A program made the translations under genes and the position numbers. Shown here piece after piece: positions 1-64,000 of a stretch of DNA of 64,000 bases (positions are counted from its first letter, which is position 1; the number at the start of each line of letters is the position of its first letter). Source of the stretch: an uncultured bacterium (GTDB lineage Bacteria > Verrucomicrobiota > Lentisphaeria > Oligosphaerales > Oligosphaeraceae); NCBI GenBank assembly GCA_902776645.1, contig CACYQT010000004.1, positions 124,001 through 188,000 of the forward strand, in the 5' to 3' direction. The notes beneath the pieces are model-generated. The model saw nothing but the letters and a program-made list of their open reading frames with translations. It was not told the origin of the DNA and ran no database searches.

Positions 1-99
1 AACAGCCTCATCACGTTCAGCCTCCCCGCCAGCCAGACGGCGCAGACCATCGACTATCCGATTCTCACGTCGTTCACTTCTAGTATTCTAGCATTCTAG
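1..99 (+). CDS. C-terminal end of a gene cut by the left edge
   Basis: Frame 1 is open from the first base to a TAG at 97-99 and reads ...FSLPASQTAQTIDYPIL..., which looks more like protein than the other two frames (Arg/Pro- or His-rich). Only 32 residues are visible, so no function can be given. The last residues and the stop codon are written by TTCTAG-type repeat sequence (79-102), so the natural end of the gene may have been altered by the repeat. Confidence 0.4.
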   Translation, partial: NSLITFSLPASQTAQTIDYPILTSFTSSILAF

Positions 100-168
100 A
101 AGCCTGGTGCGTATATTTATTCATGAGACGCAATTATATATTAAGGTAAAGGTCTTTTTCCGTCTTTC

Positions 169-870
169 ATGAAACGTTTCCTCTATTCCATACTAAAAGG
201 GCTGGCCGATCTGGCCATCTGGTTCATCACGCTGGCCCTTCTCATCTGCCTCATCAGGCTGCCGCGTTCGTTTGAGGACGCCAATCTGGCGTGGGCGTTT
301 CTCGCGGGATTCGCGGTCGGCGTGCCGTTGTTCCACAGATTCCGCTGCATCCCGTGCTATGTCTTCGGGCATGAGCTGACCCATTGGGCCGTCGCCACGC
401 TGTTTCTCCGCAAGACGTCCAACATCCGCCTGAGCTTCCGTTCGGGCAGCGTAGACGTGGACCGCCCCAACATCTGGATCATCCTCGCGCCCTATTTCCT
501 TCCGTTCTACATGCTTTGCATTCTAGGCATTTACGGGATCGTGCTCATTTTCGACCCGCCGTTTCCGGCCTGGGTGGACATCACAATCGCCGCCGTCATC
601 GGCCTTTCATACGCCTACCATGTCGTGCTCACCTGCATCGCCATCTCCAAAGGGCAGCAGGATCTGCAGATCAACGGCGTCGTCTTTTCGCTGTCGCTCA
701 TCATCGTCTGCAACATCTTCTTCGTCTATCTTGGCCTGATGATCGCGACGCGGCAGCTTCTGCCAGGCTTCAAACTGCTTTTCGACCAATTAGCCGCGCA
801 GTCCGAAATCGTCTGGCAGGCGTTTCGAAGCCTCATCGCCCTCTGCCGCGCGGAAGCCGTTGAAAATTAA
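169..870 (+). CDS. Integral membrane protein with HELTH metallopeptidase-like motif
   Basis: A 233-residue hydrophobic protein with about five or six membrane segments (about 12-31, 40-56, 101-128, 136-158, 170-192). An HExxH motif (His68-Glu-Leu-Thr-His72) follows a short loop at the end of the second segment, as in membrane-embedded M50/site-2-protease-like families, where it binds zinc. The second ligand motif of M50 enzymes (NxxPxxPLDG) is not obvious, so catalytic activity is uncertain. It converges on dnaG with only a few bases between the stop codons. It could also be a non-enzymatic relative. Confidence 0.65.
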   Translation: MKRFLYSILKGLADLAIWFITLALLICLIRLPRSFEDANLAWAFLAGFAVGVPLFHRFRCIPCYVFGHELTHWAVATLFLRKTSNIRLSFRSGSVDVDRPNIWIILAPYFLPFYMLCILGIYGIVLIFDPPFPAWVDITIAAVIGLSYAYHVVLTCIAISKGQQDLQINGVVFSLSLIIVCNIFFVYLGLMIATRQLLPGFKLLFDQLAAQSEIVWQAFRSLIALCRAEAVEN

Positions 871-877
871 CGAACCG

Positions 878-2749
878 CTACCGTTTCCGTAACTTGTTTT
901 TTCGTGCGATCAATTCGCAGAATTCGCGCTGAAGCTGCACCAACGCCTCGCCCGTCTCCGTGGCCATCGACTGCTTCAACGCCGCGATTTTCACATCCAA
1001 ATCATTGCGCAGCAATTCGTTGACGCAGTCGCTGTAAGCGGCTTTCACTTTCTCTCGCTTGAGTTCAATCGCGGCGGCGTCATCGCCTTCCTCCGGCAGC
1101 AGCTTGACGTATTGCGGATTGTTCAGCACTTTGCCGACGGACGGATTGACCGCCAGATCGGAATTGATGATGCTCTGCTCCGCCATCTCCCATTCGCCCT
1201 CCGCCGTTTCGGCGACGACCATGTTGATGGCCTGCCCCAACGGCGTGTCCGGAATCAACGCGGCGACGTCGTCGTTGCCGGCCAGATCCTTCGCCAGAAA
1301 GTCATGGCGCAGAATCAGTTCCAGCAGGACTTGGAACGTGGCCTCCCCCGTCTGCTGCATGTGGAAGGCAGGCATCTGGTTCGGCATCAACGGCCGCGGG
1401 ACCATTTTCGGAATCGCGGCGTCAAACGCGCTCTTATGGCTGTCGTCCACGACTTTCAATTCCTGCATGACAACGTTTTCCGGAATGTGCAACTGTTGCG
1501 CAAGCCATTGGCAATGACCGGCTTTCACAACAGGATCCGCCAACGGCCGGATCACTTCCAAAACCTCCTTGACGATGATCGACAGCTCCTCCGGCTGGGT
1601 ACGGTCATGTTCCGCGCACATCGCGTTGAACAAAAACGGCACGGCGGGCGTCGTTTGCGACATGATGGCGGACAACGCATGGGCGCCGCCTTTGCGGAAG
1701 ATGGAATCCGGGTCCTCCCCTTCCGGCAGCGTGACGACATCCACCGCAAGTCCTTGTCCATGAAGGATCGCCATCGTGCGGACGGTCGCCTTGCGGCCTG
1801 CCCCGTCCGCGTCGAACGCCAGCGTCACGCGGCTTGTCGAACGCTTCAGAAGACGCGCGTGGAATTCCGTAAACGCCGTTCCTTGCGCCGCCACGGCGTA
1901 GTCGAGCCCCGCCCTGTGGCAGGCGATGACGTCCAGCTGGCCTTCGCAGATCAAAGCCTTGCCGGAATTCTTAAACGCTTGTCGCGCAAAATTATAGGCA
2001 TAAAGCAACTTGCCCTTCTGAAAGAAATCGGTCTCCGGGCTGTTGACGTATTTCGCCGTCTTCGCCTCCGCGTCCAATACGCGCGCGGAGAAGCCGACGA
2101 CACGGCCAAGCTCGTCCTGTATCGGGAACGTCAGACGGCCGCGGAAACGGTCGTATGTCGTCTTCGAATCCTCCTTCTGGATGGTAAGGCCCGTCGCCAG
2201 AAGCATTTCCGGCGTATATCCAAGGCGCATCGCCCAACGGCTCGCGGCATCGTAGGAATCAGGGGAGTAACCGAGGCGGAAATGGTTGACGGCGTCTGCG
2301 TCGATCCCGCGCGATTCCAAATATCGGCGGGCGGGCTCGGCCTCCGGCTGCGAAAGATTCGCATGATACCAGTTCGCCGTGTCGTTCAACAACTTAAGGC
2401 AGTTTTCGCGCCATTGGCGGCGGCGGTCCTGCTCCTGTTCGTTGCCGTCCCGCGTGTCCGGTATGTCGATGCCGTACAGATTGGCCAGCCATTGGACGGC
2501 GCCGACGAAATCCGTGTTCACCATGTCCTGCACGAAATGGAACACGTTGCCGCTTTTCTTGCAGCCGAAACAATAATACGTCTGCCGTTGCGGATCGATC
2601 TTGAACGACGGCGTCTTCTCGTTATGGAACGGGCAGCACGCCCAGAAGGCGTTCCCGTTCTTCTTCACGGGAGTCTGCCGGGACACCAAGTCAACCAAAT
2701 CGGCCCGGTTCCGTATTTCTTCGATGATCTCTTCCGGAATATGCGGCAT
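878..2749 (-). CDS. dnaG: DNA primase DnaG
   Basis: Synthesises RNA primers for chromosomal replication. The N-terminal CHC2 zinc-binding module is visible (Cys-Pro-Phe-His and Cys-Phe-Gly-Cys, about residues 39-63), followed by the catalytic core and a TOPRIM domain with CEGQLDV (the usual form is EGYMDV/EGxxDV) and AFDADGAGRKA. A C-terminal helical part follows, presumably the DnaB-interaction region. The length of about 623 residues is normal. I place the start at the ATG at 2749 (MPHIPEE), because the upstream in-frame start is a TTG. No rpsU or rpoD neighbour is seen, so the macromolecular-synthesis operon is not preserved here. Confidence 0.95.
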   Translation of the reverse strand: MPHIPEEIIEEIRNRADLVDLVSRQTPVKKNGNAFWACCPFHNEKTPSFKIDPQRQTYYCFGCKKSGNVFHFVQDMVNTDFVGAVQWLANLYGIDIPDTRDGNEQEQDRRRQWRENCLKLLNDTANWYHANLSQPEAEPARRYLESRGIDADAVNHFRLGYSPDSYDAASRWAMRLGYTPEMLLATGLTIQKEDSKTTYDRFRGRLTFPIQDELGRVVGFSARVLDAEAKTAKYVNSPETDFFQKGKLLYAYNFARQAFKNSGKALICEGQLDVIACHRAGLDYAVAAQGTAFTEFHARLLKRSTSRVTLAFDADGAGRKATVRTMAILHGQGLAVDVVTLPEGEDPDSIFRKGGAHALSAIMSQTTPAVPFLFNAMCAEHDRTQPEELSIIVKEVLEVIRPLADPVVKAGHCQWLAQQLHIPENVVMQELKVVDDSHKSAFDAAIPKMVPRPLMPNQMPAFHMQQTGEATFQVLLELILRHDFLAKDLAGNDDVAALIPDTPLGQAINMVVAETAEGEWEMAEQSIINSDLAVNPSVGKVLNNPQYVKLLPEEGDDAAAIELKREKVKAAYSDCVNELLRNDLDVKIAALKQSMATETGEALVQLQREFCELIARKNKLRKR

Positions 2750-2833
2750 ACGGCACAACTATCATCCGTTCAACGACTTCCAAAATCAAAACAGCGGCGG
2801 ACGCGCATCATGCGCGCCGCCGTGGCCAGTCGG

Positions 2834-3631
2834 TCACTGTTTTCTGACCAACGCGCTTAATCTCGCCTGTATCTTCTTGGCGAACAACGTGTTGCCCTGC
2901 CTCTGGTATTGGACCAGAGCGTTCGTGTACCATAGCTTCGCATATTTCGTGGCGCCGTAGTTCGTATCGTAGATGACGGCGATATTGAGATAGGGCTGCG
3001 GCTGGGCCGGATCCAGTTTCTGCGCCTTTCCGAACCATGAGATGGCTTCGTTGTAGCGTTTCAGCCGATAGGCCAGCATCGCGTAGTTCATGTAGTATTC
3101 CGGCCATTCCCTGAACGGACTGATCTTCTCCAGCGGGCGGAGATACTCAAGGCCCTGCGGCAGATTGTTGTGCGCACAGCATATCCCGATCATGTACAGC
3201 AAGTTGTGGTATGTCTTGGAATTCGCCATGTTCTCCTTCGGCATCAGCTTGTAGGCCTCCGTCAGATACTCCTGCGCCTCCGAATAGCTGTACATCTGGA
3301 AATACGCCCAGCCAAGGAAGAAATACGCCTGGTAGTCTTCCTTCGCCTTGTTTTTGACCATGCGCTTCAGATTCTGCAAGGCGGACTGCCGTTCCGCGTC
3401 CTCCGAATCGTAGCTGAACGCACACAACGTCTGCAACTTGATGGCGTCGACGTCTTCGCGATTCATCCGAACGCACTTTTTCGCGCGCTCCAACGCCGCC
3501 GGATAATCCTTCTGGTCAATCAGTTGCAACGCCGCGTTGTATTCCGCGACGGGATCCGTCGGCGAACACGACGTCAACGCGAACAACGACACGACGGCTA
3601 TCAAGACTGGAATCAGCAATGGTCTTCTCAT
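2834..3631 (-). CDS. TPR-repeat lipoprotein
   Basis: A 265-residue lipoprotein. A positively charged start, a hydrophobic stretch and the lipobox Leu-Thr-Ser-Cys22 indicate lipid anchoring after export. The remainder consists of tetratricopeptide-like helical pairs (for example YNAALQLIDQKDYPAALERA, DYQAYFFLGWAYFQM and RYNEAISWFGKAQKLDP), which usually mediate protein-protein contact, for instance in envelope assembly complexes. It lies between recN and dnaG on the same strand, about 85 bp from each. Partner unknown; the family assignment is solid and the role is not. Confidence 0.85.
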   Translation of the reverse strand: MRRPLLIPVLIAVVSLFALTSCSPTDPVAEYNAALQLIDQKDYPAALERAKKCVRMNREDVDAIKLQTLCAFSYDSEDAERQSALQNLKRMVKNKAKEDYQAYFFLGWAYFQMYSYSEAQEYLTEAYKLMPKENMANSKTYHNLLYMIGICCAHNNLPQGLEYLRPLEKISPFREWPEYYMNYAMLAYRLKRYNEAISWFGKAQKLDPAQPQPYLNIAVIYDTNYGATKYAKLWYTNALVQYQRQGNTLFAKKIQARLSALVRKQ

Positions 3632-3672
3632 GATCTTCTCTTCCTATTTCAAATGTTTCCCTTCATAATGTC

Positions 3673-3750
3673 TTTTCAAGCGGTCACGCCGGAGCGTGAC
3701 CCTCCCGTATCTCTTTTTCAAGCGGTCACACCGGAGCGTGACCCTCCCGT
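3673..3750. repeat. Two tandem 36-bp palindromic repeats at the recN 3' end
   Basis: Two nearly identical 36-bp units (3673-3708 and 3715-3750) are separated by six bases. Each contains GGTCACGC-CGGA-GCGTGACC (unit 2 has one change that leaves a G-T wobble), so each can fold into an 8-bp stem. The recN stop codon (3718-3720) and its last ten codons are inside the right-hand unit. On the minus strand the stems lie at the end of recN and could act as a terminator, though no clear U-run follows. Confidence 0.8.
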
Positions 3751-5424
3751 TTTGTACGAATCCAGCAGCTCCTGCGCATGCTTTCTCGCGGGCACGGAAT
3801 CCGCGTCCGCCCCCATCATGCGGATCAGCTCGTCGACGCGCTCCGACGGCGAAAGCCTCCGCATCGTCGCCGTCGTCCGCGTCTCGTCCGTCCGCTTCTC
3901 CACAAGGAAATGCGTGTCTCCGGCCGCCGCGATCTGCGCCAAATGCGTGATGCTGAAGACTTGATGCCTTGTCGCCACCGTCTTCAGTTCGCCCGCCACG
4001 GCACCCGCCGTGCGGCCGCCGACATTGGCGTCGATTTCGTCGAACACCAATACCGGAACGGCATCCGCGTCCGACAGAACGGTCTTCAACGCCAGCATGA
4101 CGCGCGCCGTCTCGCCGGACGACGCCGTCGCCTTCAACGGCTTCATCTCCTCGCCAAGATTCGGCGCGAACATGAACTCGACGGCGTTCGCGCCAGTCGG
4201 GCCCGGTTCGGCCTCCTTGATGTCGATCTTGAATGTCGCCTTGTTGAAGCCGAGCACTTTCAGCTTCTCCGTGATCGCCTTCGCCAACGGCTCCGCCGCC
4301 GCGCGGCGGCGGACGTCCAGTTCCGCGCAGGTCTTCGACAAGGCCTGTTCGGCGGACGCGATGTCCTCCCGCAGTTTTTTCACCATGTCCCCTCTCCCCT
4401 GTATCTTCCTGATGGTCTCCCTGATCCGCTCCGCCGTATCCAGAACATCCTGCAACGCAGGACCATACTTGCGTTTCAACTTCTGGATCAGCTCCAGGCG
4501 GTTCTCAATCTCCTGTATCTCCTCCGCGTCCAGATCCATGCTCATCGCATATTCTTCGAACTCGGACGACAAATCCTGCAGCGCATCATGGACTTCCGTC
4601 AGCTTCCCGTCGAACTCCGATCCCTTGTCGGCATCGTGCTGTTCGATCTCCCGGACCAGACGGAAAACGGAACGGACCTGCTCCACCAGCGAATTCTCGC
4701 CCTGCGACAGCAAAGCCGCCGCCTGGTTCGCCAATTGAAGCAGACGCTTCGAATTCTCCGAAAGCTTGTATTTTCGCAGAACCTCCTCGTCCTCACCGGG
4801 TTGCAGATTCGCATCACGGATTTCCTTCAGCTGATGCCGCAGCAAATCCAGCTGTTCAGGCTGCAAGCCTTCGCGCTCCAAATCCTCCAGACTCCGCCGG
4901 CATTCGTTCAAATGCGCGGCTTCATCATGACAACGTTTGAGCAGCTCCTCTGATTGGGCATAGACGTCCAATAACTCAAGTTGTTTCGCATTCTTCAAAA
5001 TCGACTGGTTGTCATGCGGCCCGTGCAGATCGATCAGCAGTTCGCCCAGCTCCCGCAGGAAGCTGACCGTCACCGCCGCGCCGTTCACGAACGAACGGCT
5101 GCCCGATTCCGAAATCACCCGCCGCAACAACAGCCCTTCTTCATCGCAGGCCGCGACGCCTGCATCTTCCAACATCTTCTCCAGACGCGCTTTAAGCGCA
5201 GGCTGAAGCGTCGCCAACCCGAACTGCGCCGAAACCTCGCAATGCGTTTCGCCATTGCGGATCAGCGCCGGCGTCGCGCGGCCGCCGGCCAGAAGCTGGA
5301 TCGCGCCGATTATCAGCGACTTGCCGGCTCCCGTCTCGCCTGTGATGACGTTGAATCCGCCGGTAAGCTCCAGATCGAGCTCCGTCACCAACGCCAGATT
5401 TCTGATATGAAGTGATTGAAGCAT
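3718..5424 (-). CDS. recN: DNA repair protein RecN
   Basis: SMC-like ATPase involved in double-strand break repair, cytoplasmic and nucleoid-associated. Walker A GETGAGKS is at residues 29-36. A long central coiled-coil region (about 150-370) separates it from the C-terminal ATPase half with the signature ASSGETARVMLALK and Walker B VLVFDEIDANVGG. The length of 568 residues is slightly above the usual 550. The C-terminal ten residues (TGGSRSGVTA) are encoded by an intergenic-type palindromic repeat. It is divergent from ligA; the AT-rich gap (5425-5609) contains TATACTATAAAATATAAT, a likely promoter region. Confidence 0.95.
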   Translation of the reverse strand: MLQSLHIRNLALVTELDLELTGGFNVITGETGAGKSLIIGAIQLLAGGRATPALIRNGETHCEVSAQFGLATLQPALKARLEKMLEDAGVAACDEEGLLLRRVISESGSRSFVNGAAVTVSFLRELGELLIDLHGPHDNQSILKNAKQLELLDVYAQSEELLKRCHDEAAHLNECRRSLEDLEREGLQPEQLDLLRHQLKEIRDANLQPGEDEEVLRKYKLSENSKRLLQLANQAAALLSQGENSLVEQVRSVFRLVREIEQHDADKGSEFDGKLTEVHDALQDLSSEFEEYAMSMDLDAEEIQEIENRLELIQKLKRKYGPALQDVLDTAERIRETIRKIQGRGDMVKKLREDIASAEQALSKTCAELDVRRRAAAEPLAKAITEKLKVLGFNKATFKIDIKEAEPGPTGANAVEFMFAPNLGEEMKPLKATASSGETARVMLALKTVLSDADAVPVLVFDEIDANVGGRTAGAVAGELKTVATRHQVFSITHLAQIAAAGDTHFLVEKRTDETRTTATMRRLSPSERVDELIRMMGADADSVPARKHAQELLDSYKTGGSRSGVTA

Positions 5425-5609
5425 GCTGCTATGGTCTCAAGACATTTTCCTATACTATAAAATATAATGGAAATCCACCTGTTTTCCAATAGAATTCCGC
5501 CCGATTTTCAAAATGGAAAAAATAACAGGCGTTTCTTTGATAAAATCTTCTTGAGATGCTAATTTTATTCAGCGTCCTTTTGTCTTTTCACAACACCACC
5601 GATCCCCCC

Positions 5610-7937
5610 ATGGAAAACCAGTCCATCCAAGAGCAACTAGACTTCCTTCGCTCCGAAATCAGACGGCATGACCATCTCTATTACATCGAAGCGAAGCCGG
5701 AAATATCCGATTATGAATATGATACGCTGTATCGCAAGCTTCGGGAGATCGAAGCCGCCCATCCGGAGCTCGTCACGCCGGACTCGCCGACGCAGCGCGT
5801 CTCCGGCAATCCGCTCACGGCTTTCCAGACCGTCCGCCACAAGCTGCCCATGATGAGCCTTGACAACACGTATGACGCGAACGACCTCCGCCGCTTCCAC
5901 GAATACGTCGTCAAAGGCCTCGGCGGCGACATGCCGACGTATCTTGTCGAACCGAAGATCGACGGCGTCAGCATTTCCATCCGCTATGAGAACGGCCTTC
6001 TCGTGCAGGCGCTTACGCGCGGCAACGGCAAACAGGGGGACGATGTCACGGCCAATATCCGCACGATTCCGTCCGTCCCGCTCCGTCTCAACGTCGCCGA
6101 TCCGCCGCCCGTCTTCGAGGCCCGCGGCGAAGTCTACATGAGCCGCGCAGGCTTCCTGAAACTCAACGCCCACCGCCTTGCGAACAACGAAGAGGAATTC
6201 GCAAATGCAAGAAACGCAACGGCCGGCAGCCTCAAGCAACTGGACGCACGGCAGGTCGCTGAACGTCCGCTGGACGTTCTTTTCTACGCCAGCGGCGAAA
6301 TCGTCGGCCTGAACATCCGCAGCCAGACGGAGCTTTTCGAGACATTCAAGCGGTTCGGTCTGAAAGTCCAGAAATGGGTGCGTTCCGTCAACAGTCTGGA
6401 GGGCATCCTCTCCGCCATAGACGAACTCCACGGCATCCGCGATTCGTTCCCCTATGACACGGATGGTGCCGTCATCAAAGTCGACCGTTTTGACCAGCGG
6501 GAAGTCCTTGGCATGACGGCACATGCGCCAAGCTGGGCGAAAGCCTTCAAATACGCTCCCGAACGCGCGGCCACCCTGCTGCGGGCCATCACGGTGCAGG
6601 TCGGGCGGACGGGCGTCCTCACACCCGTCGCGGAACTGGAGCCTGTCCCGCTGGCTGGATCCACCATCAGCCGCGCCACCCTCCACAACGAAGACGACAT
6701 CCGCCGGAAGGACATCCGCATCGGCGACACCGTGCTCATCGAAAAGGCCGGAGAGGTCATTCCGGCCGTCGTGGAAGTCGTTCTCTCCAAACGGCCGCCG
6801 AATTCGGAACCGTTTGATTTCGAAAAGCATATCGGTGGAAAATGCCCGTCCTGCGGCGGCCCTGTCGAACGCGATTCGCAGTTTGTGGCATGGCGCTGCC
6901 TCAACGTGCAATGCCCTGCGCAGAACGTCCGCCGCGTCGAATATTTCGCCGCCCGCAATGCGTTGGATCTGGAGGCCCTCGGCGGCGTTGTCGCGGAGGC
7001 CCTCGTCGAACGTGGTCTCGTCAACGAACCGCTGGATGTCTATGATCTGACGCAAGATAAGCTTGCCGCTCTCAATTTGGGAACGGACGAGGCGCCGCGC
7101 GTCTTCGGCCCGAAAAACGCCGCGAAACTGCTGGCCGCCATCGAACGCTCCCGTACCATGCCGCTCGCCAACTGGCTGCAGGCCCTTGGCATACCGGATG
7201 TCGGCGCCGCGACGGCCTATCATATCGGCCGTGTCCACAAGAACTTGCGAGAAGTCGCCGTCTCCGGCGTCCTCCGCGGGTTGCTCCGTGCCACAGGCAA
7301 TCCTGTTCCGGATGTGCAGCTTCCTGATTCCAAACCGCTTCCAGAGGCTCCCAAGCCTGAGCCGCCCAAGCCAGCCCAGCCAAAATCCGGCCAGGGCCTC
7401 TTCGATTTCATGCTGGAGCCGCCGCCACAGGAAGAAAAGGCTCCTCAACCTGTTGAAAACAAGGAAGAAACCACGGACGGACTTCCTGCCGAGACATCGC
7501 CGAGGGAATTGGTCCGCCTTGGCCTTCTGCGTGAAAACAAGCCTGGCGAATATGTCACGACGGCCATCGGCCCGAAAACCGCCCTCAGCGTCTTGACGTT
7601 CTTCGCAGGCGACACGGGAAAAGCCATTCTGAAACGGCTTTCGGAACTGAATATTGATCCGCAAGGCGGTGGAACAGAGGCGGTTGCTGAAGAGTCAACG
7701 CAGGAAGCGACATTGGCGGGAAAGACATTCGTGCTGACGGGAACGCTCGCCTCCATGGATCGCGAGACGGCATCCGCGAAAATTCGCGCAAAAGGCGGCG
7801 CCGTCGCGTCTTCCGTCAGCCGCAACACGACCTATCTCGTGGCGGGAGCGAACACGGGGGCCCGCAAGACGGAAAAAGCCGCGCAGCTCGGCGTGCAGGT
7901 CATCGACGAAGAGGCCTTCCTAAAGATGCTTCAGTGA
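5610..7937 (+). CDS. ligA: NAD-dependent DNA ligase LigA with a proline-rich insertion
   Basis: Seals nicks in DNA using NAD+. Chosen start ATG 5610 (MENQSIQEQL); an in-frame start at 5556 would add a poorly supported extension. The adenylation motif KIDG has its lysine at residue 116. OB fold, Cys4 zinc finger (CPSCGG ... CLNVQCP), helix-hairpin-helix region and a C-terminal BRCT domain follow in the usual order. The length of 775 residues exceeds the usual 670: about 100 residues rich in Pro, Glu and Lys, including GQGLFDFM, are inserted inside the helix-hairpin-helix region before the BRCT domain. Otherwise the protein looks intact. Confidence 0.96.
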   Translation: MENQSIQEQLDFLRSEIRRHDHLYYIEAKPEISDYEYDTLYRKLREIEAAHPELVTPDSPTQRVSGNPLTAFQTVRHKLPMMSLDNTYDANDLRRFHEYVVKGLGGDMPTYLVEPKIDGVSISIRYENGLLVQALTRGNGKQGDDVTANIRTIPSVPLRLNVADPPPVFEARGEVYMSRAGFLKLNAHRLANNEEEFANARNATAGSLKQLDARQVAERPLDVLFYASGEIVGLNIRSQTELFETFKRFGLKVQKWVRSVNSLEGILSAIDELHGIRDSFPYDTDGAVIKVDRFDQREVLGMTAHAPSWAKAFKYAPERAATLLRAITVQVGRTGVLTPVAELEPVPLAGSTISRATLHNEDDIRRKDIRIGDTVLIEKAGEVIPAVVEVVLSKRPPNSEPFDFEKHIGGKCPSCGGPVERDSQFVAWRCLNVQCPAQNVRRVEYFAARNALDLEALGGVVAEALVERGLVNEPLDVYDLTQDKLAALNLGTDEAPRVFGPKNAAKLLAAIERSRTMPLANWLQALGIPDVGAATAYHIGRVHKNLREVAVSGVLRGLLRATGNPVPDVQLPDSKPLPEAPKPEPPKPAQPKSGQGLFDFMLEPPPQEEKAPQPVENKEETTDGLPAETSPRELVRLGLLRENKPGEYVTTAIGPKTALSVLTFFAGDTGKAILKRLSELNIDPQGGGTEAVAEESTQEATLAGKTFVLTGTLASMDRETASAKIRAKGGAVASSVSRNTTYLVAGANTGARKTEKAAQLGVQVIDEEAFLKMLQ

Positions 7938-7939
7938 AG

Positions 7940-8102
7940 GCGCAGGGCGTAATGGCGTTGCCATCACGTGGTTTGACATGAGACGAGAGACGTGAGACGT
8001 GAACAGAAGACATTAGACGATAAGACATTAGACGATAACACTAGCCACCTGCTTTTAGCTTTCAGCTCTGCGAAGCAGCTAACCACTAACCACTAACCAC
8101 TA
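7940..8102. repeat. Composite intergenic repeat module, copy 1
   Basis: Downstream of ligA and facing the 3' end of the next minus-strand gene. In order it reads: imperfect GCGTAATGGC/GCCATCACG hairpin, GTTTGACATGAGACG, repeated GACATTAGACGATAA, TTTTAGCTTTCAGC, CTCTGCGAAGCAGC, and CTAACCA repeats. The same phrases occur in the same order, inverted, at 46476-46662. No coding potential is seen. Confidence 0.8.
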
Positions 8103-8711
8103 AATTTCTTCGTCTTTCATCTTCTGGTACTGCATCCGCAGGAATTCCGGAATGTCGCGCGACCGCCACAGCTGCCATGCGCACCAGACATACACAAGCC
8201 CGAAGATGATGCAGCCCAACAGTAGCACGGGATTGACATCGCCGGTCTTCTTGACGATCTGGACGATCATCTTCACCGCCCAGCCGAGCATCCAGAAACC
8301 GCCTAAAAACGACACCGCCATCACGCCGCGCGTCAGCCAGCGGTAGCCGTTGTTCCATATCGTCCAGAAAATCCATCCGACGATCACGCAGGCCAGAAAT
8401 ACGCGGAAGAGAGGGATTTCCATCGTGCGGTTCTCATCGGTCAGCAGGAAAACGTTCGTCGCCGCCCATGTCAGCAGCGGCGCGCCCAGAAGCCCCATGA
8501 TGACGCCAAGCAGAATGCGGCCATGCCGCTGGCACTGCGTCATGTGTTCCTCCATGACAAACGCGTACGACGGCACTTTGCCGTTTTCGTCCAGCTTGTA
8601 GTCCGGCTCGCCGCGCTCTTCGTACTTCGACTCGAAGCCGCAATTCGGGCAGATGTTGTGGCTGAAAACCGAATCTTTATGGCAATGGGGGCATTTCTGT
8701 ATCTGCTTCAT
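8100..8711 (-). CDS. Zinc-ribbon membrane protein of unknown function
   Basis: About 203 residues from the ATG at 8711 (MKQIQKCPHC). A longer in-frame start would run into the promoter region of the divergent isomerase gene and encodes unconvincing sequence. The N-terminus has a CPHC ... CPNC zinc ribbon. After a polar linker come about four membrane helices (for example ILLGVIMGLLGAPLLTWAA and VMAVSFLGGFWMLGWAVKM). The layout (zinc ribbon plus TM bundle) is common in uncharacterised bacterial membrane proteins. I do not recognise a specific family. Confidence 0.7.
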   Translation of the reverse strand: MKQIQKCPHCHKDSVFSHNICPNCGFESKYEERGEPDYKLDENGKVPSYAFVMEEHMTQCQRHGRILLGVIMGLLGAPLLTWAATNVFLLTDENRTMEIPLFRVFLACVIVGWIFWTIWNNGYRWLTRGVMAVSFLGGFWMLGWAVKMIVQIVKKTGDVNPVLLLGCIIFGLVYVWCAWQLWRSRDIPEFLRMQYQKMKDEEI

Positions 8712-8839
8712 GCTTTTTTTACCGGAATGATATTGGAAATATTCTCTTGTTAGGGCATATTGTTTAAATGACGGAATTTTACTTAATGTAATATCATCCT
8801 CATAAACTGCTAATTTTTCCATTCGACAAGGAGAAAAAC

Positions 8840-10225
8840 ATGCCTGCAAAAATTGGTCTTCTGCCATTCTACATCGCTCTTTACGACAAAACAAACCCCA
8901 AGCGCCGCCCGCAGATGCAGGCCAACGCGGATCTCATCGCGGATGAAATCCGCAAACTTGGCGTCGAAGTCGTCAAAGCCCCCATCTCCTGCGTCAAGCC
9001 GGAGTTTGAAAAATCCATCAAGTTGCTGGAAGACAACAAGGTGGACGCCATTGTGACGCTCCATCTCGCCTATTCGCCGTCGCTGGAATCCATCGACGCC
9101 GTCGCGGGAACGGACATTCCCGTTGTCATTCTGGACACGACGCCGGACTATGATTTCAACTTCAACGTCAACTGCGGCGAGAAGATCGGCCCGAACCACG
9201 GCATCCACGGCGTGCAGGATTTCTCCAACCTCCTCATCCGCAGGAAGAAGCCGTTCGTCTTGGTCGCCGGCCACTGGAAGCATTCCGCCGTCATCACCGC
9301 CAAGCTGAAGACCGCCCTCGAAGCCGCCGTCGCCGCGTCGAAATTCCGCAACTCCCGCGTCGGCATCATCGGCAAGCCGTTTGAAGGCATGGGCGATTTC
9401 GCCGTCCCGTATGACAAACTGAAGCAGGACTTCAACATGACCGTCGTCACATACGACAAGAAGGACCAGCCGGCCGACGCGGACTTCGACAAGAAGGTCG
9501 CCGCCGAAATGGAAGCGGACAAAGAACGCTTCATCACGGACAAGCTGACGCCGGAAGCCCACAAGACGACCGCTGAGACCTGCATCCGCGTCCGCGACTG
9601 GATGGAAGCCCAGAAACTGGACGCCTTCACCGCCTCCTTCCTGGACGTCAACCGGAAGGACGGCTGGGATACCGTCCCCTTCCTGGAGGCCTCCAAAGCC
9701 CTCGCCCGCGGCACAGGCTATGCCGGCGAAGGTGATGTCCTGACGGCAAATCTCGTGTCCGCAATGCTTTCCATCTATCCGGAAACAACGTTCACGGAAA
9801 TGTTCTGCCCAGACTGGCAGAACGACCAGATCTTCCTCTCCCACATGGGCGAAGCCAACGTGGACCTCTACGCCGCGAAGGGGAATCTCGTCTCCAAACC
9901 GTATAATTTCAGCGACACGGGCAGCCCCGCCGTCGCCTACGGCATCTTCAAGCCGGGCCCCGCGATTCTCGTCAATCTGGCGCCGATTCAAGACGGCAAA
10001 TACCGTCTGCTCATCTGCAACGGCATCTGCCACGCTCCGGAGAATCCCGAACCGGTGGAATGCATCAAAGGATGGTTCAAGCCGAAGAAGAATCTGCCGG
10101 AGTTCCTCGAAACCTACAGCAACAACGGCGGCACGCACCATTCCGCCCTCTGCTACAACGCGGATCCGCAGGTGCTGATGTACTTCGCCAAGCTCATGGG
10201 CTTCGAAGCCGTTGAAGTCTGCTAA
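8840..10225 (+). CDS. L-fucose/L-arabinose isomerase-like protein
   Basis: A 461-residue protein with the N-terminal fold typical of the fucose/arabinose isomerase superfamily (MPAKIGLLPFYIALYD ..., then DAIVTLHLAYSPSLESIDA). The C-terminal half holds FTEMFCPDWQNDQIFLSHMGEANVD and VAYGIFKPGPAILVN, as in COG2407-type proteins. Such enzymes interconvert aldoses and ketoses, usually with a divalent metal; the actual sugar cannot be read from sequence. Good ribosome site AAGGAG at 8828-8833. The next gene (10445) is a Gfo/Idh/MocA dehydrogenase, which suggests a sugar-processing pair. Two tandem hairpins follow the stop. Confidence 0.82.
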   Translation: MPAKIGLLPFYIALYDKTNPKRRPQMQANADLIADEIRKLGVEVVKAPISCVKPEFEKSIKLLEDNKVDAIVTLHLAYSPSLESIDAVAGTDIPVVILDTTPDYDFNFNVNCGEKIGPNHGIHGVQDFSNLLIRRKKPFVLVAGHWKHSAVITAKLKTALEAAVAASKFRNSRVGIIGKPFEGMGDFAVPYDKLKQDFNMTVVTYDKKDQPADADFDKKVAAEMEADKERFITDKLTPEAHKTTAETCIRVRDWMEAQKLDAFTASFLDVNRKDGWDTVPFLEASKALARGTGYAGEGDVLTANLVSAMLSIYPETTFTEMFCPDWQNDQIFLSHMGEANVDLYAAKGNLVSKPYNFSDTGSPAVAYGIFKPGPAILVNLAPIQDGKYRLLICNGICHAPENPEPVECIKGWFKPKKNLPEFLETYSNNGGTHHSALCYNADPQVLMYFAKLMGFEAVEVC

Positions 10226-10229
10226 CCAA

Positions 10230-10297
10230 TAACAACTTATTAGCCGCCGATGGCGGCGTTTACTAACAACTTATTAGCCGCCGATGGCGGCGTTTAC
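10230..10297 (+). terminator. Two perfect 34-bp tandem repeats, each with a GC hairpin
   Basis: The unit TAACAACTTATTAGCCGCCG... occurs twice without change (10230-10263, 10264-10297). Each unit carries GCCGCC-GAT-GGCGGC followed by GTTTAC. Placed directly after the isomerase stop, the stems probably end or stabilise its transcript, although the T-run is short. The exact duplication points to recent slippage or copying. Confidence 0.6.
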
Positions 10298-10307
10298 AAG
10301 TTTGTTT

Positions 10308-10431
10308 TCTGGAGGTTCTGGATATTCTGGATACTCTGGAGATAATACAAATCCAGAATATCCAGTAAATCCAGTAAATCCAGTCGTTTAACCACTAACC
10401 ACTAACCACTAACCACTAACCACTAACCACT
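10308..10431. repeat. Mosaic of three short-period repeat arrays
   Basis: Three arrays abut: TTCTGGATA-type units (10308-10341), their complement-like ATCCAGTAA units (10351-10383), and about six copies of TAACCAC (10389-10431). The first two can pair with each other as an imperfect long stem. The third matches arrays in the composite modules at 7940 and 46476. No gene is seen. Confidence 0.75.
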
Positions 10432-10444
10432 CAAGGAAAACATC

Positions 10445-11686
10445 ATGGGCATCAGCATCGGCATGGTCGGCCTGGGCTCCTTCGCGTCCTGCTTCGTCGA
10501 TCTCTTCAAATCACATCCGCTCGTTGACCGCATCGCATTCTGCGACCGCGAACCGGAGCGCGTCCAGAAATGGGCGGACAGCACGTTCATGGCCAACAAA
10601 TTCAATCCGAAAGACCGCTACTATTCCATAGAGGACATGTGCAAGGCGGATCTGGACGCCATCGTCATCATCACCCAGCCGTGGCTCCACGCGGGACAGG
10701 CCATCCAGGCCATGGAGGCCGGAAAGGACGTCTATTCCGCCGTTCCGATCATCAGCATCCCAGACGACGACGAGACGCTTGACTGGATCGGAAAAATCAT
10801 CGACACATCCGTCCGCACAGGCAAGCACTACATGCTCGGCGAGACCACCGTCTTCCGCCCGCAGACGCAGTTCTGCATGCGCAAGGTGAAGGAAAACGCC
10901 TTCGGCGATTTCGTCTACGCGGAAGGCGAATACTGCCACGACGTCGATTCCGCCTGCAACCTCCGCGAAGTCCACGCCTCCCGCGCCGCCTCCAAGGCCG
11001 GACAGGAAGGCGAAATTCTCATGCAGAAATATTTCGAGCGTGGTTGCCTGACTGGCCCGATGCATTATCCAACCCATTCCTGCGCAGGGCCTTGCATCGT
11101 CATGGACACGTGGGCGACGAAGGTCACCTGCTACGGCTTCAAAAACCGCGACAACGACCCGCATTTCGCCCATAGCGCCTTCTCCAACGAATTCGGCTTC
11201 TTCAAAATGGCCAACGGCGCCACCGTCCGCATCGCCGAAACACGCGAAGCCGCAGGCCGCCTCTCATCCGTCGAAAGCGAAATCTTCCGCATTCTCGGCA
11301 CACGCGGTTCCTTCTCCGAAGACACATGGTACTACAACGGCCGTACGAATCCGACGGACGCGAAGGTCATCCCGCCTGTCAAACTGTCCCATGCGGAAAT
11401 GTTCGACAAGCTGCCGGAAGACGTCGAATTCGCCTTCAAGCAGGCCCTCAACAAGAATCTCTCCGTCGAACAATTGAAAGACACGGATTTCAAACCGACG
11501 GGCCACGGCGGTTCGCATCCCTATCTCGTCCATGAGTTTGTGTCATCCGTCGCCGAACACCGCCAGTCCATCATCAATCCGTGGATTGCGGCTCGTTTCA
11601 TGACGATGGGCGTCATGGCCCACAAGTCCGCCCTGAAGGACGGCGAAACGCTGAACGTTCCGGATTGGGGCCTCCCGCCGCAGTAA
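10445..11686 (+). CDS. Gfo/Idh/MocA family oxidoreductase lacking the usual EKP motif
   Basis: A 413-residue NAD(P)-dependent dehydrogenase. The Rossmann N-terminus reads ISIGMVGLGSFASCFVDLF. The C-terminal alpha/beta dimerisation domain contains GCLTGPMHYPTHSCAGP. In most family members the segment after GKxV is EKP with a catalytic lysine; here it is DVYSAVPI, so the lysine is absent, as in the SEVP-type subgroup. It probably oxidises a sugar or sugar derivative, possibly together with the upstream isomerase. The ATG at 10445 follows AAGGAAAA. Confidence 0.85.
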   Translation: MGISIGMVGLGSFASCFVDLFKSHPLVDRIAFCDREPERVQKWADSTFMANKFNPKDRYYSIEDMCKADLDAIVIITQPWLHAGQAIQAMEAGKDVYSAVPIISIPDDDETLDWIGKIIDTSVRTGKHYMLGETTVFRPQTQFCMRKVKENAFGDFVYAEGEYCHDVDSACNLREVHASRAASKAGQEGEILMQKYFERGCLTGPMHYPTHSCAGPCIVMDTWATKVTCYGFKNRDNDPHFAHSAFSNEFGFFKMANGATVRIAETREAAGRLSSVESEIFRILGTRGSFSEDTWYYNGRTNPTDAKVIPPVKLSHAEMFDKLPEDVEFAFKQALNKNLSVEQLKDTDFKPTGHGGSHPYLVHEFVSSVAEHRQSIINPWIAARFMTMGVMAHKSALKDGETLNVPDWGLPPQ

Positions 11687-11784
11687 CGAGGGCGTCCCGC
11701 CGTTGATTTGCAGCGACGCCGTCGCGGTATGGCGGCGGCGTTCCGCCTGCGGCGGCAAACACATTCTTCCAAATACCATCGCAT

Positions 11785-11855
11785 AATGGGACTTCTGGGA
11801 TATCTGAGATATCTGGGACATGGTGAAAAACCGTACCCCAGATATTTTTAGATTT
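11785..11855. repeat. TGGGA/TCTGAGATA short repeats with inverted end
   Basis: Units such as TTCTGGGATATCTGAGATATCT (partly) and TGGGACA are followed by CCCCAGATATTTTT. The opposed TCTGGG and CCCAGA words can pair across the ACATGGTGAAAAACC spacer. The region lies between convergent genes, so it may act as a two-way terminator. The preceding stretch 11687-11784 holds GC-rich palindromic words (GGCGGCGGCGTTCCGCC) and no gene. Confidence 0.5.
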
Positions 11856-11872
11856 CCATAAAGCTTTTACTC

Positions 11873-13837
11873 TTATTCGCCGCCAATCAGCTTTTCCAGT
11901 ATCGCGGCAATCGGCCGGTAATCCACCTTCTGGCATCCATCATACCAATGGGCATATTGCCCCGTAAGATATTCCGGCAGAAGTTCTTCGTAATCTTTCA
12001 ACGCACGGCGCGCCTCCATAAGGCGCGCCGTTTTCGTTTCATCGTCGCCGTTTTGGAAAGCGATCAACGCCAACTGGCATTCTCGTTCGCAACGGCAGAA
12101 ACAACGGTGAAGTCCGGCCGGATAGACAAGCTGCGCATAGAGGAAGGCCGATTCCTCCTGCGGAAGCGACGGTTGCAATGCCTTGGTGCATTCATACACA
12201 TGCGCCATGGCCTGTTCCTGTCGTTCAAGCCGTTGGATAAGCTCTTGCGTATCACTGACATCGGGAAACATGTCCGACAGCGAATCCAAAAACATATTCG
12301 GCTTTCCGGCCTTCGCCTTTTCGCCTCTTTCGCCTTTACTGATTTTGTGGAGCGATTGGCTGCAACGATGCAACATCAGTCCGTCGTTGCAGACAGCGAC
12401 ACCGCGTGAATTCTTCTCAAAGGCTTGGAAATAATCACGATAGCACTGTCGAATTGACTCATGGCAGGCGGAAAAATGCTCCGCCACCCATCTTTCCAGA
12501 TAGCCTTCCGGTGAGAAATCCTCTGGATTCGCGGTGATTTTCGCGGTGCCGCCAACGCCATAGATGAATTCACGAATATTGGACGAATTGAAGATCGCAT
12601 AGCATAACTTCCGTGTCGCCATGGCGTTGCACAAAACATCATGAAAATCTTTCACTCCGATGGCCTGCGCCAAATGCGTTCCGCAGATAATCGCATGATG
12701 GCAATAGACGCCGTAGCTGGCGGACGGATCGTTGGGCGATTCGAAGAAATCATCCTGCAGCCGCCATCCCGCGCAATTGTCTGAAAAGACCGTGATGACA
12801 TCGTGCGGAATCTCAAGAAGCCCGCGTTTGTTGAAAATAGAACCTTCGCCCCATAACGTCGTGGAAAACAAAGCTTTGGAATCACCAGTCAATCGCAGGA
12901 CTAGTTCTTTTTGCTCACGAATGGCGGAGGCGATGACAGCTGCGCGGCCTTCATCGGTCTCTGGAGCCGAACCGGCCTCCCAAAATGGTCGGTCGCCCCG
13001 TCCGCGCAGCCCAAGCTGCCAAATGACTTCCGGATATTTTGACCAACGGCGGATGGAATCGCTCCACACCTCCCGTAGCGCATCAGGATCGGAAAAGTAG
13101 GAGAATTCCTTTTGCAACCCTTTGGCGCGCCAGTAGTTGTCGAATCCAAACGCACTGACGCCAAGCGGTTCCACATGATGCATCGTGAGAATGAAGCCAC
13201 GCCGCGAGAATTCCTCCAATAGCATCTCCTCCTCCGGATTGCGGATATCGACGAAGCTTGCGGGAATCGCCAGATTGTATCCCATGCGGATGAGCGTCTC
13301 CGCCACCCGTCGGGCCGTATTTCGCGAAATGACCGTATGGTAGTATTTATATTCGGTATGCCGCGGGCCGCCGATCTCCCATCCCGTCAGCAGGTCTTCG
13401 TCGTTGATGAACACGCCGCGATAACGGATAGTCGGATTTCCCGCCTGACATTCGATCGTCTCCCATTTGAATGACTCAAGCCGCCGGACAGGAATCTGCG
13501 TCCATAGATAACATGGGTCAACATGCAGGAAATCAGCGGAATACGCATAAATCCCGTAGATGGCTCCGCGCATATCCGAACCGTCGATGAACAACATGTT
13601 GTTCGGTTCGGAATGAAGCCGCCAATTCTCAACGGCATCTTCCGAAAATGCCTCTGGTTGTATGCGGATGACAATTCCGTCACGCGACGGCTTTTCCTGT
13701 ACAATAGACGGCGCAACCGCATGGCCTGTCGCCATTTGGATATCTTTCGCCAAATCCTGCGCCGCCAGTTTCAGTGGCTCCTGAGCTTCAGCGGATAGAA
13801 CGATTTGCAATGATGAAGTCAGTTCAAATGTACTCAT
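11873..13837 (-). CDS. GH115-like alpha-glucuronidase family protein
   Basis: A 654-residue protein resembling glycoside hydrolase family 115, which removes (4-O-methyl-)glucuronic acid from xylan. Supporting segments are the N-terminal domain IVLSAEAQEPLKLAAQDLAK, GAIYGIYAYSADFLHVDP with a following Trp, and IRYRGVFINDEDLLTGWEIG, a typical family signature that opens the catalytic barrel. It is shorter than usual (GH115 enzymes are mostly 800-950), probably because a C-terminal domain is missing. No signal peptide is seen, suggesting action on imported oligosaccharides. It lies 48 bp downstream of an amidohydrolase gene on the same strand, a likely operon. Substrate not proven. Confidence 0.75.
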   Translation of the reverse strand: MSTFELTSSLQIVLSAEAQEPLKLAAQDLAKDIQMATGHAVAPSIVQEKPSRDGIVIRIQPEAFSEDAVENWRLHSEPNNMLFIDGSDMRGAIYGIYAYSADFLHVDPCYLWTQIPVRRLESFKWETIECQAGNPTIRYRGVFINDEDLLTGWEIGGPRHTEYKYYHTVISRNTARRVAETLIRMGYNLAIPASFVDIRNPEEEMLLEEFSRRGFILTMHHVEPLGVSAFGFDNYWRAKGLQKEFSYFSDPDALREVWSDSIRRWSKYPEVIWQLGLRGRGDRPFWEAGSAPETDEGRAAVIASAIREQKELVLRLTGDSKALFSTTLWGEGSIFNKRGLLEIPHDVITVFSDNCAGWRLQDDFFESPNDPSASYGVYCHHAIICGTHLAQAIGVKDFHDVLCNAMATRKLCYAIFNSSNIREFIYGVGGTAKITANPEDFSPEGYLERWVAEHFSACHESIRQCYRDYFQAFEKNSRGVAVCNDGLMLHRCSQSLHKISKGERGEKAKAGKPNMFLDSLSDMFPDVSDTQELIQRLERQEQAMAHVYECTKALQPSLPQEESAFLYAQLVYPAGLHRCFCRCERECQLALIAFQNGDDETKTARLMEARRALKDYEELLPEYLTGQYAHWYDGCQKVDYRPIAAILEKLIGGE

Positions 13838-13885
13838 GGTATGTTCGTCACGGTGTTCCTATCGGCGTCTCGCCATCGCGTTACC

Positions 13886-14779
13886 TCACAGCCCCAGCAG
13901 ACGCTCCGCGTTCAGATGGGTGATCTTTTCGTAGGCGGCCTGTGAGATTTTCTTCTCCTCCAGGCCGTTCTTCAGGAAGTCTCTGAGGCCGAAGAAGATA
14001 CTGCTGTTGCGATTCTTCGGCTGGCAAAGATCCGTCCCGTAGAACACCCTGTCTTGGAATTCGTCGATGAATTCGTAGGCGAACGACGGATCACGCGTCA
14101 GCGAATTGAGACCGCTTCCGGCCGAAAAGTCACCGAGCAGATTGTCGTATTTGCGCATCAGCTCGGCGATTCGGCCCGGTCGAACCACGGGGCCTGTTGG
14201 ATAACCGCCCCAATTGGCCGCGTTCACATCGGAACTCATGTGGGACCAGAAGGCCTGCGAATGCCCCAAGATCTTGAGATTCGGGAACTTCTGCAGGACG
14301 CTCTCCAGCCGTTTCAGCCCCAGTTCGTCCACCAGACCGTACATTCCGCCTTCCTGCGTCGCGACATGGATGGTGACGGGAAGTTCGTTCTTCTCCGCCG
14401 CCGCAAACAGATTCAGACAGCGCGGATCCGTGAACGGCATGTTGATCGTCAGTTCACCTATCCCCTTGCAGCCCTTTGCTTTGTAATGTTCGATGATGAA
14501 CGAAAGATCCGCGTCCGGCGTATTGAACATCATGCGCGGATCCAAATTCAAAAACGGAATGAAATGGCCGCCGCTCTCCTGCGCGATGTCCAGAACTTCA
14601 TCGACCGTCTGCGTCACGGACGTGTTTTCCGGCCCGATGACAGGCAGCAGCACGCCGCGGTCGATGCCGATTTCCTTGTGCATATTCAGCAGAAGCTCCG
14701 GCCAGACAAACGGCTCGTCGCCACGACGATATGGCAAATCTTTGTTCTTCAGGCAATGCCCATGAATATCGATCAACAT
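13886..14779 (-). CDS. Amidohydrolase (COG2159 family)
   Basis: A 297-residue TIM-barrel metal-dependent hydrolase of the amidohydrolase-2 type. HGH near the N-terminus (MLIDIHGHCL) and ILGHSQAFW supply metal-binding histidines, and YGTDLCQP supplies a late Asp. Family members include decarboxylases and lactonases acting on small acids and lactones. As the first gene of a probable two-gene operon with the GH115-like enzyme it could process a uronic-acid product; this is inference. Two inverted repeats (14823-14838 and 14847-14866) lie 44-87 bp upstream of the start and are candidate operator sites. Confidence 0.82.
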   Translation of the reverse strand: MLIDIHGHCLKNKDLPYRRGDEPFVWPELLLNMHKEIGIDRGVLLPVIGPENTSVTQTVDEVLDIAQESGGHFIPFLNLDPRMMFNTPDADLSFIIEHYKAKGCKGIGELTINMPFTDPRCLNLFAAAEKNELPVTIHVATQEGGMYGLVDELGLKRLESVLQKFPNLKILGHSQAFWSHMSSDVNAANWGGYPTGPVVRPGRIAELMRKYDNLLGDFSAGSGLNSLTRDPSFAYEFIDEFQDRVFYGTDLCQPKNRNSSIFFGLRDFLKNGLEEKKISQAAYEKITHLNAERLLGL

Positions 14780-14822
14780 GTTGTCTCTTCCTTTTTTCTA
14801 CGTTTGATTGTTCTTTTAGAAT

Positions 14823-14838
14823 ACAATATACATATTGT
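14823..14838. promoter_or_regulatory. Palindrome ACAATAT-AC-ATATTGT
   Basis: Perfect 7-bp arms around two bases, 44 bp upstream of the amidohydrolase start. A related palindrome lies before the LysR gene (21499-21513) and a looser one between the TetM-like and TIM-barrel genes (24455-24474), so it may be a shared operator or an AT-rich promoter core. Confidence 0.45.
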
Positions 14839-14846
14839 CGCCCATA

Positions 14847-14866
14847 TTCAAGAATCACTTCTTGAA
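14847..14866. promoter_or_regulatory. Inverted repeat TTCAAGAA-TCAC-TTCTTGAA
   Basis: Perfect 8-bp arms with a 4-bp spacer in the divergent region between the amidohydrolase and the AlbA_2 gene. The size fits a dimeric repressor site. No T-run on either side supports a terminator. Confidence 0.45.
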
Positions 14867-14899
14867 ATATACGGCTACTTGTGAAGGAAAAAAGCCACT

Positions 14900-14995
14900 A
14901 TGTTGGAAAATTACAAATATGACTATATTGTAATAGTTGTAGTTTTTCTCAGTGATTGTGTCATTTCCCGTTCAAGGTCATTAAACAGCAGATAG
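14900..14995 (+). CDS. Possible 31-residue leader ORF
   Basis: Starts with ATG after AAGGAAAA, contains a hydrophobic run (YIVIVVVFL) and ends three bases before the ATG of the AlbA_2 gene. It might be a small membrane peptide or a translationally coupled leader. The sequence is short and could be open by chance in this AT-rich gap. Confidence 0.25.
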   Translation: MLENYKYDYIVIVVVFLSDCVISRSRSLNSR

Positions 14996-14998
14996 AAG

Positions 14999-16159
14999 AT
15001 GGATGCTGAAAAACTATTAGAAATCATCGCCAATGGCGAGACAAGCAAAGTCCAGTTCAAGGAGGTTTTCAGCAATGCAGACTCCATCGCCACCGAACTA
15101 GTCGCCTTTTCAAATGCAAAAGGCGGAATGATTTTGTTTGGCATAAACGAGAAGACTGGAGCCGTGACAGGCCTTGATTTTGCATCCTTGCGGGAAATCG
15201 GGAGCAAAATGTCGCAAATCGCCACGGACTTGGTCAGACCCATTATCCCAATTACAACTGAAGTTATTGCTCTTCAATATGATGGCGAAACACGACGTGT
15301 TTTGGTCGTATATGTTGAGGAAGGAACTGCCAAGCCATATAAAGACCGAAATGGCACCATCTGGATGAAACAAGGCAGCGATAAACGCAAATTGACGGAA
15401 AATGCCGAAATCATCAGGCTGTTCCAGCAGAGCGGAATTGTCTTCACAGATGAAATGACTGTCCCCGATACAAGCCTTGATGACACGGATGAGCGATTGA
15501 TCAAAGACTATCTGTCACACATCGGCAATGAAGACATGGACGTCTCTGAAGCAATCTGCCAGAATCTTAATATTCTGAAAAACGGACGCCTGACTTTAGG
15601 AGGCCTGCTGTTCTTCGGTAAAGAGCCGCAACGATTCCGCCCCGCTTTCTGCGTGAAAGCCGTTTCGTTCTATGGTAATGACCTTGCGGGAAGCAGTTAT
15701 CGCGACAGTATCGATATCGTTGGCGTCATTCCAGACATATTCAAAGGCATGATGTCGTTTCTCAAAAATAATTTGCATCATACACAGCAAGGGCAGAACT
15801 TCAATTCCACAGGCATCCTTGAAATATCGGAAATCGCCTTGGAAGAGTTATGCCAGAACGCATTGACCCATCGTGATTATTCCAAAAACGCCTCTGTCAA
15901 TCTGCTGATTTTCGACAATCGTGTGGAAATAATCAGCCCCGGTGCGCTGCCAAACAGCCTGACCATTGAAAACATCAAGATGGGAAACGCGGTCATGCGG
16001 AATCCGCTGATTGCGTCCTTCTGCGCCAAGACCATGAAATACCGTGGCTTAGGCTCAGGTATTGTGCGAGCATTAAAAGAACAGCCTGACATCCATTTTA
16101 TTAATGATTCAAACGGCGAACAATTCAAAGTCATTATTCCACGAAAAAATGCAGACTGA
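14999..16159 (+). CDS. AlbA_2 (Schlafen-like) domain protein with GHKL-type ATPase domain
   Basis: A 386-residue protein. The N-terminal AlbA_2/Schlafen-like domain is shown by KVQFKEVFSNADSIATELVAFSNAKGGMILFGI (ended at the conserved G-x-x-x-x-G-I pattern). The C-terminal region ALEELCQNALTHRDYSKNA ... VEIISPGALP ... YRGLGSGIVRAL matches the HATPase_c_4 domain found in COG2865 proteins, often annotated as transcriptional regulators or RecG-like helicases. Base composition is more AT-rich than in flanking metabolic genes, suggesting an accessory origin. The lipoprotein gene that follows starts 43 bp after its stop. Role could be regulatory or defensive. Confidence 0.85.
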   Translation: MDAEKLLEIIANGETSKVQFKEVFSNADSIATELVAFSNAKGGMILFGINEKTGAVTGLDFASLREIGSKMSQIATDLVRPIIPITTEVIALQYDGETRRVLVVYVEEGTAKPYKDRNGTIWMKQGSDKRKLTENAEIIRLFQQSGIVFTDEMTVPDTSLDDTDERLIKDYLSHIGNEDMDVSEAICQNLNILKNGRLTLGGLLFFGKEPQRFRPAFCVKAVSFYGNDLAGSSYRDSIDIVGVIPDIFKGMMSFLKNNLHHTQQGQNFNSTGILEISEIALEELCQNALTHRDYSKNASVNLLIFDNRVEIISPGALPNSLTIENIKMGNAVMRNPLIASFCAKTMKYRGLGSGIVRALKEQPDIHFINDSNGEQFKVIIPRKNAD

Positions 16160-16202
16160 AAGTGAATTGATAAGTAAATTGTTCTCAATAACTTGTCATT
16201 AT

Positions 16203-16949
16203 ATGAGAAAACTGCGTCTTTTCGTCTTGGCAATTCTTTGCCTGACATGCTGCGGTTGTTGCTTTTCAGACAGAACCCAAGATTTCTGCAACCGATGCTA
16301 CAGCTGCCAAACAACACAAATAATCGCTAGAAATGGCAGATTCTCTCAAGACGGAACAACTTTCACCGTCTATTCCCATAAGTTAATCGATCCCGATCCA
16401 AACCAGCATTTAGCGGATTATATAAAATATGAGACTACCCATGTCTATTCAATGACATCGCCTGAACAAAACGGAAAACTTTGCCAATTTACTCTTGTTC
16501 CATCCATCAATACCAAGCGTTTAAATGTGAACACCTTTGGCCTGCCAGAAAATATTAAGTATTGCAATTCTAAGACTTTAGACTACAGCAGCTTGACTTT
16601 GCCTGTATTAATATTGCCACATTATTCAAGAAAATGCGCCATCTCGACTCATCCTGATGATGCCAGTTACTTTTTCAAGCCATTTATTATTTATTGCAAA
16701 GATGACTATATACTTGCAATTCCGTATAAAATGGAAAACAATATCTGTCATTTTTACATACCTAAAGAAGACCTTGTAACCGAAAATATTTATACAAAAA
16801 CATCAAATATAGGCAATATTTTGTCAAAAGTCGTTCTAATGCCACCTGCTGTTATTCTTGATGTCATCACATCGCCCATTCAGTTCATCGTTTTTGTCCA
16901 TAATACACTGAATGGTAAAAGCCATCTAAAAATCTACCCGTATCCATAG
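16203..16949 (+). CDS. Small lipoprotein, YceK/DUF1375-like C-terminus
   Basis: About 248 residues from the ATG at 16203 (MRKLRLFVLAILCLTCCGC); the longer upstream frame overlaps the AlbA_2 gene and lacks a signal. The lipobox-like LTCC after a hydrophobic core indicates a lipoprotein. The end (VVLMPPAVILDVITSPIQFIVF) resembles the conserved segment of YceK-type lipoproteins (Pro-rich, D-x-x-T-x-P-I-Q). The middle is unrecognised. It is AT-rich like its neighbour, so the two probably share an origin. Confidence 0.65.
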   Translation: MRKLRLFVLAILCLTCCGCCFSDRTQDFCNRCYSCQTTQIIARNGRFSQDGTTFTVYSHKLIDPDPNQHLADYIKYETTHVYSMTSPEQNGKLCQFTLVPSINTKRLNVNTFGLPENIKYCNSKTLDYSSLTLPVLILPHYSRKCAISTHPDDASYFFKPFIIYCKDDYILAIPYKMENNICHFYIPKEDLVTENIYTKTSNIGNILSKVVLMPPAVILDVITSPIQFIVFVHNTLNGKSHLKIYPYP

Positions 16950-17006
16950 TATATATTATTACAAATATCGAAAACATTCTATTATAACCCTATCCTTTTT
17001 TTCACC

Positions 17007-18164
17007 ATGACCACCGATACTTTCCACGACGACACCTCCATCATCCAGTCGCAGCTTGACCAACGCGGCTTGGTCTTCATCACCGAAGCGCGCACCTATC
17101 TCATCAGCCGCACGCTCATCATCCGTTCCCATACGCGACTCGTTTCCGCGCCAGGCGTCGTCTTCCGAGCCGCCCCGAACTCGCGTTGCGCACTCATTGA
17201 AAATGAACATTTTGCGACAGCCGGACGTGATGAAGACATCCATATCGAAGGCGGCGTGTGGGACGGAAACTGCGACGAAATGGGCCTTGACGCCTTCGAA
17301 GAAACCGCCGACTACAACCGCCTCGGCTTCGCCTACGATCCCGCTGTCTTCAAAGGAAAACTCATCCGCTTCGCCCACATCGACAATATTTCATTGGAGA
17401 AAATGACCGTCAAGGATCCTGTCAGCTACGGCATCCAGATCGCGGACACGCGCCATTTCATCACACGCGACATCATTTTCGACTACAACCACCATTTCGG
17501 CACCACCGACGGCGTCCACATCAACGGCCCCGCCGAGTTCGGCCTCATCGAAAACATCATGGGCACCACCAACGACGACATGGTTTCGCTAACGACTGTC
17601 GATGAAGCACATGCGGAAGTGACACGAGGTCCCATCAAGAACGTCGAAATCCGCAACATCTCCGCGACGGACGGCTATTCGGGCGTCCGCATCCTCTCTT
17701 GCGGCGAACCGTTGCTCCATGTCCGCGTCAGCGGCGTCTATGGCAGCTACCGCCACAACGCCGTGCTCGTCTCGCAGCACAATGTCCACAAAGGCGAGCC
17801 TGTCTGGATGGACGACATCGCCATCGAACACGTCCATGCCCACAAGAGCAACCTCCGTCTGCAGCCGCCATGCCATAACCGTTGGGAAAAGAACGCCATC
17901 GAGACACTGTCCATCGTCTGGTTCGCATTCGGAAGCCGCGTCGGAAACGCCATCGTCCGTGATATTTACCGCTACGAAGACACGGAAACGGACGGACCGT
18001 TGGTCAGACTGGACAAAGACGTCCAGATCGACCGTCTCGTCATGGAAAACATCTCGCAAACCTGCCGCGACGGCATCAATCCGCCGTTGATCGACAACCA
18101 GGCGACCATCAAGACGCTGCTGACATCCTGCATACAGGATGAAGCTTCGCCGTCCGCCCTCTGA
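17007..18164 (+). CDS. GH28-like right-handed beta-helix protein
   Basis: A 385-residue protein with repeated beta-helix turns. GGVWDGNCDEMG, GIQIADTRHFITRDI, TTDGVHINGP and GTTNDDMVSL correspond to the pattern seen in polygalacturonase-like GH28 proteins, where aspartates in NTDG and GDD-type motifs are catalytic; here they appear as TTDG and TNDD. No signal peptide is visible at this start (MTTDTFHDDTS), suggesting cytoplasmic action on imported oligosaccharides or a missed upstream start. Strand direction matches the preceding lipoprotein but a 57-bp gap and different base composition suggest independence. Confidence 0.72.
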   Translation: MTTDTFHDDTSIIQSQLDQRGLVFITEARTYLISRTLIIRSHTRLVSAPGVVFRAAPNSRCALIENEHFATAGRDEDIHIEGGVWDGNCDEMGLDAFEETADYNRLGFAYDPAVFKGKLIRFAHIDNISLEKMTVKDPVSYGIQIADTRHFITRDIIFDYNHHFGTTDGVHINGPAEFGLIENIMGTTNDDMVSLTTVDEAHAEVTRGPIKNVEIRNISATDGYSGVRILSCGEPLLHVRVSGVYGSYRHNAVLVSQHNVHKGEPVWMDDIAIEHVHAHKSNLRLQPPCHNRWEKNAIETLSIVWFAFGSRVGNAIVRDIYRYEDTETDGPLVRLDKDVQIDRLVMENISQTCRDGINPPLIDNQATIKTLLTSCIQDEASPSAL

Positions 18165-18193
18165 GAGACAATCCGTCTGGCGGATGCCGGTTG

Positions 18194-18847
18194 TCATTCC
18201 CTTTCATGATGTTTGTCCGTCTGCTGCGCTCCGGGCAGATGGAAATTGTAGCGGATGGCAAGAAGGCGGATGACCAAAACAAGCAGCGTCGTGACAATGA
18301 AGCAGGTGAAATCGGAGATCTCCAGCCATCCGTTTTTCTCCATCTTCAGCAACGCGATGTAGGCCAATCCACCGATGAGAGAAGCGGTTGCGTAGAAATT
18401 GTTCACGAGGACGGCGGGAATCCGCCGCGCCATCACATCGCGCAAAATGCCGCCGCCAACGGCGGAAAGCACGCCGCAGGTGGCGAGTCCGATCGGCCCA
18501 AGATGGTACAGATTCCCTTTCGCGACGCCCAACGCCGTGAACACGCCCAGCCCGAACGCGTCGCAGATGAGAATCACCTTCTGATGGTTTTCCAGCCGTT
18601 TGAAAAGAAAGAAGACGACAAGCCCCGTAATGATGCAAGCCGTCAGATAGATTTCATTCTGCAGAACGGCCACGGGCGTGGCGCCGATCACCGTGTCCCG
18701 CACGATGCCGCCGCCGACTCCGACCAGACATCCGAACACGATGACGCCGAGCATGTCAAGCCGTAGCTTCATGCCTGAAACGGCCCCCGTGATCGCAAAA
18801 ATCACCGTGCCGAGCAAATCCGCGAAAAACATGAATTGGTCTGACAT
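18194..18847 (-). CDS. TRIC/YicG-type (UPF0126) membrane channel protein
   Basis: About 217 residues from ATG 18847 (MSDQFMFFADLLGTVIFA); an upstream start is possible but weaker. It contains two homologous halves, each with a glycine-rich signature (GCLVGVGGGIVRDTVIG and GVLSAVGGGILRDVMARRIP), and seven predicted membrane helices. This is the layout of the UPF0126/TRIC family of trimeric cation channels. Physiological role in bacteria is poorly defined. It converges with the beta-helix gene; a small hairpin around 18168-18196 separates them. Confidence 0.9.
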   Translation of the reverse strand: MSDQFMFFADLLGTVIFAITGAVSGMKLRLDMLGVIVFGCLVGVGGGIVRDTVIGATPVAVLQNEIYLTACIITGLVVFFLFKRLENHQKVILICDAFGLGVFTALGVAKGNLYHLGPIGLATCGVLSAVGGGILRDVMARRIPAVLVNNFYATASLIGGLAYIALLKMEKNGWLEISDFTCFIVTTLLVLVIRLLAIRYNFHLPGAQQTDKHHERE

Positions 18848-19033
18848 CGCCTGTTGATCCTGACATCCTGCCGTACTGACTGACAACCATATATTATAAT
18901 GTACGTCTCATAACGAAATACGCAATAAAAGCCATGCCCATGCCGCATGGCTTCATTTATCCGCCGTCGAATTGACAACGCCATTTCATCGGCTATCATA
19001 AGACAACACGCGTCAACCCACCCGCCAACGATT

Positions 19034-19876
19034 ATGAAATTCTACCGCCATTGGATCAAATGCACACGAGACATCCCCCTGCCCGGAACAGACGGCAAGA
19101 TGTTTCCGATGTCCGTCTACGGCCATTCCAACATTTCGCCGGAAGACGCCAAAGCCAGCGGGCAGCGGCTGCTCGACGCCTTCGCCAAACGGATCGTATC
19201 CCAACTCTCTCCATGGGAATATGATAGGGACGACCGTCCCATCCGCGAAGAGACGCTTCTGGAGCTATCGTCACGAAACATCGTGACACGCAACCGCTAT
19301 GGCGCGGAAGTGCTCAATTCCACGCAGCTTGTGTTCATCGACGTGGACGGCGATCTTCCTTCCGGCAAAGGCTTTTTCGGATGGCTGGGCGGCCTGTTTT
19401 CGGATAAGTCGTCAGAAGACGCTGACGCAGAAGCACTTGCCCGTGTGGCAAGACTGGCCGAAAAGGCCGGCCATGCCCAAACGCATATCCGCGTCTATCG
19501 CACGAAGGCAGGTTACCGTCTGATGTTGCTAAATTGCGACACCGAAGGGAAATACAGCGGTGATCTGATGAAAGCCTTCCATGCGGATCCAACCTATGCG
19601 CGACTGTGCCGCATCCAGAACTGCTTCCGCGCACGTCTGACGCCCAAGCCATACCGTATCCGCCAGCGGAAAATCCGTTTCAATTTTCCGGAGACGGATG
19701 CGGAAGTTCTTGAAAAACAACATCAATGGCTGGCGGAATACAACGAAAAAATCACAACATTCGCGACATGCCGCTATATCGGCAGCCTCAACGGCCCCAA
19801 CGGAATCGCCGCAAACGACGCGGCCCGCTACCATGACGAACGGACGAATGCCATGACCAATTTGCCGTTGGCGTGA
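19034..19876 (+). CDS. Conserved protein of unknown function
   Basis: About 280 residues from ATG 19034 (MKFYRHWIKCTRDIPLPG); the upstream in-frame start adds sequence unlike protein. I recall an uncharacterised bacterial family with the same landmarks: an N-terminal RHWIK, NIVTRNRYGAEVLN, the acidic VFIDVDGD, RVYRTKAGYRLMLLN and LCRIQNCFRARLTPKPYR. The DVD acidic centre followed by a basic G-Y-R segment is reminiscent of archaeo-eukaryotic primase-like folds, but this is only a pattern similarity. No signal or membrane segment. A strong two-way terminator follows. Confidence 0.75.
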   Translation: MKFYRHWIKCTRDIPLPGTDGKMFPMSVYGHSNISPEDAKASGQRLLDAFAKRIVSQLSPWEYDRDDRPIREETLLELSSRNIVTRNRYGAEVLNSTQLVFIDVDGDLPSGKGFFGWLGGLFSDKSSEDADAEALARVARLAEKAGHAQTHIRVYRTKAGYRLMLLNCDTEGKYSGDLMKAFHADPTYARLCRIQNCFRARLTPKPYRIRQRKIRFNFPETDAEVLEKQHQWLAEYNEKITTFATCRYIGSLNGPNGIAANDAARYHDERTNAMTNLPLA

Positions 19877-19888
19877 CCGCCGCGATTC

Positions 19889-19929
19889 AAAAAAATCCAG
19901 AAGGCCGGAAAACAGCCTTCTGGATTTTT
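19889..19929. terminator. Bidirectional rho-independent terminator
   Basis: AAAAATCCAGAAGGC and GCCTTCTGGATTTTT form a perfect 15-bp stem including A and T runs, with the loop CGGAAAACA. It sits between two convergent genes and can serve both. Confidence 0.92.
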
Positions 19930-19954
19930 GATGCACTGATTTTTTAAGTGAAAA

Positions 19955-21016
19955 TCACTTCAGATATTTCGTATAGAATGCGGCGATGCGGTCGAAGGGA
20001 ATGATCTCCTTCTGATCATAAAGATCGCAATGGGAGGCACCTGGGACGATGACCAGTTCCTTGTTGCCGCCCTTCAGCATCTTGAAGGCGGTTTCGCCGA
20101 AATAGCGGGAATGGGCCTTTTCGCCATGCAGCACCATCACGGCGCTTTCAATTTCACCCGCGTAGGCGAGCAATTTGGCGTTCAGGAAGGACAGCGCGGA
20201 GGTCTTGTTCCAACCGTCGGTCGAATTCAACGAACGGGGATGATAGCCACGCGGCATCTTGTAATACGCATGGTAGTCTTTGATGAACTGCGGGGCGTCC
20301 GCCGGAAGCGGATCAATGACGCCGCCCGCCCGTTCGGGAACCTTCCCGAAATCGACACTGCGCTGCGCGTTGAGCGCACGGCGCGTCTTCTGACGGGCCG
20401 CCGCATTGTCGTCCATGTCATAGTAGCCGTTGGCGACGACGCGCGTCATGTCGTACATCGTGGAGGCGACAGTCGCCTTGACACGTGTGTCGATGGCGGC
20501 GGCGTTGATGGCCATGCCGCCCCAGCCGCAGACGCCGAGAATGCCAATATGTTCCGCATCAACGTCTTCGCGGGAAATCAGATAATCGACCGCCGCCTGG
20601 AAATCCTCCGTGTTGATGTCCGGGGAGGCGACATAGCGCGGCATGCCGCCGCTTTCGCCCGTGAACGACGGATCGAAGGCGATCGTCAGGAAACCGCGGT
20701 CCGCCAGTTCCTGCGCATAAAGTCCTGAGGACTGCTCTTTTACGGCGCCAAAGGGGCCCGACACGGCGATGGCCGCCAGACGCCCCGTCGCGCCTTTCGG
20801 CTTGTAGAGGTCCGCCGCCAGCGTGATGCCGAAGCGGTTCATGAACGTGACTTTGCTATGATCGACTTTGTCACTCAGCGGGAAGACTTTATCCCATTCC
20901 GTCGTCAGCGTGAGCTTTTGCGGATAGCTTCCGCTCTTAGAGCCGTTGATGTGGCAGCAGCCCGTGGCGACCGCGAGGGACATGGCGATTGTGGAGAAAA
21001 GGAAGAATCGTTTCAT
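19955..21016 (-). CDS. Alpha/beta hydrolase lipoprotein
   Basis: About 353 residues from ATG 21016 (MKRFFLFSTIAMSLAVATGCC); the upstream in-frame extension lacks an export signal. The lipobox VATGC suggests membrane anchoring. The hydrolase core has a nucleophile elbow Gly-Val-Cys-Gly-Trp-Gly-Gly with Cys in place of Ser, as in dienelactone-hydrolase-like (COG1073) proteins, and a late PGASHCDLYD carrying the catalytic His. Likely a carboxyl-ester hydrolase; substrate unknown. It is divergent from the LysR gene with about 520 bp of repeat-containing DNA between them. Confidence 0.82.
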   Translation of the reverse strand: MKRFFLFSTIAMSLAVATGCCHINGSKSGSYPQKLTLTTEWDKVFPLSDKVDHSKVTFMNRFGITLAADLYKPKGATGRLAAIAVSGPFGAVKEQSSGLYAQELADRGFLTIAFDPSFTGESGGMPRYVASPDINTEDFQAAVDYLISREDVDAEHIGILGVCGWGGMAINAAAIDTRVKATVASTMYDMTRVVANGYYDMDDNAAARQKTRRALNAQRSVDFGKVPERAGGVIDPLPADAPQFIKDYHAYYKMPRGYHPRSLNSTDGWNKTSALSFLNAKLLAYAGEIESAVMVLHGEKAHSRYFGETAFKMLKGGNKELVIVPGASHCDLYDQKEIIPFDRIAAFYTKYLK

Positions 21017-21172
21017 TTCATGGTCTCCTGTATGTTTGGGACGCCGTCGCATCCCGCGTTTTTCATCATGCCGGAAAGCCGTCGCCTCCGTGCTACTATC
21101 ATTCATTTTCTTGTTTTTCCGAAAGGATTTTCTCTAAAACTTAGAGCTTCCGCATGAGATTCTTAGCCTCTC
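21017..21172. other. Gene-free stretch before repeat copy A
   Basis: Upstream of the hydrolase gene. Contains the presumed hydrolase promoter region, but I see no distinct operator, hairpin or plausible reading frame. Confidence 0.4.
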
Positions 21173-21356
21173 GCGAAGCGATAACAACCGCCGTGCAGAC
21201 GGAGGCCATCTTGATCTTCAGCAATCCATCATGTTACGTCCACTAAAAACCTTCAGCACTTCGGCCGACGTCTGCGAGGCATTGATTGTATTATCAGTGT
21301 AATCCGTGTGATCTGTGGTTAAAAAATTTCGTGTTTTTTCGTGCCTTTCGTGGTTC
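21173..21356 (+). repeat. Repeat element R1, copy A
   Basis: First of three related 175-185 bp elements (others at 25451-25625 and 44611-44784). The order is GCGAAGCG, GCCGTGCAGACGGAGGCC, a variable 50-base loop, GGCCGACGTCTGCGAGGC, then a GTG-rich tail ending GTGCCTTTCGTGGTTC. The two arms pair except at two internal positions. It lies between divergent genes, so it is not simply a terminator. Further GTG/CCGTG words continue to about 21400. Confidence 0.85.
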
Positions 21357-21498
21357 CCATTCAATGGTTTGGTTGCTGCTTGACCATTCCGTGTTTTTCA
21401 ATCATCTCAACTGTCATGCCATTACTATATTTTTTATTTATGAAATAGCAAATACCTTGATTTTATATCATCCTATGCCTTGAAGGCATATCACAAGA

Positions 21499-21513
21499 CA
21501 ATATATTATATTG
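21499..21513. promoter_or_regulatory. Palindrome CAATATA-T-TATATTG before the LysR gene
   Basis: Perfect 7-bp arms, 27 bp upstream of the LysR start, where a promoter or autoregulatory site is expected. It resembles ACAATAT-AC-ATATTGT at 14823. It also contains TATATTATA, which could be a -10 element. Confidence 0.45.
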
Positions 21514-21539
21514 GTTTCAACCTCAAGGAGACGAACGAC

Positions 21540-22445
21540 ATGGAAATCAGAGTCTTGAAATATTTTCTGGCCGTCGCGCAGGAGGGCAGCCTCACGGCGG
21601 CGGCACGCCGCCTGGGCATTACACAGCCGACGCTGTCCCGCCAGCTGAAGGAACTGGAGGACGAACTCGGCCGGCAGCTCTATACGCGCGGCAGCCACCA
21701 TGTCTCGCTGACGGCCGACGGCCTGCTGCTCCGCAAGCGGGCGGAGGAAATTCTGGACATCGTCGGCAAGACGCGGACGGAACTCAAATCGGCCCATGAA
21801 ATTGCGGGGGACATCTATGTCGGCGGCGGAGAAAGCGAGGCTATGTCATTGCTGGCGAACGTCATCGGGATATTTCGGAAGAAGCATCCGAACGTGCGGT
21901 TCCATCTTTTCAGCGGCAACGCGGAGGACGTGATGGAACGGCTGGACCGCGGCCGGCTGGATTTCGGCGTCCTGATCCAGCCCGTGGACATTTCCAAATA
22001 CGACAGTCTGCCGCTTCCCGTAAAAGACACATGGGGGCTGCTAATGCGCAACGACCATCCGCTGACCGCCAAGACGGAAATCACGCCTGCGGACATGGAG
22101 GGGCTGACGCTTCTGATCTCCCGCCAGATTCTCAACCACGACGAATCGCAAAACCCTTGGCTGGAATGGATTGGCAAGACGGTTGACGAACTGGACATCG
22201 CCCTCACCTACAATCTTATTTTCAACGCCGCCCTGCTTGTGCGGGCAGGCGTCGGTTGCGCCGTCACGCTGGACAAACTTGTCAACGCCACCGCCCAGAG
22301 CGACCTCTGCTTCCGTCCGTTCCTCCCGCGGCTTGAATCCAGTCTGGACATCGTCTGGAAGAAACACCAGGTCTTTTCATCCGCCGCCGCCGCGTTTCTA
22401 GAAGAAATTCGAACAAGCCTAAGCCTTTATGGACAAGAGCAATAG
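21540..22445 (+). CDS. LysR-family transcriptional regulator
   Basis: A 301-residue regulator. The start ATG 21540 (MEIRVLKYFLAV) is fixed by AAGGAG at 21525-21530; a longer frame starts upstream of that site. The helix-turn-helix is in the first 60 residues (GSLTAAARRLGITQPTLSRQLKELEDELG). The remainder is a periplasmic-binding-protein-like effector domain (DIYVGGGESEAMSLLANV ...). LysR proteins often control divergent neighbours, so the alpha/beta hydrolase lipoprotein across the repeat region is a possible target. Inducer unknown. Confidence 0.93.
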   Translation: MEIRVLKYFLAVAQEGSLTAAARRLGITQPTLSRQLKELEDELGRQLYTRGSHHVSLTADGLLLRKRAEEILDIVGKTRTELKSAHEIAGDIYVGGGESEAMSLLANVIGIFRKKHPNVRFHLFSGNAEDVMERLDRGRLDFGVLIQPVDISKYDSLPLPVKDTWGLLMRNDHPLTAKTEITPADMEGLTLLISRQILNHDESQNPWLEWIGKTVDELDIALTYNLIFNAALLVRAGVGCAVTLDKLVNATAQSDLCFRPFLPRLESSLDIVWKKHQVFSSAAAAFLEEIRTSLSLYGQEQ

Positions 22446-22472
22446 GCCTTCTCATCCGCCGTTTTCGTCCCT

Positions 22473-24428
22473 TCATTCATCATCAAACAGACTGCCTTCC
22501 AACGCGTTGCGGACGACAAGAATGTATTTCGCCATGTCCAGCGGATCCACCGTGCGGCGCGGCGTCGTCTTGTCCGGCGTGCATTCGCATTCGCGGTAAC
22601 CGTGCAGACGAACGTTCATGGAACCGCGGCCGCCCGTCGCCATCGCAAGCGTCGTCGCGTAGTCCAGACTGGTGCTGACGGGAATCAACGCGTCCAGCGT
22701 GACACGTTCGCCGTCCGTCGTCGTTTCCAGCACTTCGCCGCGCATGAGATTGACATCGTTCATGACGCGACCGATGCAGTCTGCAGGAAGTCTAAATCGC
22801 GCTTTCAGAATCGGTTCCAGCAACTGGCTGCCGCCGTTGCGCAGGCCGTCCTGAATGCCGATGGGCGTCGCCACGACAAAATCCAGCGGATGCGTATGGA
22901 CCAGATGGTGGTTGCCGCCGATCAGCGTGATATGCACATCCGTCACCTCCCAGCCGAGCCGCCCCTGCTTCAACGCCAACGGCAACGCCTGCTCCACCTG
23001 ATGCTGATACCGCGCCATGATGTCCTTCACGGGAACTTTCGATTCGAACGTGACGCCGCTGCCGCGTGGCGCGGGTTCGATGAGAAAATCCATGATAGCC
23101 CAGCAGGGCTTCGGCATCGTGTAATCGACATGGCCGCGGGCGGCCTTCTGGATCGTCTCCTTGTAGATGACGGTCGGTTTCGCGAAGGTCGCCTTCAGCT
23201 CAAAACGTGTCCGCAGCACCTCTTCCAGAATCTCCAGCTGGACGGTTCCCATAACGCGCAAGTTCAACTGGTCCAATGTCTTGATGTAGTTCACCTGCAA
23301 CAGCGGATCTTCTTCGGAAAGCGTCTCGCAAGCCGTCCGCAAGGCGCGCATCTCCTCTGGTTTTTCCGGCAAAACCTGCACATTGATCAACGGCGAACGC
23401 AATTGGCCCGGCTGGACAGGGCGCGGCAGTTTCGCACGGTCGCCGAAGACATGGCCGATTTTCACATCGCCCAAACCATAGACGACGCCGACCTCCCCCG
23501 CCTGCAACGTCCCCAGATCGTCGCCATCGACGCCACGGATCTGCGTGATTTTCCGCTGATCCATTTTCTCCGCACCTGTCAGCAAATCAACACCTTGCGG
23601 AATGTCCAACGCCATTCGGTTCTCCAGACGGCCGCCGAACAACCGCACCCACAGGCCGCGCCCCATGACGCGATCCGTCATCGACGCAAACACGACGCCG
23701 CACAATTCATCGCCGCATGACGACGGCGGCGGCAGAAAATCCACGACGGCATCCAACAACGCCTCGACGCCTTCGTCCTTCAACGCGCTGCCGACATAGA
23801 CGGGATGACACTTCCCGCCACGGGCCCATCCGGCGACTTTCGCCATAAGCGTTTCCCTTGCAATGGTTTTCCCATCCAGATACGCCTCCATCAATTCATC
23901 ATCGTTGCCGCAGACATATTCCGTCAGTTCGGCTTCGTCCGACATCAAAACGACATCCGCCGTCAGCAGTTTGCGAATCTGCGCGACGGCTTCCGCCACA
24001 TCCGCGCCGATGCGGTCGATTTTGTTGATGAAGAAAATGACGGGAACATGCTGTTCATGAAGCGCATGGAACAGGACTTCCGTCTGCGGCTGGACGCCTT
24101 CCACGGCGTCCGCCAGCAGGACGGCGCCGTCCAACGCCCATAGCGACCGTTCGATTTCCGCAGAGAAATCCGTATGTCCAGGCGTGTCTATCAGATTGAT
24201 ATCCATGCCTTTCCATTGGAGACGGACGCATGTCGCCTTCACGGAGATGCCGCGCCGCCGTTCGATGGGCAGCGTGTCCGTATGGGCCGTCCCGTCATCG
24301 ACGCTTCCCGCCTGCGACACGGCCCCCGCATGGACGAGCATCCGCTCCGAAAGCGTCGTCTTGCCTGCGTCAACGTGGGCGAAGACGCCGATGTTCCGTA
24401 TGTTCATGTCTGTTTGTTTTTTGTTCAT
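22473..24428 (-). CDS. TetM-like ribosomal protection / EF-G-type GTPase
   Basis: A 651-residue translational GTPase. G motifs: AHVDAGKTT, RRGISVKA, DTPGHTDF, NKIDRIG and GSALKDEG. The N-terminal run GAVSQAGSVDDGTAHTDTLPIERRRG follows the pattern of the Tet(M)/Tet(O)/Tet(W) group rather than housekeeping EF-G, and the length is right for that group (about 640). These proteins remove tetracycline from ribosomes, but intrinsic relatives without clinical resistance are common. Start taken at ATG 24428; ATG 24407 is the alternative and aligns better with TetM N-termini. Base composition matches the rest of the window, arguing against very recent transfer. Confidence 0.85.
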   Translation of the reverse strand: MNKKQTDMNIRNIGVFAHVDAGKTTLSERMLVHAGAVSQAGSVDDGTAHTDTLPIERRRGISVKATCVRLQWKGMDINLIDTPGHTDFSAEIERSLWALDGAVLLADAVEGVQPQTEVLFHALHEQHVPVIFFINKIDRIGADVAEAVAQIRKLLTADVVLMSDEAELTEYVCGNDDELMEAYLDGKTIARETLMAKVAGWARGGKCHPVYVGSALKDEGVEALLDAVVDFLPPPSSCGDELCGVVFASMTDRVMGRGLWVRLFGGRLENRMALDIPQGVDLLTGAEKMDQRKITQIRGVDGDDLGTLQAGEVGVVYGLGDVKIGHVFGDRAKLPRPVQPGQLRSPLINVQVLPEKPEEMRALRTACETLSEEDPLLQVNYIKTLDQLNLRVMGTVQLEILEEVLRTRFELKATFAKPTVIYKETIQKAARGHVDYTMPKPCWAIMDFLIEPAPRGSGVTFESKVPVKDIMARYQHQVEQALPLALKQGRLGWEVTDVHITLIGGNHHLVHTHPLDFVVATPIGIQDGLRNGGSQLLEPILKARFRLPADCIGRVMNDVNLMRGEVLETTTDGERVTLDALIPVSTSLDYATTLAMATGGRGSMNVRLHGYRECECTPDKTTPRRTVDPLDMAKYILVVRNALEGSLFDDE

Positions 24429-24454
24429 CGAATTGCCTGCATGGTTTCTTTTTT

Positions 24455-24474
24455 ACAATATATTACATTATTGT
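24455..24474. promoter_or_regulatory. ACAATA-N8-TATTGT in a divergent promoter region
   Basis: AT-rich inverted repeat between the TetM-like gene and the TIM-barrel gene. It contains TATATTACATTAT and could hold -10 elements for both directions. It resembles the palindromes at 14823 and 21499 but has a longer spacer. Confidence 0.35.
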
Positions 24475-24522
24475 CGTTTATTCGAATGAAAACACGCGCC
24501 AATCCACGGAAAGGAAGAAAAA

Positions 24523-25383
24523 ATGAAGCTCAGCATCAATCTTGATTATGTCATGCATCGTCGTCAAGGCGGTGATCGCCCTCTTGAAGACGCCTTGAAA
24601 CTCTGCCGCGACGCAGGCATCAGGCATCTGGACTATCTGACGCCCATCAATGGCGAAGATTTTGAAGATCAGGCATATAGAGCGAAAAACATACTGGATT
24701 CGCTCGGCATGGTCGTCCACCAGACGCACTGCCCGTTCTTCCGCTACCAGGAGAACGGCCCCGAAATTTTCGCCGTGCAGTCCCTTCGCGCCGCGAAGGC
24801 CTCCGCGATTCTTGGCGCGAAGCACATGGTCCTCCACGCCGATGAATGGCCGCCGAAAGGCGAACCGTACAGCATCCACAAGGCGTTGAAATACAACTAC
24901 GAACTCATCGCGCCAGTCGTCGAGGAATGCCTGAGGCTCGGCGTCCATCCCGCCTTCGAAAATCTCTTCGACGAAAACGCCCGCCCGAAAGACACGGGTC
25001 GCGACCGCTACTGCGCCAACGCGGAGGAACTGCTCACGCTGATCGGCAAATTCAACGACGACCGCCTCGGCATCTGTCTGGACACAGGGCATGCCCACGT
25101 CGGCCACAAGGAGCATTTTCTGGGCTTCGTCAACGCCATCGCCGACTACGTGACCTGCACGCATGTCCATGACAACAAGAACCATGAGGACTCCCATCTG
25201 CCCGCCTTCCTCGGCACGATTCCGTTTGAGGAGGTCTTCGCTATCCTCAAGAAACACAACTATCAAGGCACTCTCAGCTGGGAGATGGTCTACGGCCGCC
25301 TGCCAGACGAACTCATGCCTGTTCTGCTGAATTATCTCGCCAAATGCGGCGAATATCTTGGATGCGAACTGCCATTCGCATAG
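24523..25383 (+). CDS. Sugar phosphate isomerase/epimerase-like TIM barrel
   Basis: A 286-residue AP-endonuclease-2-type barrel (xylose isomerase-like). Metal-binding pattern residues appear in HMVLHADEWP, HPAFENLFDE (Glu), GICLDTGHAHVGH and CTHVHDNKNHEDSH, followed by GTLSWEMVYGR. This set of His/Glu/Asp positions is typical of sugar isomerases and epimerases such as hydroxypyruvate isomerase or tagatose epimerase relatives. Strong GGAAAGGAAG ribosome site. Substrate unknown; the setting among carbohydrate genes fits. Confidence 0.85.
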   Translation: MKLSINLDYVMHRRQGGDRPLEDALKLCRDAGIRHLDYLTPINGEDFEDQAYRAKNILDSLGMVVHQTHCPFFRYQENGPEIFAVQSLRAAKASAILGAKHMVLHADEWPPKGEPYSIHKALKYNYELIAPVVEECLRLGVHPAFENLFDENARPKDTGRDRYCANAEELLTLIGKFNDDRLGICLDTGHAHVGHKEHFLGFVNAIADYVTCTHVHDNKNHEDSHLPAFLGTIPFEEVFAILKKHNYQGTLSWEMVYGRLPDELMPVLLNYLAKCGEYLGCELPFA

Positions 25384-25450
25384 CTAAAAGCTTAAAGCTT
25401 AAAGCTTAAAGCAAAATACCATAATTCAACTTGACATCACTTTCTCCAGC
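25384..25450. repeat. Short AAAGCTTA tandem array
   Basis: About three and a half copies of an 8-bp unit (AAAGCTTA) follow the stop codon of the TIM-barrel gene, then unique sequence leading into repeat element R1 copy B. Period 8 is shared with other arrays in this window. Confidence 0.6.
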
Positions 25451-25625
25451 GCGAAGCGCATCGAAACCGCCGAGCAGACGGAGGCCATCCAAATACATCA
25501 TCACTAAAGATTTATTTTCAGCAAACAAACTCTTCAGCACCATGGCCGACGTCTGCGAGGCTTCTGTTCTTTCCGTGTGTTCTGTGGACTGAATTTTCGT
25601 GTCTTTTCGTGCCTTTCGTGGTTCT
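25451..25625 (+). repeat. Repeat element R1, copy B
   Basis: Same order of blocks as at 21173: GCGAAGCGC, left arm GCCGAGCAGACGGAGGCCAT, right arm ATGGCCGACGTCTGCGAGGC (25542-25561), TTCTGTGGACTGAATTTTCG and GTGCCTTTCGTGGTTC. The 20-base arms pair at 16 positions; the four exceptions are two adjacent G.A/A.G oppositions at each of two sites. Located between two plus-strand genes, so it may be transcribed. Confidence 0.87.
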
Positions 25626-25719
25626 AAAACAGCGGAATTGTTTGCATCCTCCCGTTTATAAATTATGGTAAGTAGTTTGTGTTTTTCACCATCAACATTT
25701 TCCATAAAAAGGCATCATC

Positions 25720-27378
25720 ATGGAAAGCATTCCTTCAAAAACACTCGCATGGCGCCTCTACGGCGCAGGTCTTGAAAATTTCGGCAATCAGGACGCTCCG
25801 GACAATATCGACATCCGTCCGCTGAAGGACGATGAAATTCTCACGAAAGTCGAAGCCATCGGCCTCTGCTTCTCCGACATCAAAATCATCCGTCTCGGCG
25901 GCAACCACTTGAAACTGTGGGAGAAAGACCTCAAGAACCACCCGCTGATCATCGGCCATGAAGCCATTCTCACCATCCTCAAGAAAGGCCCGGGCGTTCC
26001 CGCCGAATTCGAAGTCGGCAAACGCTATCTCGTCCAGCCGGACATCTATATCAAAGGTCGTTGCTGCGCATATGGTTACGGCATGGACGGCGGCTTGACG
26101 CAGTATTCCATCATCGACCACCGCGTGTGGCGCAGCGAAGACGGCGGCAGCTACCTTCTCGAATGCCCCGAAAACCTGCCCTCCGCCTCCGCCGCCCTCA
26201 TGGAGCCGTGGACCTGCGTCCGCGCCGCCTATCACATTCCGCATCGCACGACGCCGGTTGACGGTGGTGCCCTGCTTCTTGTCACACAGCCCGGCAACAC
26301 AAAGACTTACAAACTCGGCAAGCTCTACGCGGGCCAAAGCAAAGTCGTCGCCCTCAACTTCTCGGACGCCGCCGTCGCGGCCTTTGAGAAGGAACTCGGC
26401 AAGCCTGTCGTCAAGGCGACCACCCTGCCGAAGGACGAACTGTTCGACGACATCGTCTACGTCGATCTGAAGGACAAACAACTCGGCGAAGAGGCCCAAT
26501 TGCTCGCCGCCGACAAGGCCATCATCAATTTCATCGGCGACTGCGGCAACGATGAATGGCGCATCGACGTCGGCGCCCTCCACTACAAGCGCCGCTGGTA
26601 TCAAGGCGCGCCAACTGGCGATCTGGACGCGGGTTACGCCACGCCTCGCCGCAACGACCTCCTGAAGGGCGGCGCGGCCTGGTTCCCCGGCGGCGCAGGC
26701 GCCATGGGCCAGATGCACGTCGAACTCGCCATCATCTCCAAAAACGCCCCCTCCAAGATTCTCGTCACCGACATCGACGACGCGCGTATCGAGCATCTCC
26801 GTAACAAACTCGCCTCCCGCGCCGCCGAACGCAACATCGAATTCAAACTCGTCAACCCGAACAAGATCTCCGAAGACGAACTCCACAAGCTCGCCAAGGA
26901 ATTCGCGCCCAACGGTTTCTCCGACATCATCATCCTCGTGCCCTCCGCGGCCGTCATCGACCAGGCCATGCCGCATCTCGCGGACGGCGGTCTCATGAAC
27001 GTCTTCGCGGGCATCCCCGCCGGCGAAGCCTCCCCGATTCCCGTCAACCGCCTCATCAACAAGGGGTTGCGTTTCACGGGTTCCTCCGGCAGCACGACGC
27101 AGGACATGATCGACTCCCTCCGCCTCGCCGCCGAACACGAGTTCGAGCCGCAGAGCGCCATGGCCGCCATCGCGGGTTTCAACGCCGTCAAGGAAGGCCT
27201 GACCGCCGTCTCGCAGGGCAAGTTCCCCGGCAAGGTCGTCATCCTGCCGGCCTGTGTCGACATGCCGCTGATGCCGTTGGACAAAAAGCATCTGCCGGCG
27301 GAAGTCGTCGCCACGCTGGACAAGTACGGCCAGTACACGATGGAGACGGAAAAACTCCTCCACAAGATGTGGAAGTAA
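25720..27378 (+). CDS. Long zinc-type alcohol dehydrogenase (MDR) family protein
   Basis: A 552-residue relative of medium-chain dehydrogenases, which normally have about 350 residues. The GroES-like N-terminus has the catalytic zinc ligand Cys50 in GLCFSDIK and GHEA (His80-Glu81), but the four-cysteine structural zinc loop is not present. The Rossmann NAD(P) motif GGAGAMGQMH only appears near residue 325; about 130-150 extra residues (about 180-320) come before it. They include a run resembling a partial second Rossmann unit (VDGGALLLVTQPG ... KVVALNFSDAAVAAF). Possibly a sorbitol- or L-sorbose-phosphate dehydrogenase-like enzyme. A strong terminator follows. Confidence 0.82.
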   Translation: MESIPSKTLAWRLYGAGLENFGNQDAPDNIDIRPLKDDEILTKVEAIGLCFSDIKIIRLGGNHLKLWEKDLKNHPLIIGHEAILTILKKGPGVPAEFEVGKRYLVQPDIYIKGRCCAYGYGMDGGLTQYSIIDHRVWRSEDGGSYLLECPENLPSASAALMEPWTCVRAAYHIPHRTTPVDGGALLLVTQPGNTKTYKLGKLYAGQSKVVALNFSDAAVAAFEKELGKPVVKATTLPKDELFDDIVYVDLKDKQLGEEAQLLAADKAIINFIGDCGNDEWRIDVGALHYKRRWYQGAPTGDLDAGYATPRRNDLLKGGAAWFPGGAGAMGQMHVELAIISKNAPSKILVTDIDDARIEHLRNKLASRAAERNIEFKLVNPNKISEDELHKLAKEFAPNGFSDIIILVPSAAVIDQAMPHLADGGLMNVFAGIPAGEASPIPVNRLINKGLRFTGSSGSTTQDMIDSLRLAAEHEFEPQSAMAAIAGFNAVKEGLTAVSQGKFPGKVVILPACVDMPLMPLDKKHLPAEVVATLDKYGQYTMETEKLLHKMWK

Positions 27379-27400
27379 AAATATTTCCGTGAGATTATGC

Positions 27401-27434
27401 GAGCGGCGCCTCCATGGGGGCGCCGCTCTTTTTT
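27401..27434 (+). terminator. Rho-independent terminator
   Basis: GAGCGGCGCC and GGCGCCGCTC form a perfect 10-bp stem around TCCATGGG, followed by six T. It ends the dehydrogenase transcript. Confidence 0.93.
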
Positions 27435-27438
27435 ATAA

Positions 27439-27511
27439 CTAGCTAGGCTTCTAGGCTTCTAGAATTCTAGATTTCTAGTCTTCTAGACTCCTATAAATCT
27501 AGCCGCTAGAC
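27439..27511. repeat. CTAG-word array (period about 8)
   Basis: Nearly continuous units of the form CTAGGCTT, CTAGAATT, CTAGATTT, CTAGTCTT, then CTAGACTC. The same unit type makes the 12-copy array at 36686 and the left-edge words at 79-102. No coding content. Confidence 0.8.
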
Positions 27512-27574
27512 TTGAAAAGAGACTTGTTACATTAAATATTATTACCAAAAAACTTTGCCACCCATTTCCACACC

Positions 27575-29350
27575 ATGAACAGGAAGCAATTCATGAGCAT
27601 CATGCTGAACATCTGCTGTCTCGCCGTCGCCGCCGAGGCGGCGGACGACAACGTCCCGTTGACCAACGACCTCTTCTGGAATGAAATCTTCGCGCCGACG
27701 GTTGTCGCCGTCCCACCGCGCTACGCCGTACGCGATTTGTGTCTCACGGCCGACGGCAAAATCCGCCACTACGGCGCCCAATGGCTCGGCGGCAAGATGC
27801 GCGGCGTCTATATCGAATCGGACGACAACGGCCTCAACTGGAAGAAAAGCCTCTGGATGCCCGGCGACCGCGGCGCCATGGTCAAATGCCCATGGGCGGA
27901 TTACTGGCTGACGCTTACGCGCGGCAAAACCGTCGAATGCTATAAGAACACGAAAGGCCCGGGCTTCCCCGCCGAACGAATTCCTGTTCCCATCACGGAT
28001 TCGGAGCCGCGGCAGCCGATCCCGCTTGTCAGCCGCAAACGGTGGATCAGCCCCGTCAGCGACGTCGCCTGCAAAGGAACGTGCTATCAGGCCGCCGTCT
28101 GCTATTCTGACGACGACGGCAAGACATGGACGCACGTTTCCGTCCCGCAGACGCCCGATGTCCCGCGTCAGTTCGCCTGCGACAAACGGCCCCACTGGTT
28201 CAACAACGGCTGCGAGCCGTCCATCGCGGAACTTTCCGACGGCACGCTGCTGATGGCGTTGCGCACATCCGGCGAACACGCCGCCTTCTCCCGTTCGACG
28301 GACGGCGGCGAAACATGGTCCGTCCCGCAACCGCTACAAGGCTTCTGGCAGGCCAACACGATGCCGCTTCTCTTTAAATTGAAGGACGGACGGCTTCTTT
28401 TCATTTGGAACAACACGGCCATGCTGCCGACGCGTGATCCAGCAGAGACGCCGGAACTCTCGTCAACGGAACTGGATGGGACGTGGGAGGCCGTCTTCAC
28501 GAACCGCGACGCACTCCATGCCGCCATTTCGGAAGACGATGGCAAGACATGGAAAGGCTTCCGCGAAATCATCCTGAACAGCATCCGCAACGACGCGGAT
28601 TATCGTGAGTTAGGCGATCATGAACACGACAAGAGCGTTCACCAGACGCAGGCGTTGGAACTGCCAAATGGCAAAATCATGCTCGCTCTTGGCCAAAACG
28701 CCGCCTCCCGCCGTATCGTCGTTTTCGATCCCGCATGGCTTTACGAAACATCCCGCACGGAGAATTTCCAACATGGGCTCTATGCGATTTCGCATCATCT
28801 TTATGTGAAATCGCTCAGCGGCGGAAATCGCGGCTGGGCAGGACATTGCGCATGGAATCGCGTGCCCGGCGCCGTCATGGCCCGCGAGCCTGAAACAGCC
28901 CGCGCCACGAAACGCGAAGCATTATGGCTCTGCCGCATCAACGACCCGCGCCTCGTCAGCACCCGTTCAGGCATCGTCTGGAACTTCCCCGCCGCCGCGA
29001 AAGGCGTCGTTGAAATCGACTGCCGCATCGACGGCGACGGCTTCCAGATCGCGTTGCAGGACCATTGGAGCAATCCGTGCGACGAATATCTCGCGCCGCG
29101 AAGCTATCTGGTCGTTCCGATCACGGCGGCAAACATCGGCGGCGCAAGCCGTTGGGCGACTGTCCGTCTCGAATGGGACTGCGCCGCGAAACGCGCCGTC
29201 GTCACCTGCGGCGACGCCGTCCGCGAACTCGCGATGAACACGGCGGCGTTCTCCGCCTTCGGCCCCTCATACCTTCATATCCAGACACTTGCGGAAAAGG
29301 AAGACCTCAAAGGGACGTATTTCCGCGAACTGCGTTTCAACGCGAAATAG
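27575..29350 (+). CDS. Exported sialidase-like (BNR-repeat) protein
   Basis: A 591-residue protein with an N-terminal export signal (about 1-22, MNRKQFMSIMLNICCLAVAA). Four Asp-box motifs (S-x-D-x-G-x-x-W form) are visible: SDDNGLNW, SDDDGKTW, STDGGETW and SEDDGKTW, marking a six-bladed propeller of the sialidase superfamily. A C-terminal beta-rich region (about 450-591) resembles a lectin-like add-on. Enzymes of this type release sialic acid or related sugars, but similar propellers also have other substrates, and the arginine triad was not verified. Its last bases overlap the convergent N-acetyltransferase gene by 14 bp. Confidence 0.82.
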   Translation: MNRKQFMSIMLNICCLAVAAEAADDNVPLTNDLFWNEIFAPTVVAVPPRYAVRDLCLTADGKIRHYGAQWLGGKMRGVYIESDDNGLNWKKSLWMPGDRGAMVKCPWADYWLTLTRGKTVECYKNTKGPGFPAERIPVPITDSEPRQPIPLVSRKRWISPVSDVACKGTCYQAAVCYSDDDGKTWTHVSVPQTPDVPRQFACDKRPHWFNNGCEPSIAELSDGTLLMALRTSGEHAAFSRSTDGGETWSVPQPLQGFWQANTMPLLFKLKDGRLLFIWNNTAMLPTRDPAETPELSSTELDGTWEAVFTNRDALHAAISEDDGKTWKGFREIILNSIRNDADYRELGDHEHDKSVHQTQALELPNGKIMLALGQNAASRRIVVFDPAWLYETSRTENFQHGLYAISHHLYVKSLSGGNRGWAGHCAWNRVPGAVMAREPETARATKREALWLCRINDPRLVSTRSGIVWNFPAAAKGVVEIDCRIDGDGFQIALQDHWSNPCDEYLAPRSYLVVPITAANIGGASRWATVRLEWDCAAKRAVVTCGDAVRELAMNTAAFSAFGPSYLHIQTLAEKEDLKGTYFRELRFNAK

Positions 29351-30152
29351 CCGCCGGATCGTAATGGATTCCGAAATACGTCGACAAGGCGTCCAGAAGC
29401 TGTTCCTTTCCGAACAGGAACGTTCTTCTGGACGTTCCGTCCGCCAATGACTCGCTCAATTCGGGCAGAATCATGCCCGTCTCCTGATTCACGACGGACG
29501 CGATGCTGTTCCGCCCGTACTCCGTCGGCACATGGACCATCAGCTTGCCCGTGAACGGCGAATCCGGATGATGCGCGCACCAGTAATGCGCGTACATGAA
29601 GTCGATGGATTGCTGCGGCGCTTCGTCAAACGAGAAGTAGTTGCGGCTGACGGCGCCGTTCACGACTTGAATGATCTTCCCGTGCACGGGATCCGCGACG
29701 ATGCGATACATCCGCCCGCTGAGCTCCTGCGTCTCGTCCAAGACGCATTTGAACGGCACGAGCGGCGCCTGGCAGCCGATTCCGACGTCCGAGATGAATT
29801 CGCCTTCCGGCAGAAACACCTTGATGACGCGATGCCGCCGCAGCGGCACCGTCAGCGGCTCGCCGAAAAGCCACCGTCCGAAATATTCCTCCGTCCTGTA
29901 GCCCAGCTGCTTCAACAGCCAGCCGTACAGTCCGTTCAGTTCAAAGCAGTATCCGCCACGCCGCCTGTTGACGATCTTGTCATAGACCTCCTCGACAGCC
30001 AGCGTGAACTCGTGCCCGTAGTAGATATCGAGATTCTCATACGGGACATGGGTGAAATGCGCCTTCTGCAGGGCGAGAAGATTCTCCAGAGTCGGCTCCG
30101 TGCCGCCTGAATATTCGATTCTCTCCAGATACCGCTTGACCTTTTCTTCCAT
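29337..30152 (-). CDS. nat: Arylamine N-acetyltransferase
   Basis: Transfers acetyl from acetyl-CoA to arylamines or related amines. All three catalytic residues are at their canonical positions: Cys69 in RRGGYCFELN, His107 in RRHRVIKV and Asp122 in SDVGIG. The length of 271 residues is normal. It starts 21 bp after the stop of the DegT-type aminotransferase gene on the same strand, so the two are probably co-transcribed. In AHBA-type antibiotic clusters such pairs occur (an amide synthase with an aminotransferase), but no polyketide genes are present here. Confidence 0.93.
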   Translation of the reverse strand: MEEKVKRYLERIEYSGGTEPTLENLLALQKAHFTHVPYENLDIYYGHEFTLAVEEVYDKIVNRRRGGYCFELNGLYGWLLKQLGYRTEEYFGRWLFGEPLTVPLRRHRVIKVFLPEGEFISDVGIGCQAPLVPFKCVLDETQELSGRMYRIVADPVHGKIIQVVNGAVSRNYFSFDEAPQQSIDFMYAHYWCAHHPDSPFTGKLMVHVPTEYGRNSIASVVNQETGMILPELSESLADGTSRRTFLFGKEQLLDALSTYFGIHYDPAAISR

Positions 30153-30173
30153 CGGTTTTCCTTTTGCTGGCGT

Positions 30174-31424
30174 TTATTTTGCGAATGCGGCGTCCACCTT
30201 CTGGAAGGCGCGCATGATCTTCGCGCAGTCGTCGTCGCTGAAGTTTTCCTGCATCATCAGCAGGAAATTCGCGTCCAAGGCGGCCTCCGCGTTCGGGCAG
30301 GGATAGGCGGCGAAGCGGTCGCCCTTGTACTGCGGCGCGTTCCACGGGAATTGCTCGGCGCGATTCACAAACCACTGGTGGCAGGGCGGATAACCCGCAT
30401 GGTAGTCGCCGGCGACCGGCAGGCCTTCGGCGGCCAGCGCCTTCACGAATACATCCTTCGTGCAGGTCGCCTTTTCCGGATGGAACTGGCAGACCAGCCG
30501 CCAGTAGCAGCATTCGAAGCCGGGCTTCAACTGCGTCTGCTGGAAGGTGAGGCACTTCAAATCATACAGGCCGTGGGTCTTAAGCCATTCCACGGCCTTC
30601 TGGCGGCCCGCCGAGAAATACGGCAGCTTCTTCAGCTGGGCGCGCGCGATCGCCGCATGGATTTCGTCCATGTTGAAGTTCAGGGAGACTTCGACGGACG
30701 ACGACGCCTGCACGCCGAACGGCTTGCCGCGGTCCGCGCAACGGCGCACTTTCCAATACATCTTCTCGTCCTTCGTGAAGACGGCCGCGCCCTGCCCGCC
30801 TGCGCACATATGCTTGCCGGACATCATCGAAAACGCCGCGACGGTTCCGAACGTGCCGACGTTCTGGCCGTTGATTTTCGCCGCATGGGACTGCGCGCAG
30901 TCCTCCACCACCGGAAGATGGTGTTTTTCAGCGACTTTCATGATGGCGGGCATGTCCGCAGGCTCGCCCATGATGTGCGCGATCACGATGGCGGACGTCC
31001 GCTCCGTGATGCGCGCCTCGATCTGTTCTGGCCCGATGTTGAACGAGCCGGGCACCGTGTCGACGGGAATCGGAATGCAGTTGTTCATGACGATCGGCAT
31101 GACGCCGCCGTTGTCCGTGATGCAGCCGAACAGGACTTCGGAGAACGGCGGCAGATCCAACGCCCGCAACGCCACGAAAACGGAATTCGTGCCGGAATTC
31201 ACGCCGTCCGCGTAGCCGCCGCCAAGATATTCCGCAAACTCCTTGCAGAATGCCTCTTCCTGCTTGCCATGGTACGTCGGGGCGTTACCGGAGGCGATCA
31301 TCTCGTCGAACAGCGCGTCAACCGCCGCCTTCTCTTCCTTGCCCATGTGCCCACGCGGAGGAAGTCCCGCCGCCGCAGGCGTGCCGCCGTTCATCGCCAA
31401 TTCCTTCAATTTTTCCATTGCCAT
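30174..31424 (-). CDS. DegT/DnrJ/EryC1/StrS-family aminotransferase
   Basis: A 416-residue PLP enzyme. The internal-aldimine lysine is Lys204 in SMMSGKHMCAGGQG; VVEDCAQSHAA supplies the PLP-binding Asp175 and Gln178; NSGTNSVFVALRAL is the cofactor phosphate-binding region. The family makes amino sugars or aminohydroxybenzoate-type compounds. Start at ATG 31424 or the next Met two codons later. It lies upstream of nat, separated by 21 bp. Substrate unknown; a role in amino-sugar or secondary-metabolite synthesis is inferred. Confidence 0.92.
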   Translation of the reverse strand: MAMEKLKELAMNGGTPAAAGLPPRGHMGKEEKAAVDALFDEMIASGNAPTYHGKQEEAFCKEFAEYLGGGYADGVNSGTNSVFVALRALDLPPFSEVLFGCITDNGGVMPIVMNNCIPIPVDTVPGSFNIGPEQIEARITERTSAIVIAHIMGEPADMPAIMKVAEKHHLPVVEDCAQSHAAKINGQNVGTFGTVAAFSMMSGKHMCAGGQGAAVFTKDEKMYWKVRRCADRGKPFGVQASSSVEVSLNFNMDEIHAAIARAQLKKLPYFSAGRQKAVEWLKTHGLYDLKCLTFQQTQLKPGFECCYWRLVCQFHPEKATCTKDVFVKALAAEGLPVAGDYHAGYPPCHQWFVNRAEQFPWNAPQYKGDRFAAYPCPNAEAALDANFLLMMQENFSDDDCAKIMRAFQKVDAAFAK

Positions 31425-31656
31425 GCTTCCTGTTGTCTCAAAAGCCTGTTTTATGGTGTGCCGGCGGCGTCTCCGCCGTCGGATGCGAAGGCGGGACGCC
31501 TCCGCGACTTTTTATCTGAACAAATCAATGTTTTCTTACCATAATATACGTCATATTTCCATTTTATGCTGTATAGTATTGATTGTTTTCGCTTTTTTAT
31601 CCATGAAAAACCGCCTTCGGCGCGTTTTTCGGCCAAAAATCACCCTTTTTACCAAT

Positions 31657-32295
31657 ATGATTCATTCCTTCGACATATTCGACACGGTCATCGGACGGCG
31701 CGTCCAGAAGCCAGTGGACATCTTCAGCCTCGTATCTACACGGCTGCTGGCGGAGCATCCGGAAGTGCAGCATGGCGTCGCGGAGAATTTCCATGACCTG
31801 CGCCGCAAGGCGGAAGCAGACGCTCGGAAAGCCTCTTCCGCGGAGGACATCAATTTCGACGACATCTATGACCAGTTGGCCCAAACATGCTCCCTTTCAA
31901 AAACGCAGCGAGATTTCCTCCAGATGTTCGAGTTCCGTCTCGAACTGGAAAACACGCGCCCCATCCGCGCCAACGACCAAATGGTCCACGATCTTCTCGC
32001 GAAAGGCGAACGCGTTATCCTCATCTCCGACATGTATCTGCAATCCAAATACATCAAGCAGCTTCTGGCGAAGACGTCGCCCGTCTTCGCGGAACTGCCG
32101 CTGTACGTCTCCAACGAATGCGGACTCATGAAACAGACAGGCTCGCTTTTCAAATATGTTCTCAAACAAGAGAACATCCGCCCGGAGGAACTCATCCATC
32201 GCGGCGACAATCCCGTCGCCGACCTTGAAATGCCACGCTCGCTCGGCATCCTCACGGATTTCTACGACCGTTCCGTCCCGTCCCATTGGGATTGA
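31657..32295 (+). CDS. HAD-superfamily hydrolase
   Basis: About 212 residues from ATG 31657 (MIHSFDIFDTVIGRRV); an ATG at 31603 is the alternative start. The opening SFDIFDT is the nucleophile motif of a HAD subgroup common near glycosyltransferases. VILISDMYLQ supplies the Ser of motif II, and HRGDNPVADLEMPRSLGI supplies the acidic motif IV. Acts as a phosphatase on a small molecule, probably a sugar phosphate. It is followed by two more plus-strand genes with short gaps. Confidence 0.8.
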   Translation: MIHSFDIFDTVIGRRVQKPVDIFSLVSTRLLAEHPEVQHGVAENFHDLRRKAEADARKASSAEDINFDDIYDQLAQTCSLSKTQRDFLQMFEFRLELENTRPIRANDQMVHDLLAKGERVILISDMYLQSKYIKQLLAKTSPVFAELPLYVSNECGLMKQTGSLFKYVLKQENIRPEELIHRGDNPVADLEMPRSLGILTDFYDRSVPSHWD

Positions 32296-32325
32296 TTTTT
32301 CCGTTTTTCATCCAAAGGCATCCAC

Positions 32326-32874
32326 ATGGCTAACCTTCCATTAAAACCAGACTACACCATCGACGACCTTTCGAAAATCGGCATCACCCGTTACGGCTTC
32401 ATCAAGACGACCGACATCGTCTTCGATCCGCAAGCCCTGAAGCTCTGCGCAAGCAACGCATGCCGGAAATACGGCAAATTCTGGACCTGCTCGCCTGGCA
32501 GCGGTCCGCTGGAGCAGTCCAAGGCGACCTGCCTCTCCTATTCCGACGCGCTCGTCTTCTGCTCCGTCTATGAACTGGAAGATTCCTACGACGTCGAAGG
32601 GATGGCCCGCGGCGGCACGGAATTCCGCAACGTCTGCGACCGTTTCTACGATTTGCTGACGCCGCCCTTCAAGCTCCTCTCCACCGGCGGCTGCCATCTC
32701 TGCAAGACCTGCACCTATCCGGATGCGCCATGCCGTTTTCCGGACCGCATGTCGCCGTCCATCTCCAGCTACGGCATCATCGCCGCCAATCTCGCGGAAT
32801 CCGCCGGAATGCCATACATCAACGGCGAAAACACCGTCACCTATTTCGGCCTGCTCTGCTTCGGCAAGGCTTGA
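32326..32874 (+). CDS. DUF2284 predicted metal-binding protein
   Basis: A 182-residue cysteine-rich protein: CASNACRKYGKFWTCSPG near residue 42, CHLCKTCTYPDAPC near residue 125, and a final CFGK. This is the pattern of COG5423/DUF2284, thought to bind a metal or iron-sulfur centre; its function is unknown. It begins 30 bp after the HAD gene and may be in the same operon. No signal or membrane segment. Confidence 0.85.
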   Translation: MANLPLKPDYTIDDLSKIGITRYGFIKTTDIVFDPQALKLCASNACRKYGKFWTCSPGSGPLEQSKATCLSYSDALVFCSVYELEDSYDVEGMARGGTEFRNVCDRFYDLLTPPFKLLSTGGCHLCKTCTYPDAPCRFPDRMSPSISSYGIIAANLAESAGMPYINGENTVTYFGLLCFGKA

Positions 32875-32918
32875 CGGCCACTTTGTCTCTTTCGTCCTTT
32901 TTGTCCCTTCACTGAAAA

Positions 32919-34172
32919 ATGCCTGATATACCTAATACCATAGAAACAAAGCCGTTGCAAGACACAACGGAATCCACGGCGCAACCCGCGCCGCCAATAG
33001 AGACACAGGAAACACCGCCCGCTGACACGACGCCTGTCCTCCGTTCCGCACCCTCCGTGGAAAGCGAAAGCATCCAAGGCGCCATCTCCACGTTGGCGAC
33101 CAACGCCACGGAAGTCAGCAACTGGTTCGAAACCCACAAGCCGCAGCTTGTCGCCGGCGGCATCAGCACCATCGTCACGGTTCTTTTTTCCATCGCCATC
33201 CTGCTGAGCCTGAGGCACATCATCAGCAGAGGCGCCTCGAAGCTCTCCACGGGTCTTGGCAAATTCATCCACCGCCTGTCCATCCACATATCGTTGCTCT
33301 TCCTGCTCACGGGACTATCATACAGCAATAGCCTCATCGAATTCCCCAAACAGATCGACCATATCATCAACCGACTTTTCTTCGCCCTGTTCATCGTCGT
33401 CTTCCTTGCGGGAATTCTCACCATCATCAACGCCATCGACAATACGTGGACGCAGCATTTCCAACGAAAGAACAAAGAGTCCTACGCCACCAGCAAGTTG
33501 ATGCTGGATTTGATCCGCCGCATCGTCAAGACCGTCGTCTGGTTCATCGCCATTTTGTTCATCCTCCAGAATCTCTTCCACGTGGAAATCACGCCGCTGC
33601 TCACTGGTGCAGGTGTCGTCGGCGTCGCCATCGCCTTCGCCGCCCAGAACACGATCGCCAATCTCTTCGGCGCGTTCTCCATCCTTGGAAGCCAATTATT
33701 TAAGGTAGGCGACTGGGTCAAAATCGGCGATGCGGAAGGCACCGTCGAGCAGATCGGCCTGCGCAGCATCCGCCTCCGCGCCTTCGAAGGACGCCTCATC
33801 GACATCCCCAACCGCGTCATCGCGGACACGCAGCTGGACAATTTCAGCAACCGCGACTTCTACCGCGAATGCTTCACCTTCGGGCTCGTCTACCAGACCA
33901 CGCCGAAGCAAATGGAGAAGGCCATCAAAATCATCAACGAAATCTGCGCGGACATGTCCGGCATCATGGTTCCAGGCAAGCCGCCCCGCTTCGCCTTCGT
34001 CGAATGCTCAGAATACTCCCTGAAAATCCAAGGCTACATCTGGTTCAAAACGACGAACTTCTTCACCCTTCAGGACTACAAGAACCACATCAACATGGCT
34101 GTCCTGAAACGTTTCAACGAAGAGGGCCTCTCCTTCGCCTATCCGACCTCCACCGTCTTCATGGCGAAATGA
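32919..34172 (+). CDS. MscS-family mechanosensitive channel
   Basis: A 417-residue membrane protein. The N-terminus is long and low-complexity (Pro, Thr, Glu, residues 1-60). Four membrane helices follow, the last being the pore helix GAGVVGVAIAFAAQNTIANLFG. The beta domain has GDWVKIGDAEGTVEQIG and RAFEGRLIDIPNRVIAD, typical of MscS. Opens on osmotic downshock to release solutes. The presence of NFSNRDFYRE fits the family. It is followed by a hairpin terminator and an SSS transporter. Confidence 0.94.
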   Translation: MPDIPNTIETKPLQDTTESTAQPAPPIETQETPPADTTPVLRSAPSVESESIQGAISTLATNATEVSNWFETHKPQLVAGGISTIVTVLFSIAILLSLRHIISRGASKLSTGLGKFIHRLSIHISLLFLLTGLSYSNSLIEFPKQIDHIINRLFFALFIVVFLAGILTIINAIDNTWTQHFQRKNKESYATSKLMLDLIRRIVKTVVWFIAILFILQNLFHVEITPLLTGAGVVGVAIAFAAQNTIANLFGAFSILGSQLFKVGDWVKIGDAEGTVEQIGLRSIRLRAFEGRLIDIPNRVIADTQLDNFSNRDFYRECFTFGLVYQTTPKQMEKAIKIINEICADMSGIMVPGKPPRFAFVECSEYSLKIQGYIWFKTTNFFTLQDYKNHINMAVLKRFNEEGLSFAYPTSTVFMAK

Positions 34173-34290
34173 TTCCGCAAACTCTGTCCCTTCTGTCGTT
34201 TTCGTCCCTTTTGTCACTTATCCATAGGTTTTCACGGAAATCAATGCCCTGCGAAGGTGCATTTTTCCAATATGGCATTAAATTGTCATG

Positions 34291-34323
34291 AATGGCCTTT
34301 TGACGGGCCATTTGTTTTGTTTT
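34291..34323 (+). terminator. Probable rho-independent terminator after mscS
   Basis: AATGGCC and GGCCATT pair around TTTTGACG, followed by TTGTTTTGTTTTC. Stem is short (7 bp) but the T-rich tract is good. It lies 43-75 bp before the symporter start. Confidence 0.7.
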
Positions 34324-34365
34324 CAGCACATTAACCATAACAACCAAAAACAGGAGCGTTTCAGA

Positions 34366-36579
34366 ATGTCGTTTTTAGACTGGTCGATCGTCGCCATTCC
34401 ATTGATTGCCATCGTCGTCATCGGCGTTGTCGCACAGCATTACACGAACAACGTGGCGGGCTTCCTCGCCGCCGGCCGAAAGGCGGGACGATATCTGCTG
34501 ACCGTCGCAGACGGCACGGCCGGCATGGGTCTGATCACCGTCGTCGCCCAGTTCGAATCGAAATACCGTTCCGGCTACGCCATCGAATTCTGGGGCAACC
34601 TCACATTCGCCCTTACATTGCTGATGACGTTGACAGGCTTCGTCATCTACCGCTATCGTGAGACACGCGTGCTCACAATGGCCGAATTCTATGAAAAACG
34701 CTACAACCGCTCCTTCCGTATCTTCGCGGGCAGCACGGCCTTCATCTCCGGCCTCATCAACTACGCCCTCTTCCCCGCCGTCGCCGGCCGTTTCGTCATC
34801 TACTACTGCCATCTGCCGCAAATCGTCACCATCTGCGGAATCCACTTCAAGACCTTCGGCCTGCTGATGGCCATCTTCCTCGGCATCGCCCTCTTCATCG
34901 TGCTCGCCGGCGGACAGATCACAACCATGGTAACCGACTGCTGCCAAGGTATTTTCGCCTATTTTGGCTATACGGCGATCGTCGTCGCGCTGCTCTGCAT
35001 CTTCAGTGTGGCGGATGTCCGCGACGCCGTTCTGAGCCGCCCAGAAGGCGAGAGCTTCTTCAACCCCTTCAATGTCGATAAACTGACACAATTCAACTTG
35101 TTGTACATCATCATCGGCATGATCGGCGCCATCTACAACCGCAACGCGTGGCTCGGCAACCAGGCCTACTACTGCTCCGCCGCCAACCCGCACGAACAGA
35201 AGATGGCCGGCGTTCTCGGCCAGTGGCGTGCAGGATTCATGGGCATCGCCCTCATGCTGATGGTCATCGGCGCCTATACCTATATGAATTCATCCCACTA
35301 CGCCTCCAAGGCGGCCGCCGTCCACCAGGAAATCCATGAAATGGTGCAGGAGGAGTTCCCCCTGCCCGAAGGCGTGACGGAAAGCGACATCAAGGCCCTT
35401 GCCGAAGACAAGACAGCGGAAAACAATCCCGCGACACAGCAGTTGAAGAAGACCCTCACCACGCGTGAAACCATTGGCAACCAGATGCTTGTGCCCGTCG
35501 CCCTGCGCCACATCCTGCCCATCGGCGTCACCGGAACGTTCATGGCCCTCATGATCTTCCTCATGGTCTCCACGGACACGACCTACCTCCACAGCTGGGG
35601 CACGATTCTCATCCAGGACGTCGTCCTGCCGATCTACCACAAGCCCATCTCCCAAACGATGCAGCTCCGCCTGCTTCGCCTCGCCATCTCCTTCGTCGCC
35701 ATCTTCGCATGGTGGTTCAGCTACTATTTCAGCCAGAGCGACTACATTCTCCAGTTCTTCGCCCTCACGGGAACCATCTATCTCGGCGGCGCGGGCGCCT
35801 GCATGCTCGGCGGCCTCTATACGCGCAAAGGAACGACGGCCGGTGCCTTCACGGCCATGATCGTCGGCCTCTTCTTCGCCATCTTGGGCTTCGGCATCAA
35901 CCAGAAATGGGTCGACGTCCACAACTGGCTCGCCGCGAACTTCCCGAACTTCCTTGAAAACTTCCGCCTCTCCCTCGCCTATCTCGGCGACAAGCTCACC
36001 ATCGTCAACTGGGAAGTCGCGCCTGAGAAATTTGCCCGCAAGTTCCCCATCACGGGACAGGAAATCTACCTCCTCGGCATGGTCTCCGCCATCGTCGGCT
36101 ACGTCGTCGTCTCCTGGCTGACCTGCAAGAAGCCCTACAATCTCGACAAACTCCTCCACCGCGGCGAATACAACCTTGAGCACTTCGTGGACAAGGAAGC
36201 CGACAAGAGCGTCATCGAATCCGCCAAAGAGAAGAAATTCAACTGGAAGAGCCTCCTCGGCATCACGCCGGAATATTCCAAAGGCGACCGTATTTTGGCA
36301 TGGAGTGTCGTCATCTGGTCGTTCTACAACTTCTTCTTCTTCCTGGTGGAAGCCATCTGGAACCTCAAGCCGGCATGGCGCTGGACGGAAGCCACGTGGA
36401 CCAACATCTGGATCTTCTACTCGCTGCCGCTCAGCCTGCTCGTCGGCATCGTCACGACCGTCTGGTTCACATGGGGCAGCTCCCGCGACCTCTACCGCCT
36501 GCTGAAGTCCCTCAAGGAGGCTCAGAACACCACCGACAACGAAGACGGACAGGTCAAGGATGACGAAAAAGCCAACTGA
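34366..36579 (+). CDS. Sodium:solute symporter (SSS family)
   Basis: A 737-residue polytopic protein with 13-15 predicted membrane helices. The start ATG 34366 (MSFLDWSIVAIPL) follows AGGAG at 34352. The first helices carry GFLAAGRKAGRYLLTVADGTAGMG and FEKRYNRS-type segments typical of SSS transporters (sugars, sialic acid, amino acids or nucleobases moved with Na+). A soluble loop around residues 310-370 and a charged C-terminal region (about 600-660) are longer than in short family members. The setting among glycan genes suggests a sugar substrate. A strong terminator ends the gene. Confidence 0.93.
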   Translation: MSFLDWSIVAIPLIAIVVIGVVAQHYTNNVAGFLAAGRKAGRYLLTVADGTAGMGLITVVAQFESKYRSGYAIEFWGNLTFALTLLMTLTGFVIYRYRETRVLTMAEFYEKRYNRSFRIFAGSTAFISGLINYALFPAVAGRFVIYYCHLPQIVTICGIHFKTFGLLMAIFLGIALFIVLAGGQITTMVTDCCQGIFAYFGYTAIVVALLCIFSVADVRDAVLSRPEGESFFNPFNVDKLTQFNLLYIIIGMIGAIYNRNAWLGNQAYYCSAANPHEQKMAGVLGQWRAGFMGIALMLMVIGAYTYMNSSHYASKAAAVHQEIHEMVQEEFPLPEGVTESDIKALAEDKTAENNPATQQLKKTLTTRETIGNQMLVPVALRHILPIGVTGTFMALMIFLMVSTDTTYLHSWGTILIQDVVLPIYHKPISQTMQLRLLRLAISFVAIFAWWFSYYFSQSDYILQFFALTGTIYLGGAGACMLGGLYTRKGTTAGAFTAMIVGLFFAILGFGINQKWVDVHNWLAANFPNFLENFRLSLAYLGDKLTIVNWEVAPEKFARKFPITGQEIYLLGMVSAIVGYVVVSWLTCKKPYNLDKLLHRGEYNLEHFVDKEADKSVIESAKEKKFNWKSLLGITPEYSKGDRILAWSVVIWSFYNFFFFLVEAIWNLKPAWRWTEATWTNIWIFYSLPLSLLVGIVTTVWFTWGSSRDLYRLLKSLKEAQNTTDNEDGQVKDDEKAN

Positions 36580-36605
36580 CGACTGATCCAGCCAATCTAT
36601 CGCTA

Positions 36606-36648
36606 AATCGGCGGGCGCTTTCATTTCGAAAGCGCCCGCCGATTTTTT
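36606..36648 (+). terminator. Rho-independent terminator
   Basis: AATCGGCGGGCGCTTT and AAAGCGCCCGCCGATTTTTT form a stem of 13 GC-rich pairs plus A-T pairs around CATTTCG. Ends the symporter transcript. Confidence 0.94.
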
Positions 36649-36685
36649 GTATGCACCCGCCCACGAACTGACAGCAGGATATTTT

Positions 36686-36781
36686 CTAGTCTTCTAGTCT
36701 TCTAGCCTCCTAGCCTCCTAGCCTCCTAGCCTCCTAGCCTCCTAGCCTCCTAGCCTCCTAGCCTCCTAGCCTCCTAGCCTT
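36686..36781. repeat. Twelve-copy 8-bp tandem repeat (CTAGCCTC)
   Basis: Exactly twelve consecutive octamers: two CTAGTCTT, nine CTAGCCTC and one CTAGCCTT. It is at the left border of the AT-rich island that holds the DUF262/DUF1524 gene. The unit type recurs at 27439-27511 and 79-102. Copy number of such arrays usually changes by slippage. Confidence 0.95.
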
Positions 36782-36843
36782 CCATTGAATATAGCTTGTC
36801 AACAATGCGTTTTCAATGAATCCACATTGCTCATATGGCCATT

Positions 36844-36917
36844 ATCTTTACTTTTTAAGAAAAACTGATGACAAAATCTTTACTTTTTCATGCATGAATG
36901 ATATAATAAGTAAAGAT
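36844..36917. promoter_or_regulatory. Three ATCTTTACTT boxes flanking a TATAAT
   Basis: ATCTTTACTT occurs at 36844-36853 and 36876-36885, and its exact complement AAGTAAAGAT at 36908-36917. A TATAAT lies at 36902-36907. The arrangement looks like a promoter with operator boxes, of the type used by autoregulated toxin-antitoxin or defence genes. The gene just downstream is broken. Confidence 0.45.
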
Positions 36918-36934
36918 ACCAGTGAGGTTACCGC

Positions 36935-37139
36935 ATGATTTCCTACAGTCATCGTTTCGTTGACCGAAAAGGAGCTGACCGACAAATACTCCTTCGAGGA
37001 CGTCATGGCTTTACTGAGGCATGTCTTGGCAAACCGCACCGACGGCAAGTGGAGGCTGATGAAGATCTCAAGGCACATAGTGAAGCTCTGCAATGAGCTC
37101 GGGATCGAGCTGGAAGAGCCGGGCTTATGGTCTCCCTAA
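36935..37139 (+). pseudogene. Frameshifted remnant of a small gene
   Basis: An ATG at 36935 after GAGG opens a frame that gives only a short Arg-rich peptide. The +1 frame, open from 36942 to a TAA at 37137-37139, reads LTEKELTDKYSFEDVMALLR ... ELEEPGLWSP, which looks like a real C-terminal helical protein tail. The likely reading is a frameshifted or truncated gene. Family unknown. Confidence 0.45.
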
Positions 37140-37267
37140 AATGAATGATTCAGCTTTATTTAAGGGATTTGGAGATTCCTTAATTTAGAGCCTCATTGAA
37201 CCATTTTCTAATTTATTTTTTTATTGGACAGCAGTGTTATAAAAATAAATATTAACAGGAGTCATAT

Positions 37268-39364
37268 ATGGATGCAAATAAACTTTGGATGCTACGAGAT
37301 TTTATTGGTACAAACAAAGTTCTTTTTCGTATTCCTGTGTACCAGAGGAACTATGATTGGTCAGAATCCAACTGTAATCGTCTTTTAGATGATATTTATA
37401 CCATTATGGAATGTGGAGAAAAACACTTTCTTGGTACAATTGTATTTATGGCTGCAAAAAGTGGTGGTTTTACTTTACAGGAATATGTCATCATTGATGG
37501 ACAGCAAAGATTAACAACACTTATGCTAATTCTCAAAGCTTTGTCCATTGTTGCGAAGGAACATGAAGATGATTGTTATCATGAAATTGAAGAATCTTAT
37601 CTACATAACAAATATTGTGACGAAGAATACAAGGTAAAACTCAAACCAATAAAAACTGATAATAATCAATTTCTTCTCCTTCTGAAAGGGAAAATAGATG
37701 AAATGGATGAAGACACCCATATCTTTCAGAATTTTATTCTCTGTAAAGAACGTATTGAAAAATGGGTTGAAAAGGGGAAAAAAACTTCTGATATATTGGA
37801 TGCATTAACAAAATTGGAAATTGTAGAAATAATATTAACCAAAGGTGAAGATGATCCACAGGTTATCTTTGAAAGTATTAATTCTACTGGATTAGAACTT
37901 TCTAATGCTGATTTGATTCGCAATTATCTTCTAATGAATTCAGATGATCAAGAAAAACTATATGAAGATTACTGGCTACCAATTGAAAAAAAGCTACGAA
38001 ACAGAATGGATTATTCCAATTTGGAAGATTTTTTTACACAATATATTGTCTATAAAACTAGTAAACCTGTTAGTAATCGACAAATCTACAATCGTTTCGT
38101 TCAATTATTTAAAGATAATGGCTATTCTCATGAAAGTAGTTTGAAAGAATTACTATACTATGCCGGAATGTATAGTGCTTTTGTTAATAAAAATACAATA
38201 TATTCACAAAGGATAAAAGATATTCTTTATCGTTTACATATTCTTAATCAAACGACTTGTTATCCATTCTTATTTCATATATTTGATGACTTCAATAATC
38301 ATATTATTGATGAAAATATTTTAGAAAAAACATTACAATTTATTTTAGCATATCTCCTACGCAGAATGGTTTGCGGTGTTCCATCTAATTCCCTACGTGG
38401 TTTGTTTACATATCTTTACAATCGTATTTTTAAAGTTACAACAAACAAACAAAAATATTATGAATCACTAAATAAATTTTTGTTTACTATATCCTCCAAA
38501 GATGTTGTTCCAACTTCTTCTGATTTTCATCGTTTTCTCACAACAGCGAATATTTATAGTAATCCTGCCTTATGCCGTTTTCTTCTTCTAGATATCGAAA
38601 ACGGAGACGGAAATGAAAAACTTCAAGCTGAAAACCTAACCATTGAACATATTATGCCCCAAACATTAAATGCCGATTGGAATTATATCTCACCCGAAGA
38701 ACATGGAATGTATCTTCATACACTTGGAAATCTTTCTGTTACCGGTTATAATTCTGAATTATCCAATAAAAGTTTTAAGGAAAAACAAGAAATAATCCGT
38801 GATAATTCAAAGGCTATTGTTCTCAATAGTGATATTCTTGACAAGGATACTTGGCAAATAACTGACATTCAGGAACGTGGTACTCGATTAGCAAATATTA
38901 TTACAAATCGCTACCAAATTGATTGTATTAAAGATGATGCTATTGAATTTGAATATATTGAAACCATAACATTAAATGACTATGATTCTATCACAGGAAA
39001 GAAACTAGTTTCCTTTAGACTTTTTGATGTATCATATCGACAAAATAAATACGCATTAATGCTTTTAGATGTAGTTAAACTTCTTGATAAAAGAGTGCCA
39101 GAAAAACTAAAAAGACTTGCAGAGAATAACTTCTCCTTCAACACAACAAAGAAAAAATATACACATATAAATACCAATGGTGTTGGTATGCGATCACCAT
39201 GGAAGGTAACAGAAGGAGTCTATTTAGAAACTAATTTGTCAGCTTGGTCTTGTATTCGTTTTATCGATAGCCTATTAGCTGAATATGGTATTGATAAAAA
39301 ACAATTCATGATTAATGTTGTTGCAGAAGAATCAAGCGAGATTACAGAAGATGAAAACGAATAA
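37268..39364 (+). CDS. DUF262/DUF1524 protein, GmrSD-like nuclease
   Basis: A 698-residue protein of the GmrSD type IV restriction/anti-phage group. The N-terminal DUF262 (ParB-like NTP-binding) has RIPVYQRNYDW and IDGQQRLTTLML. The C-terminal DUF1524 (HNH/His-Me nuclease) has LTIEHIMPQTLNADWN and HTLGNLSVTGYN. A further domain (about 570-698, NTNGVGMRSPWKVTEGVYLE) follows, as in many family members. GmrSD cleaves modified phage DNA; the present protein fuses both functions in one chain. The gene is strikingly AT-rich against its neighbours, with many A/T-ending codons, indicating horizontal acquisition. AGGAG precedes the ATG. It stands alone, without a methylase. Confidence 0.9.
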   Translation: MDANKLWMLRDFIGTNKVLFRIPVYQRNYDWSESNCNRLLDDIYTIMECGEKHFLGTIVFMAAKSGGFTLQEYVIIDGQQRLTTLMLILKALSIVAKEHEDDCYHEIEESYLHNKYCDEEYKVKLKPIKTDNNQFLLLLKGKIDEMDEDTHIFQNFILCKERIEKWVEKGKKTSDILDALTKLEIVEIILTKGEDDPQVIFESINSTGLELSNADLIRNYLLMNSDDQEKLYEDYWLPIEKKLRNRMDYSNLEDFFTQYIVYKTSKPVSNRQIYNRFVQLFKDNGYSHESSLKELLYYAGMYSAFVNKNTIYSQRIKDILYRLHILNQTTCYPFLFHIFDDFNNHIIDENILEKTLQFILAYLLRRMVCGVPSNSLRGLFTYLYNRIFKVTTNKQKYYESLNKFLFTISSKDVVPTSSDFHRFLTTANIYSNPALCRFLLLDIENGDGNEKLQAENLTIEHIMPQTLNADWNYISPEEHGMYLHTLGNLSVTGYNSELSNKSFKEKQEIIRDNSKAIVLNSDILDKDTWQITDIQERGTRLANIITNRYQIDCIKDDAIEFEYIETITLNDYDSITGKKLVSFRLFDVSYRQNKYALMLLDVVKLLDKRVPEKLKRLAENNFSFNTTKKKYTHINTNGVGMRSPWKVTEGVYLETNLSAWSCIRFIDSLLAEYGIDKKQFMINVVAEESSEITEDENE

Positions 39365-39372
39365 TCCTTGAT

Positions 39373-39406
39373 GCAGTATTGACTTATTAGCAGTATTGAC
39401 TTATTA
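39373..39406. repeat. Two perfect 17-bp direct repeats
   Basis: GCAGTATTGACTTATTA occurs twice in tandem directly after the stop codon of the nuclease gene. Could be a duplication scar at the border of the acquired segment. Confidence 0.8.
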
Positions 39407-39411
39407 AACTA

Positions 39412-39567
39412 ATGAACACGCTTCCCCCCACAAAACGTGCCGAATACGAAGCTTTGCTCAAAGTTCCCGCTGGCGTCAGCGCCTCTTTGACCCAATTCAC
39501 CACCTCCCCCGAAACTCTCGAATGGCATCGCGCCAAGCTCGCGAAAGCCATCGCGGAGTTGCAATGA
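39412..39567 (+). CDS. Hypothetical 51-residue protein
   Basis: ATG 39412 to TGA 39565-39567, sequence MNTLPPTKRAEYEALLKV ... EWHRAKLAKAIAELQ. The GC-rich, Ala/Lys-rich helical end looks coding and differs in composition from the AT-rich gene before it. No clear ribosome site. May be the tail of a former longer gene or a small regulator. Function unknown. Confidence 0.4.
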   Translation: MNTLPPTKRAEYEALLKVPAGVSASLTQFTTSPETLEWHRAKLAKAIAELQ

Positions 39568-39609
39568 CACACTTCCCCAATCATATATCAGAGAAATTAC
39601 TACCCATTC

Positions 39610-39652
39610 AAACTGTCAAAGAATGATATAAAAATCAATTCTCTGACAGTTT
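39610..39652. repeat. Inverted repeat AACTGTCAAAGAATGA, copy 1
   Basis: AAACTGTCAAAGAATGA and TCAATTCTCTGACAGTTT form an imperfect hairpin. A second copy with a better stem lies 12 bp further on (39665-39707). Confidence 0.75.
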
Positions 39653-39664
39653 GAAATCAAAACT

Positions 39665-39707
39665 GAACTGTCAAAGAATGATGAAAAACTCAATTCTTTG
39701 ACAGTTC
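39665..39707. repeat. Inverted repeat AACTGTCAAAGAATGA, copy 2
   Basis: GAACTGTCAAAGAAT and ATTCTTTGACAGTTC pair over 15 bp. It follows the stop codon of the minus-strand frame 39718-39996 and could terminate it, but the duplicate at 39610 has no such position. Confidence 0.75.
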
Positions 39708-39717
39708 AATAGCTGTT

Positions 39718-39996
39718 TTATTTGAATAATTCCTCAACAGGAGTCGCGAAATCAAAGGAACCATCTGCCTGTACTTTTGGCGCCAAATGACCATCATAAA
39801 CTAGAACCGCCCCACAGACATACCGCGCGGCACGGAAAGCTGTTCCACTTTCTAAATCTGTGAAAACTTTTCTTTTCCAATCAAGCGCATTATAATATAA
39901 AATCAATGCCCAAGCACCGTATGACTTCCGACAAAGGGCTTGAAGACAGACTGAAGGAATACGAAACAACGCGTTTCGCTCAAAGGAATCAATCAT
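39718..39996 (-). CDS. Hypothetical protein, uncertain
   Basis: A 92-residue frame from ATG 39996 (MIDSFERNALFRIPSVC); it can be extended upstream into the next gene. The C-terminal half (GTAFRAARYVCGAVLVYDG ... FATPVEELF) looks protein-like. It would start back to back with the GDPD-like gene, sharing CATG. No family recognised; it may be a relic. Confidence 0.3.
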   Translation of the reverse strand: MIDSFERNALFRIPSVCLQALCRKSYGAWALILYYNALDWKRKVFTDLESGTAFRAARYVCGAVLVYDGHLAPKVQADGSFDFATPVEELFK

Positions 39997-40852
39997 GAAC
40001 GAATCCCAAACAATCTCTTCGGCAGACAAAGCTTTCAAATTCTATTTTGACAACCCGTTTGAACGCAAAATCATGAACATCGAATACTCCGTGCTCAGAA
40101 ACTACCATGGGCAGGGTGTTCTGCCGGGCAATACGGAAATGCATTTCCGCAAAGGTCTCGAAGAGGGTTTCGACGGTTTCAAGGCTGACATGCGGCTCAG
40201 CAGCGACGGCGTCATCATCCTTTGCCACGACGCAGGCTACACGTTCACACAAGACGGTAGAATCGCCACCTTCAACCAAGACAAATTCACGCCCATCCAT
40301 GACATGCCTTTCAACAAGATCCGCGAATTGGAATTCGAGCATCCCTTTGAAGGCCAATATCTTCATCCATGCACGCTCGACACCATGCTTGCCCTTTGTG
40401 AAAAGCACGATGTTGTCGCTTATCTAACTCTCCGCGCCGAACCATGGCGTACGGAAGTCGCCCAGAAGATGGTCGAGCTTATCCGCGCCCATAAGATGGA
40501 GCATCGAACCATCATCAACCTCTACACGGGCGTCAAAGAGGCGGTTGACTGCGTTTCGTCGCTCCTGCCCGGCCTAGTCTATTGCAATACAAAATATCCT
40601 GACGTCCAATTGACGACGGAACTCATCGACTCATCCGCCACCGACGGCTATAAAATCATCTGCCTCAATAACCACCAGCTTGAAACCGTCACGCTTGAAA
40701 AGCACCAATATGCCGCCTCGAAAGGCATCCGCATCTGGACATGGGGCGTCTCCAAGGCGGCGGAATGCGCCGCCCACATCGCACAGGGCATCACCGGCTT
40801 CCAAATGTGCTCCCGCGACGTGACCAACTCCGTGATTGCAGAAATGGTGTAA
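39995..40852 (+). CDS. Glycerophosphodiester phosphodiesterase-like protein with altered active site
   Basis: A 285-residue TIM-barrel protein of the GDPD superfamily. Start ATG 39995 follows AAAGGA; ATG 40073 (MNIEYSVLRNYHG) is possible. Expected motif HRG...PENT reads HGQGVLPGNT, so the catalytic Arg and Glu are replaced. Expected ExD reads KADMRLSSDGVIILCHD; the first acid is Lys although the Asp and the catalytic HD are kept. The late segment RIWTWGVSKAAECAAHIAQGITGF fits the family. It may have a different reaction or be inactive. The family normally hydrolyses glycerophosphodiesters. Confidence 0.8.
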   Translation: MNESQTISSADKAFKFYFDNPFERKIMNIEYSVLRNYHGQGVLPGNTEMHFRKGLEEGFDGFKADMRLSSDGVIILCHDAGYTFTQDGRIATFNQDKFTPIHDMPFNKIRELEFEHPFEGQYLHPCTLDTMLALCEKHDVVAYLTLRAEPWRTEVAQKMVELIRAHKMEHRTIINLYTGVKEAVDCVSSLLPGLVYCNTKYPDVQLTTELIDSSATDGYKIICLNNHQLETVTLEKHQYAASKGIRIWTWGVSKAAECAAHIAQGITGFQMCSRDVTNSVIAEMV

Positions 40853-40904
40853 CAGCGGCGTCCCCCCGTCGTGCAAGTGTGGCGACAGTGCAAACTCTTT
40901 CCGT

Positions 40905-42242
40905 TTATCTCATCCAGCCTTGTATACGGTAATTGTCCGTCCAGATGAGCCGTGCGGGAGCGCCTGAATCAGGTGTGAACCATAGCTCAAGCCTCGCGCC
41001 ATAATATTGTTCCCAATTGCCTTCGTAGATGGTGAAATCAATCTGGCTGTGGAAGGAAACATCCATCTGGCTACATCCATAGACTTTCACCTGATGCTCC
41101 TTCAAACGATGTTCCGAAAGACGTGTGCCTTTGGTGATCTCCTGCGCTTTTACTGAAAGCATTCCCGTCTCACCGGGATTGCACCAAATATCCAACAAGT
41201 ACATTCCGCCTTGCATGCCATTGTAGAGCTTCACCGTCAAAGGACATTTTTCACCATATATGCTCATGTCATTTTCCTTTTCCAAGGCTTCGAACTCCTT
41301 GTTGACGAGTTCCAGCATCTTGACTGTCATCTGGCCACCTGATACGACTGATTCATCATAGATGTAAATTCGTGCCGAGCCAGACGTCAGCCAAGTGTCC
41401 ACTCCGATTTGTTCTCCTCCTCTGAATGGCGTGACAACGCAGTCAAAAGGCTTCTTCCCCTTTGCAAACAAGCGATTCGGCGTTCCGTCAAAATAGATTC
41501 GGAAGGAATACTGCGCATGGACGCCTTCCTTCAGGCCAGTCGTCAGATTGGTCGATGGAAACAATGAATGGTATTCAGAACAAACGACCATTCCTTTGGA
41601 ATCATGGGAATTCCGTGTCGCGTAAAGGCGATCGACATCATTGTAGCGCAGCGTCCAGTCGGAGCAAGCGGAAAGATAGTCAAGAACTTTCCGCTTCCCT
41701 TCTGCTGTCGCCATAAGGCGTTCCAGCGCAGGAAGATGATGTTCCTCCTCCGGCTTCAACGAAGGGCCATTGCCGATGACGCCGACAACCTCCTTCTGGA
41801 ATGTGTCCGACACTATTCGCTGAAAATGTTGCTCATATCCACCATCCAGCGGTTCGGACAGCTGCACATCCTTCGGCAATTCCAGTTTGTCCGCAAAATG
41901 ATCATTGTCAGCAAAAGCCATCGCAAACGCGGCTGCCATCACCATCGAAATCATGACAAAGAAAAAAACGGCGCATTCGGCAAAAATGGCCAAGGCATGC
42001 GCGATCCGTCCGCGGCAGAGAACCATGATGCCCGTAATACCTGCCAAGACAATATGGATCACTTGGAAGAGCATCATGATATTGAAAAGCTTTGCGAAAA
42101 ACGCGTCATGCCAATTGCCTGACATCAAGTGAATATATGGAATGGACAACAGAGCAAGCAAAATGAAAATCCACAGAGGATGCGTCCAGCCTGCCCCATA
42201 CCAACGTATGATCTTCATGATTCCATTGGATGTCTTGCTCAT
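40905..42242 (-). CDS. Hypothetical membrane protein with large extracytoplasmic domain
   Basis: About 445 residues from ATG 42242 (MSKTSNGIMKIIRW), chosen because AAGG precedes it; ATG 42284 is upstream. Three hydrophobic helices in the first 120 residues (WIFILLALLSIPYIHLM, NIMMLFQVIHIVLAGITGIMV, ALAIFAECAVFFFVMISMVM) are followed by about 300 hydrophilic residues of mixed beta content. No known domain recognised. The neighbours are a GDPD-like gene (convergent) and an FAD oxidoreductase (divergent), with an ACATATATTATGT-type AT-rich promoter region between. Confidence 0.7.
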   Translation of the reverse strand: MSKTSNGIMKIIRWYGAGWTHPLWIFILLALLSIPYIHLMSGNWHDAFFAKLFNIMMLFQVIHIVLAGITGIMVLCRGRIAHALAIFAECAVFFFVMISMVMAAAFAMAFADNDHFADKLELPKDVQLSEPLDGGYEQHFQRIVSDTFQKEVVGVIGNGPSLKPEEEHHLPALERLMATAEGKRKVLDYLSACSDWTLRYNDVDRLYATRNSHDSKGMVVCSEYHSLFPSTNLTTGLKEGVHAQYSFRIYFDGTPNRLFAKGKKPFDCVVTPFRGGEQIGVDTWLTSGSARIYIYDESVVSGGQMTVKMLELVNKEFEALEKENDMSIYGEKCPLTVKLYNGMQGGMYLLDIWCNPGETGMLSVKAQEITKGTRLSEHRLKEHQVKVYGCSQMDVSFHSQIDFTIYEGNWEQYYGARLELWFTPDSGAPARLIWTDNYRIQGWMR

Positions 42243-42408
42243 GTTGCAACCTTGCTCTTGCCTTTCTTTTATGCTAATATACATGGGGAATGGACATTTG
42301 CCATATCACAGACATGCGAAAAAACATGATCATCAACGTTTGAAAATGGTCAAGTCAACATATATTATGTGGCAAGATAGAGACTGAAACTAACAATATG
42401 GAAAAAAC

Positions 42409-43650
42409 ATGGAAACAACATACGATGTGATTGTGGTTGGCGGCGGTCCCGCCGGAACTGGCGCCGCATTGGCGGCGGCTGAAAACGGTGCACACGTTCT
42501 CTTGCTGGAAGGCACAGGACGTCTCGGCGGCATGGCCGTGCAGGCCCTTGTAGGGCCGTTTCTCGGCGGAATCCGCTCATCCGTCGTTCAGAAAATATTG
42601 AAGGCCATGGGCGGGCGGACGGTCGATTTTGCCCAGATGGACGTGCAATTGTACGATGTGCTGACGGCGGCCGGCGTGACGATTCTGCTCCACGCTCCCG
42701 TTGTCGATATTATCAAAGAAGAAAAGCAGGTCAAAGGCGTGGTGGTCCATGCCGCAGGCCGCAAATTGACGTTCACAGCGAAGGCTGTCATCGACGCGAC
42801 AGGCAACGGTGACGTGGCTTACATGGCTGGCGTCCCCTACGAAAGCGGCCGCGACGGTGACCATCTCCTTCAGCCCATGAGCATCATGTACATCATCAAC
42901 GGCATTGATCCGGAACGCCGTTTTCTCTGCGGTTCGGAGGAGGAAGCCCGCAGAAAAACCGTCGGCGGGCGGACATGGGAGGACATCGTGACGGAGGCCC
43001 AGCATAATGGCGAACTGCCGCCGTCGGTAGGTGTCGTGCGGTTGTATGCAGGTTCGTTGCCGAGCCGCGCCATCGTGAACGCGACACAAATCAATGGTGT
43101 TGACGGCGTGGAGCCGGTTGATCTGACAAAGGCGGAAATCGACGGCCGCCGCCAGGCCTTCCAAATCGTCGAATTCCTCCGCCGCAAGCTTCCAGGCTTC
43201 GAAAACGTCTATGCGGAACTGATGCCGAGCAGCATCGGCGTCCGCGAGACACGGCGATTCGAAGGTTGTGCACGGCTTGAAAAAGAAGATTGCATCAGAG
43301 GCGCGCAATTCCCTGACGCCGTTGTATTTGACGCGAATTTCTGCATCGACATCCACAATCCCGCCGGCAGCGGCCAGGCCGTCGGCCATGACACGACCAA
43401 GCAAGGCGAAGCGGAACACTGCCGTCCATATCAGATTCCATACGGCTGCCTGCTGCCGAAGCATGTGGACGGCCTGCTGATGGCGGGCCGTTGCATCAGC
43501 GCGAGCCATGAGGCGCATGCGTCGCTCCGCGTCATGTGCATCGGCATGGCTATTGGCGCAGGAGCAGGCGCCGCCGCCGCATGGGCGGTCTCGCACCATT
43601 GCCAGCTGCGCGACGTGGATGCGTCGCAATTGGCGGAATATCTGAAATAA
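42409..43650 (+). CDS. FAD-dependent oxidoreductase
   Basis: A 413-residue flavoprotein. The N-terminal dinucleotide-binding motif is VVGGGPAGTGAALAAAENGA, followed by GRLGGMAVQA. The C-terminal FAD-contacting segment is LLMAGRCISASHEAHASLRVM. This matches the FAD_oxidored/succinate-dehydrogenase-flavoprotein-like group often found in glycan-degrading bacteria. Substrate unknown. A GC-rich hairpin (43653-43703) follows the stop. Confidence 0.88.
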   Translation: METTYDVIVVGGGPAGTGAALAAAENGAHVLLLEGTGRLGGMAVQALVGPFLGGIRSSVVQKILKAMGGRTVDFAQMDVQLYDVLTAAGVTILLHAPVVDIIKEEKQVKGVVVHAAGRKLTFTAKAVIDATGNGDVAYMAGVPYESGRDGDHLLQPMSIMYIINGIDPERRFLCGSEEEARRKTVGGRTWEDIVTEAQHNGELPPSVGVVRLYAGSLPSRAIVNATQINGVDGVEPVDLTKAEIDGRRQAFQIVEFLRRKLPGFENVYAELMPSSIGVRETRRFEGCARLEKEDCIRGAQFPDAVVFDANFCIDIHNPAGSGQAVGHDTTKQGEAEHCRPYQIPYGCLLPKHVDGLLMAGRCISASHEAHASLRVMCIGMAIGAGAGAAAAWAVSHHCQLRDVDASQLAEYLK

Positions 43651-43652
43651 AA

Positions 43653-43703
43653 ACGGGAGGGGCGCGCTCCTGCGCGACTGGTTGCGCAAAGCGCAGCCCT
43701 CCT
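43653..43703. terminator. GC-rich hairpin between convergent genes
   Basis: GGGAGGGGCGCGCT... pairs with ...GCGCAGCCCTCC, with an inner TGCGC/GCGCA stem. The opening ACGGGAGGG also starts the recN palindromes (minus strand), so it belongs to the same style of intergenic repeats. It can act between the flavoprotein and lysozyme genes. Confidence 0.55.
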
Positions 43704-43710
43704 ATAGATT

Positions 43711-44535
43711 TTACGCCAAGTTGATGCCGTTCAAACGCGTTCCAATGGCAAGTGGCTTGTCGAGATCAAGTTGCGGATTTTCCTGACGGATCCGTTTGGA
43801 AAAAGCATCCCACGTCTCGCCTTGATTCGCACTTTTTTTCCACAAGCCCCACAGCGTATCGCCTTGACGGATTTCATAGCCACCGGCGGAGGCAACCTGC
43901 ACGGCAGGAGCAGGTTGCGCCGCAGGGGCGTTTCCACCGAACGGCGCGCGTTCGCGGTCACGACGCGCGACCAAGCCCGGCAGCACTTTTCCGCCGACTT
44001 TGCAATAGAGCGCAAGCGCATTGTAGATAGCCGCTATGTCGTTGGCCTGCAAGGCTTTTTCAAGCGTCTCCTTGTTGGCGGGAGACGGCCCGAGATTGTA
44101 GAAGAACGACGCCAAAGCGCCCTGTTGCGCAGGCGTCATGGACGCGATGTTCGGATGGCGTTTCATGACGGTTTCCATGATCGCGTCGATATGCGAATCC
44201 AGCCCTTTCAGAATCCATTCCAGCCCGACATTGCCGCCAGCCCGAACATATTCATCCTTAAGCGGTTGCGGCATCAAATCGTAGCGCATGCCGTAGCCGA
44301 GCGTCGGCTTGCCTTTCAGCATCTTCGCCCAATCGTCGTAGCTTTTGCCGCCAGGCAGCCAGACATTTTTCGTGTCGGCGTCGTCATAGACGGGAAACAA
44401 CGCCTGCTCACCGGGCTTGCATGGACCGAGAATCGTCTTAATCGCGCCAGACGCGTCCTTTACGGCACGGATGACGCCTTCGTTCTCAATCAAAAACTGC
44501 CGTGCCATTTTATGGGCTTCCGCTGAAAGAATCAT
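43711..44535 (-). CDS. GH24 phage-type lysozyme with LysM domain
   Basis: A 274-residue protein. A GH24 lysozyme/endolysin fold is indicated by ENEG near residue 17 (catalytic Glu region), PTLGYG, ALASFFYNLG and GLVARRDRERAPF. The C-terminus carries a LysM peptidoglycan-binding motif (YEIRQGDTLWGLWKKSA ... NPQLD). A Pro/Ala linker joins them. There is no signal peptide, as in phage endolysins that rely on holins, so it may be a domesticated phage gene. No other phage genes are near. Cleaves the glycan backbone of peptidoglycan. Confidence 0.85.
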   Translation of the reverse strand: MILSAEAHKMARQFLIENEGVIRAVKDASGAIKTILGPCKPGEQALFPVYDDADTKNVWLPGGKSYDDWAKMLKGKPTLGYGMRYDLMPQPLKDEYVRAGGNVGLEWILKGLDSHIDAIMETVMKRHPNIASMTPAQQGALASFFYNLGPSPANKETLEKALQANDIAAIYNALALYCKVGGKVLPGLVARRDRERAPFGGNAPAAQPAPAVQVASAGGYEIRQGDTLWGLWKKSANQGETWDAFSKRIRQENPQLDLDKPLAIGTRLNGINLA

Positions 44536-44610
44536 GAGTTTTCTCCTCTAATTATACTACTATTATTCGTTTTCTTTTTACACAAAAATTGTCTTCATGA
44601 CATTTTCGTG

Positions 44611-44784
44611 CGCGAAGCGCTTTCACAACCGCCGAGCAGACGGAGGCCAGCCCGATTCTCGAAACTAAAAGTTTAATGTAAATACACACACTTCAACGCC
44701 ATGGCCGACGTCTGCGAGGCTTTCTGTTTGTTCCGTGTCTTCTGTGGACTGAATTTTAGTGATTTTCGTGCCTTTCGTGGTTCC
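44611..44784 (+). repeat. Repeat element R1, copy C
   Basis: Third copy: GCGAAGCGC, GCCGAGCAGACGGAGGCC (left arm), TGGCCGACGTCTGCGAGGC (right arm), TTCTGTGGACTGAATTTTAG and GTGCCTTTCGTGGTTC. Same orientation as copies A and B, but here it lies upstream of a minus-strand gene and downstream of another. The arms keep both G.A/A.G positions seen in copy B. Confidence 0.87.
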
Positions 44785-44818
44785 TGTCCAACTATTTGTG
44801 GCGCAGTTCTTCGCTACT

Positions 44819-46474
44819 TTATGGATTAATCGGTTCCACCGTATAATGCTCAAACGCCTTGCGTTCCGTGCAGGTTCCGTCGTTGTCGTAGCGGAGATCC
44901 TCCAGCAGATTGCCGTCCTGATCCCACGATTTGACGTCGAAACCATTCGCATCCGCATCGACACGGAAGCAGCTCGCCTTGATGTTCAGCGAACTCGGGC
45001 CGCCGACCGTCAGCACAGGATACGTATAGGTCTTGCCGCCTTTGAACGGACGGATGGGCTGCCGCTCCGCCGCGTAGTCGTCCGTGCCCGGAATCGAACG
45101 CAGATAGCGATGGATATGGCCCGTCAGCCACATGTTCAGCTTCGAGACGGGATTCGCCCCTTCGAAATACGGATCCGTCATCTTCTGCAGCACGAATGGG
45201 ATGGTCATGCATCCGTCATAATGCGAATAGGCCGCGCCATGGCAGATGACAATGCGGCGCTTCGCGCCCGTCCATTTTTCGTCCGCCATCGCGGTGGCCA
45301 GCCATTCCGTCTCCTGCTGCCAGAACAGCTCGTCCATGTTCCATTGGCAGTACGTATGGCCGGGCGTCTTCGCTGGCTTGTCCTCCCACGAATCCAGCAG
45401 GAGGAAAGCCGTATCGCCCAAGCGGACGACATCATAGCTGGTGCCGTTGCCGCAGGCGAAATAGTCCAAGAATTGATCGCCGTAAGTTCCGCGCATCTCG
45501 TGATTTCCGCGCACATAGAGAATTGGTTTCTCCGCCGCGCCGTATTCGCAAAGCTGCGCGAACGGCCCGCCGATGACGTTTTCCGGCAGGAAACCGCTGT
45601 TCACATCGCCGGCCAGCACGAAGAAATCGCACGACTTCGCATCGGCGGCCTCCAGCATCTTGCCGAAAATCTGATGCTGTTTTTCCAGATTGAACTGCAG
45701 ATCCGCCGTGAAGAAGAAGGAATACTTTGATTTCGCAACATCCGGAACCACAAAGGAATGCGTATCACCAAGCTGCATTTCCGTGTAATGATCCGGATGG
45801 ATCACGATGATGCGGTATTCGTATTTCGCGCAAGGCTCCAGATTGGTAAGCGGAATCGCATGATACGTCCGCCGCAGGCATTGGCCCTGCCGCTGATGCC
45901 ATGTTGTCTTCCAGTCATCCGTGCCTATCTTGCGATACTGGATGGCCGCGCCAAGCGGATTCGCGCACGTGAAGGCGACGGTCATCGTGCCGACATCCGG
46001 ATTGGACAGCCACGGCCCATGTGTCAGTTCAGGCTCCGGCGGCGGCTCCTGCGACACGCCGCCGCAGGTGAAATACCAGCTGTCCTGCCCGCGCTTCACA
46101 TGGAACGCCAGAAGATGGCTGCCCGCTTTCACATGGAAGAACACACGGTGGTTGCTCGGGAAGATGTATGAATAGCCGTTGCCGGACTCCCATGTATCGA
46201 GAATCACGTCGCCGTCGCAATAGACCTTCATCCGCCAGTCGCAGCCCATGCCGATCATGACGGTGCCTTCCATTTCCGTCGCAAAGTCGCAGTAGAGAAC
46301 GGCTTCCGACTCGTTTGGGACGGGCGGCGTGTCGCACAGCCTGTCCAGATTGATGCATGCGTCCAGATGGAAGTTGCGCCCTTCCTGGCGGCAGTTCTGC
46401 CAGCCTTCTTTCGGAGCTCCTTGAATGAACGTCCAATTGTGGATCCACGATGAAAACGGTATCAGTTTTTCCAT
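44819..46474 (-). CDS. Calcineurin-like metallophosphoesterase with N-terminal accessory domains
   Basis: A 551-residue protein. Residues 1-145 form a beta-rich domain, and residues 146-265 a fibronectin/purple-acid-phosphatase-type N-terminal domain (HGPWLSNPDVGTMTVAF). The phosphoesterase core follows with TADLQ, LAGDVNSG, VRGNHEMRG, VICHGA and TGHIHRY. The first metal motif is DLQ rather than DxH, similar to the purple acid phosphatase form. No signal peptide is visible (MEKLIPFSSWIHN). It follows the 1446-residue gene on the same strand, separated by the composite repeat module. Substrate unknown. Confidence 0.85.
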   Translation of the reverse strand: MEKLIPFSSWIHNWTFIQGAPKEGWQNCRQEGRNFHLDACINLDRLCDTPPVPNESEAVLYCDFATEMEGTVMIGMGCDWRMKVYCDGDVILDTWESGNGYSYIFPSNHRVFFHVKAGSHLLAFHVKRGQDSWYFTCGGVSQEPPPEPELTHGPWLSNPDVGTMTVAFTCANPLGAAIQYRKIGTDDWKTTWHQRQGQCLRRTYHAIPLTNLEPCAKYEYRIIVIHPDHYTEMQLGDTHSFVVPDVAKSKYSFFFTADLQFNLEKQHQIFGKMLEAADAKSCDFFVLAGDVNSGFLPENVIGGPFAQLCEYGAAEKPILYVRGNHEMRGTYGDQFLDYFACGNGTSYDVVRLGDTAFLLLDSWEDKPAKTPGHTYCQWNMDELFWQQETEWLATAMADEKWTGAKRRIVICHGAAYSHYDGCMTIPFVLQKMTDPYFEGANPVSKLNMWLTGHIHRYLRSIPGTDDYAAERQPIRPFKGGKTYTYPVLTVGGPSSLNIKASCFRVDADANGFDVKSWDQDGNLLEDLRYDNDGTCTERKAFEHYTVEPINP

Positions 46475-46475
46475 A

Positions 46476-46662
46476 GTGATTAGTGGTTAGTGGTTAGTGA
46501 TTAGCTGCTTCGCAGAGCTGAAAGCTGAAAGCTAAAAGCTGAAAGCAAGATGCAAGTGGTTAATGGTTAATTTCGCCTAATGTCTTATCGTCTAATGTCT
46601 TCTGTGCTCGTCTCACGTCTCGCGTCTCATGTCAAACCGCGCAATGGCGGTGCCATTGCGCC
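46476..46662. repeat. Composite intergenic repeat module, copy 2 (inverted)
   Basis: Read on the minus strand this has the same phrases in the same order as 7940-8102: hairpin GCGCAATGGC-ACC-GCCATTGCGC (perfect 10-bp stem, 46639-46661), GTTTGACATGAGACG, GACATTAGACGATAAG, CTTTTAGCTTTCAGC, CTCTGCGAAGCAGC, CTAACCACTAA. It separates the 1446-residue gene from the phosphoesterase. The perfect stem lies 11 bp after the former gene's stop and may terminate it. Confidence 0.85.
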
Positions 46663-46672
46663 CTCATGATTT

Positions 46673-49600
46673 TCAGAAACAGAGCAGCACGGCGATGCGT
46701 TCTTCGAACGGGACTTTCACGCCTTCCGAATACGCCCAGCCGGCCGGCTGCGAATAGATGGCCCTCGATATGAGGCTCGTCACCTTCCGTCCGTCGGCCA
46801 ACGTCAATTCGAGGTGGAAGTCCTTTACTTTGAAGAAGTCTTCGCCCGGATTGTCCAGCTCAAAACGATTTGTCTTTTTCAGCGTGGCGATGACTTCAGG
46901 CGGAATCTCGACGGACATGAAATCCGACCAGACATTGTCGCGTTCGTTGCCGCTTGCGGAAATCATCTGTCCCACCTTCTTCCCGTTGATCCATGCGTAG
47001 GATGTATACCCGCCATTGCTGTCCAAACCCTGTCCGCGATATTTCAGGACGGCTTTGACCGCGCCGCGCAAATCCGCTTCCGCCAGCCCTGCGACATAAT
47101 CCGGAAGAGCTTCGAAATCATATCGTTCCGACACACCATCCAGTTTCGTGATAATCCGCGGCTGCGGCCGTTCCAGATGAATGTCCGCCCAGCAGGCCCA
47201 GTCGCCCGCCGTATCACGCGCCTCGCCGATGTCGGAGATCAGTTTCAGCGTGACTTTCTTTCCCGCCCATGGCGTCAGATCCGCCTCGATCGGCTCCCAC
47301 ACATGCTTCGTGATCGGATGCTGCGCAAGCAGCATCTCATGGCCGTCATAGATGATCGCGACCTGGAAGCGGATGCCGTCGCCAAAATCCGAACCGTCTC
47401 TTTTTCCGACCATTGCGCGGAAGAAGACAGGCTCCTTCGGCAACGTGATGTCATGCGTCGTGAACGTGTTGCCGTGGACGCCGCCCCACCATGGCGGATG
47501 CATGAAAATGGACGGCTTCACAATGCCGTCGCATGCGCAGTCCGTCACCTCCGCCCGCGCGTGGACGACTCCGCCATCCGTCATTTCCGGATGGCCATCG
47601 ACGGTGAAACCGAACTGGAAGGTCTTGAAGAAATCATCCCGCAGGATGTCGGGCCCTTGCGAATAGAGCAGGCCGCCTTTCCATGACTGGCGGCATTTTC
47701 CGCTCGTCAGCTCCAATTGCAACGGCAGGACGCCGTCCGTCTGCGGCTCAGGCAGGGCGAAAGCGCAGACGGTCTTGCCGTCGCCGGGCAGCAAGACCGT
47801 CGTGGAGGCGCCGTTCAATGCGCAGTCAAGCTTCAACGGCTCGTTCGCGTTGTTGAAAATCGTGCATTCCAAGACGCGTTCGTCTTTCGACAACGCGACG
47901 GATATATGCGTCATCTCACGAATCATGAAGCAGATGGACTCGCCGCCGTGATGATACCACACGCATTCGCCGGGCTTGCCCGTTATGGTGACCGTGACGT
48001 CGCCATCCGGCGTGTGGACGATGACATCGCTGCCGGATACGACTTCGTACTGCTCGGACGTCAGTTTGCTCTCACGCGTGGGCACATGGCGGTCAATCTT
48101 GTAGCTCACGGCGTTCTCCACAGGCAAGACGTACAGAAGCCCGCGGCAGCGGACCGTCTTCGCGTCGCCAAGCTCCGTGCCGTCATGCGCGATCGCCTTG
48201 GCGCCGCCGCCTTCGACGGCGAAACCGCAGCAGGACGTCCCCCACGGGATGATCTCATAATGATCCGCGTCATCGACACGGCAGACGGCGGCACCCGCTC
48301 CGGACGCCTTCGGGAAACGCTGCGCGCCTCTGTCGCGGCCGTCGATGTAGATGTAGTCCGGAGTTTCCGCGTAATCGACGCGCTGCCCGCGACGCGCCCC
48401 GCTGAAGACATGGATCATGCCGTCATCCGTCCAGCCTTCGAAACCGTTGGGCGGCAGGATGATGTCACGTCCAAGATGCTTGACGCGCATTTCCTCCGTC
48501 TTGCTGCCGTTCACGACAACGTGCGTGCCGTTGTCGTAGTCCACCACCAGTTGCGACCGTTTGTAGCACTGGTTGACCAACGCCTCGGATGTCGGCCACA
48601 ACCGCCCGCGCGAATCCGCGTAGCGGATGCTCGCCACGGAGGCCTGCGTGTAGCGGGCCGCCAGCTGCTGGACAAGGAAGTAGCTCCGCATTGTCATCCG
48701 CATGCCGCCTTCGCCGACCAGGAAACCCGGATGGCCGAAAGCGACCGTCGCCGCCAGGAAGCGGTCGATGCACATCTCCAGTTCATCCGGCGTGCGGCCG
48801 AACGGCTTGCCTTCCTCATAGAACATGGCGGGGCTGCCGATGCCGAAATTGCACTCCTGGTCATGGATTTTGTTCAGATCGAAATCAACGAGCCACGGGC
48901 GGTCCGGCAGGCGGTAAGTGCGGTCCTGCGCGTAATTTCCGTCCGTCAAGCCGCTGTAGAAGCAGAAATGCGGCCCTTCGGAATAGACAGGCCCGTTCCA
49001 GGCCTTCTTCTGCATGAGCATGATTTCGCCGAAAGCGTAGAAGACCTGCGCGAAGGTTCCCGCACCGGGCACGCGATAGTCGTAATCACAACGGCTCCAC
49101 GGCGTGACGGATGTATGGACGTCGCAGTACGCCGTGCTGAAATGGAACTTGTTCTGAATGATCGGCGGCAGTTTTTCGGCGTATTCCACTGCGCGCAAAG
49201 GCTTTGGCGCATAGCAACGCCGCCAGGCGTGCATCAGCTGGTTTCTTGAATCGCGCGCCACCATGTCCGTGCTCCAGTATTCGTTCACAGGAGCGAAATC
49301 CGTGAAGTTGTTGTACGGACCGTAGACGAAGCCGAGCGTGTCCTGCATATAGCGCGCATAGTCGTACTGCCCTTCGTCGCCGCCCTTTCCGGGCGCGGGA
49401 CGCGTACGGAACGTAAAGCTCTCCTCACCGTCGCGCCAGCCCGTTTCGTGGTCGGTGATGATGCAGTGGCGCATGCCGTGCCGCCAGATGTTGTACCAGT
49501 ATTTCTTGTCTGATTCGCGGTTGCCCGCGCCATAGGCCCGCCACACGCCCGTGCCCGTCACATGCTTCCACGGCGACTTCGGGTTCGGGATGTTCGGCAG

Positions 49601-51013
49601 CGTCTCTTCGAAGACAGGCGAAATCGTGACGAAGAACCGTTCATAGACATCGTTCCGCTTGCCGTCCGTCTTCGGAATGTATTCCACGTAACCGTTGAAC
49701 TGGACAGTCTTGCGTGGATCTCCCGCGCCGCGCGGACGGCTGCCGTTGGACAGATACCAGTCCGTATGGCCGCTTAAAAACAACGGCGTGGCGCCGCTCT
49801 GCGCAAGCACGACGGCCGGGCGGCCGCTCGCGTAGTCATAGTACGGTATTTCGATCTTTTCGGTGAACGAAAGCCCTTTGACGCTGCCGTAGGATACGAC
49901 GCCCACGAGATTGCTTTCGTTCTTCGCCATCGTATCGACCACCAGCGTCTTGCCGCGCAGCGTGAACGTGTAGAGCACTTCGAAGCTGTCGTCGCCGTGG
50001 AACAGTTTCCACGCGGCGGAAAAGCCTTTCGGCGTCGTCTTTGAAAAATGGCCGCCGAGGAACTCCGCCTTGTCCGGCTTGAATCCTTCGCCGCTGCCGA
50101 AACGCGCCCCGCCGTCGGCCAATGGCTGGAATGACGGGCCGTCGTTCCACTGCGCCGTCAAATCGCCCCATGTGCCAGTCTGCGGCTCGTAGCGGATGGT
50201 CAGCTTGCCATCCTTTCCTTCATAGCGCATAATGGCCCCCTGCCCTTTTTTCGACATGGAATTGGAGGATCCGTCGGCCGCGCTGTCCGGCAGGATCGTG
50301 TCCTCCCGCGTCGGGAACGGCAGACGGCCTTCGCCCGTGTTGATGCCCGCATCCTGTCCGGGGAAGAGGTCGATGCCGCGTTTGGCCCGTGGCGCAAAAA
50401 ACAGCGGCGCAAAGTCTTCCTTGTACAGGCAGAGGCTGTCGAAATACAGCGTCCGTTCATCCGTCGTGCGGCAGTTGGCGATTTTGATTCCGCTGAAAAC
50501 CGTTCCGGGCTGATGGAGCAGCTTCTGCTGTTCATCCGTCAAACGGATGTGGCAGAGGAACCATTCATCCCATTTGACATGGACAAGATGAACCGCCTGC
50601 TCCTTGCCGTCCGGCGTCTTGAAGAGTATTTGAAGTTCCGCGCGCCCAGCGGTCTGGGCGTCATGGCGGAAGGCGAATTTATGGCCGTATGCCCACAGGC
50701 TGATGGCGTCGAAATCCGCCGGAACGGGAAGCGGCTGCGGAGGCCGCAAAATGAACGACGCCCCGCCCTTCGCGCCTTTGTAGCTGAATTTCAGCACGTA
50801 GTCGCCGAACATCTGCTGTTCGCGGGAGCGTTCCGCAATCGCCTCGCCGTTCGTCGCCTCCATTGTCCAGACATCGTTCCGCTCGAAATCCACCAACGGG
50901 CGATGGTCGTCCTCCGTCCGTCCCGCCCAGTCCATTTCATACGGCCGTTTGCCGACCGCCTGCCCATAGACCAATCCCATCAACAGAAGCAAACTCAACA
51001 GGGCTTTCTTCAT
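46673..51013 (-). CDS. 1446-residue exported protein, probable unclassified glycoside hydrolase
   Basis: Residues 1-17 are an export signal (MKKALLSLLLLMGLVYG). Residues 60-200 form a jelly-roll carbohydrate-binding-like domain. A beta-rich region (200-480) precedes a probable TIM barrel (480-860) that includes CIITDHETGWRDGEE, YCDVHTSVTPWSRCDYD (Asp631) and GPVYSEGPHF (Glu679). The Asp/Glu pair about 48 residues apart, on barrel-type strands, resembles the nucleophile and acid/base of GH101-like enzymes. C-terminal beta domains (900-1446) follow. It lies between an oxidoreductase and a phosphoesterase on the same strand, likely one operon. I cannot assign a GH family. Confidence 0.75.
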   Translation of the reverse strand: MKKALLSLLLLMGLVYGQAVGKRPYEMDWAGRTEDDHRPLVDFERNDVWTMEATNGEAIAERSREQQMFGDYVLKFSYKGAKGGASFILRPPQPLPVPADFDAISLWAYGHKFAFRHDAQTAGRAELQILFKTPDGKEQAVHLVHVKWDEWFLCHIRLTDEQQKLLHQPGTVFSGIKIANCRTTDERTLYFDSLCLYKEDFAPLFFAPRAKRGIDLFPGQDAGINTGEGRLPFPTREDTILPDSAADGSSNSMSKKGQGAIMRYEGKDGKLTIRYEPQTGTWGDLTAQWNDGPSFQPLADGGARFGSGEGFKPDKAEFLGGHFSKTTPKGFSAAWKLFHGDDSFEVLYTFTLRGKTLVVDTMAKNESNLVGVVSYGSVKGLSFTEKIEIPYYDYASGRPAVVLAQSGATPLFLSGHTDWYLSNGSRPRGAGDPRKTVQFNGYVEYIPKTDGKRNDVYERFFVTISPVFEETLPNIPNPKSPWKHVTGTGVWRAYGAGNRESDKKYWYNIWRHGMRHCIITDHETGWRDGEESFTFRTRPAPGKGGDEGQYDYARYMQDTLGFVYGPYNNFTDFAPVNEYWSTDMVARDSRNQLMHAWRRCYAPKPLRAVEYAEKLPPIIQNKFHFSTAYCDVHTSVTPWSRCDYDYRVPGAGTFAQVFYAFGEIMLMQKKAWNGPVYSEGPHFCFYSGLTDGNYAQDRTYRLPDRPWLVDFDLNKIHDQECNFGIGSPAMFYEEGKPFGRTPDELEMCIDRFLAATVAFGHPGFLVGEGGMRMTMRSYFLVQQLAARYTQASVASIRYADSRGRLWPTSEALVNQCYKRSQLVVDYDNGTHVVVNGSKTEEMRVKHLGRDIILPPNGFEGWTDDGMIHVFSGARRGQRVDYAETPDYIYIDGRDRGAQRFPKASGAGAAVCRVDDADHYEIIPWGTSCCGFAVEGGGAKAIAHDGTELGDAKTVRCRGLLYVLPVENAVSYKIDRHVPTRESKLTSEQYEVVSGSDVIVHTPDGDVTVTITGKPGECVWYHHGGESICFMIREMTHISVALSKDERVLECTIFNNANEPLKLDCALNGASTTVLLPGDGKTVCAFALPEPQTDGVLPLQLELTSGKCRQSWKGGLLYSQGPDILRDDFFKTFQFGFTVDGHPEMTDGGVVHARAEVTDCACDGIVKPSIFMHPPWWGGVHGNTFTTHDITLPKEPVFFRAMVGKRDGSDFGDGIRFQVAIIYDGHEMLLAQHPITKHVWEPIEADLTPWAGKKVTLKLISDIGEARDTAGDWACWADIHLERPQPRIITKLDGVSERYDFEALPDYVAGLAEADLRGAVKAVLKYRGQGLDSNGGYTSYAWINGKKVGQMISASGNERDNVWSDFMSVEIPPEVIATLKKTNRFELDNPGEDFFKVKDFHLELTLADGRKVTSLISRAIYSQPAGWAYSEGVKVPFEERIAVLLCF

Positions 51014-51047
51014 GGTTTGTGTTCCTTTATTTACTATCTTTCATGGT

Positions 51048-51137
51048 TTGGGACAACTGGGACAACTGGGACATGAACGATCGTCCCATAAGTCCCAGAT
51101 GTCCCAGATGTCCCAGATATCCCAGATGTCCCAGATA
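51048..51137. repeat. TGGGACAAC and TCCCAGATG arrays
   Basis: Three TGGGACAAC-like units are followed, after CATGAACGATCG, by about six units of TCCCAGATGT/TCCCAGATAT. The two arrays are inverted with respect to each other (TGGGA/TCCCA), so they can pair. Similar words occur at 11785-11855. It lies between two minus-strand genes. Confidence 0.8.
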
Positions 51138-51146
51138 TCAAACAAT

Positions 51147-52172
51147 TTAAGCCAACGGCAAAGAAATGCGGCGGCCTTCGCGGTCCGAAATGAGCCCCGC
51201 CTCCAGAATCTCCTGCGCGTCGCGGGAGACCTGCGCGTTGCACATGCCGTCGGGCTCCACGCCGTTCTCAAGGCAGTAGACGAAATTCCACGCCGCGTTC
51301 TTGTATTGCGGAGGCAACGTGTCCAACGGCACTTCCGTTAGCGGCTTCGATGGATCCACCGACATCAGCACCTTGCCGGAATCCGTGATGACCTTCCCCT
51401 TCGATCCATGGAAAACCGCGTCGTGGTAGCCTGGAATCTCGCACCAGCTGGCTTCCGCACGGGCCACCGCGTTGTCGTAGAAGCAGACGACCATGCCGTT
51501 GTCGTCGCTGTCCGCCGGCAGGTAGTCCTTCACAAGCGTCTGCCGCCAGCCCATGACCGACTTCGGCATGCCGAACAGCAGGCGGATGATATCCGCCCCG
51601 TAGCAGCAGTAGTCCATGTAGGCGCCCGCGCCGTTCAGCTCAGGCGTGTAGAGCCATTTCCAGAAATGCTCTTCGCAACCGATTTCCTTCGGGCCGCGAT
51701 GGGCCATGTGGATCCGTGCGTCATACAGCTGGCCGATGGCCCCTTCGCGAACAAGGCGGAAGGCCGTCTGCGCCGCCGGCGACCAATTGGTCGCCCAGTT
51801 GACGAACAGCGTCACGCCGTTGTCTTTCGCCGCCTTCAGGATGCGGTCCGCCTGCGCCAATGTCGCGGAAATCGGTTTCTCGATGCAGATGTTCACTTTG
51901 TGCGCCGCCGCGACTTCCGCGATGTCCGCCGTCCGGCTGTTCTCGCTCGTGATGACGACGATGTCCAGCGGCTCCTTGTCGAACATCTCATGCCAATCCG
52001 TGTATTCGCGGATGCCCGGAATCACACCGCGCATGCGAGTCCGCAGCCCTTCGTCTGTTTCACCGACGGCAACTACTTGGCATTGCGGATGTTCCGCAAA
52101 ATTCCGGCAGAGGCTCCAGATGTGGTCGTGCACGAGGCTCGCGATTCCGACTTTGTAGATCTTGTCCGACAT
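51147..52172 (-). CDS. Gfo/Idh/MocA family oxidoreductase
   Basis: A 341-residue NAD(P)-dependent dehydrogenase. The N-terminal Rossmann domain is YKVGIASLVHDHIWSLC, with an atypical glycine pattern. ICIEKPISATLAQAD carries the EKP motif with the catalytic Lys. The C-terminal domain has the GAGAYMDYCCYGADIIRLLFG signature with the usual Asp/His-like positions. Likely oxidises a sugar. It is the first gene of a minus-strand series leading into the 1446-residue hydrolase candidate. An AT-rich gap (52173-52399) with TATATTATAATAT separates it from the divergent AlbA_2 gene. Confidence 0.9.
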   Translation of the reverse strand: MSDKIYKVGIASLVHDHIWSLCRNFAEHPQCQVVAVGETDEGLRTRMRGVIPGIREYTDWHEMFDKEPLDIVVITSENSRTADIAEVAAAHKVNICIEKPISATLAQADRILKAAKDNGVTLFVNWATNWSPAAQTAFRLVREGAIGQLYDARIHMAHRGPKEIGCEEHFWKWLYTPELNGAGAYMDYCCYGADIIRLLFGMPKSVMGWRQTLVKDYLPADSDDNGMVVCFYDNAVARAEASWCEIPGYHDAVFHGSKGKVITDSGKVLMSVDPSKPLTEVPLDTLPPQYKNAAWNFVYCLENGVEPDGMCNAQVSRDAQEILEAGLISDREGRRISLPLA

Positions 52173-52399
52173 GTTGGCTTGCTCCTTTTTAAGAATTGTT
52201 TTATGACATGCACAATTGCTGATAATTTATCCAGTCTATCCGGAAAATCTAGGAAACATGTTTTTTTCAACACGATTGGACGCCAATGGGCAGGAATGTC
52301 ACGCCAAATGCCGTTTTCACATTGTGTGTTTTGCTTTATACCCTATATTATAATATTCGAACGACAAGAAGCGGATCACCCAAACCATCGGGAGCGACT

Positions 52400-53680
52400 A
52401 TGAATATCACGGCAAATCCGGAAGACTGGCGGGAAATCGTCTGCTGCGGGCTGGAAAACCAGCAGATCGACTTCAAATCACATCAGAACTGGGAGACGAT
52501 CGGACGCGTCGGACGCGCCAAATTCGCACGCCACGCCATGGCCCTCGGCAACACGCAGGGCGGCTATGTCGTCATCGGCGTCAGCGAAGACGAAAACGGC
52601 AATCCGACGGATTTTGTCGGCATGACGGAGGAGGAAGCGGCCTCCTTCGATCCAAGTACCGTCGGCCAAACCATCAACAACTTCGCGGATCCGCCTGTCT
52701 CGCTGGACATCGTCCGCCCCGTCGTCGACGGGAAACGTTATGTCGTGATGGTCGTATATCCATTTACGGACCTTCCCCACGTCTGTTCGGAAAACTGCGA
52801 ACGCGAACTGCAGCGCGGCGCCTTCTATGTCCGTACGCCGGACGCCCGCAGCAAAGTCGCCAACCAGTCGTCGGAGCTCCATCAGCTGGTCCGCCGCGCC
52901 CTGCGCAACCAACGGCAGATGCTCGGCCGCATGCTGCGCGGCATCCTCTACGAAGACAAGCAGCAGCCGGAAGCCCGCGAACTCGCCGTCATCCCGCCGC
53001 TGATCGACCGTTCACGCCAGCAGGCCACCACCAGGCTCGGCAAGAAGATCATCCATTCGCGCCCCTATTTCGAAGTCCTCTGCACGCCCGTGGCGCTGTT
53101 CGACGATCTCAGCCTCACGGACATCCGCAACACCATCGAATCGCTCGAACGGCCCACCATCGACGATTTCCTGTACAGGCAGCTCACGCTGAAATCGGAG
53201 CGCTTCGCCACGAACGACTCCATCATCGGTATCCAGACAAAGGACGGCACGCCTTGTGTCTTCTGGGAATTCTACCGCAACGGTTTCTTCTACATCGCGG
53301 CCGCATTGCCGCAAACCGACAAGGAAAAGCGCATCGTCCAATCCAGAATCCTCCGCCAGGCCACCGTCCTGACGCTTTCGCTCATCGGCCAGTGCTATTC
53401 CAATCTCAACAAGGCGGACAAGCTCCTCGACATCGCGCTCCGCATCCCGAACTCCGAAAACGCCATGCTCGCTTCATATAACAACAAGATAAATCCGGAC
53501 CATGTCTGCCGAATCATGGACATTGAAGTGAAACGGGAACGCACGGCCGCGGATCTGGAAGGCGGCGCAGCCCCCGAAACCGCCGCGCGGCTCTATGTCG
53601 AACTGTGCGAACGCTTCAACGTCACCTATGACGCGGCGGATGAAAAGAAAATCCAGAACAGCATGGCCCGCATCATCTAG
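52400..53680 (+). CDS. AlbA_2 (Schlafen-like) domain protein with unknown C-terminus
   Basis: A 426-residue protein from ATG 52400, fixed by GGAG five bases upstream; the frame is open further up but begins with unlikely sequence. The AlbA_2 domain is residues about 10-140 (QQIDFKSHQNWE ... FARHAMALGNTQGGYVVIGV ... RGAFYVRT). The remaining 280 residues (from NQRQMLGRMLRGILYEDKQ) are helical/beta and not recognised; there is no GHKL ATPase as in the gene at 14999. GC content is normal here. Possible nucleic-acid-binding regulator or defence factor. Confidence 0.8.
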   Translation: MNITANPEDWREIVCCGLENQQIDFKSHQNWETIGRVGRAKFARHAMALGNTQGGYVVIGVSEDENGNPTDFVGMTEEEAASFDPSTVGQTINNFADPPVSLDIVRPVVDGKRYVVMVVYPFTDLPHVCSENCERELQRGAFYVRTPDARSKVANQSSELHQLVRRALRNQRQMLGRMLRGILYEDKQQPEARELAVIPPLIDRSRQQATTRLGKKIIHSRPYFEVLCTPVALFDDLSLTDIRNTIESLERPTIDDFLYRQLTLKSERFATNDSIIGIQTKDGTPCVFWEFYRNGFFYIAAALPQTDKEKRIVQSRILRQATVLTLSLIGQCYSNLNKADKLLDIALRIPNSENAMLASYNNKINPDHVCRIMDIEVKRERTAADLEGGAAPETAARLYVELCERFNVTYDAADEKKIQNSMARII

Positions 53681-53769
53681 TTTCCCGCAAAAACTAGAAA
53701 ACTTTGGACAAGACACTAATTTATCGACATCCATCCTTCCATTAGACGCATCATCCATTCTTTTTCCAA

Positions 53770-56097
53770 ATGATTATGAAAAACAACATAGCCGCCGTCA
53801 TCCTCGCCGCCGGAAAAGGCTCGCGGATGAATGACAATTCCACCAACAAAGTCTGCTTCGACTGTGCGGGAGTTCCCGTCATCCGCCGCATTCTGGGCGA
53901 AATGCGCGCGGGAGGCGTCTCGCTTTTCGTCATCGTCGTCGGCCACATGGCGCAGGATGTCATGGACTGCCTCGACGGCGAGCCGGGCGTCATCTACGCC
54001 TACCAGAAGGAGCAGAAAGGCACGGGCCATGCCGTCCTGTGCGGCATGAACGCTTTGAAATCAGCGGGTTACAATGGCCCGGTCATCGTCTCCATGGGAG
54101 ACAAGATCGTCGCGGCGCATGTCGTCAAAGGCCTGTTGGACAAGACATCCGCGGCGAAAGTCGTCTGGGGCGTCCAGCCGATCAACGACAATCCGAACGG
54201 CGGCCGCGTCGTCGTCGAAGACGGCCGCCCGTACGGCGTCGTGGAATTCGCGGACGCGGCCCTCATGTCCCTTGCGGACGTCCCGCCGGCGGATTATGAA
54301 AAGAAGCTGCTCTCGCTCGGCCTCAACGCCAAAAAGGCCGCCAAAGTGCTGAAAATCGCCAAGGAACACAAACCTGAAGGCAGCCGTCAGCTTGTCGATA
54401 AGACATTCTCCGCCAACGAGATCCTGAAGACGCCCTACGCCAACGCGGGTCTCTACTGCTTTGATCTGGACGCCGCCGTAGCCGCCATCAACGCCTGCGG
54501 TTCAGACAACGCGCAAGGCGAAATCTATTTGACCGATACGCTGGAAATCTTCGCGCGGCAGAAATGCGTCGCGCTCTACGAAGTGTCGAATCCGGACGAC
54601 ATGCTGACGTACAGCACGAAGCCGGAGCTTATCCAGCTGACCGTCCGTTTCATGCGAAACGCCTCCGACTGGCTGGCGGAAAAGAATCCGCAACTGACGC
54701 CTGTCCTGCGGCATTTCATCGCCAAATACGGCGACCAGAAGGTCGTCGTCGCCAGTTCGCCTGGACGCATCAATTTGATGGGACGGCACATAGACCATCA
54801 CGGCGGCGGCATCAACGTCATGGCCATCGACCGCCGCCTCACGATGGTCGTCTCTCCACGAACGGACCATCTCGTTCGTGTCACCAACATTAATTCGCAA
54901 TATCCCGACGACGAATTCGCCATCACGGAAATCAAGCATGAAAAATGGCTTGATTATCTGGATTCGGAGCCTGTCATGCAAGAGCTCGCCGCCTCCCGCG
55001 GCAAATGGACGAACTACATCAAGGCGGCCATCTGCCGATTCCAGTTCGAATCCTCCAACCTGCTCTGCGGCATGGACATAGCGGTCGGTGGAGACATACC
55101 GGCCGCCGCAGGTCTCTCCTCCTCGTCGGCTCTCGTCGTCGCGACGGCGGAGGCCATCGTCGCCTTGAACAGCATTCATGTCTCCAACCGCGAATTCATC
55201 GAATTATGCGGCGAAGGCGAATGGTTCGTCGGTTCCAGAGGTGGTTTCGGCGACCACGCCGCCATGAAATATGGCCGCCCGGGTAAGCTCGTACATCTTG
55301 GATTCCATCCGTTTGAAGTAGGCGAATCTGCTTCTCTTCCAGACGATTACGCCGTCATCATAGCAGATAGCAACGTGAAGGCGCGCAAATCTGAAGGCAG
55401 CAAAGACCGCTTCAACGCGCAAGTCGCCGCATACGATCTCTCGTTGATGCTGCTTAAACAGACCTATCCGGACGAACATCTCACGGATATGCGGAGCCTC
55501 GCCGCCGTCCGCCCGTATTCTAAACTGTACAAAATGCTTCTGTCACTGCCACTTGCAGCGTCGCGTAAGCAGCTTGAAGAAGCGCTGCCGGATGATTTGC
55601 ACAAATTGGCCCGCCTGTTCGCCTCCCATGCGGATCCAGGCGCCTACAACTTGCGCGGCGTCATCCTCTACGGGCTGTCCGAAATGGAACGTTCCGAACG
55701 TTTCATGGAAACGCTCAAGAACGGCGCCTATGATCTCATCGGCAAGATGATGCGAATCAGCCACAACGGCGACCGTATCGGCGATCCGACGATTTCGGAC
55801 GATTTCCTGAAAGAACAAGCCGCGAACGACGCGGATCTCGCCTTCCAGTGCGGCGCATACGCATGCTCCGTCCCGCAAATCGACGAACTGTGCGACCTTC
55901 TGGATTCCACGCCCGGCGTGCTCGGCTCCGAACTCGTCGGCGCGGGCCTCGGCGGCTGCATCGTCGCGTTGGTGAAAAAGGACCAGGCGGAAAACATCAT
56001 CAACGTCCTCAACGAGAAGTACTACGCGAAATACGGTGTCGGAACGGGCCATGCGAACGTCTATCAGCCGTCGCAAGGCTCATCCGTCGAATTCTGA
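53770..56097 (+). CDS. Fused sugar nucleotidyltransferase and GHMP (galactokinase-like) kinase
   Basis: A 775-residue fusion. Residues 1-270 are a GlmU-like nucleotidyltransferase: AAVILAAGKGSRM, NKVCFDCAGVPVI, GTGHAVLCGMNAL and NAGLYCFDLDA. Residues 325-775 are a galactokinase-type GHMP kinase: SSPGRINLMGRHIDHHGGG (motif 1), PAAAGLSSSSALVVATAEA (ATP-binding motif 2) and GSELVGAGLGGCIVALV (motif 3). Together they could phosphorylate a free sugar at C1 and convert it to a nucleotide sugar, as L-fucokinase/GDP-fucose pyrophosphorylase does in Bacteroides. It is 39 bp upstream of a GH127-like gene, so arabinose is one possible substrate. Start ATG 53770 or 53776. Confidence 0.88.
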   Translation: MIMKNNIAAVILAAGKGSRMNDNSTNKVCFDCAGVPVIRRILGEMRAGGVSLFVIVVGHMAQDVMDCLDGEPGVIYAYQKEQKGTGHAVLCGMNALKSAGYNGPVIVSMGDKIVAAHVVKGLLDKTSAAKVVWGVQPINDNPNGGRVVVEDGRPYGVVEFADAALMSLADVPPADYEKKLLSLGLNAKKAAKVLKIAKEHKPEGSRQLVDKTFSANEILKTPYANAGLYCFDLDAAVAAINACGSDNAQGEIYLTDTLEIFARQKCVALYEVSNPDDMLTYSTKPELIQLTVRFMRNASDWLAEKNPQLTPVLRHFIAKYGDQKVVVASSPGRINLMGRHIDHHGGGINVMAIDRRLTMVVSPRTDHLVRVTNINSQYPDDEFAITEIKHEKWLDYLDSEPVMQELAASRGKWTNYIKAAICRFQFESSNLLCGMDIAVGGDIPAAAGLSSSSALVVATAEAIVALNSIHVSNREFIELCGEGEWFVGSRGGFGDHAAMKYGRPGKLVHLGFHPFEVGESASLPDDYAVIIADSNVKARKSEGSKDRFNAQVAAYDLSLMLLKQTYPDEHLTDMRSLAAVRPYSKLYKMLLSLPLAASRKQLEEALPDDLHKLARLFASHADPGAYNLRGVILYGLSEMERSERFMETLKNGAYDLIGKMMRISHNGDRIGDPTISDDFLKEQAANDADLAFQCGAYACSVPQIDELCDLLDSTPGVLGSELVGAGLGGCIVALVKKDQAENIINVLNEKYYAKYGVGTGHANVYQPSQGSSVEF

Positions 56098-56136
56098 ACG
56101 TTTTCATCCATTCCATACCATAATTAGGAGCCCCAC

Positions 56137-58551
56137 ATGAAACATGGACTTTTCTCCGGCCTGCTGGCTGGCTCATTGCTGGCCGCAACTGTCGCAACCG
56201 CAGGTGACTATCCCTACCGCCCCGCCAACATGACAGATGTTTCCATCAAGGAGGGCTTCTGGCTGCCGCGCTTTGAGACGAACCGCAAGGTGACCGTCTG
56301 GGCGGATTTCCGCAAGAGCGAGGAGACAGGCCGCATCGCGAATTTCATGAACGCCGCAAAGCGTTTGAAGGGAAGCTTCAAGGGCATCCCGTTCGATGAT
56401 TCGGACGTCTTCAAGATCATCGAAGGCGCCGCCTACACGCTCGCGACGCATCCGGACGCCGAATTGGAAAAGTATCTAGACGAATTGATCGACATCATCG
56501 CCGCCGCGCAGGAGCCCGACGGCTATCTCTACACGGCCCGTACGACAGGTTTCGACTACGGTACGCAGAACGGCAAGACGAACTACGGCATGATGGGCCC
56601 CACCCGCTGGAGCAACTGCCCGTCCAGCCATGAGCTGTACAACGTCGGCCATATGTACGAGGCCGCCGTCGCCTACTATAACGTCACGGGAAAGCGCAAG
56701 CTGTTGGACGTCGCCATCCGTAGCGCGGATCTGGTCGAACGCACGTTCGGCCCTGGCCCGACGCAACTTAAGGCGGTTCCCGGCCATGAGGAAATCGAAC
56801 TCGCCCTCTGCAAACTCTATCGCACGACAGGCGACGCGCGCTATCTCAATCTGGCCCGTCATTTTCTGAAACAGCGCGGCGACGGAACAAAGGTCAACGC
56901 AGGCCAGCAGGCCCATATTCCCGTCGTCGAACAACGTGAAGCCGTCGGCCACGCCGTCCGCGCAACCTATTTATACTGCGGCATGGCGGACGTCGCGGCC
57001 TTGGCCGGCGACCAGGCGTTCATCGACGCCGTGGACGCCATTTGGGCGAACGTCGCGGAAAAGAAGCTCCATCTGACGGGCGGCGTCGGCGCGCGGCGCG
57101 GCGGCGAAGCCTTCGGCGACAACTACGAACTGCCCAACGAACGGGCCTATCTGGAGACCTGCGCGGCTATCGGCAACGCGTTGTGGAACCAGCGCATGTT
57201 CCTCATGCACGGCGACGCCAAATACATCGACGTTTTGGAACGCATCATCTACAATGGCTTCCTCTCCGGCATCTCCCTGACGGGCGACGAATTCTTCTAT
57301 CCCAACCCGCTGGCCTCCAAAGGCGGCTATGCCCGCTCCAAATGGTTCGGCTGCTCCTGCTGCCCCGTCAACGTCGTCCGCTTCATCCCGCAGATTGCGC
57401 AGTTCGCCTATGCGCTACGCGAAAACACGGCTTATGTCAATCTCTTCGTCGCCAGCGACGCCAAATTGAAGCTCGACAACGGCGAAATCAAATTGGCCCA
57501 GCAGACGGAATATCCGTGGAAAGGCCTCTCCATGATCACCGTCACGCCTGCGACGAACGGCCAGCAGTTCGATCTAGCCATCCGCATCCCCGGCTGGGCC
57601 ATCGGCAAGCCCGTCCCCAGCGATCTCTATACGCAAGTCGTTCCAGCCAAACTGGATGACGTGGCCGTTCTCGTCAACGGGCAGAAAGTCGCCTTCACGC
57701 CGGAAAAAGGCTACTGCCGCATCAGCCGCGCATGGCAAGCCGGAGACGCCGTCGAAATCCGCATGGCCATGCCTGTCCGCCGCATCAAGGCCAACGACAA
57801 CGTGAAAGACGACATCGGCCGCCTCGCCGTCGAACGCGGCCCCATCGTCTATTGCGCGGAAGGCGTCGACAACGACGGTGATGTGCTCAACAAGATCATC
57901 AAACCGGACGCCGTCTTCAAAGACGACACTGTTTCCGTTTTGGACTACACGTTCCCCGCGCTGACCACTGACGCCGTCACGCTGACGCGCAATTTCAAAG
58001 GCGACGTCACGTCGAAGACCCCCTGCACGCTCAAACTGATCCCCTACTTCGCGTGGTGCCATCGCGGCGCAGGCCAGATGCAGACATGGTTCCCCGCGGA
58101 GGAAAAAGGCGAATACGCCGTCAGCCCCATCAAGGCGACCGCCTCCCATTGCCATATTTATGACAGAGTCGAAGCCGTCTGCGACGGCGTCATCGCCAAA
58201 TCTTCCGGCGACGAAGGGCTCCCGCGTCTCACCTACTGGCCCCATAAAGGCACCACGGAATGGGTCGAACTCGCCATTTCCGCCGCTGAAAATTTCACCG
58301 GCATCGAAGTCTACTGGTTCGACGACGAACCGCGCGGCGGCTGCCGCATTCCCGCCTCATGGCGTGTCCTTTACAAAGGCGACAACGACACGGAATGGCA
58401 GCCCATCGACTGCGAGTATCCCATCGCGTTGGACAAATTCTGCACGGCGAAATTCCCCAAACCAGTCAAAGCCAAGATCTTCCACATTGAAATCAAGCTG
58501 AAGGAAGGCTTCTCCACCGGCATGACGGAAATCCGCCCAATCTGTGAATAA
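56137..58551 (+). CDS. GH127-like beta-L-arabinofuranosidase with C-terminal discoidin-like domain
   Basis: An 804-residue exported enzyme (signal MKHGLFSGLLAGSLLAATVA). The (alpha/alpha)6 barrel of DUF1680/GH127 has VFKIIEGAAYTLATHPD and NCPSSHELYNVGHMYEAA. Active-site residues match the known family: Glu324 in RRGGEAFG (acid/base), Glu340 and Cys342 in AYLETCAAIG, and Cys408-Cys409 in CSCCPVN (nucleophile Cys and zinc ligands). A C-terminal beta domain (about 680-800, EWVELAISAAENFTGIEVYWFDDEP) resembles a discoidin/CBM32-type module. AGGAG precedes the start by six bases. It removes terminal arabinofuranose from plant glycans, by family analogy. Confidence 0.9.
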   Translation: MKHGLFSGLLAGSLLAATVATAGDYPYRPANMTDVSIKEGFWLPRFETNRKVTVWADFRKSEETGRIANFMNAAKRLKGSFKGIPFDDSDVFKIIEGAAYTLATHPDAELEKYLDELIDIIAAAQEPDGYLYTARTTGFDYGTQNGKTNYGMMGPTRWSNCPSSHELYNVGHMYEAAVAYYNVTGKRKLLDVAIRSADLVERTFGPGPTQLKAVPGHEEIELALCKLYRTTGDARYLNLARHFLKQRGDGTKVNAGQQAHIPVVEQREAVGHAVRATYLYCGMADVAALAGDQAFIDAVDAIWANVAEKKLHLTGGVGARRGGEAFGDNYELPNERAYLETCAAIGNALWNQRMFLMHGDAKYIDVLERIIYNGFLSGISLTGDEFFYPNPLASKGGYARSKWFGCSCCPVNVVRFIPQIAQFAYALRENTAYVNLFVASDAKLKLDNGEIKLAQQTEYPWKGLSMITVTPATNGQQFDLAIRIPGWAIGKPVPSDLYTQVVPAKLDDVAVLVNGQKVAFTPEKGYCRISRAWQAGDAVEIRMAMPVRRIKANDNVKDDIGRLAVERGPIVYCAEGVDNDGDVLNKIIKPDAVFKDDTVSVLDYTFPALTTDAVTLTRNFKGDVTSKTPCTLKLIPYFAWCHRGAGQMQTWFPAEEKGEYAVSPIKATASHCHIYDRVEAVCDGVIAKSSGDEGLPRLTYWPHKGTTEWVELAISAAENFTGIEVYWFDDEPRGGCRIPASWRVLYKGDNDTEWQPIDCEYPIALDKFCTAKFPKPVKAKIFHIEIKLKEGFSTGMTEIRPICE

Positions 58552-58703
58552 ATCTAAAAAATATTACTCCTTTAATAGTTGTAAAACTCCATAAGAAAAG
58601 ATAAATTTCTTTTGAAAAAATGAATTAAAGTTTAGACATGGAACAAAAGCAGATTCAAGACTAGACAGCACCGACAGCGTGAACGATACCATGGAGGGAT
58701 AGG

Positions 58704-61700
58704 ATGAAAAGGTCGCAATATGGAGAAAATGCCATGATGAACCGCACCATTGAACTGGATTTCAACGGAGGTTTGCACAGATATTGCAACACTGATGTCG
58801 GTGTGGATATCGCAGCGCATATCGCGCCCAGCGGCATTTCGTTTGACCGTTGCAACCGCCTGGCGGCCAAGCTGAACCATACATCTAACGGTATTCGTTT
58901 TGTGATCGGCAACCATGCCGACGCCACAATCCACATCGGCAAGACCGATGCCTTCAACCGCTTTGGGCATTTCGCAGGCCTTGCGGAAGGCATTGGTTCA
59001 GGCAACGCTTTCGTAATGTTGGATGATTCATCAAGTGACGACGAACTGCTCACCGTCATCCGTCATGAGGCAGGACATCTCCTCGGTACGCTTGACCACG
59101 GCGGCATGGGGCTTGAAAGATACGCCAGTATCATAAACTACACATACAATGTGGACAAACCGAAATCGGACAGTTCACATTACGACTACTATCTGTACGC
59201 CGTTAGAACAGTAAATCAAAGAGTCAATGACCAGTTCTACCCTGTCGGCATCTATGACGGCAACATCACCCTGGAATCTTACAACGATTACCGCATCGTT
59301 CAATACTTGTGGGATTGGTATGATATTGATGACGGTCATGGAGCCACCCAATATGTAACGGAAGACTCTGTATATAACAATTATCGCTATGCATCAGATT
59401 GCGAAGCTTACAGAATTGATGTCTATGGTGGCTACGCCATGAATTGCACGGCCCATACCATATTCATCAGTCATCAATCCGAAGCCGATACGTATGTCTG
59501 GCAAAGTTCTTTATACGATACATACAACGACGAATATGCCCAAAGCAATTATGTATTCACCAATGGCGGCGCAGTTGGTTGCAAGTCAGAGTATCTTTTT
59601 CTCTATGGCGGCGCCATGGCATTTGAATGCACGGTTTCAAGAAGTATGTCTGTCGAGGCGGTGGAATTCGAAGCCAACGGTGAAATCCTGTGGAGCCGTT
59701 CTGAAGACTGCATACTGGTATCCACTGATGAAGATCATGGCTGCCGTTTAGATGTGGGTTACGGCGGCACTGCTCTTAACACCCTCATAAAGAGAAATCT
59801 TAACACATTCATATACACTGACTGGGTATATATAGGTAACTATGATTTCGACGAGGAGAAATTCAAAAAATTAGGCTATGCGGAGGCGATCGACCTGACG
59901 GTAGAAAATGGCGATGTAGATGTCTATAATGGAGGCAAGCTCCATAATGCAACCATCAACGGGAAGCTTCATGCCGTGGCAGGCGCTGTACTGGAAGGCG
60001 ACATCGTCTGCACCAGCGTTGATCTTGAGGGCGTGACACCCGACACCAACATCACCATCAAAGTGGATCTGCGCGATTACGCCCAACCCTTCTTTGAGGA
60101 GTGGGTGGACAATACATACATCGAATATTACGCCAACTACAAAACGATAACCAGAGTTTATGACCCGGAAAGCATACAGTACTTTGAATGGGAGGGGGAA
60201 TACTATCCGTATTATACTGACCTTCTATACGTCACGAATGGCTACTTTGACAACAAGGACGGCCGCTTCGACATGAAAGATGTCAAGCATTCTTTTTCTG
60301 TCAGCCTTGGCGAAGTGGATGCAAAGTCGCTATCAAAAATCGTGATTGATTTTGATGGCACCGATGCGTATTTTGACGACGGTTATTTCTATTTCGATTA
60401 TCCTTACGAACCCGTTGAAGTGGATGATAAGGAATACATACCGTTCACCGAATATGATCTTCCCTTCCAGTTCAAGGGAGATAAACGCAATTACTCCGTG
60501 GAATATTCCTGGGGAGGGGACATTGCATTCGTCTATGATGGGTCTCTGGTAGGCAGAACGGAAGAGGTCCTGTGGCTGTCAAACGGCGAGGATGCCAAAT
60601 ATGACATCACGCTGGCGCCAGTCATGCTGGAAGCCGTGGGAGGAGAGGCCGAAATCCAGTCCGATGAAGGTAGTATTACGGTCGCACCGCTGCACAATTC
60701 CACATTGACCGTCGCAGGCAATGCTCTGGGAGGCGTCAACATGGTCGTCTCGGCGGAGAATGCCGACCACCGCGATCTGACGTGCGATGTGGAGCTGCTA
60801 GTGGTGCCGGAGGAGCTTCCCATCGTCGGCAAGATCGGCGCAAAAGAATTTTCCAATATGCTCAGGAAGGCACAGAAGGGCCGCCTGAGCAAGGTCAGCG
60901 CACAATTTCCACACAATCTCCATGCAATTGTACTCGACATGCCGATTGACTTGACGAACGTCGGCGCCACGCTCAGCGCCGACTGGACAACTCACGAGGC
61001 CGAGATGAAATTGCAGGGCAAGCTGGAGTGGAACTGGAAGAATGAGACGGCGGGCACCGGCAAGAACGTGAAACTCGTCATCGACCTTTCGGGCGACAAC
61101 TACTTCTCCATCACTACCAAGAACAACAAATACGACTGGAAGCTGGTAGGCGAAATGAAGCTACCCGACTTCAAGCAAGGCAAATTTGGTTTCTCCAATA
61201 TGGTTTTCAGGGTTGATACGGTGAAGCAGTCATTCTTCGCCAGCACATACGTCCAGTTGCCCGGCTTCAACTACTCCTTCGGCGGTGACATCACCATCGT
61301 CAAAGGCTCCATCGAAAGCATCCACATCGGGGTGGACGGCCTGAACGTGATGCTTTGGTCAACAGGCCTATACCTCCAGGCCATGGCTGGCGGCTTTTCG
61401 GGCCTCACCAACCCAAGGCAGAAGTTTGGCTTCGACGGCAAGCTTGGCCTCACCTTCGGCCGCAAGATGTCAATGCCCGCCATCGAATGGCTGGGCATCG
61501 ACGGCGGTGAGTTTTCTCTCGCCGAAATAAACCTCGAAACAACAATCAATATTGCCGGTGAATATACGGGCAAGGCGACGATATCGCAGCAGTGCGACTT
61601 CATCAAAGGCGAAGGCGAACTCCACATCAGCAAGGGGGATTTCTCCATCAAAGGGGACATCTCCCTGTTGGCAGGTTGCTTCAGCGGCGGTTTATCAATC

Positions 61701-64000
61701 AAGGCCTCCGGAGGCAATTTCACCGTCTCCGGCAATGGTACCATGGCCTTGCCACGTGAAAAAGTTCTAGGCCTCCTGGCCGGCCTTGGAGGCTCTGTCA
61801 ATATCCGCGCAAACTTCAACGACGAGAGCAACGCGAAGAGCTACGTCATGGCGTGGAGGAACGCGGAACTTTTCGGCAACAAATTTACCGTCGGCATCAA
61901 ATGCTCTTTTGATGGAACTTTGAAACGCCTCAGCCACACCGACCTGCTTGGCGGCGACGATTTCAATCCCCCCGACGACCAGAACGGCAAGACACGTAAT
62001 GGCGATGCCTCCGCCAGCGCCACCTACATCGTCGAGACCTCCGGACTGACTCTTTTCCAAATCAATTTCACCGTTGACGGCGCCTATGCCTCCCTTACTT
62101 ACGGCCTGAACGAATATTTCCAGGCGGACATCGCGGCGGGAATCTACGAAGACATCCAGATCGTCGACGACTTGTCTAGCGAGTCTGATGATGGTGCTAT
62201 CCTCACCATCGCCGTCAACAATGCGGGACTTGGCGAATGGATTGTCAGCGCTTACGGCGATGAGAACGCCACGTTCGGCGCATACGCTTATGGGGGCAGC
62301 ACGCCGGAACCAATCATCACGTCCATCACAATGGGCGAGGATGCGCGCAGTGCAACCATCTATTACACACTTGGCGACCTCTCCGCATTGGAAAACGCCG
62401 TCGTCTCCATCTTCCGCAACGACGGCGACGCCACGGATTACGAAGGAATGCTTATCGGCAGTTTCTCCGCCGACGAGGCGACCGGCGTTTTCGACTACGC
62501 CATGGGTGAATCGGCTGGCGGTGACTACGCCTTCTACATGATGGTCGAAAGCGACAATCTGTCACCCGCCTACAGCGAAATCAGCGGACTATATAACTTC
62601 CGTATTGTGGACGACGAGGCGCCGGACCAGATCCAGCTCGTCAACGCCGAATGGCGCTCCTCCGGCACAACGCTGTCATGGGATGTTCCCTACGATGACA
62701 ACGCCGTCGCGGGATACAAAATCCGCTTCTTCATGGATGACGAGGATATGGCGGAACGGGATGTCAAGACACCGTCGTTCATTTTCGACGATGTCCCCAA
62801 CGGCACGTACTCTTATCAAGTGGCGGCCTACGACGCAGAAGGCAATCAAGGCGCATGGAGCGTGCAGGAAAGCGCATTGGTCCTCACCACCGCCAACGCG
62901 ATCTATAAAAACACCACGATCACGGACGATCTGGAACTCGCCACATACGAAAGTGCGTATAACATCACAATGACGACGGCAAAACTCACGACCGCCGAAA
63001 ACTCGCTCGTCTCCGCCTCGACGATTGGCGACGCGGAGATCGGCGGCATTCTGGAGGATTCCGCCGTCGACGGCACGGCTACGCTGCTGGAGGGCGGCCA
63101 AGCCATCGGCATCACCGTGAACGGCGACTTCACGATCTTTGGAACTGCCGACGGCATCACGGTCGCCGACGGTGGGCGGCTGACCATCGAAAACGGCGGC
63201 GTGGGCACGAACATCACCGTCGAGGCAGGCGGCGCGCTCTATCTGATGGATGGCGCGGAATATGAGAATGTCATCGTTGACTATGACGCGACCCTCACCA
63301 TTCCAGGCACTGGCATCATCCGTCTGGAAGGCGACATCACCACGGCGAGCCCCATCAACCATTATTGCTACATTAACGGCGGCGGATACGCCATCCATTT
63401 CGAACAGTTCAAGCAGTTCGATTATTACATCCAGGAGAACAGAACCTTCTGCGACGAAATGGCGCTTGTCACCAATATGGACAAGTATCTCGGAAACGTG
63501 CTGGACATCGTCATCGACACCGCCTCCTACGGCGATTTCAAAATAGCGGACATGGCCGGCCACTTCAAAGGCGGCCTTAGTGTCACCGACCACGCCACAG
63601 GCAAATCAGTCCTCCTCGATCTCGACACCGCAACCCTCTTGGGCGACGCCCTCTGCACGCTTTACAAGGATGCTGACGGGCTATGGCTTAATGTCCTGAA
63701 TCCATGGGATTACGAGAACATTACCATCGGCACGGGCGGCGACTACCAAGGCGCCTTCAGGCTGGAAGGCAGGTGGGCGCACAACGTCACAGTCGTGGAA
63801 AACGGCAGATTCAGCAGTGACAAAGACGCCGTTGTCGATGGACTCGTCATCAATGCCGGCAGCGCCATCGTCACCGTCGCCAACACCACTGTTACCAATG
63901 CCGTCCTCAACAACGGCAAATTCAACCTGAACGCCGGCGGCCATGTCACCGATATCGTGGTCAACGGCGGCCATTTGGTTTTAGGGGACGGAACGCTGGA
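58704..64000 (+). CDS. Giant protein: metzincin-like N-terminus, FN3 domain and AIDA-like beta-helix repeats (right end cut)
   Basis: I read a continuous frame of at least 1765 codons from ATG 58704 to the window edge with no stop. GGAGGG at 58693 supports the start. No signal peptide is visible (MKRSQYGENAMMNRTIELDF). The zinc motif HEAGHLLGTLDH (His121-Glu, His125, Gly128, Asp131 or His132) is of the metzincin type HExxHxxGxxD/H. After a long beta-rich region with repeated GG-turns comes an fn3-like domain (AEWRSSGTTLSWDVPYDDNA, 62640-62880), then AIDA-like repeats (IENGGVGTNITVEAGGALYL ... AGGHVTDIVVNGGHLVLGDG). Likely a surface-associated protease/adhesin. The end and secretion domain are outside the window. 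Confidence 0.85.
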   Translation, partial: MKRSQYGENAMMNRTIELDFNGGLHRYCNTDVGVDIAAHIAPSGISFDRCNRLAAKLNHTSNGIRFVIGNHADATIHIGKTDAFNRFGHFAGLAEGIGSGNAFVMLDDSSSDDELLTVIRHEAGHLLGTLDHGGMGLERYASIINYTYNVDKPKSDSSHYDYYLYAVRTVNQRVNDQFYPVGIYDGNITLESYNDYRIVQYLWDWYDIDDGHGATQYVTEDSVYNNYRYASDCEAYRIDVYGGYAMNCTAHTIFISHQSEADTYVWQSSLYDTYNDEYAQSNYVFTNGGAVGCKSEYLFLYGGAMAFECTVSRSMSVEAVEFEANGEILWSRSEDCILVSTDEDHGCRLDVGYGGTALNTLIKRNLNTFIYTDWVYIGNYDFDEEKFKKLGYAEAIDLTVENGDVDVYNGGKLHNATINGKLHAVAGAVLEGDIVCTSVDLEGVTPDTNITIKVDLRDYAQPFFEEWVDNTYIEYYANYKTITRVYDPESIQYFEWEGEYYPYYTDLLYVTNGYFDNKDGRFDMKDVKHSFSVSLGEVDAKSLSKIVIDFDGTDAYFDDGYFYFDYPYEPVEVDDKEYIPFTEYDLPFQFKGDKRNYSVEYSWGGDIAFVYDGSLVGRTEEVLWLSNGEDAKYDITLAPVMLEAVGGEAEIQSDEGSITVAPLHNSTLTVAGNALGGVNMVVSAENADHRDLTCDVELLVVPEELPIVGKIGAKEFSNMLRKAQKGRLSKVSAQFPHNLHAIVLDMPIDLTNVGATLSADWTTHEAEMKLQGKLEWNWKNETAGTGKNVKLVIDLSGDNYFSITTKNNKYDWKLVGEMKLPDFKQGKFGFSNMVFRVDTVKQSFFASTYVQLPGFNYSFGGDITIVKGSIESIHIGVDGLNVMLWSTGLYLQAMAGGFSGLTNPRQKFGFDGKLGLTFGRKMSMPAIEWLGIDGGEFSLAEINLETTINIAGEYTGKATISQQCDFIKGEGELHISKGDFSIKGDISLLAGCFSGGLSIKASGGNFTVSGNGTMALPREKVLGLLAGLGGSVNIRANFNDESNAKSYVMAWRNAELFGNKFTVGIKCSFDGTLKRLSHTDLLGGDDFNPPDDQNGKTRNGDASASATYIVETSGLTLFQINFTVDGAYASLTYGLNEYFQADIAAGIYEDIQIVDDLSSESDDGAILTIAVNNAGLGEWIVSAYGDENATFGAYAYGGSTPEPIITSITMGEDARSATIYYTLGDLSALENAVVSIFRNDGDATDYEGMLIGSFSADEATGVFDYAMGESAGGDYAFYMMVESDNLSPAYSEISGLYNFRIVDDEAPDQIQLVNAEWRSSGTTLSWDVPYDDNAVAGYKIRFFMDDEDMAERDVKTPSFIFDDVPNGTYSYQVAAYDAEGNQGAWSVQESALVLTTANAIYKNTTITDDLELATYESAYNITMTTAKLTTAENSLVSASTIGDAEIGGILEDSAVDGTATLLEGGQAIGITVNGDFTIFGTADGITVADGGRLTIENGGVGTNITVEAGGALYLMDGAEYENVIVDYDATLTIPGTGIIRLEGDITTASPINHYCYINGGGYAIHFEQFKQFDYYIQENRTFCDEMALVTNMDKYLGNVLDIVIDTASYGDFKIADMAGHFKGGLSVTDHATGKSVLLDLDTATLLGDALCTLYKDADGLWLNVLNPWDYENITIGTGGDYQGAFRLEGRWAHNVTVVENGRFSSDKDAVVDGLVINAGSAIVTVANTTVTNAVLNNGKFNLNAGGHVTDIVVNGGHLVLGDGTL

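Follow-up and report, generated by a model that had tools for sequence, protein, structure and literature searches.

The three hairpins found in the window, the whole 64,000-nucleotide stretch of DNA analysed here, very probably belong to a mobile, REP-like family of DNA repeats confined to one genus. Our observations as a whole are best read as those of a REP-like hairpin repeat, folding as single-stranded DNA or as a cruciform, that is probably mobilised by a protein of the GxxExxY family; on balance we consider this protein the likely nuclease of the repeat family.

The initial annotation described three copies sharing block order and orientation, with arms GCCGAGCAGACGGAGGCC and GGCCGACGTCTGCGAGGC pairing at 14 of 18 positions and interrupted at two sites by tandem G.A/A.G oppositions. 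All of these features are present in the sequence, as is the deviation reported for one arm of copy A (GT), which reads GCCGTGC. A covariance model matches the window at 21167–21280, 25445–25561 and 44606–44720, all on the + strand, and finds no fourth strong copy over its whole length. The element is larger than first described: a mini-hairpin also belongs to it, the hairpin is followed by two iteron arrays, and many copies have a left module. The features of the three copies are as follows.

21091–21406, + strand: copy A, whole segment that two sister species lack at the orthologous site (end positions uncertain within a few bases)
21091–21110, + strand: copy A, start of left module (CTACTAT..TTCATTTTC), common to many copies and promoter-like when read leftward
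21171–21181, + strand: copy A, mini-hairpin TCGC-GAA-GCGA
21190–21207, + strand: copy A, arm 1 (GCCGTGCAGACGGAGGCC), from sequence and covariance model
21263–21280, + strand: copy A, arm 2 (GGCCGACGTCTGCGAGGC), from sequence and covariance model
21293–21320, + strand: copy A, iteron array 1 (ATCAGTGTAATCCGTGTGATCTGTGGTT)
21327–21355, + strand: copy A, iteron array 2 (TTTCGTG...TTTCGTGGTT)
25449–25459, + strand: copy B, mini-hairpin GCGC-GAA-GCGC
25469–25486, + strand: copy B, arm 1 (GCCGAGCAGACGGAGGCC), with the G.A/A.G sites
25544–25561, + strand: copy B, arm 2 (GGCCGACGTCTGCGAGGC)
25562–25588, + strand: copy B, iteron array 1 (TTCTGTTCTTTCCGTGTGTTCTGTGGA)
25594–25623, + strand: copy B, iteron array 2 (TTTTCGTGTCTTTTCGTGCCTTTCGTGGTT)
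44555–44574, + strand: copy C, start of left module
44610–44620, + strand: copy C, mini-hairpin GCGC-GAA-GCGC
44631–44648, + strand: copy C, arm 1, from sequence and covariance model
44703–44720, + strand: copy C, arm 2, from sequence and covariance model
44722–44748, + strand: copy C, iteron array 1
44754–44782, + strand: copy C, iteron array 2, with CGTGGTT at its end

In the aligned copies the 5' to 3' order is an optional left module, the mini-hairpin, AACC (found before arm 1 in nearly all copies), the main hairpin with its long and very variable loop, and the two iteron arrays. Each array consists of three ~10-nt words, one array being of the TTCTGTGTA type and the other of the TTTCGTGTC type, the latter ending CGTGGTT. 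The reverse complement of copy B array 2 starts with AACCACGAAAGGCACGAAA; inverted arrays of this word border the GxxExxY element in the source genome (G000). The start of the left module matches the window at the two positions listed only, where 0.01 matches would be expected by chance. As an obligatory end of the element the left module was ruled out by copies such as B that lack it. Read leftward (GAAAATGAAYGATAGTAGTA; window 21091–21150 and 44555–44600), the module lies just upstream of minus-strand gene starts and looks promoter-like; copies may bring outward promoters with them.

The mini-hairpin is most often CGC-GAA-GCG, with GAA the commonest loop over 117 copies, and its stem covaries (TCGC/GCGA, GCGC/GCGC, CCGC/GCGG, ACGC/GCGT and CCAC/GTGG); a GCGAAGC DNA fragment forms an extraordinarily stable hairpin according to work cited in PMC6582339. 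The arms of the main hairpin fall into two subfamilies, GCAGACG/CGTCTGC with both G.A loops present, and GCCGCCG/CGGCGGC with mostly a single A bulge replacing the second G.A loop, and mixed arms (GCAGACG with CGGCGGC) are rare. Across the 117 copies pairing is kept in 93.9% of pair cells, and 106 cells are double-changed, compared with 46 in shuffles. This covariation signal is mostly one two-allele subfamily switch, plus a few further compensated events (GGAC/GTCC, GCCC/GGGC and ACAGACG/CGTCTGT). The first G.A loop reads GA/GA in 105 of 115 copies, a figure that rises to 109 if four copies carrying a single inserted base are included, and the mismatch itself is therefore conserved. The clearest exception to this conservation is the right-hand unit beside the GxxExxY gene of a sister genome, G004 (locus L122, about 1410–1516), a perfect palindrome GCCGAGC/GCTCGGC with no G.A loop.

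In the source genome a blastn search with copy B gives 46 matches, far more than chance would produce. A loose motif regular expression over-called copies, and the copy set was therefore defined by the covariance model, which, with 62 candidates scored per genome, finds at least 62 copies in the source genome, at least 60 in G002 and at least 62 in G004. It finds none in two further congeners, G001 and G003, or in 55 less closely related genomes, so that the element is carried by three of the five genomes of the genus. The iteron tail alone is far more widely spread, across the family and order, than the whole element, and the element DNA gave no match in plasmid and phage records at the sensitivity used. 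Of the copies in long contexts nearly all lie outside large ORFs, and the family is mainly intergenic; direct tandem copies are common and inverted outward pairs rare.

Insertion is evident from empty sites in sister species. In G002 and G004 the intergenic site of copy A (about 300 bp) lacks the element, the orthologous flanks lying 25–26 bp and about 24 bp apart, respectively. Copy B is absent in G004, which has another repeat at that site; in G002 it has arms identical to those of G000 and a different loop. An extra copy is present only in G002, within the gap between window positions 24430 and 24523, and in a second region of 18 kb further sites are empty or different in G004 and G002. One clean junction in that region ends at CGTGGTT with no clear target duplication. 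At the compared sites we saw a possible TCCG(T) duplication at copy A and none at the cleanest other junction, and single copies have no terminal inverted repeats, their ends being unrelated and their left ends heterogeneous. The lack of terminal inverted repeats around single copies and of a clear target duplication leads us to favor a REP-like element over a classical MITE, keeping only the second half of the "MITE/REP-like" label proposed initially.

Further observations were made in this intergenic DNA. At the copy B site (window 25487–25543 compared with locus L107) the loop and tails diverge between G000 and G002 far more than does the intergenic DNA around them, as would be expected from replacement or conversion of one copy. 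The intergenic DNA is also rich in other tandem arrays of 7–9-nt words (window 25384–25414; locus L296, about 14620–14840 and 16390–16640), including AGCTTAA, TTAGTGG, TTATGCA, CTTTCGG, CATCTGTCC and TCCAGAACT, which are swapped among sister species at the same sites and are possibly the ends of further repeat systems. At window 22473–24428 lies the gene of a 651-aa EF-G-like GTPase that by eye resembles the ribosomal-protection type.

The only gene consistently found between inverted copies, in all three genomes, encodes a GxxExxY protein. The sole strong PF13366 gene of the source genome lies between two divergent copies (locus L049, 1302–1443 on the minus strand and 1937–2066 on the plus strand), and the GxxExxY genes of G002 and G004 each likewise lie between two inverted units; elsewhere, about 95 loci yielded a single clear inverted outward pair. 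The three places have no common flanking sequence, and at the place occupied in G000 both G002 and G004 have no gene and another iterated-word repeat instead. The two units beside each gene are about 68–73% alike and are therefore not fresh terminal repeats. No GxxExxY gene was found in G001 and G003, where the element is likewise absent, and CACGAA triple arrays number 58, 77 and 62 in G000, G002 and G004, as against 1 and 2 in G001 and G003. In G004 an inverted unit pair with no gene between (locus L193, 506–817) resembles a deletion derivative of the GxxExxY arrangement.

The GxxExxY protein of the source genome is a full-length family member of ~126 aa, scoring 141 bits, with matches to TIGR04256 and PF13366 (PDDEXK_3; cut-offs 35 and 22). 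The PD-(D/E)XK catalytic residues D62, E72 and K74 are invariant, and Q86 and Y90 of a QxxxY motif are invariant or nearly so. The structure was predicted with a pLDDT of 95.6, and a Foldseek search with it returned SSO0001, which we take to be a Cas4, as the best match, followed more weakly by archaeal Holliday junction resolvases. A sequence profile search of the PDB gave weak matches only, one of them to a Cas4, and sequence similarity to Cas4 is weak, below the Pfam cut-off. Given the family scores, the invariant residues and the predicted Cas4-like fold, a small structure-cutting nuclease is a plausible identity for this protein.

The same arrangement appears around GxxExxY genes in other lineages. 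Among 30 GxxExxY genes of the class, many have inverted arrays close by on both sides, and the family ranges over many bacterial phyla and some archaea, our GTDB scan of GxxExxY loci covering many phyla and one Methanothrix. In a test that presupposed no word and took as decoys positions from the same loci, the best inverted match across the gene had a mean score of 26.9 at 77 named GxxExxY loci and 14.6 at 257 decoys (Mann-Whitney p=5e-29). With a generic triple-iteron pattern, drawn up after inspecting loci, triple iterons were inverted on both sides of 35 of 64 genes versus 0 of 230 decoys, with the opposite arrangement at 2 of the 64. Single copies in the genus have iterons on one side only, unlike these inverted arrays around GxxExxY elsewhere.

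In most of the tested genomes the word counts agree with the word that flanks the gene. Among the tested genomes, CATGAAG arrays were found only in G032 and G029, both of which have a GxxExxY gene flanked by CATGAAG, the CGCCAAG pattern only in G012, and CACGAA mainly in G000, G002, G004, G017 and G048; word-pattern matches directly adjoin GxxExxY genes in G048, G032, G029 and G012. The correspondence of word and gene is not one to one, because G017 has CGCCAAG flanks yet no CGCCAAG pattern match (its flank has a 1-nt gap that the pattern disallowed) and G048 has CACAGAG plus CACGAA flanks. We found no paper in the open-access literature giving the GxxExxY family a function or a link to repeats.

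The inverted-pair layout suggests that the GxxExxY protein family runs a hairpin-repeat system of its own. In the mechanism we propose, the top strand would fold into the mini-hairpin (usually with a GAA triloop) and the long-loop imperfect hairpin with its tandem G.A/A.G, and copies, being non-autonomous, would move into intergenic DNA. In the iterons the GxxExxY nuclease would recognize a cognate sequence tag, and in the hairpin, either as single-stranded DNA or as an extruded cruciform, a structure, with the G.A loop marking the strand; the nuclease would cut beside the hairpin, and a copy would then re-integrate elsewhere. We give an even chance to the broader proposal that there is a second class of REPtron that does without HUH enzymes and has GxxExxY proteins as its nucleases. 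Each protein would recognize its own ~10-nt iteron word, present in inverted gene-flanking arrays and in dispersed hairpin repeats, and would spread these repeats; the window element would then be a lineage-specific variant to which a tandem-G.A hairpin has been added. For the GxxExxY family, which is common in annotations, the layout supplies a testable function: cognate arrays lie inverted on either side of the gene, the same word recurs in dispersed repeats, and congeners without the gene have no such repeats. If true, the proposal would also explain why iterated words such as CACGAAAGACACGAAA, CGCCAAGGACGCCAAG and CACAGAGGCACAGAG abound in many genomes.

GxxExxY might instead be a passenger or homing-type parasite that entered pre-existing iteron repeats, these having spread otherwise, by host recombination, replication slippage or another enzyme. 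Homing endonucleases of the PD-(D/E)XK type are known, the three genes occupy unrelated sites with flanking units that differ in sequence, tandem-copy junctions fall within iterons, as expected from recombination, and the arms of copy B are common to G000 and G002 while the loop is not. However, homing into one array would leave direct halves and the arrays are inverted, and the repeats are absent from congeners without the gene; we consider this account unlikely, if the strongest of the alternatives.

More doubtful is a structured RNA, either cis-regulatory or a small RNA, spread within transcribed elements. Tandem G.A is an RNA motif, conserved here as CGAG/CGAG, the arm changes are compensated, and folding as RNA relative to shuffles is stronger on the + strand (z −4.9) than on the opposite strand (z −3.1), the + strand folded as single-stranded DNA giving z −3.6. 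The GAA-triloop mini-hairpin and the tandem G.A (CGAG/CGAG) loop are, however, known as stable motifs of single-stranded DNA too. An Rfam scan of the element matched 0 families at the gathering threshold, copies are gained and lost between close species, the loop varies greatly, and flanking-gene orientations are mixed (-- 15, +- 11, -+ 9, ++ 9), in a count that is approximate, being based on ORFs at 70 aa and partly spoiled by spurious reverse ORFs through repeats. Of the two possibilities offered by the initial annotation, a structured RNA or a mobile hairpin, the second is supported by high copy number, intergenic placement, presence and absence between sister species, the lack of a fixed gene orientation and compensated arm changes; the first draws no support from Rfam or gene orientation and is less likely.

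The least probable account is that of an ordinary MITE mobilized by some undetected DDE transposase: copies are indeed dispersed, short, gene-free and polymorphic in insertion, but they have heterogeneous left ends, no bounding terminal inverted repeats when single and no consistent target duplication at the compared sites, and the one gene found between inverted copies in all three genomes is GxxExxY.

Among known systems, MITEs resemble the REP-like repeat in being short, gene-free, dispersed and polymorphic in insertion, and differ from it in the terminal inverted repeats and clear target duplications that single copies of the element lack. The GxxExxY protein shares with Cas4 (SSO0001) and archaeal Holliday junction resolvases a PD-(D/E)XK core and a similar predicted fold, and with Cas4 the QxxxY motif; unlike them, it consists of a core of about 114–126 aa only. 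Integron attC sites and IS200/IS605 ends are folded single strands in which imperfect pairing can mark the strand (PMC8266576), as is proposed for the element, whereas no Y1 gene lies beside units of the window element.

The closest parallel is with the REP/BIME-RAYT REPtrons (PMC2817692, PMC8266576). RAYT genes invariably have an inverted pair of REPs around them and occur together with REPs (PMC2817692), and the E. coli TnpA-REP depends on a conserved mismatch in the stem of its REP (PMC8266576). The element is similar in its many intergenic imperfect palindromes (at least 60 copies per genome here), its conserved stem mismatch and compensated stem changes, the placing of a gene between two inverted repeats and the co-occurrence of repeat and gene. 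It differs in that the flanked gene encodes a PD-(D/E)XK nuclease and not a Y1 HUH transposase, in having AACC before the palindrome in place of a GTAG-type tetranucleotide, and in its iteron arrays and mini-hairpin. Y1/RAYT (PF01797) was rejected as the partner gene, none of the five Y1 genes of the genome being flanked by the window element; four of the five Y1 transposase genes (loci L061–L064) are bracketed by inverted REP-like repeats of other sequence, e.g., AACCGCGTAGCGGTGACATAACACA and GCCGTGGGTGACACCCACGGC. Since neither the tetranucleotide nor a Y1 partner was found, we do not class the element as a REP; by analogy, it would work like one. The GxxExxY/hairpin layout can be viewed as repeating the RAYT-REP pattern with a different class of enzyme, and, if our proposal is true, the RAYT/REP life style would have arisen also with an unrelated nuclease fold.

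Follow-up and report, generated by a model that had tools for sequence, protein, structure and literature searches.

Proteins that join a nucleotidyltransferase and a sugar kinase in one polypeptide have been described from a bacterium and from an animal. FKP of Bacteroides fragilis is an L-fucokinase/GDP-fucose pyrophosphorylase of 949 aa whose N-terminal part contains a beta-helix; it uses fucose and GTP (PMC11982464). The zebrafish protein is a glucuronokinase and putative UDP-GlcA pyrophosphorylase; the pyrophosphorylase activity went undetected in its authors' enzyme assays, and the bacterial and archaeal homologues of the transferase consist of that domain alone (PMC3938481). In the literature on nucleotidyltransferase–kinase fusions, of which the sources were available in part, we found these two proteins and no bacterial fusion of the GlmU/galactokinase type. 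Our literature searches returned nothing on AbGHMP, on glucuronate kinases of bacteria that serve UDP-GlcA salvage or on the contact made by galactokinase Glu43.

Here, we describe a fusion encoded in a 64,000-nucleotide stretch of DNA from an uncultured bacterium, the whole of which is called the window below. With FKP it shares the order of pyrophosphorylase, linker and GHMP kinase, a catalytic pair of Arg and Asp and the logic of taking a free sugar to a nucleotide sugar, but its transferase half is of the GlmU type and its kinase belongs to the galactokinase/GALK2 branch (compared with PMC11982464). Like the zebrafish enzyme, it consists of an N-terminal bacterial-type nucleotidyltransferase and a C-terminal GHMP sugar-1-kinase and would follow a logic of UDP-uronate salvage; the fused kinase belongs to the galactokinase type, that of zebrafish to the plant glucuronokinase type (PMC3938481). 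A phmmer search against the PDB returned no FKP chain at E<=0.001, and none was among the 50 structure matches listed, which leaves a shared fold possible. The fusion would add a third architecture to these two, one in which the kinase comes from a different branch and its partner is of the GlmU type.

The fusion gene, its two halves and its occurrence

The features of the window discussed here are the following:
53770-56097, + strand: fusion gene, 775 aa, intact; an open reading frame with exactly the limits given in the first-pass annotation
53770..54669, + strand: nucleotidyltransferase half, aa 1-300, with the GlmU-type uridylyltransferase fold (Pfam/NCBIfam, structure alignment)
54670..56097, + strand: GHMP sugar-1-kinase half, aa 301-775 and stop codon, with the galactokinase fold (Pfam, structure alignment)
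54784..54786, + strand: codon of Arg339, at the galactokinase Glu43 site (residue alignment)
56137..58551, + strand: GH127 glycosidase, 804 aa, intact (Pfam; secretion signal read by eye)

The first-pass annotation had proposed a GlmU-like nucleotidyltransferase and a galactokinase-type kinase in one protein, and the open reading frame, the Pfam domains and the fold alignments agree on this. Pfam recognises NTP_transf_3 (E 9.2e-12) in the transferase half and GHMP_kinases_N (E 1.8e-15), GHMP_kinases_C (9.2e-14) and GalKase_gal_bdg (3.2e-15) in the kinase half. The best NCBIfam models are GlmU and galactokinase, respectively, all far under their cut-offs: the kinase half scores 160.9 bits against the galactokinase model TIGR00131 (equivalog cut-off 226.65) and the transferase half 104 bits against GlmU (cut-off 366.85), with the best stretch ending at about residue 164. 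In an AlphaFold model of the fusion (mean pLDDT 89.9, built on a 29-row alignment), residues 306-775 are predicted to superpose on galactokinases with a Z of about 41 and an rmsd of 2.0-2.1 Å (for human GALK1, over about 372-376 residues), and residues 6-326 on GlmU with a Z of 29.1 over 236 residues at 1.8 Å (VIA-align). The modelled kinase half also matches human GalNAc kinase GALK2 (2a2c; Z 39.3, 423 residues, 2.5 Å), its closest solved relative, which has the same fold but no transferase half, carries Glu instead of Arg at the C6 position and is about 23-29% identical. The transferase half has the uridylyltransferase fold, the motifs and the catalytic residues of GlmU; unlike in GlmU, the left-handed beta-helix acetyltransferase part is missing and the kinase half stands in its place. 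A two-step chemistry, in which a sugar kinase acts before nucleotidyl transfer, is likely for this protein, and the passage from free sugar to nucleotide sugar in one protein, also put forward at first pass, would in principle be possible for such a fusion.

Because this fusion turns up again in other genomes of the order, it is no artefact of assembly. Fusion-grade matches to the kinase half were found in 28 of the 47 genomes of the order and in 49 of the 197 genomes of the class, and a phylum-wide draw of 387 genomes contained kinase-half matches in 36, two of which are kinases without transferase. The 29 fusion genomes of the order counted below include G045, in which the fusion is broken by contig ends and lies under the E limit. 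The window's genome is a Victivallales-type MAG, with two near-identical relatives (92 and 90% identity) among the Victivallales of water-buffalo forestomach. A contig scan with patterns from a single query yielded two loci, both from the same genus as the window, and a tblastn search of plasmids yielded nothing.

Two other regions of the window attracted attention. A secreted-looking protein of 1,446 aa (46673-51013, − strand) is conserved in two congeners and matches neither Pfam nor NCBIfam models at E<=1. The block at 36001-40000 has a G+C content of 0.38, compared with 0.51-0.60 in the other 4-kb blocks, contains an open reading frame of 698 aa (37268-39364) and is possibly a recent acquisition.

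Kinase phylogeny and the sugar pocket

A maximum-likelihood tree with 57 rows (one of them, L091, badly trimmed and on a long branch, although its motif reads correctly in the residue alignments) places the fusions and two standalone kinases on one side of a branch with 100/100 support, and galactokinases and galacturonokinase homologues elsewhere. The rows nearest to the clade are human GALK2 and yeast Gal1, both on long branches, and deeper placement is weakened by long branches and partial PDB segments. Grouping of the kinase half with galactokinase, which the first-pass annotation had named as part of a refuting outcome, was not seen: the fused kinase has a clade of its own (100/100), apart from the galactokinases and galacturonokinases of the tree. 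Among PDB sequences, the kinase half matches human GalNAc kinase best (phmmer, 110 bits), and the same protein heads the Foldseek ranking. The standalone clade members (L098 7964-10613 and L099 2052-3773) have Met or Thr in place of Arg339.

Because of this separate clade, and because the window genome encodes a separate galactokinase on another contig, we regard the fused kinase as neither a galactokinase nor a plant-type galacturonokinase. An ordinary galactokinase was ruled out by the TIGR00131 score below cut-off, the separate clade and the Arg at the Glu43 site. That the protein joins a galactokinase to a UDP-galactose pyrophosphorylase, as the galactokinase fold and the galactokinase model at the top of the NCBIfam matches might suggest, is highly improbable given a score of 161 bits where the cut-off demands 227, the clade of its own and the separate galactokinase elsewhere in the genome. 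A true galacturonokinase was rejected on account of the separate clade and of 23% identity between the window kinase and plant galacturonokinase (Arabidopsis At3g10700); the two share the His-x-Asp-His motif and the loss of Glu43, but the plant enzyme has Ala where the fusion has Arg. The basic pocket described below also led us to consider a phosphorylated sugar, as for a heptokinase, but the resulting 1,6- or 1,7-bisphosphate would be unsuited to the fused transferase without a phosphatase.

Residues were surveyed in 41 fusion proteins, with pocket positions numbered by alignment to human galactokinase; fusions from outside the window's genus share only 34-56% identity with the window protein (29 aligned rows). 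In the transferase half, G15, R19, K27, Q79 and G84 are invariant in all 41 and D111, E159 and N225 are present in 37. The kinase half is invariant at R333, R339, H340, H343, S451, D495, H496 and K540, and thereby retains the equivalents of galactokinase Arg37 and Asp186 (Arg333 and Asp495) throughout. In the window's subclade (8 of the 41 fusions), Ser282 occupies the position of a GlmU Asn that we take to be a Mg ligand. Fusions of the genus g66 (L081, L084, L085 and L094) have lost Asp111, Glu159, Asn225 and Thr85 of the transferase while every kinase motif is intact, a natural experiment in which one half is decaying.

In galactokinase, Glu43 faces the C6 hydroxyl of galactose. All 41 fusions have Arg (Arg339) at this site, presumably likewise on the C6 side of the sugar. 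GALK1, GALK2 and Gal1 have Glu, five galacturonokinase-like kinases Ala, and five galactokinases of the order Asn, so that Glu43 is not a strict galactokinase marker. The Tyr47 site is His in every fusion and also in the galacturonokinase homologues, the Gln187 site is His in every fusion, and the Tyr236 site is Phe (39) or Tyr (2). Position 181 is Arg (36) or His (5), which together with the invariant K540 makes this side of the pocket basic. L079 and L080, fusions that belong to a different family within the phylum, have Glu at the equivalent of galactokinase Asp46. The conservation of Arg339 across proteins of 34-56% identity suggests a ligand contact, for which a C6 carboxylate would be the simplest partner, and judged from its residues the pocket looks suited to an acidic sugar and not to arabinose.

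Neighbouring genes and the identity of the sugar

On the same strand and 39 nt downstream of the fusion lies the GH127 gene, whose product has the catalytic (E 1.7e-112), middle (7.8e-21) and C-terminal (7.3e-24) Pfam domains as well as ETCA (aa 340) and CCP (aa 408), which we take to be the zinc/nucleophile motifs. Its nearest solved chain is 6ex6 (681 bits), presumably the beta-arabinofuranosidase BT3674, followed by 4qjy (458 bits); chains named non-reducing end beta-L-arabinofuranosidase score 347 bits and 5mqo, presumably the aceric-acid hydrolase BT1003, 320 bits. Aceric acid hydrolase is the best NCBIfam name for the window protein and should be avoided, since 468 bits stand against a cut-off of 950. 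The first-pass annotation had placed a GH127 arabinofuranosidase beside the fusion, in keeping with 6ex6 as the nearest solved structure, and the release of arabinose by the window's enzyme itself is plausible. The further proposal that the two genes are operon partners fits the window's genus, with its common strand and 39-nt gap, and fails as a general rule: GH127 adjoins the fusion in three of 43 loci, the window and two congeners, all of a single genus and in wider synteny. On the other side of the fusion, 90 nt upstream, lies a gene with a Schlafen/AlbA_2 domain (52286-53680, + strand) that is retained in the congeners.

The substrate that the annotation had drawn from this pairing, L-arabinose, is without support for the family as a whole: the pairing is restricted to one genus and the fusion is present in 49 of the 197 class genomes, Arg339 is fixed, and the neighbours elsewhere belong to UDP-glucuronate and surface-polysaccharide metabolism. 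We therefore gave up family-wide arabinose as a lead. L-arabinose isomerase was found in only four of the 47 genomes of the order, and neither in that of the window nor in any of its four congeners, a rarity that leaves room for another arabinose route. In a salvage of the kind proposed at first pass, GH127 would free L-arabinose for conversion by the fusion to L-Ara-1-P and UDP-L-arabinopyranose, and loss of Glu43 may be tolerable for L-arabinopyranose, which is galactose minus C6. We consider such salvage improbable, as a fixed Arg would be odd for a substrate without C6, the GH127 adjacency is far narrower than the fusion, and the kinase half appears to lack the motif of plant arabinokinase.

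The 43 loci comprise the window, two named relatives and 40 further stretches, with neighbours taken as the longest non-overlapping open reading frames. In three loci of one genus (L073-L075), an SDR protein comes next after the fusion; its L074 copy scores 393 bits against human UXS1 (UDP-glucuronate decarboxylase). Then follows a second kinase with 39-40% identity (39% in L074) to Arabidopsis galacturonokinase over about 393 aa, compared with 28% to galactokinases. These second kinases are likely galacturonokinases by sequence. Further homologues were found in G027 (C295), G019 (C78) and G009 (C80), in addition to the L074 copy at 12179-13357; four of the five compared are 39-40% identical to the reference and that of G009 35%. 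They carry the motif PYR-CP-GAH-DHQ, occur in six of the 47 genomes of the order and adjoin UDP-xylose synthase (UXS) in four genomes of one genus. In L062 the gene order is UDP-glucose 6-dehydrogenase (340 bits to TuaD), WbpP-like 4-epimerase, fusion and RmlA-like gene; in L063 this epimerase recurs (334 bits to WbpP), together with RmlA, among glycosyltransferases, and L061 is a polysaccharide locus with an RmlB-like gene and two sugar-transfer ATP-grasp proteins. UDP-glucose dehydrogenase lies on the same contig within 14 kb of the fusion in three (G023, G005 and G040) of the 15 fusion genomes having it, which is weak evidence because polysaccharide loci often carry this gene. A lone transferase-half homologue stands beside a NahK-like APH kinase (173 bits) in a polysaccharide locus of G028 (L102 6856-8889), where the kinase–transferase pairing recurs with an unrelated kinase, and another (L101) beside a WbpP/WbgU-like epimerase; one standalone kinase relative (L098) overlaps a NagA-like gene. 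Most remaining fusion loci have no informative neighbour.

Uronic acids, which were already among the possible sugars of the first-pass annotation, are our best single guess for the substrate, a tentative choice that is somewhat more apt to fail than to hold. The C-terminal half would phosphorylate the anomeric hydroxyl of the free sugar with ATP, with Arg333 and Asp495 acting as Arg37 and Asp186 do in galactokinase and Arg339 binding the C6 carboxylate, and the N-terminal half would convert the sugar-1-phosphate and UTP to UDP-sugar and pyrophosphate; both in vitro activities, UTP as the nucleotide and the identity of the sugar are what we infer. The likeliest sugar would be a hexuronic acid, with D-galacturonic acid preferred, since the His-x-Asp motif of galacto-sugar kinases is retained, and D-glucuronic acid as the alternative. 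The UDP-uronate may then be used directly, C4-epimerised or decarboxylated to UDP-xylose, for surface polysaccharide. Although tentative, this conversion of uronic acid, ATP and UTP to a UDP-uronate for surface polysaccharide is the best reading at hand of the retained fold and catalytic residues of both halves and the basic pocket with its fixed Arg339, of the Tyr47 to His change common to fusions and galacturonokinase homologues, and of neighbours that include UXS, a galacturonokinase homologue, UDP-glucose dehydrogenase and a 4-epimerase.

UDP-xylose synthase requires UDP-glucuronate. In favour of the uronate reading, 14 of the 29 fusion genomes of the order show no UDP-glucose dehydrogenase (Ugd), and yet 12 of these have UXS, scored as present at hits of at least 58% identity. 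The dehydrogenase is missing in 14 of 29 fusion genomes compared with four of 18 others (one-sided Fisher 0.068), in 12 of 25 compared with three of 13 among UXS-positive genomes (p 0.126) and in six of 13 compared with one of five at a completeness of at least 90 (p 0.32), a weak association that is suggestive only. Against the uronate reading, UXS occurs in three genomes (G006, G018 and G024) that lack both the fusion and Ugd, GalNAc kinase and yeast Gal1 come closer to the fused kinase in sequence and in the Foldseek ranking than the galacturonokinases do, the separate galacturonokinase homologue in L073-L075 implies that the fused kinase may serve another sugar, and the window's subclade (8 of 41) has Ser at the GlmU Asn site taken to bind Mg.

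The main rival to the uronate is an N-acetylhexosamine, to which the NahK-like context of L102 and the NagA-like context of L098 point. The kinase would yield GalNAc-1-P or GlcNAc-1-P, the GlmU-like half UDP-HexNAc, and a WbpP-like epimerase would interconvert the products; GalNAc kinase as the best PDB (110 bits) and Foldseek match, the GlmU type of the transferase, and the WbpP/WbgU-like epimerases that adjoin the fusion (L062, L063) or the standalone transferase (L101) are all consistent with this. We nevertheless hold it to be unlikely, because GALK2 keeps the Glu43 that is Arg in 41 of 41 fusions, the L062 dehydrogenase beside the epimerase scores best as a UDP-glucose and not a UDP-HexNAc dehydrogenase, and the UXS and galacturonokinase homologue among the neighbours would be left unexplained. 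GlmU over the curated cut-off was found in none of the 47 genomes of the order; its absence as an argument for HexNAc is undercut by UDPGP-family (PF01704) proteins, present in 42 of the 47 genomes and in none of 14 control genomes, owing to which the fusion need not supply UDP-GlcNAc. UDP-GlcNAc in the order may come from this eukaryote-like enzyme. The kinase might also be the real function, with a weak or vestigial transferase half and the sugar-1-phosphate passing to another enzyme, as the four g66 fusions without Asp111, Glu159 and Asn225 and the Ser of the window's subclade could indicate. This is quite unlikely in view of the transferase residues retained in 37 of 41 fusions and of the transferase half found alone in two genomes (L101 and L102), which indicates that it is under selection by itself.

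Possible meaning for glycan-degrading bacteria

Taken as a whole, the proposal is possible but doubtful: a single protein that takes free uronic acid to UDP-uronate, evolved independently of both FKP and the glucuronokinase fusion of animals, would feed pectin- or glycan-derived uronates of Victivallales-type bacteria into surface polysaccharide and, in some lineages, replace UDP-glucose dehydrogenase. Whatever the sugar, a widespread clade of GHMP kinases in which a pocket residue has changed and become fixed makes a clear target. Should the uronate reading be true, the enzyme would allow one-pot production of costly UDP-GalA or UDP-GlcA, bacteria would own a uronate counterpart of FKP, and glycan degraders would reuse acidic sugars, beyond burning them.
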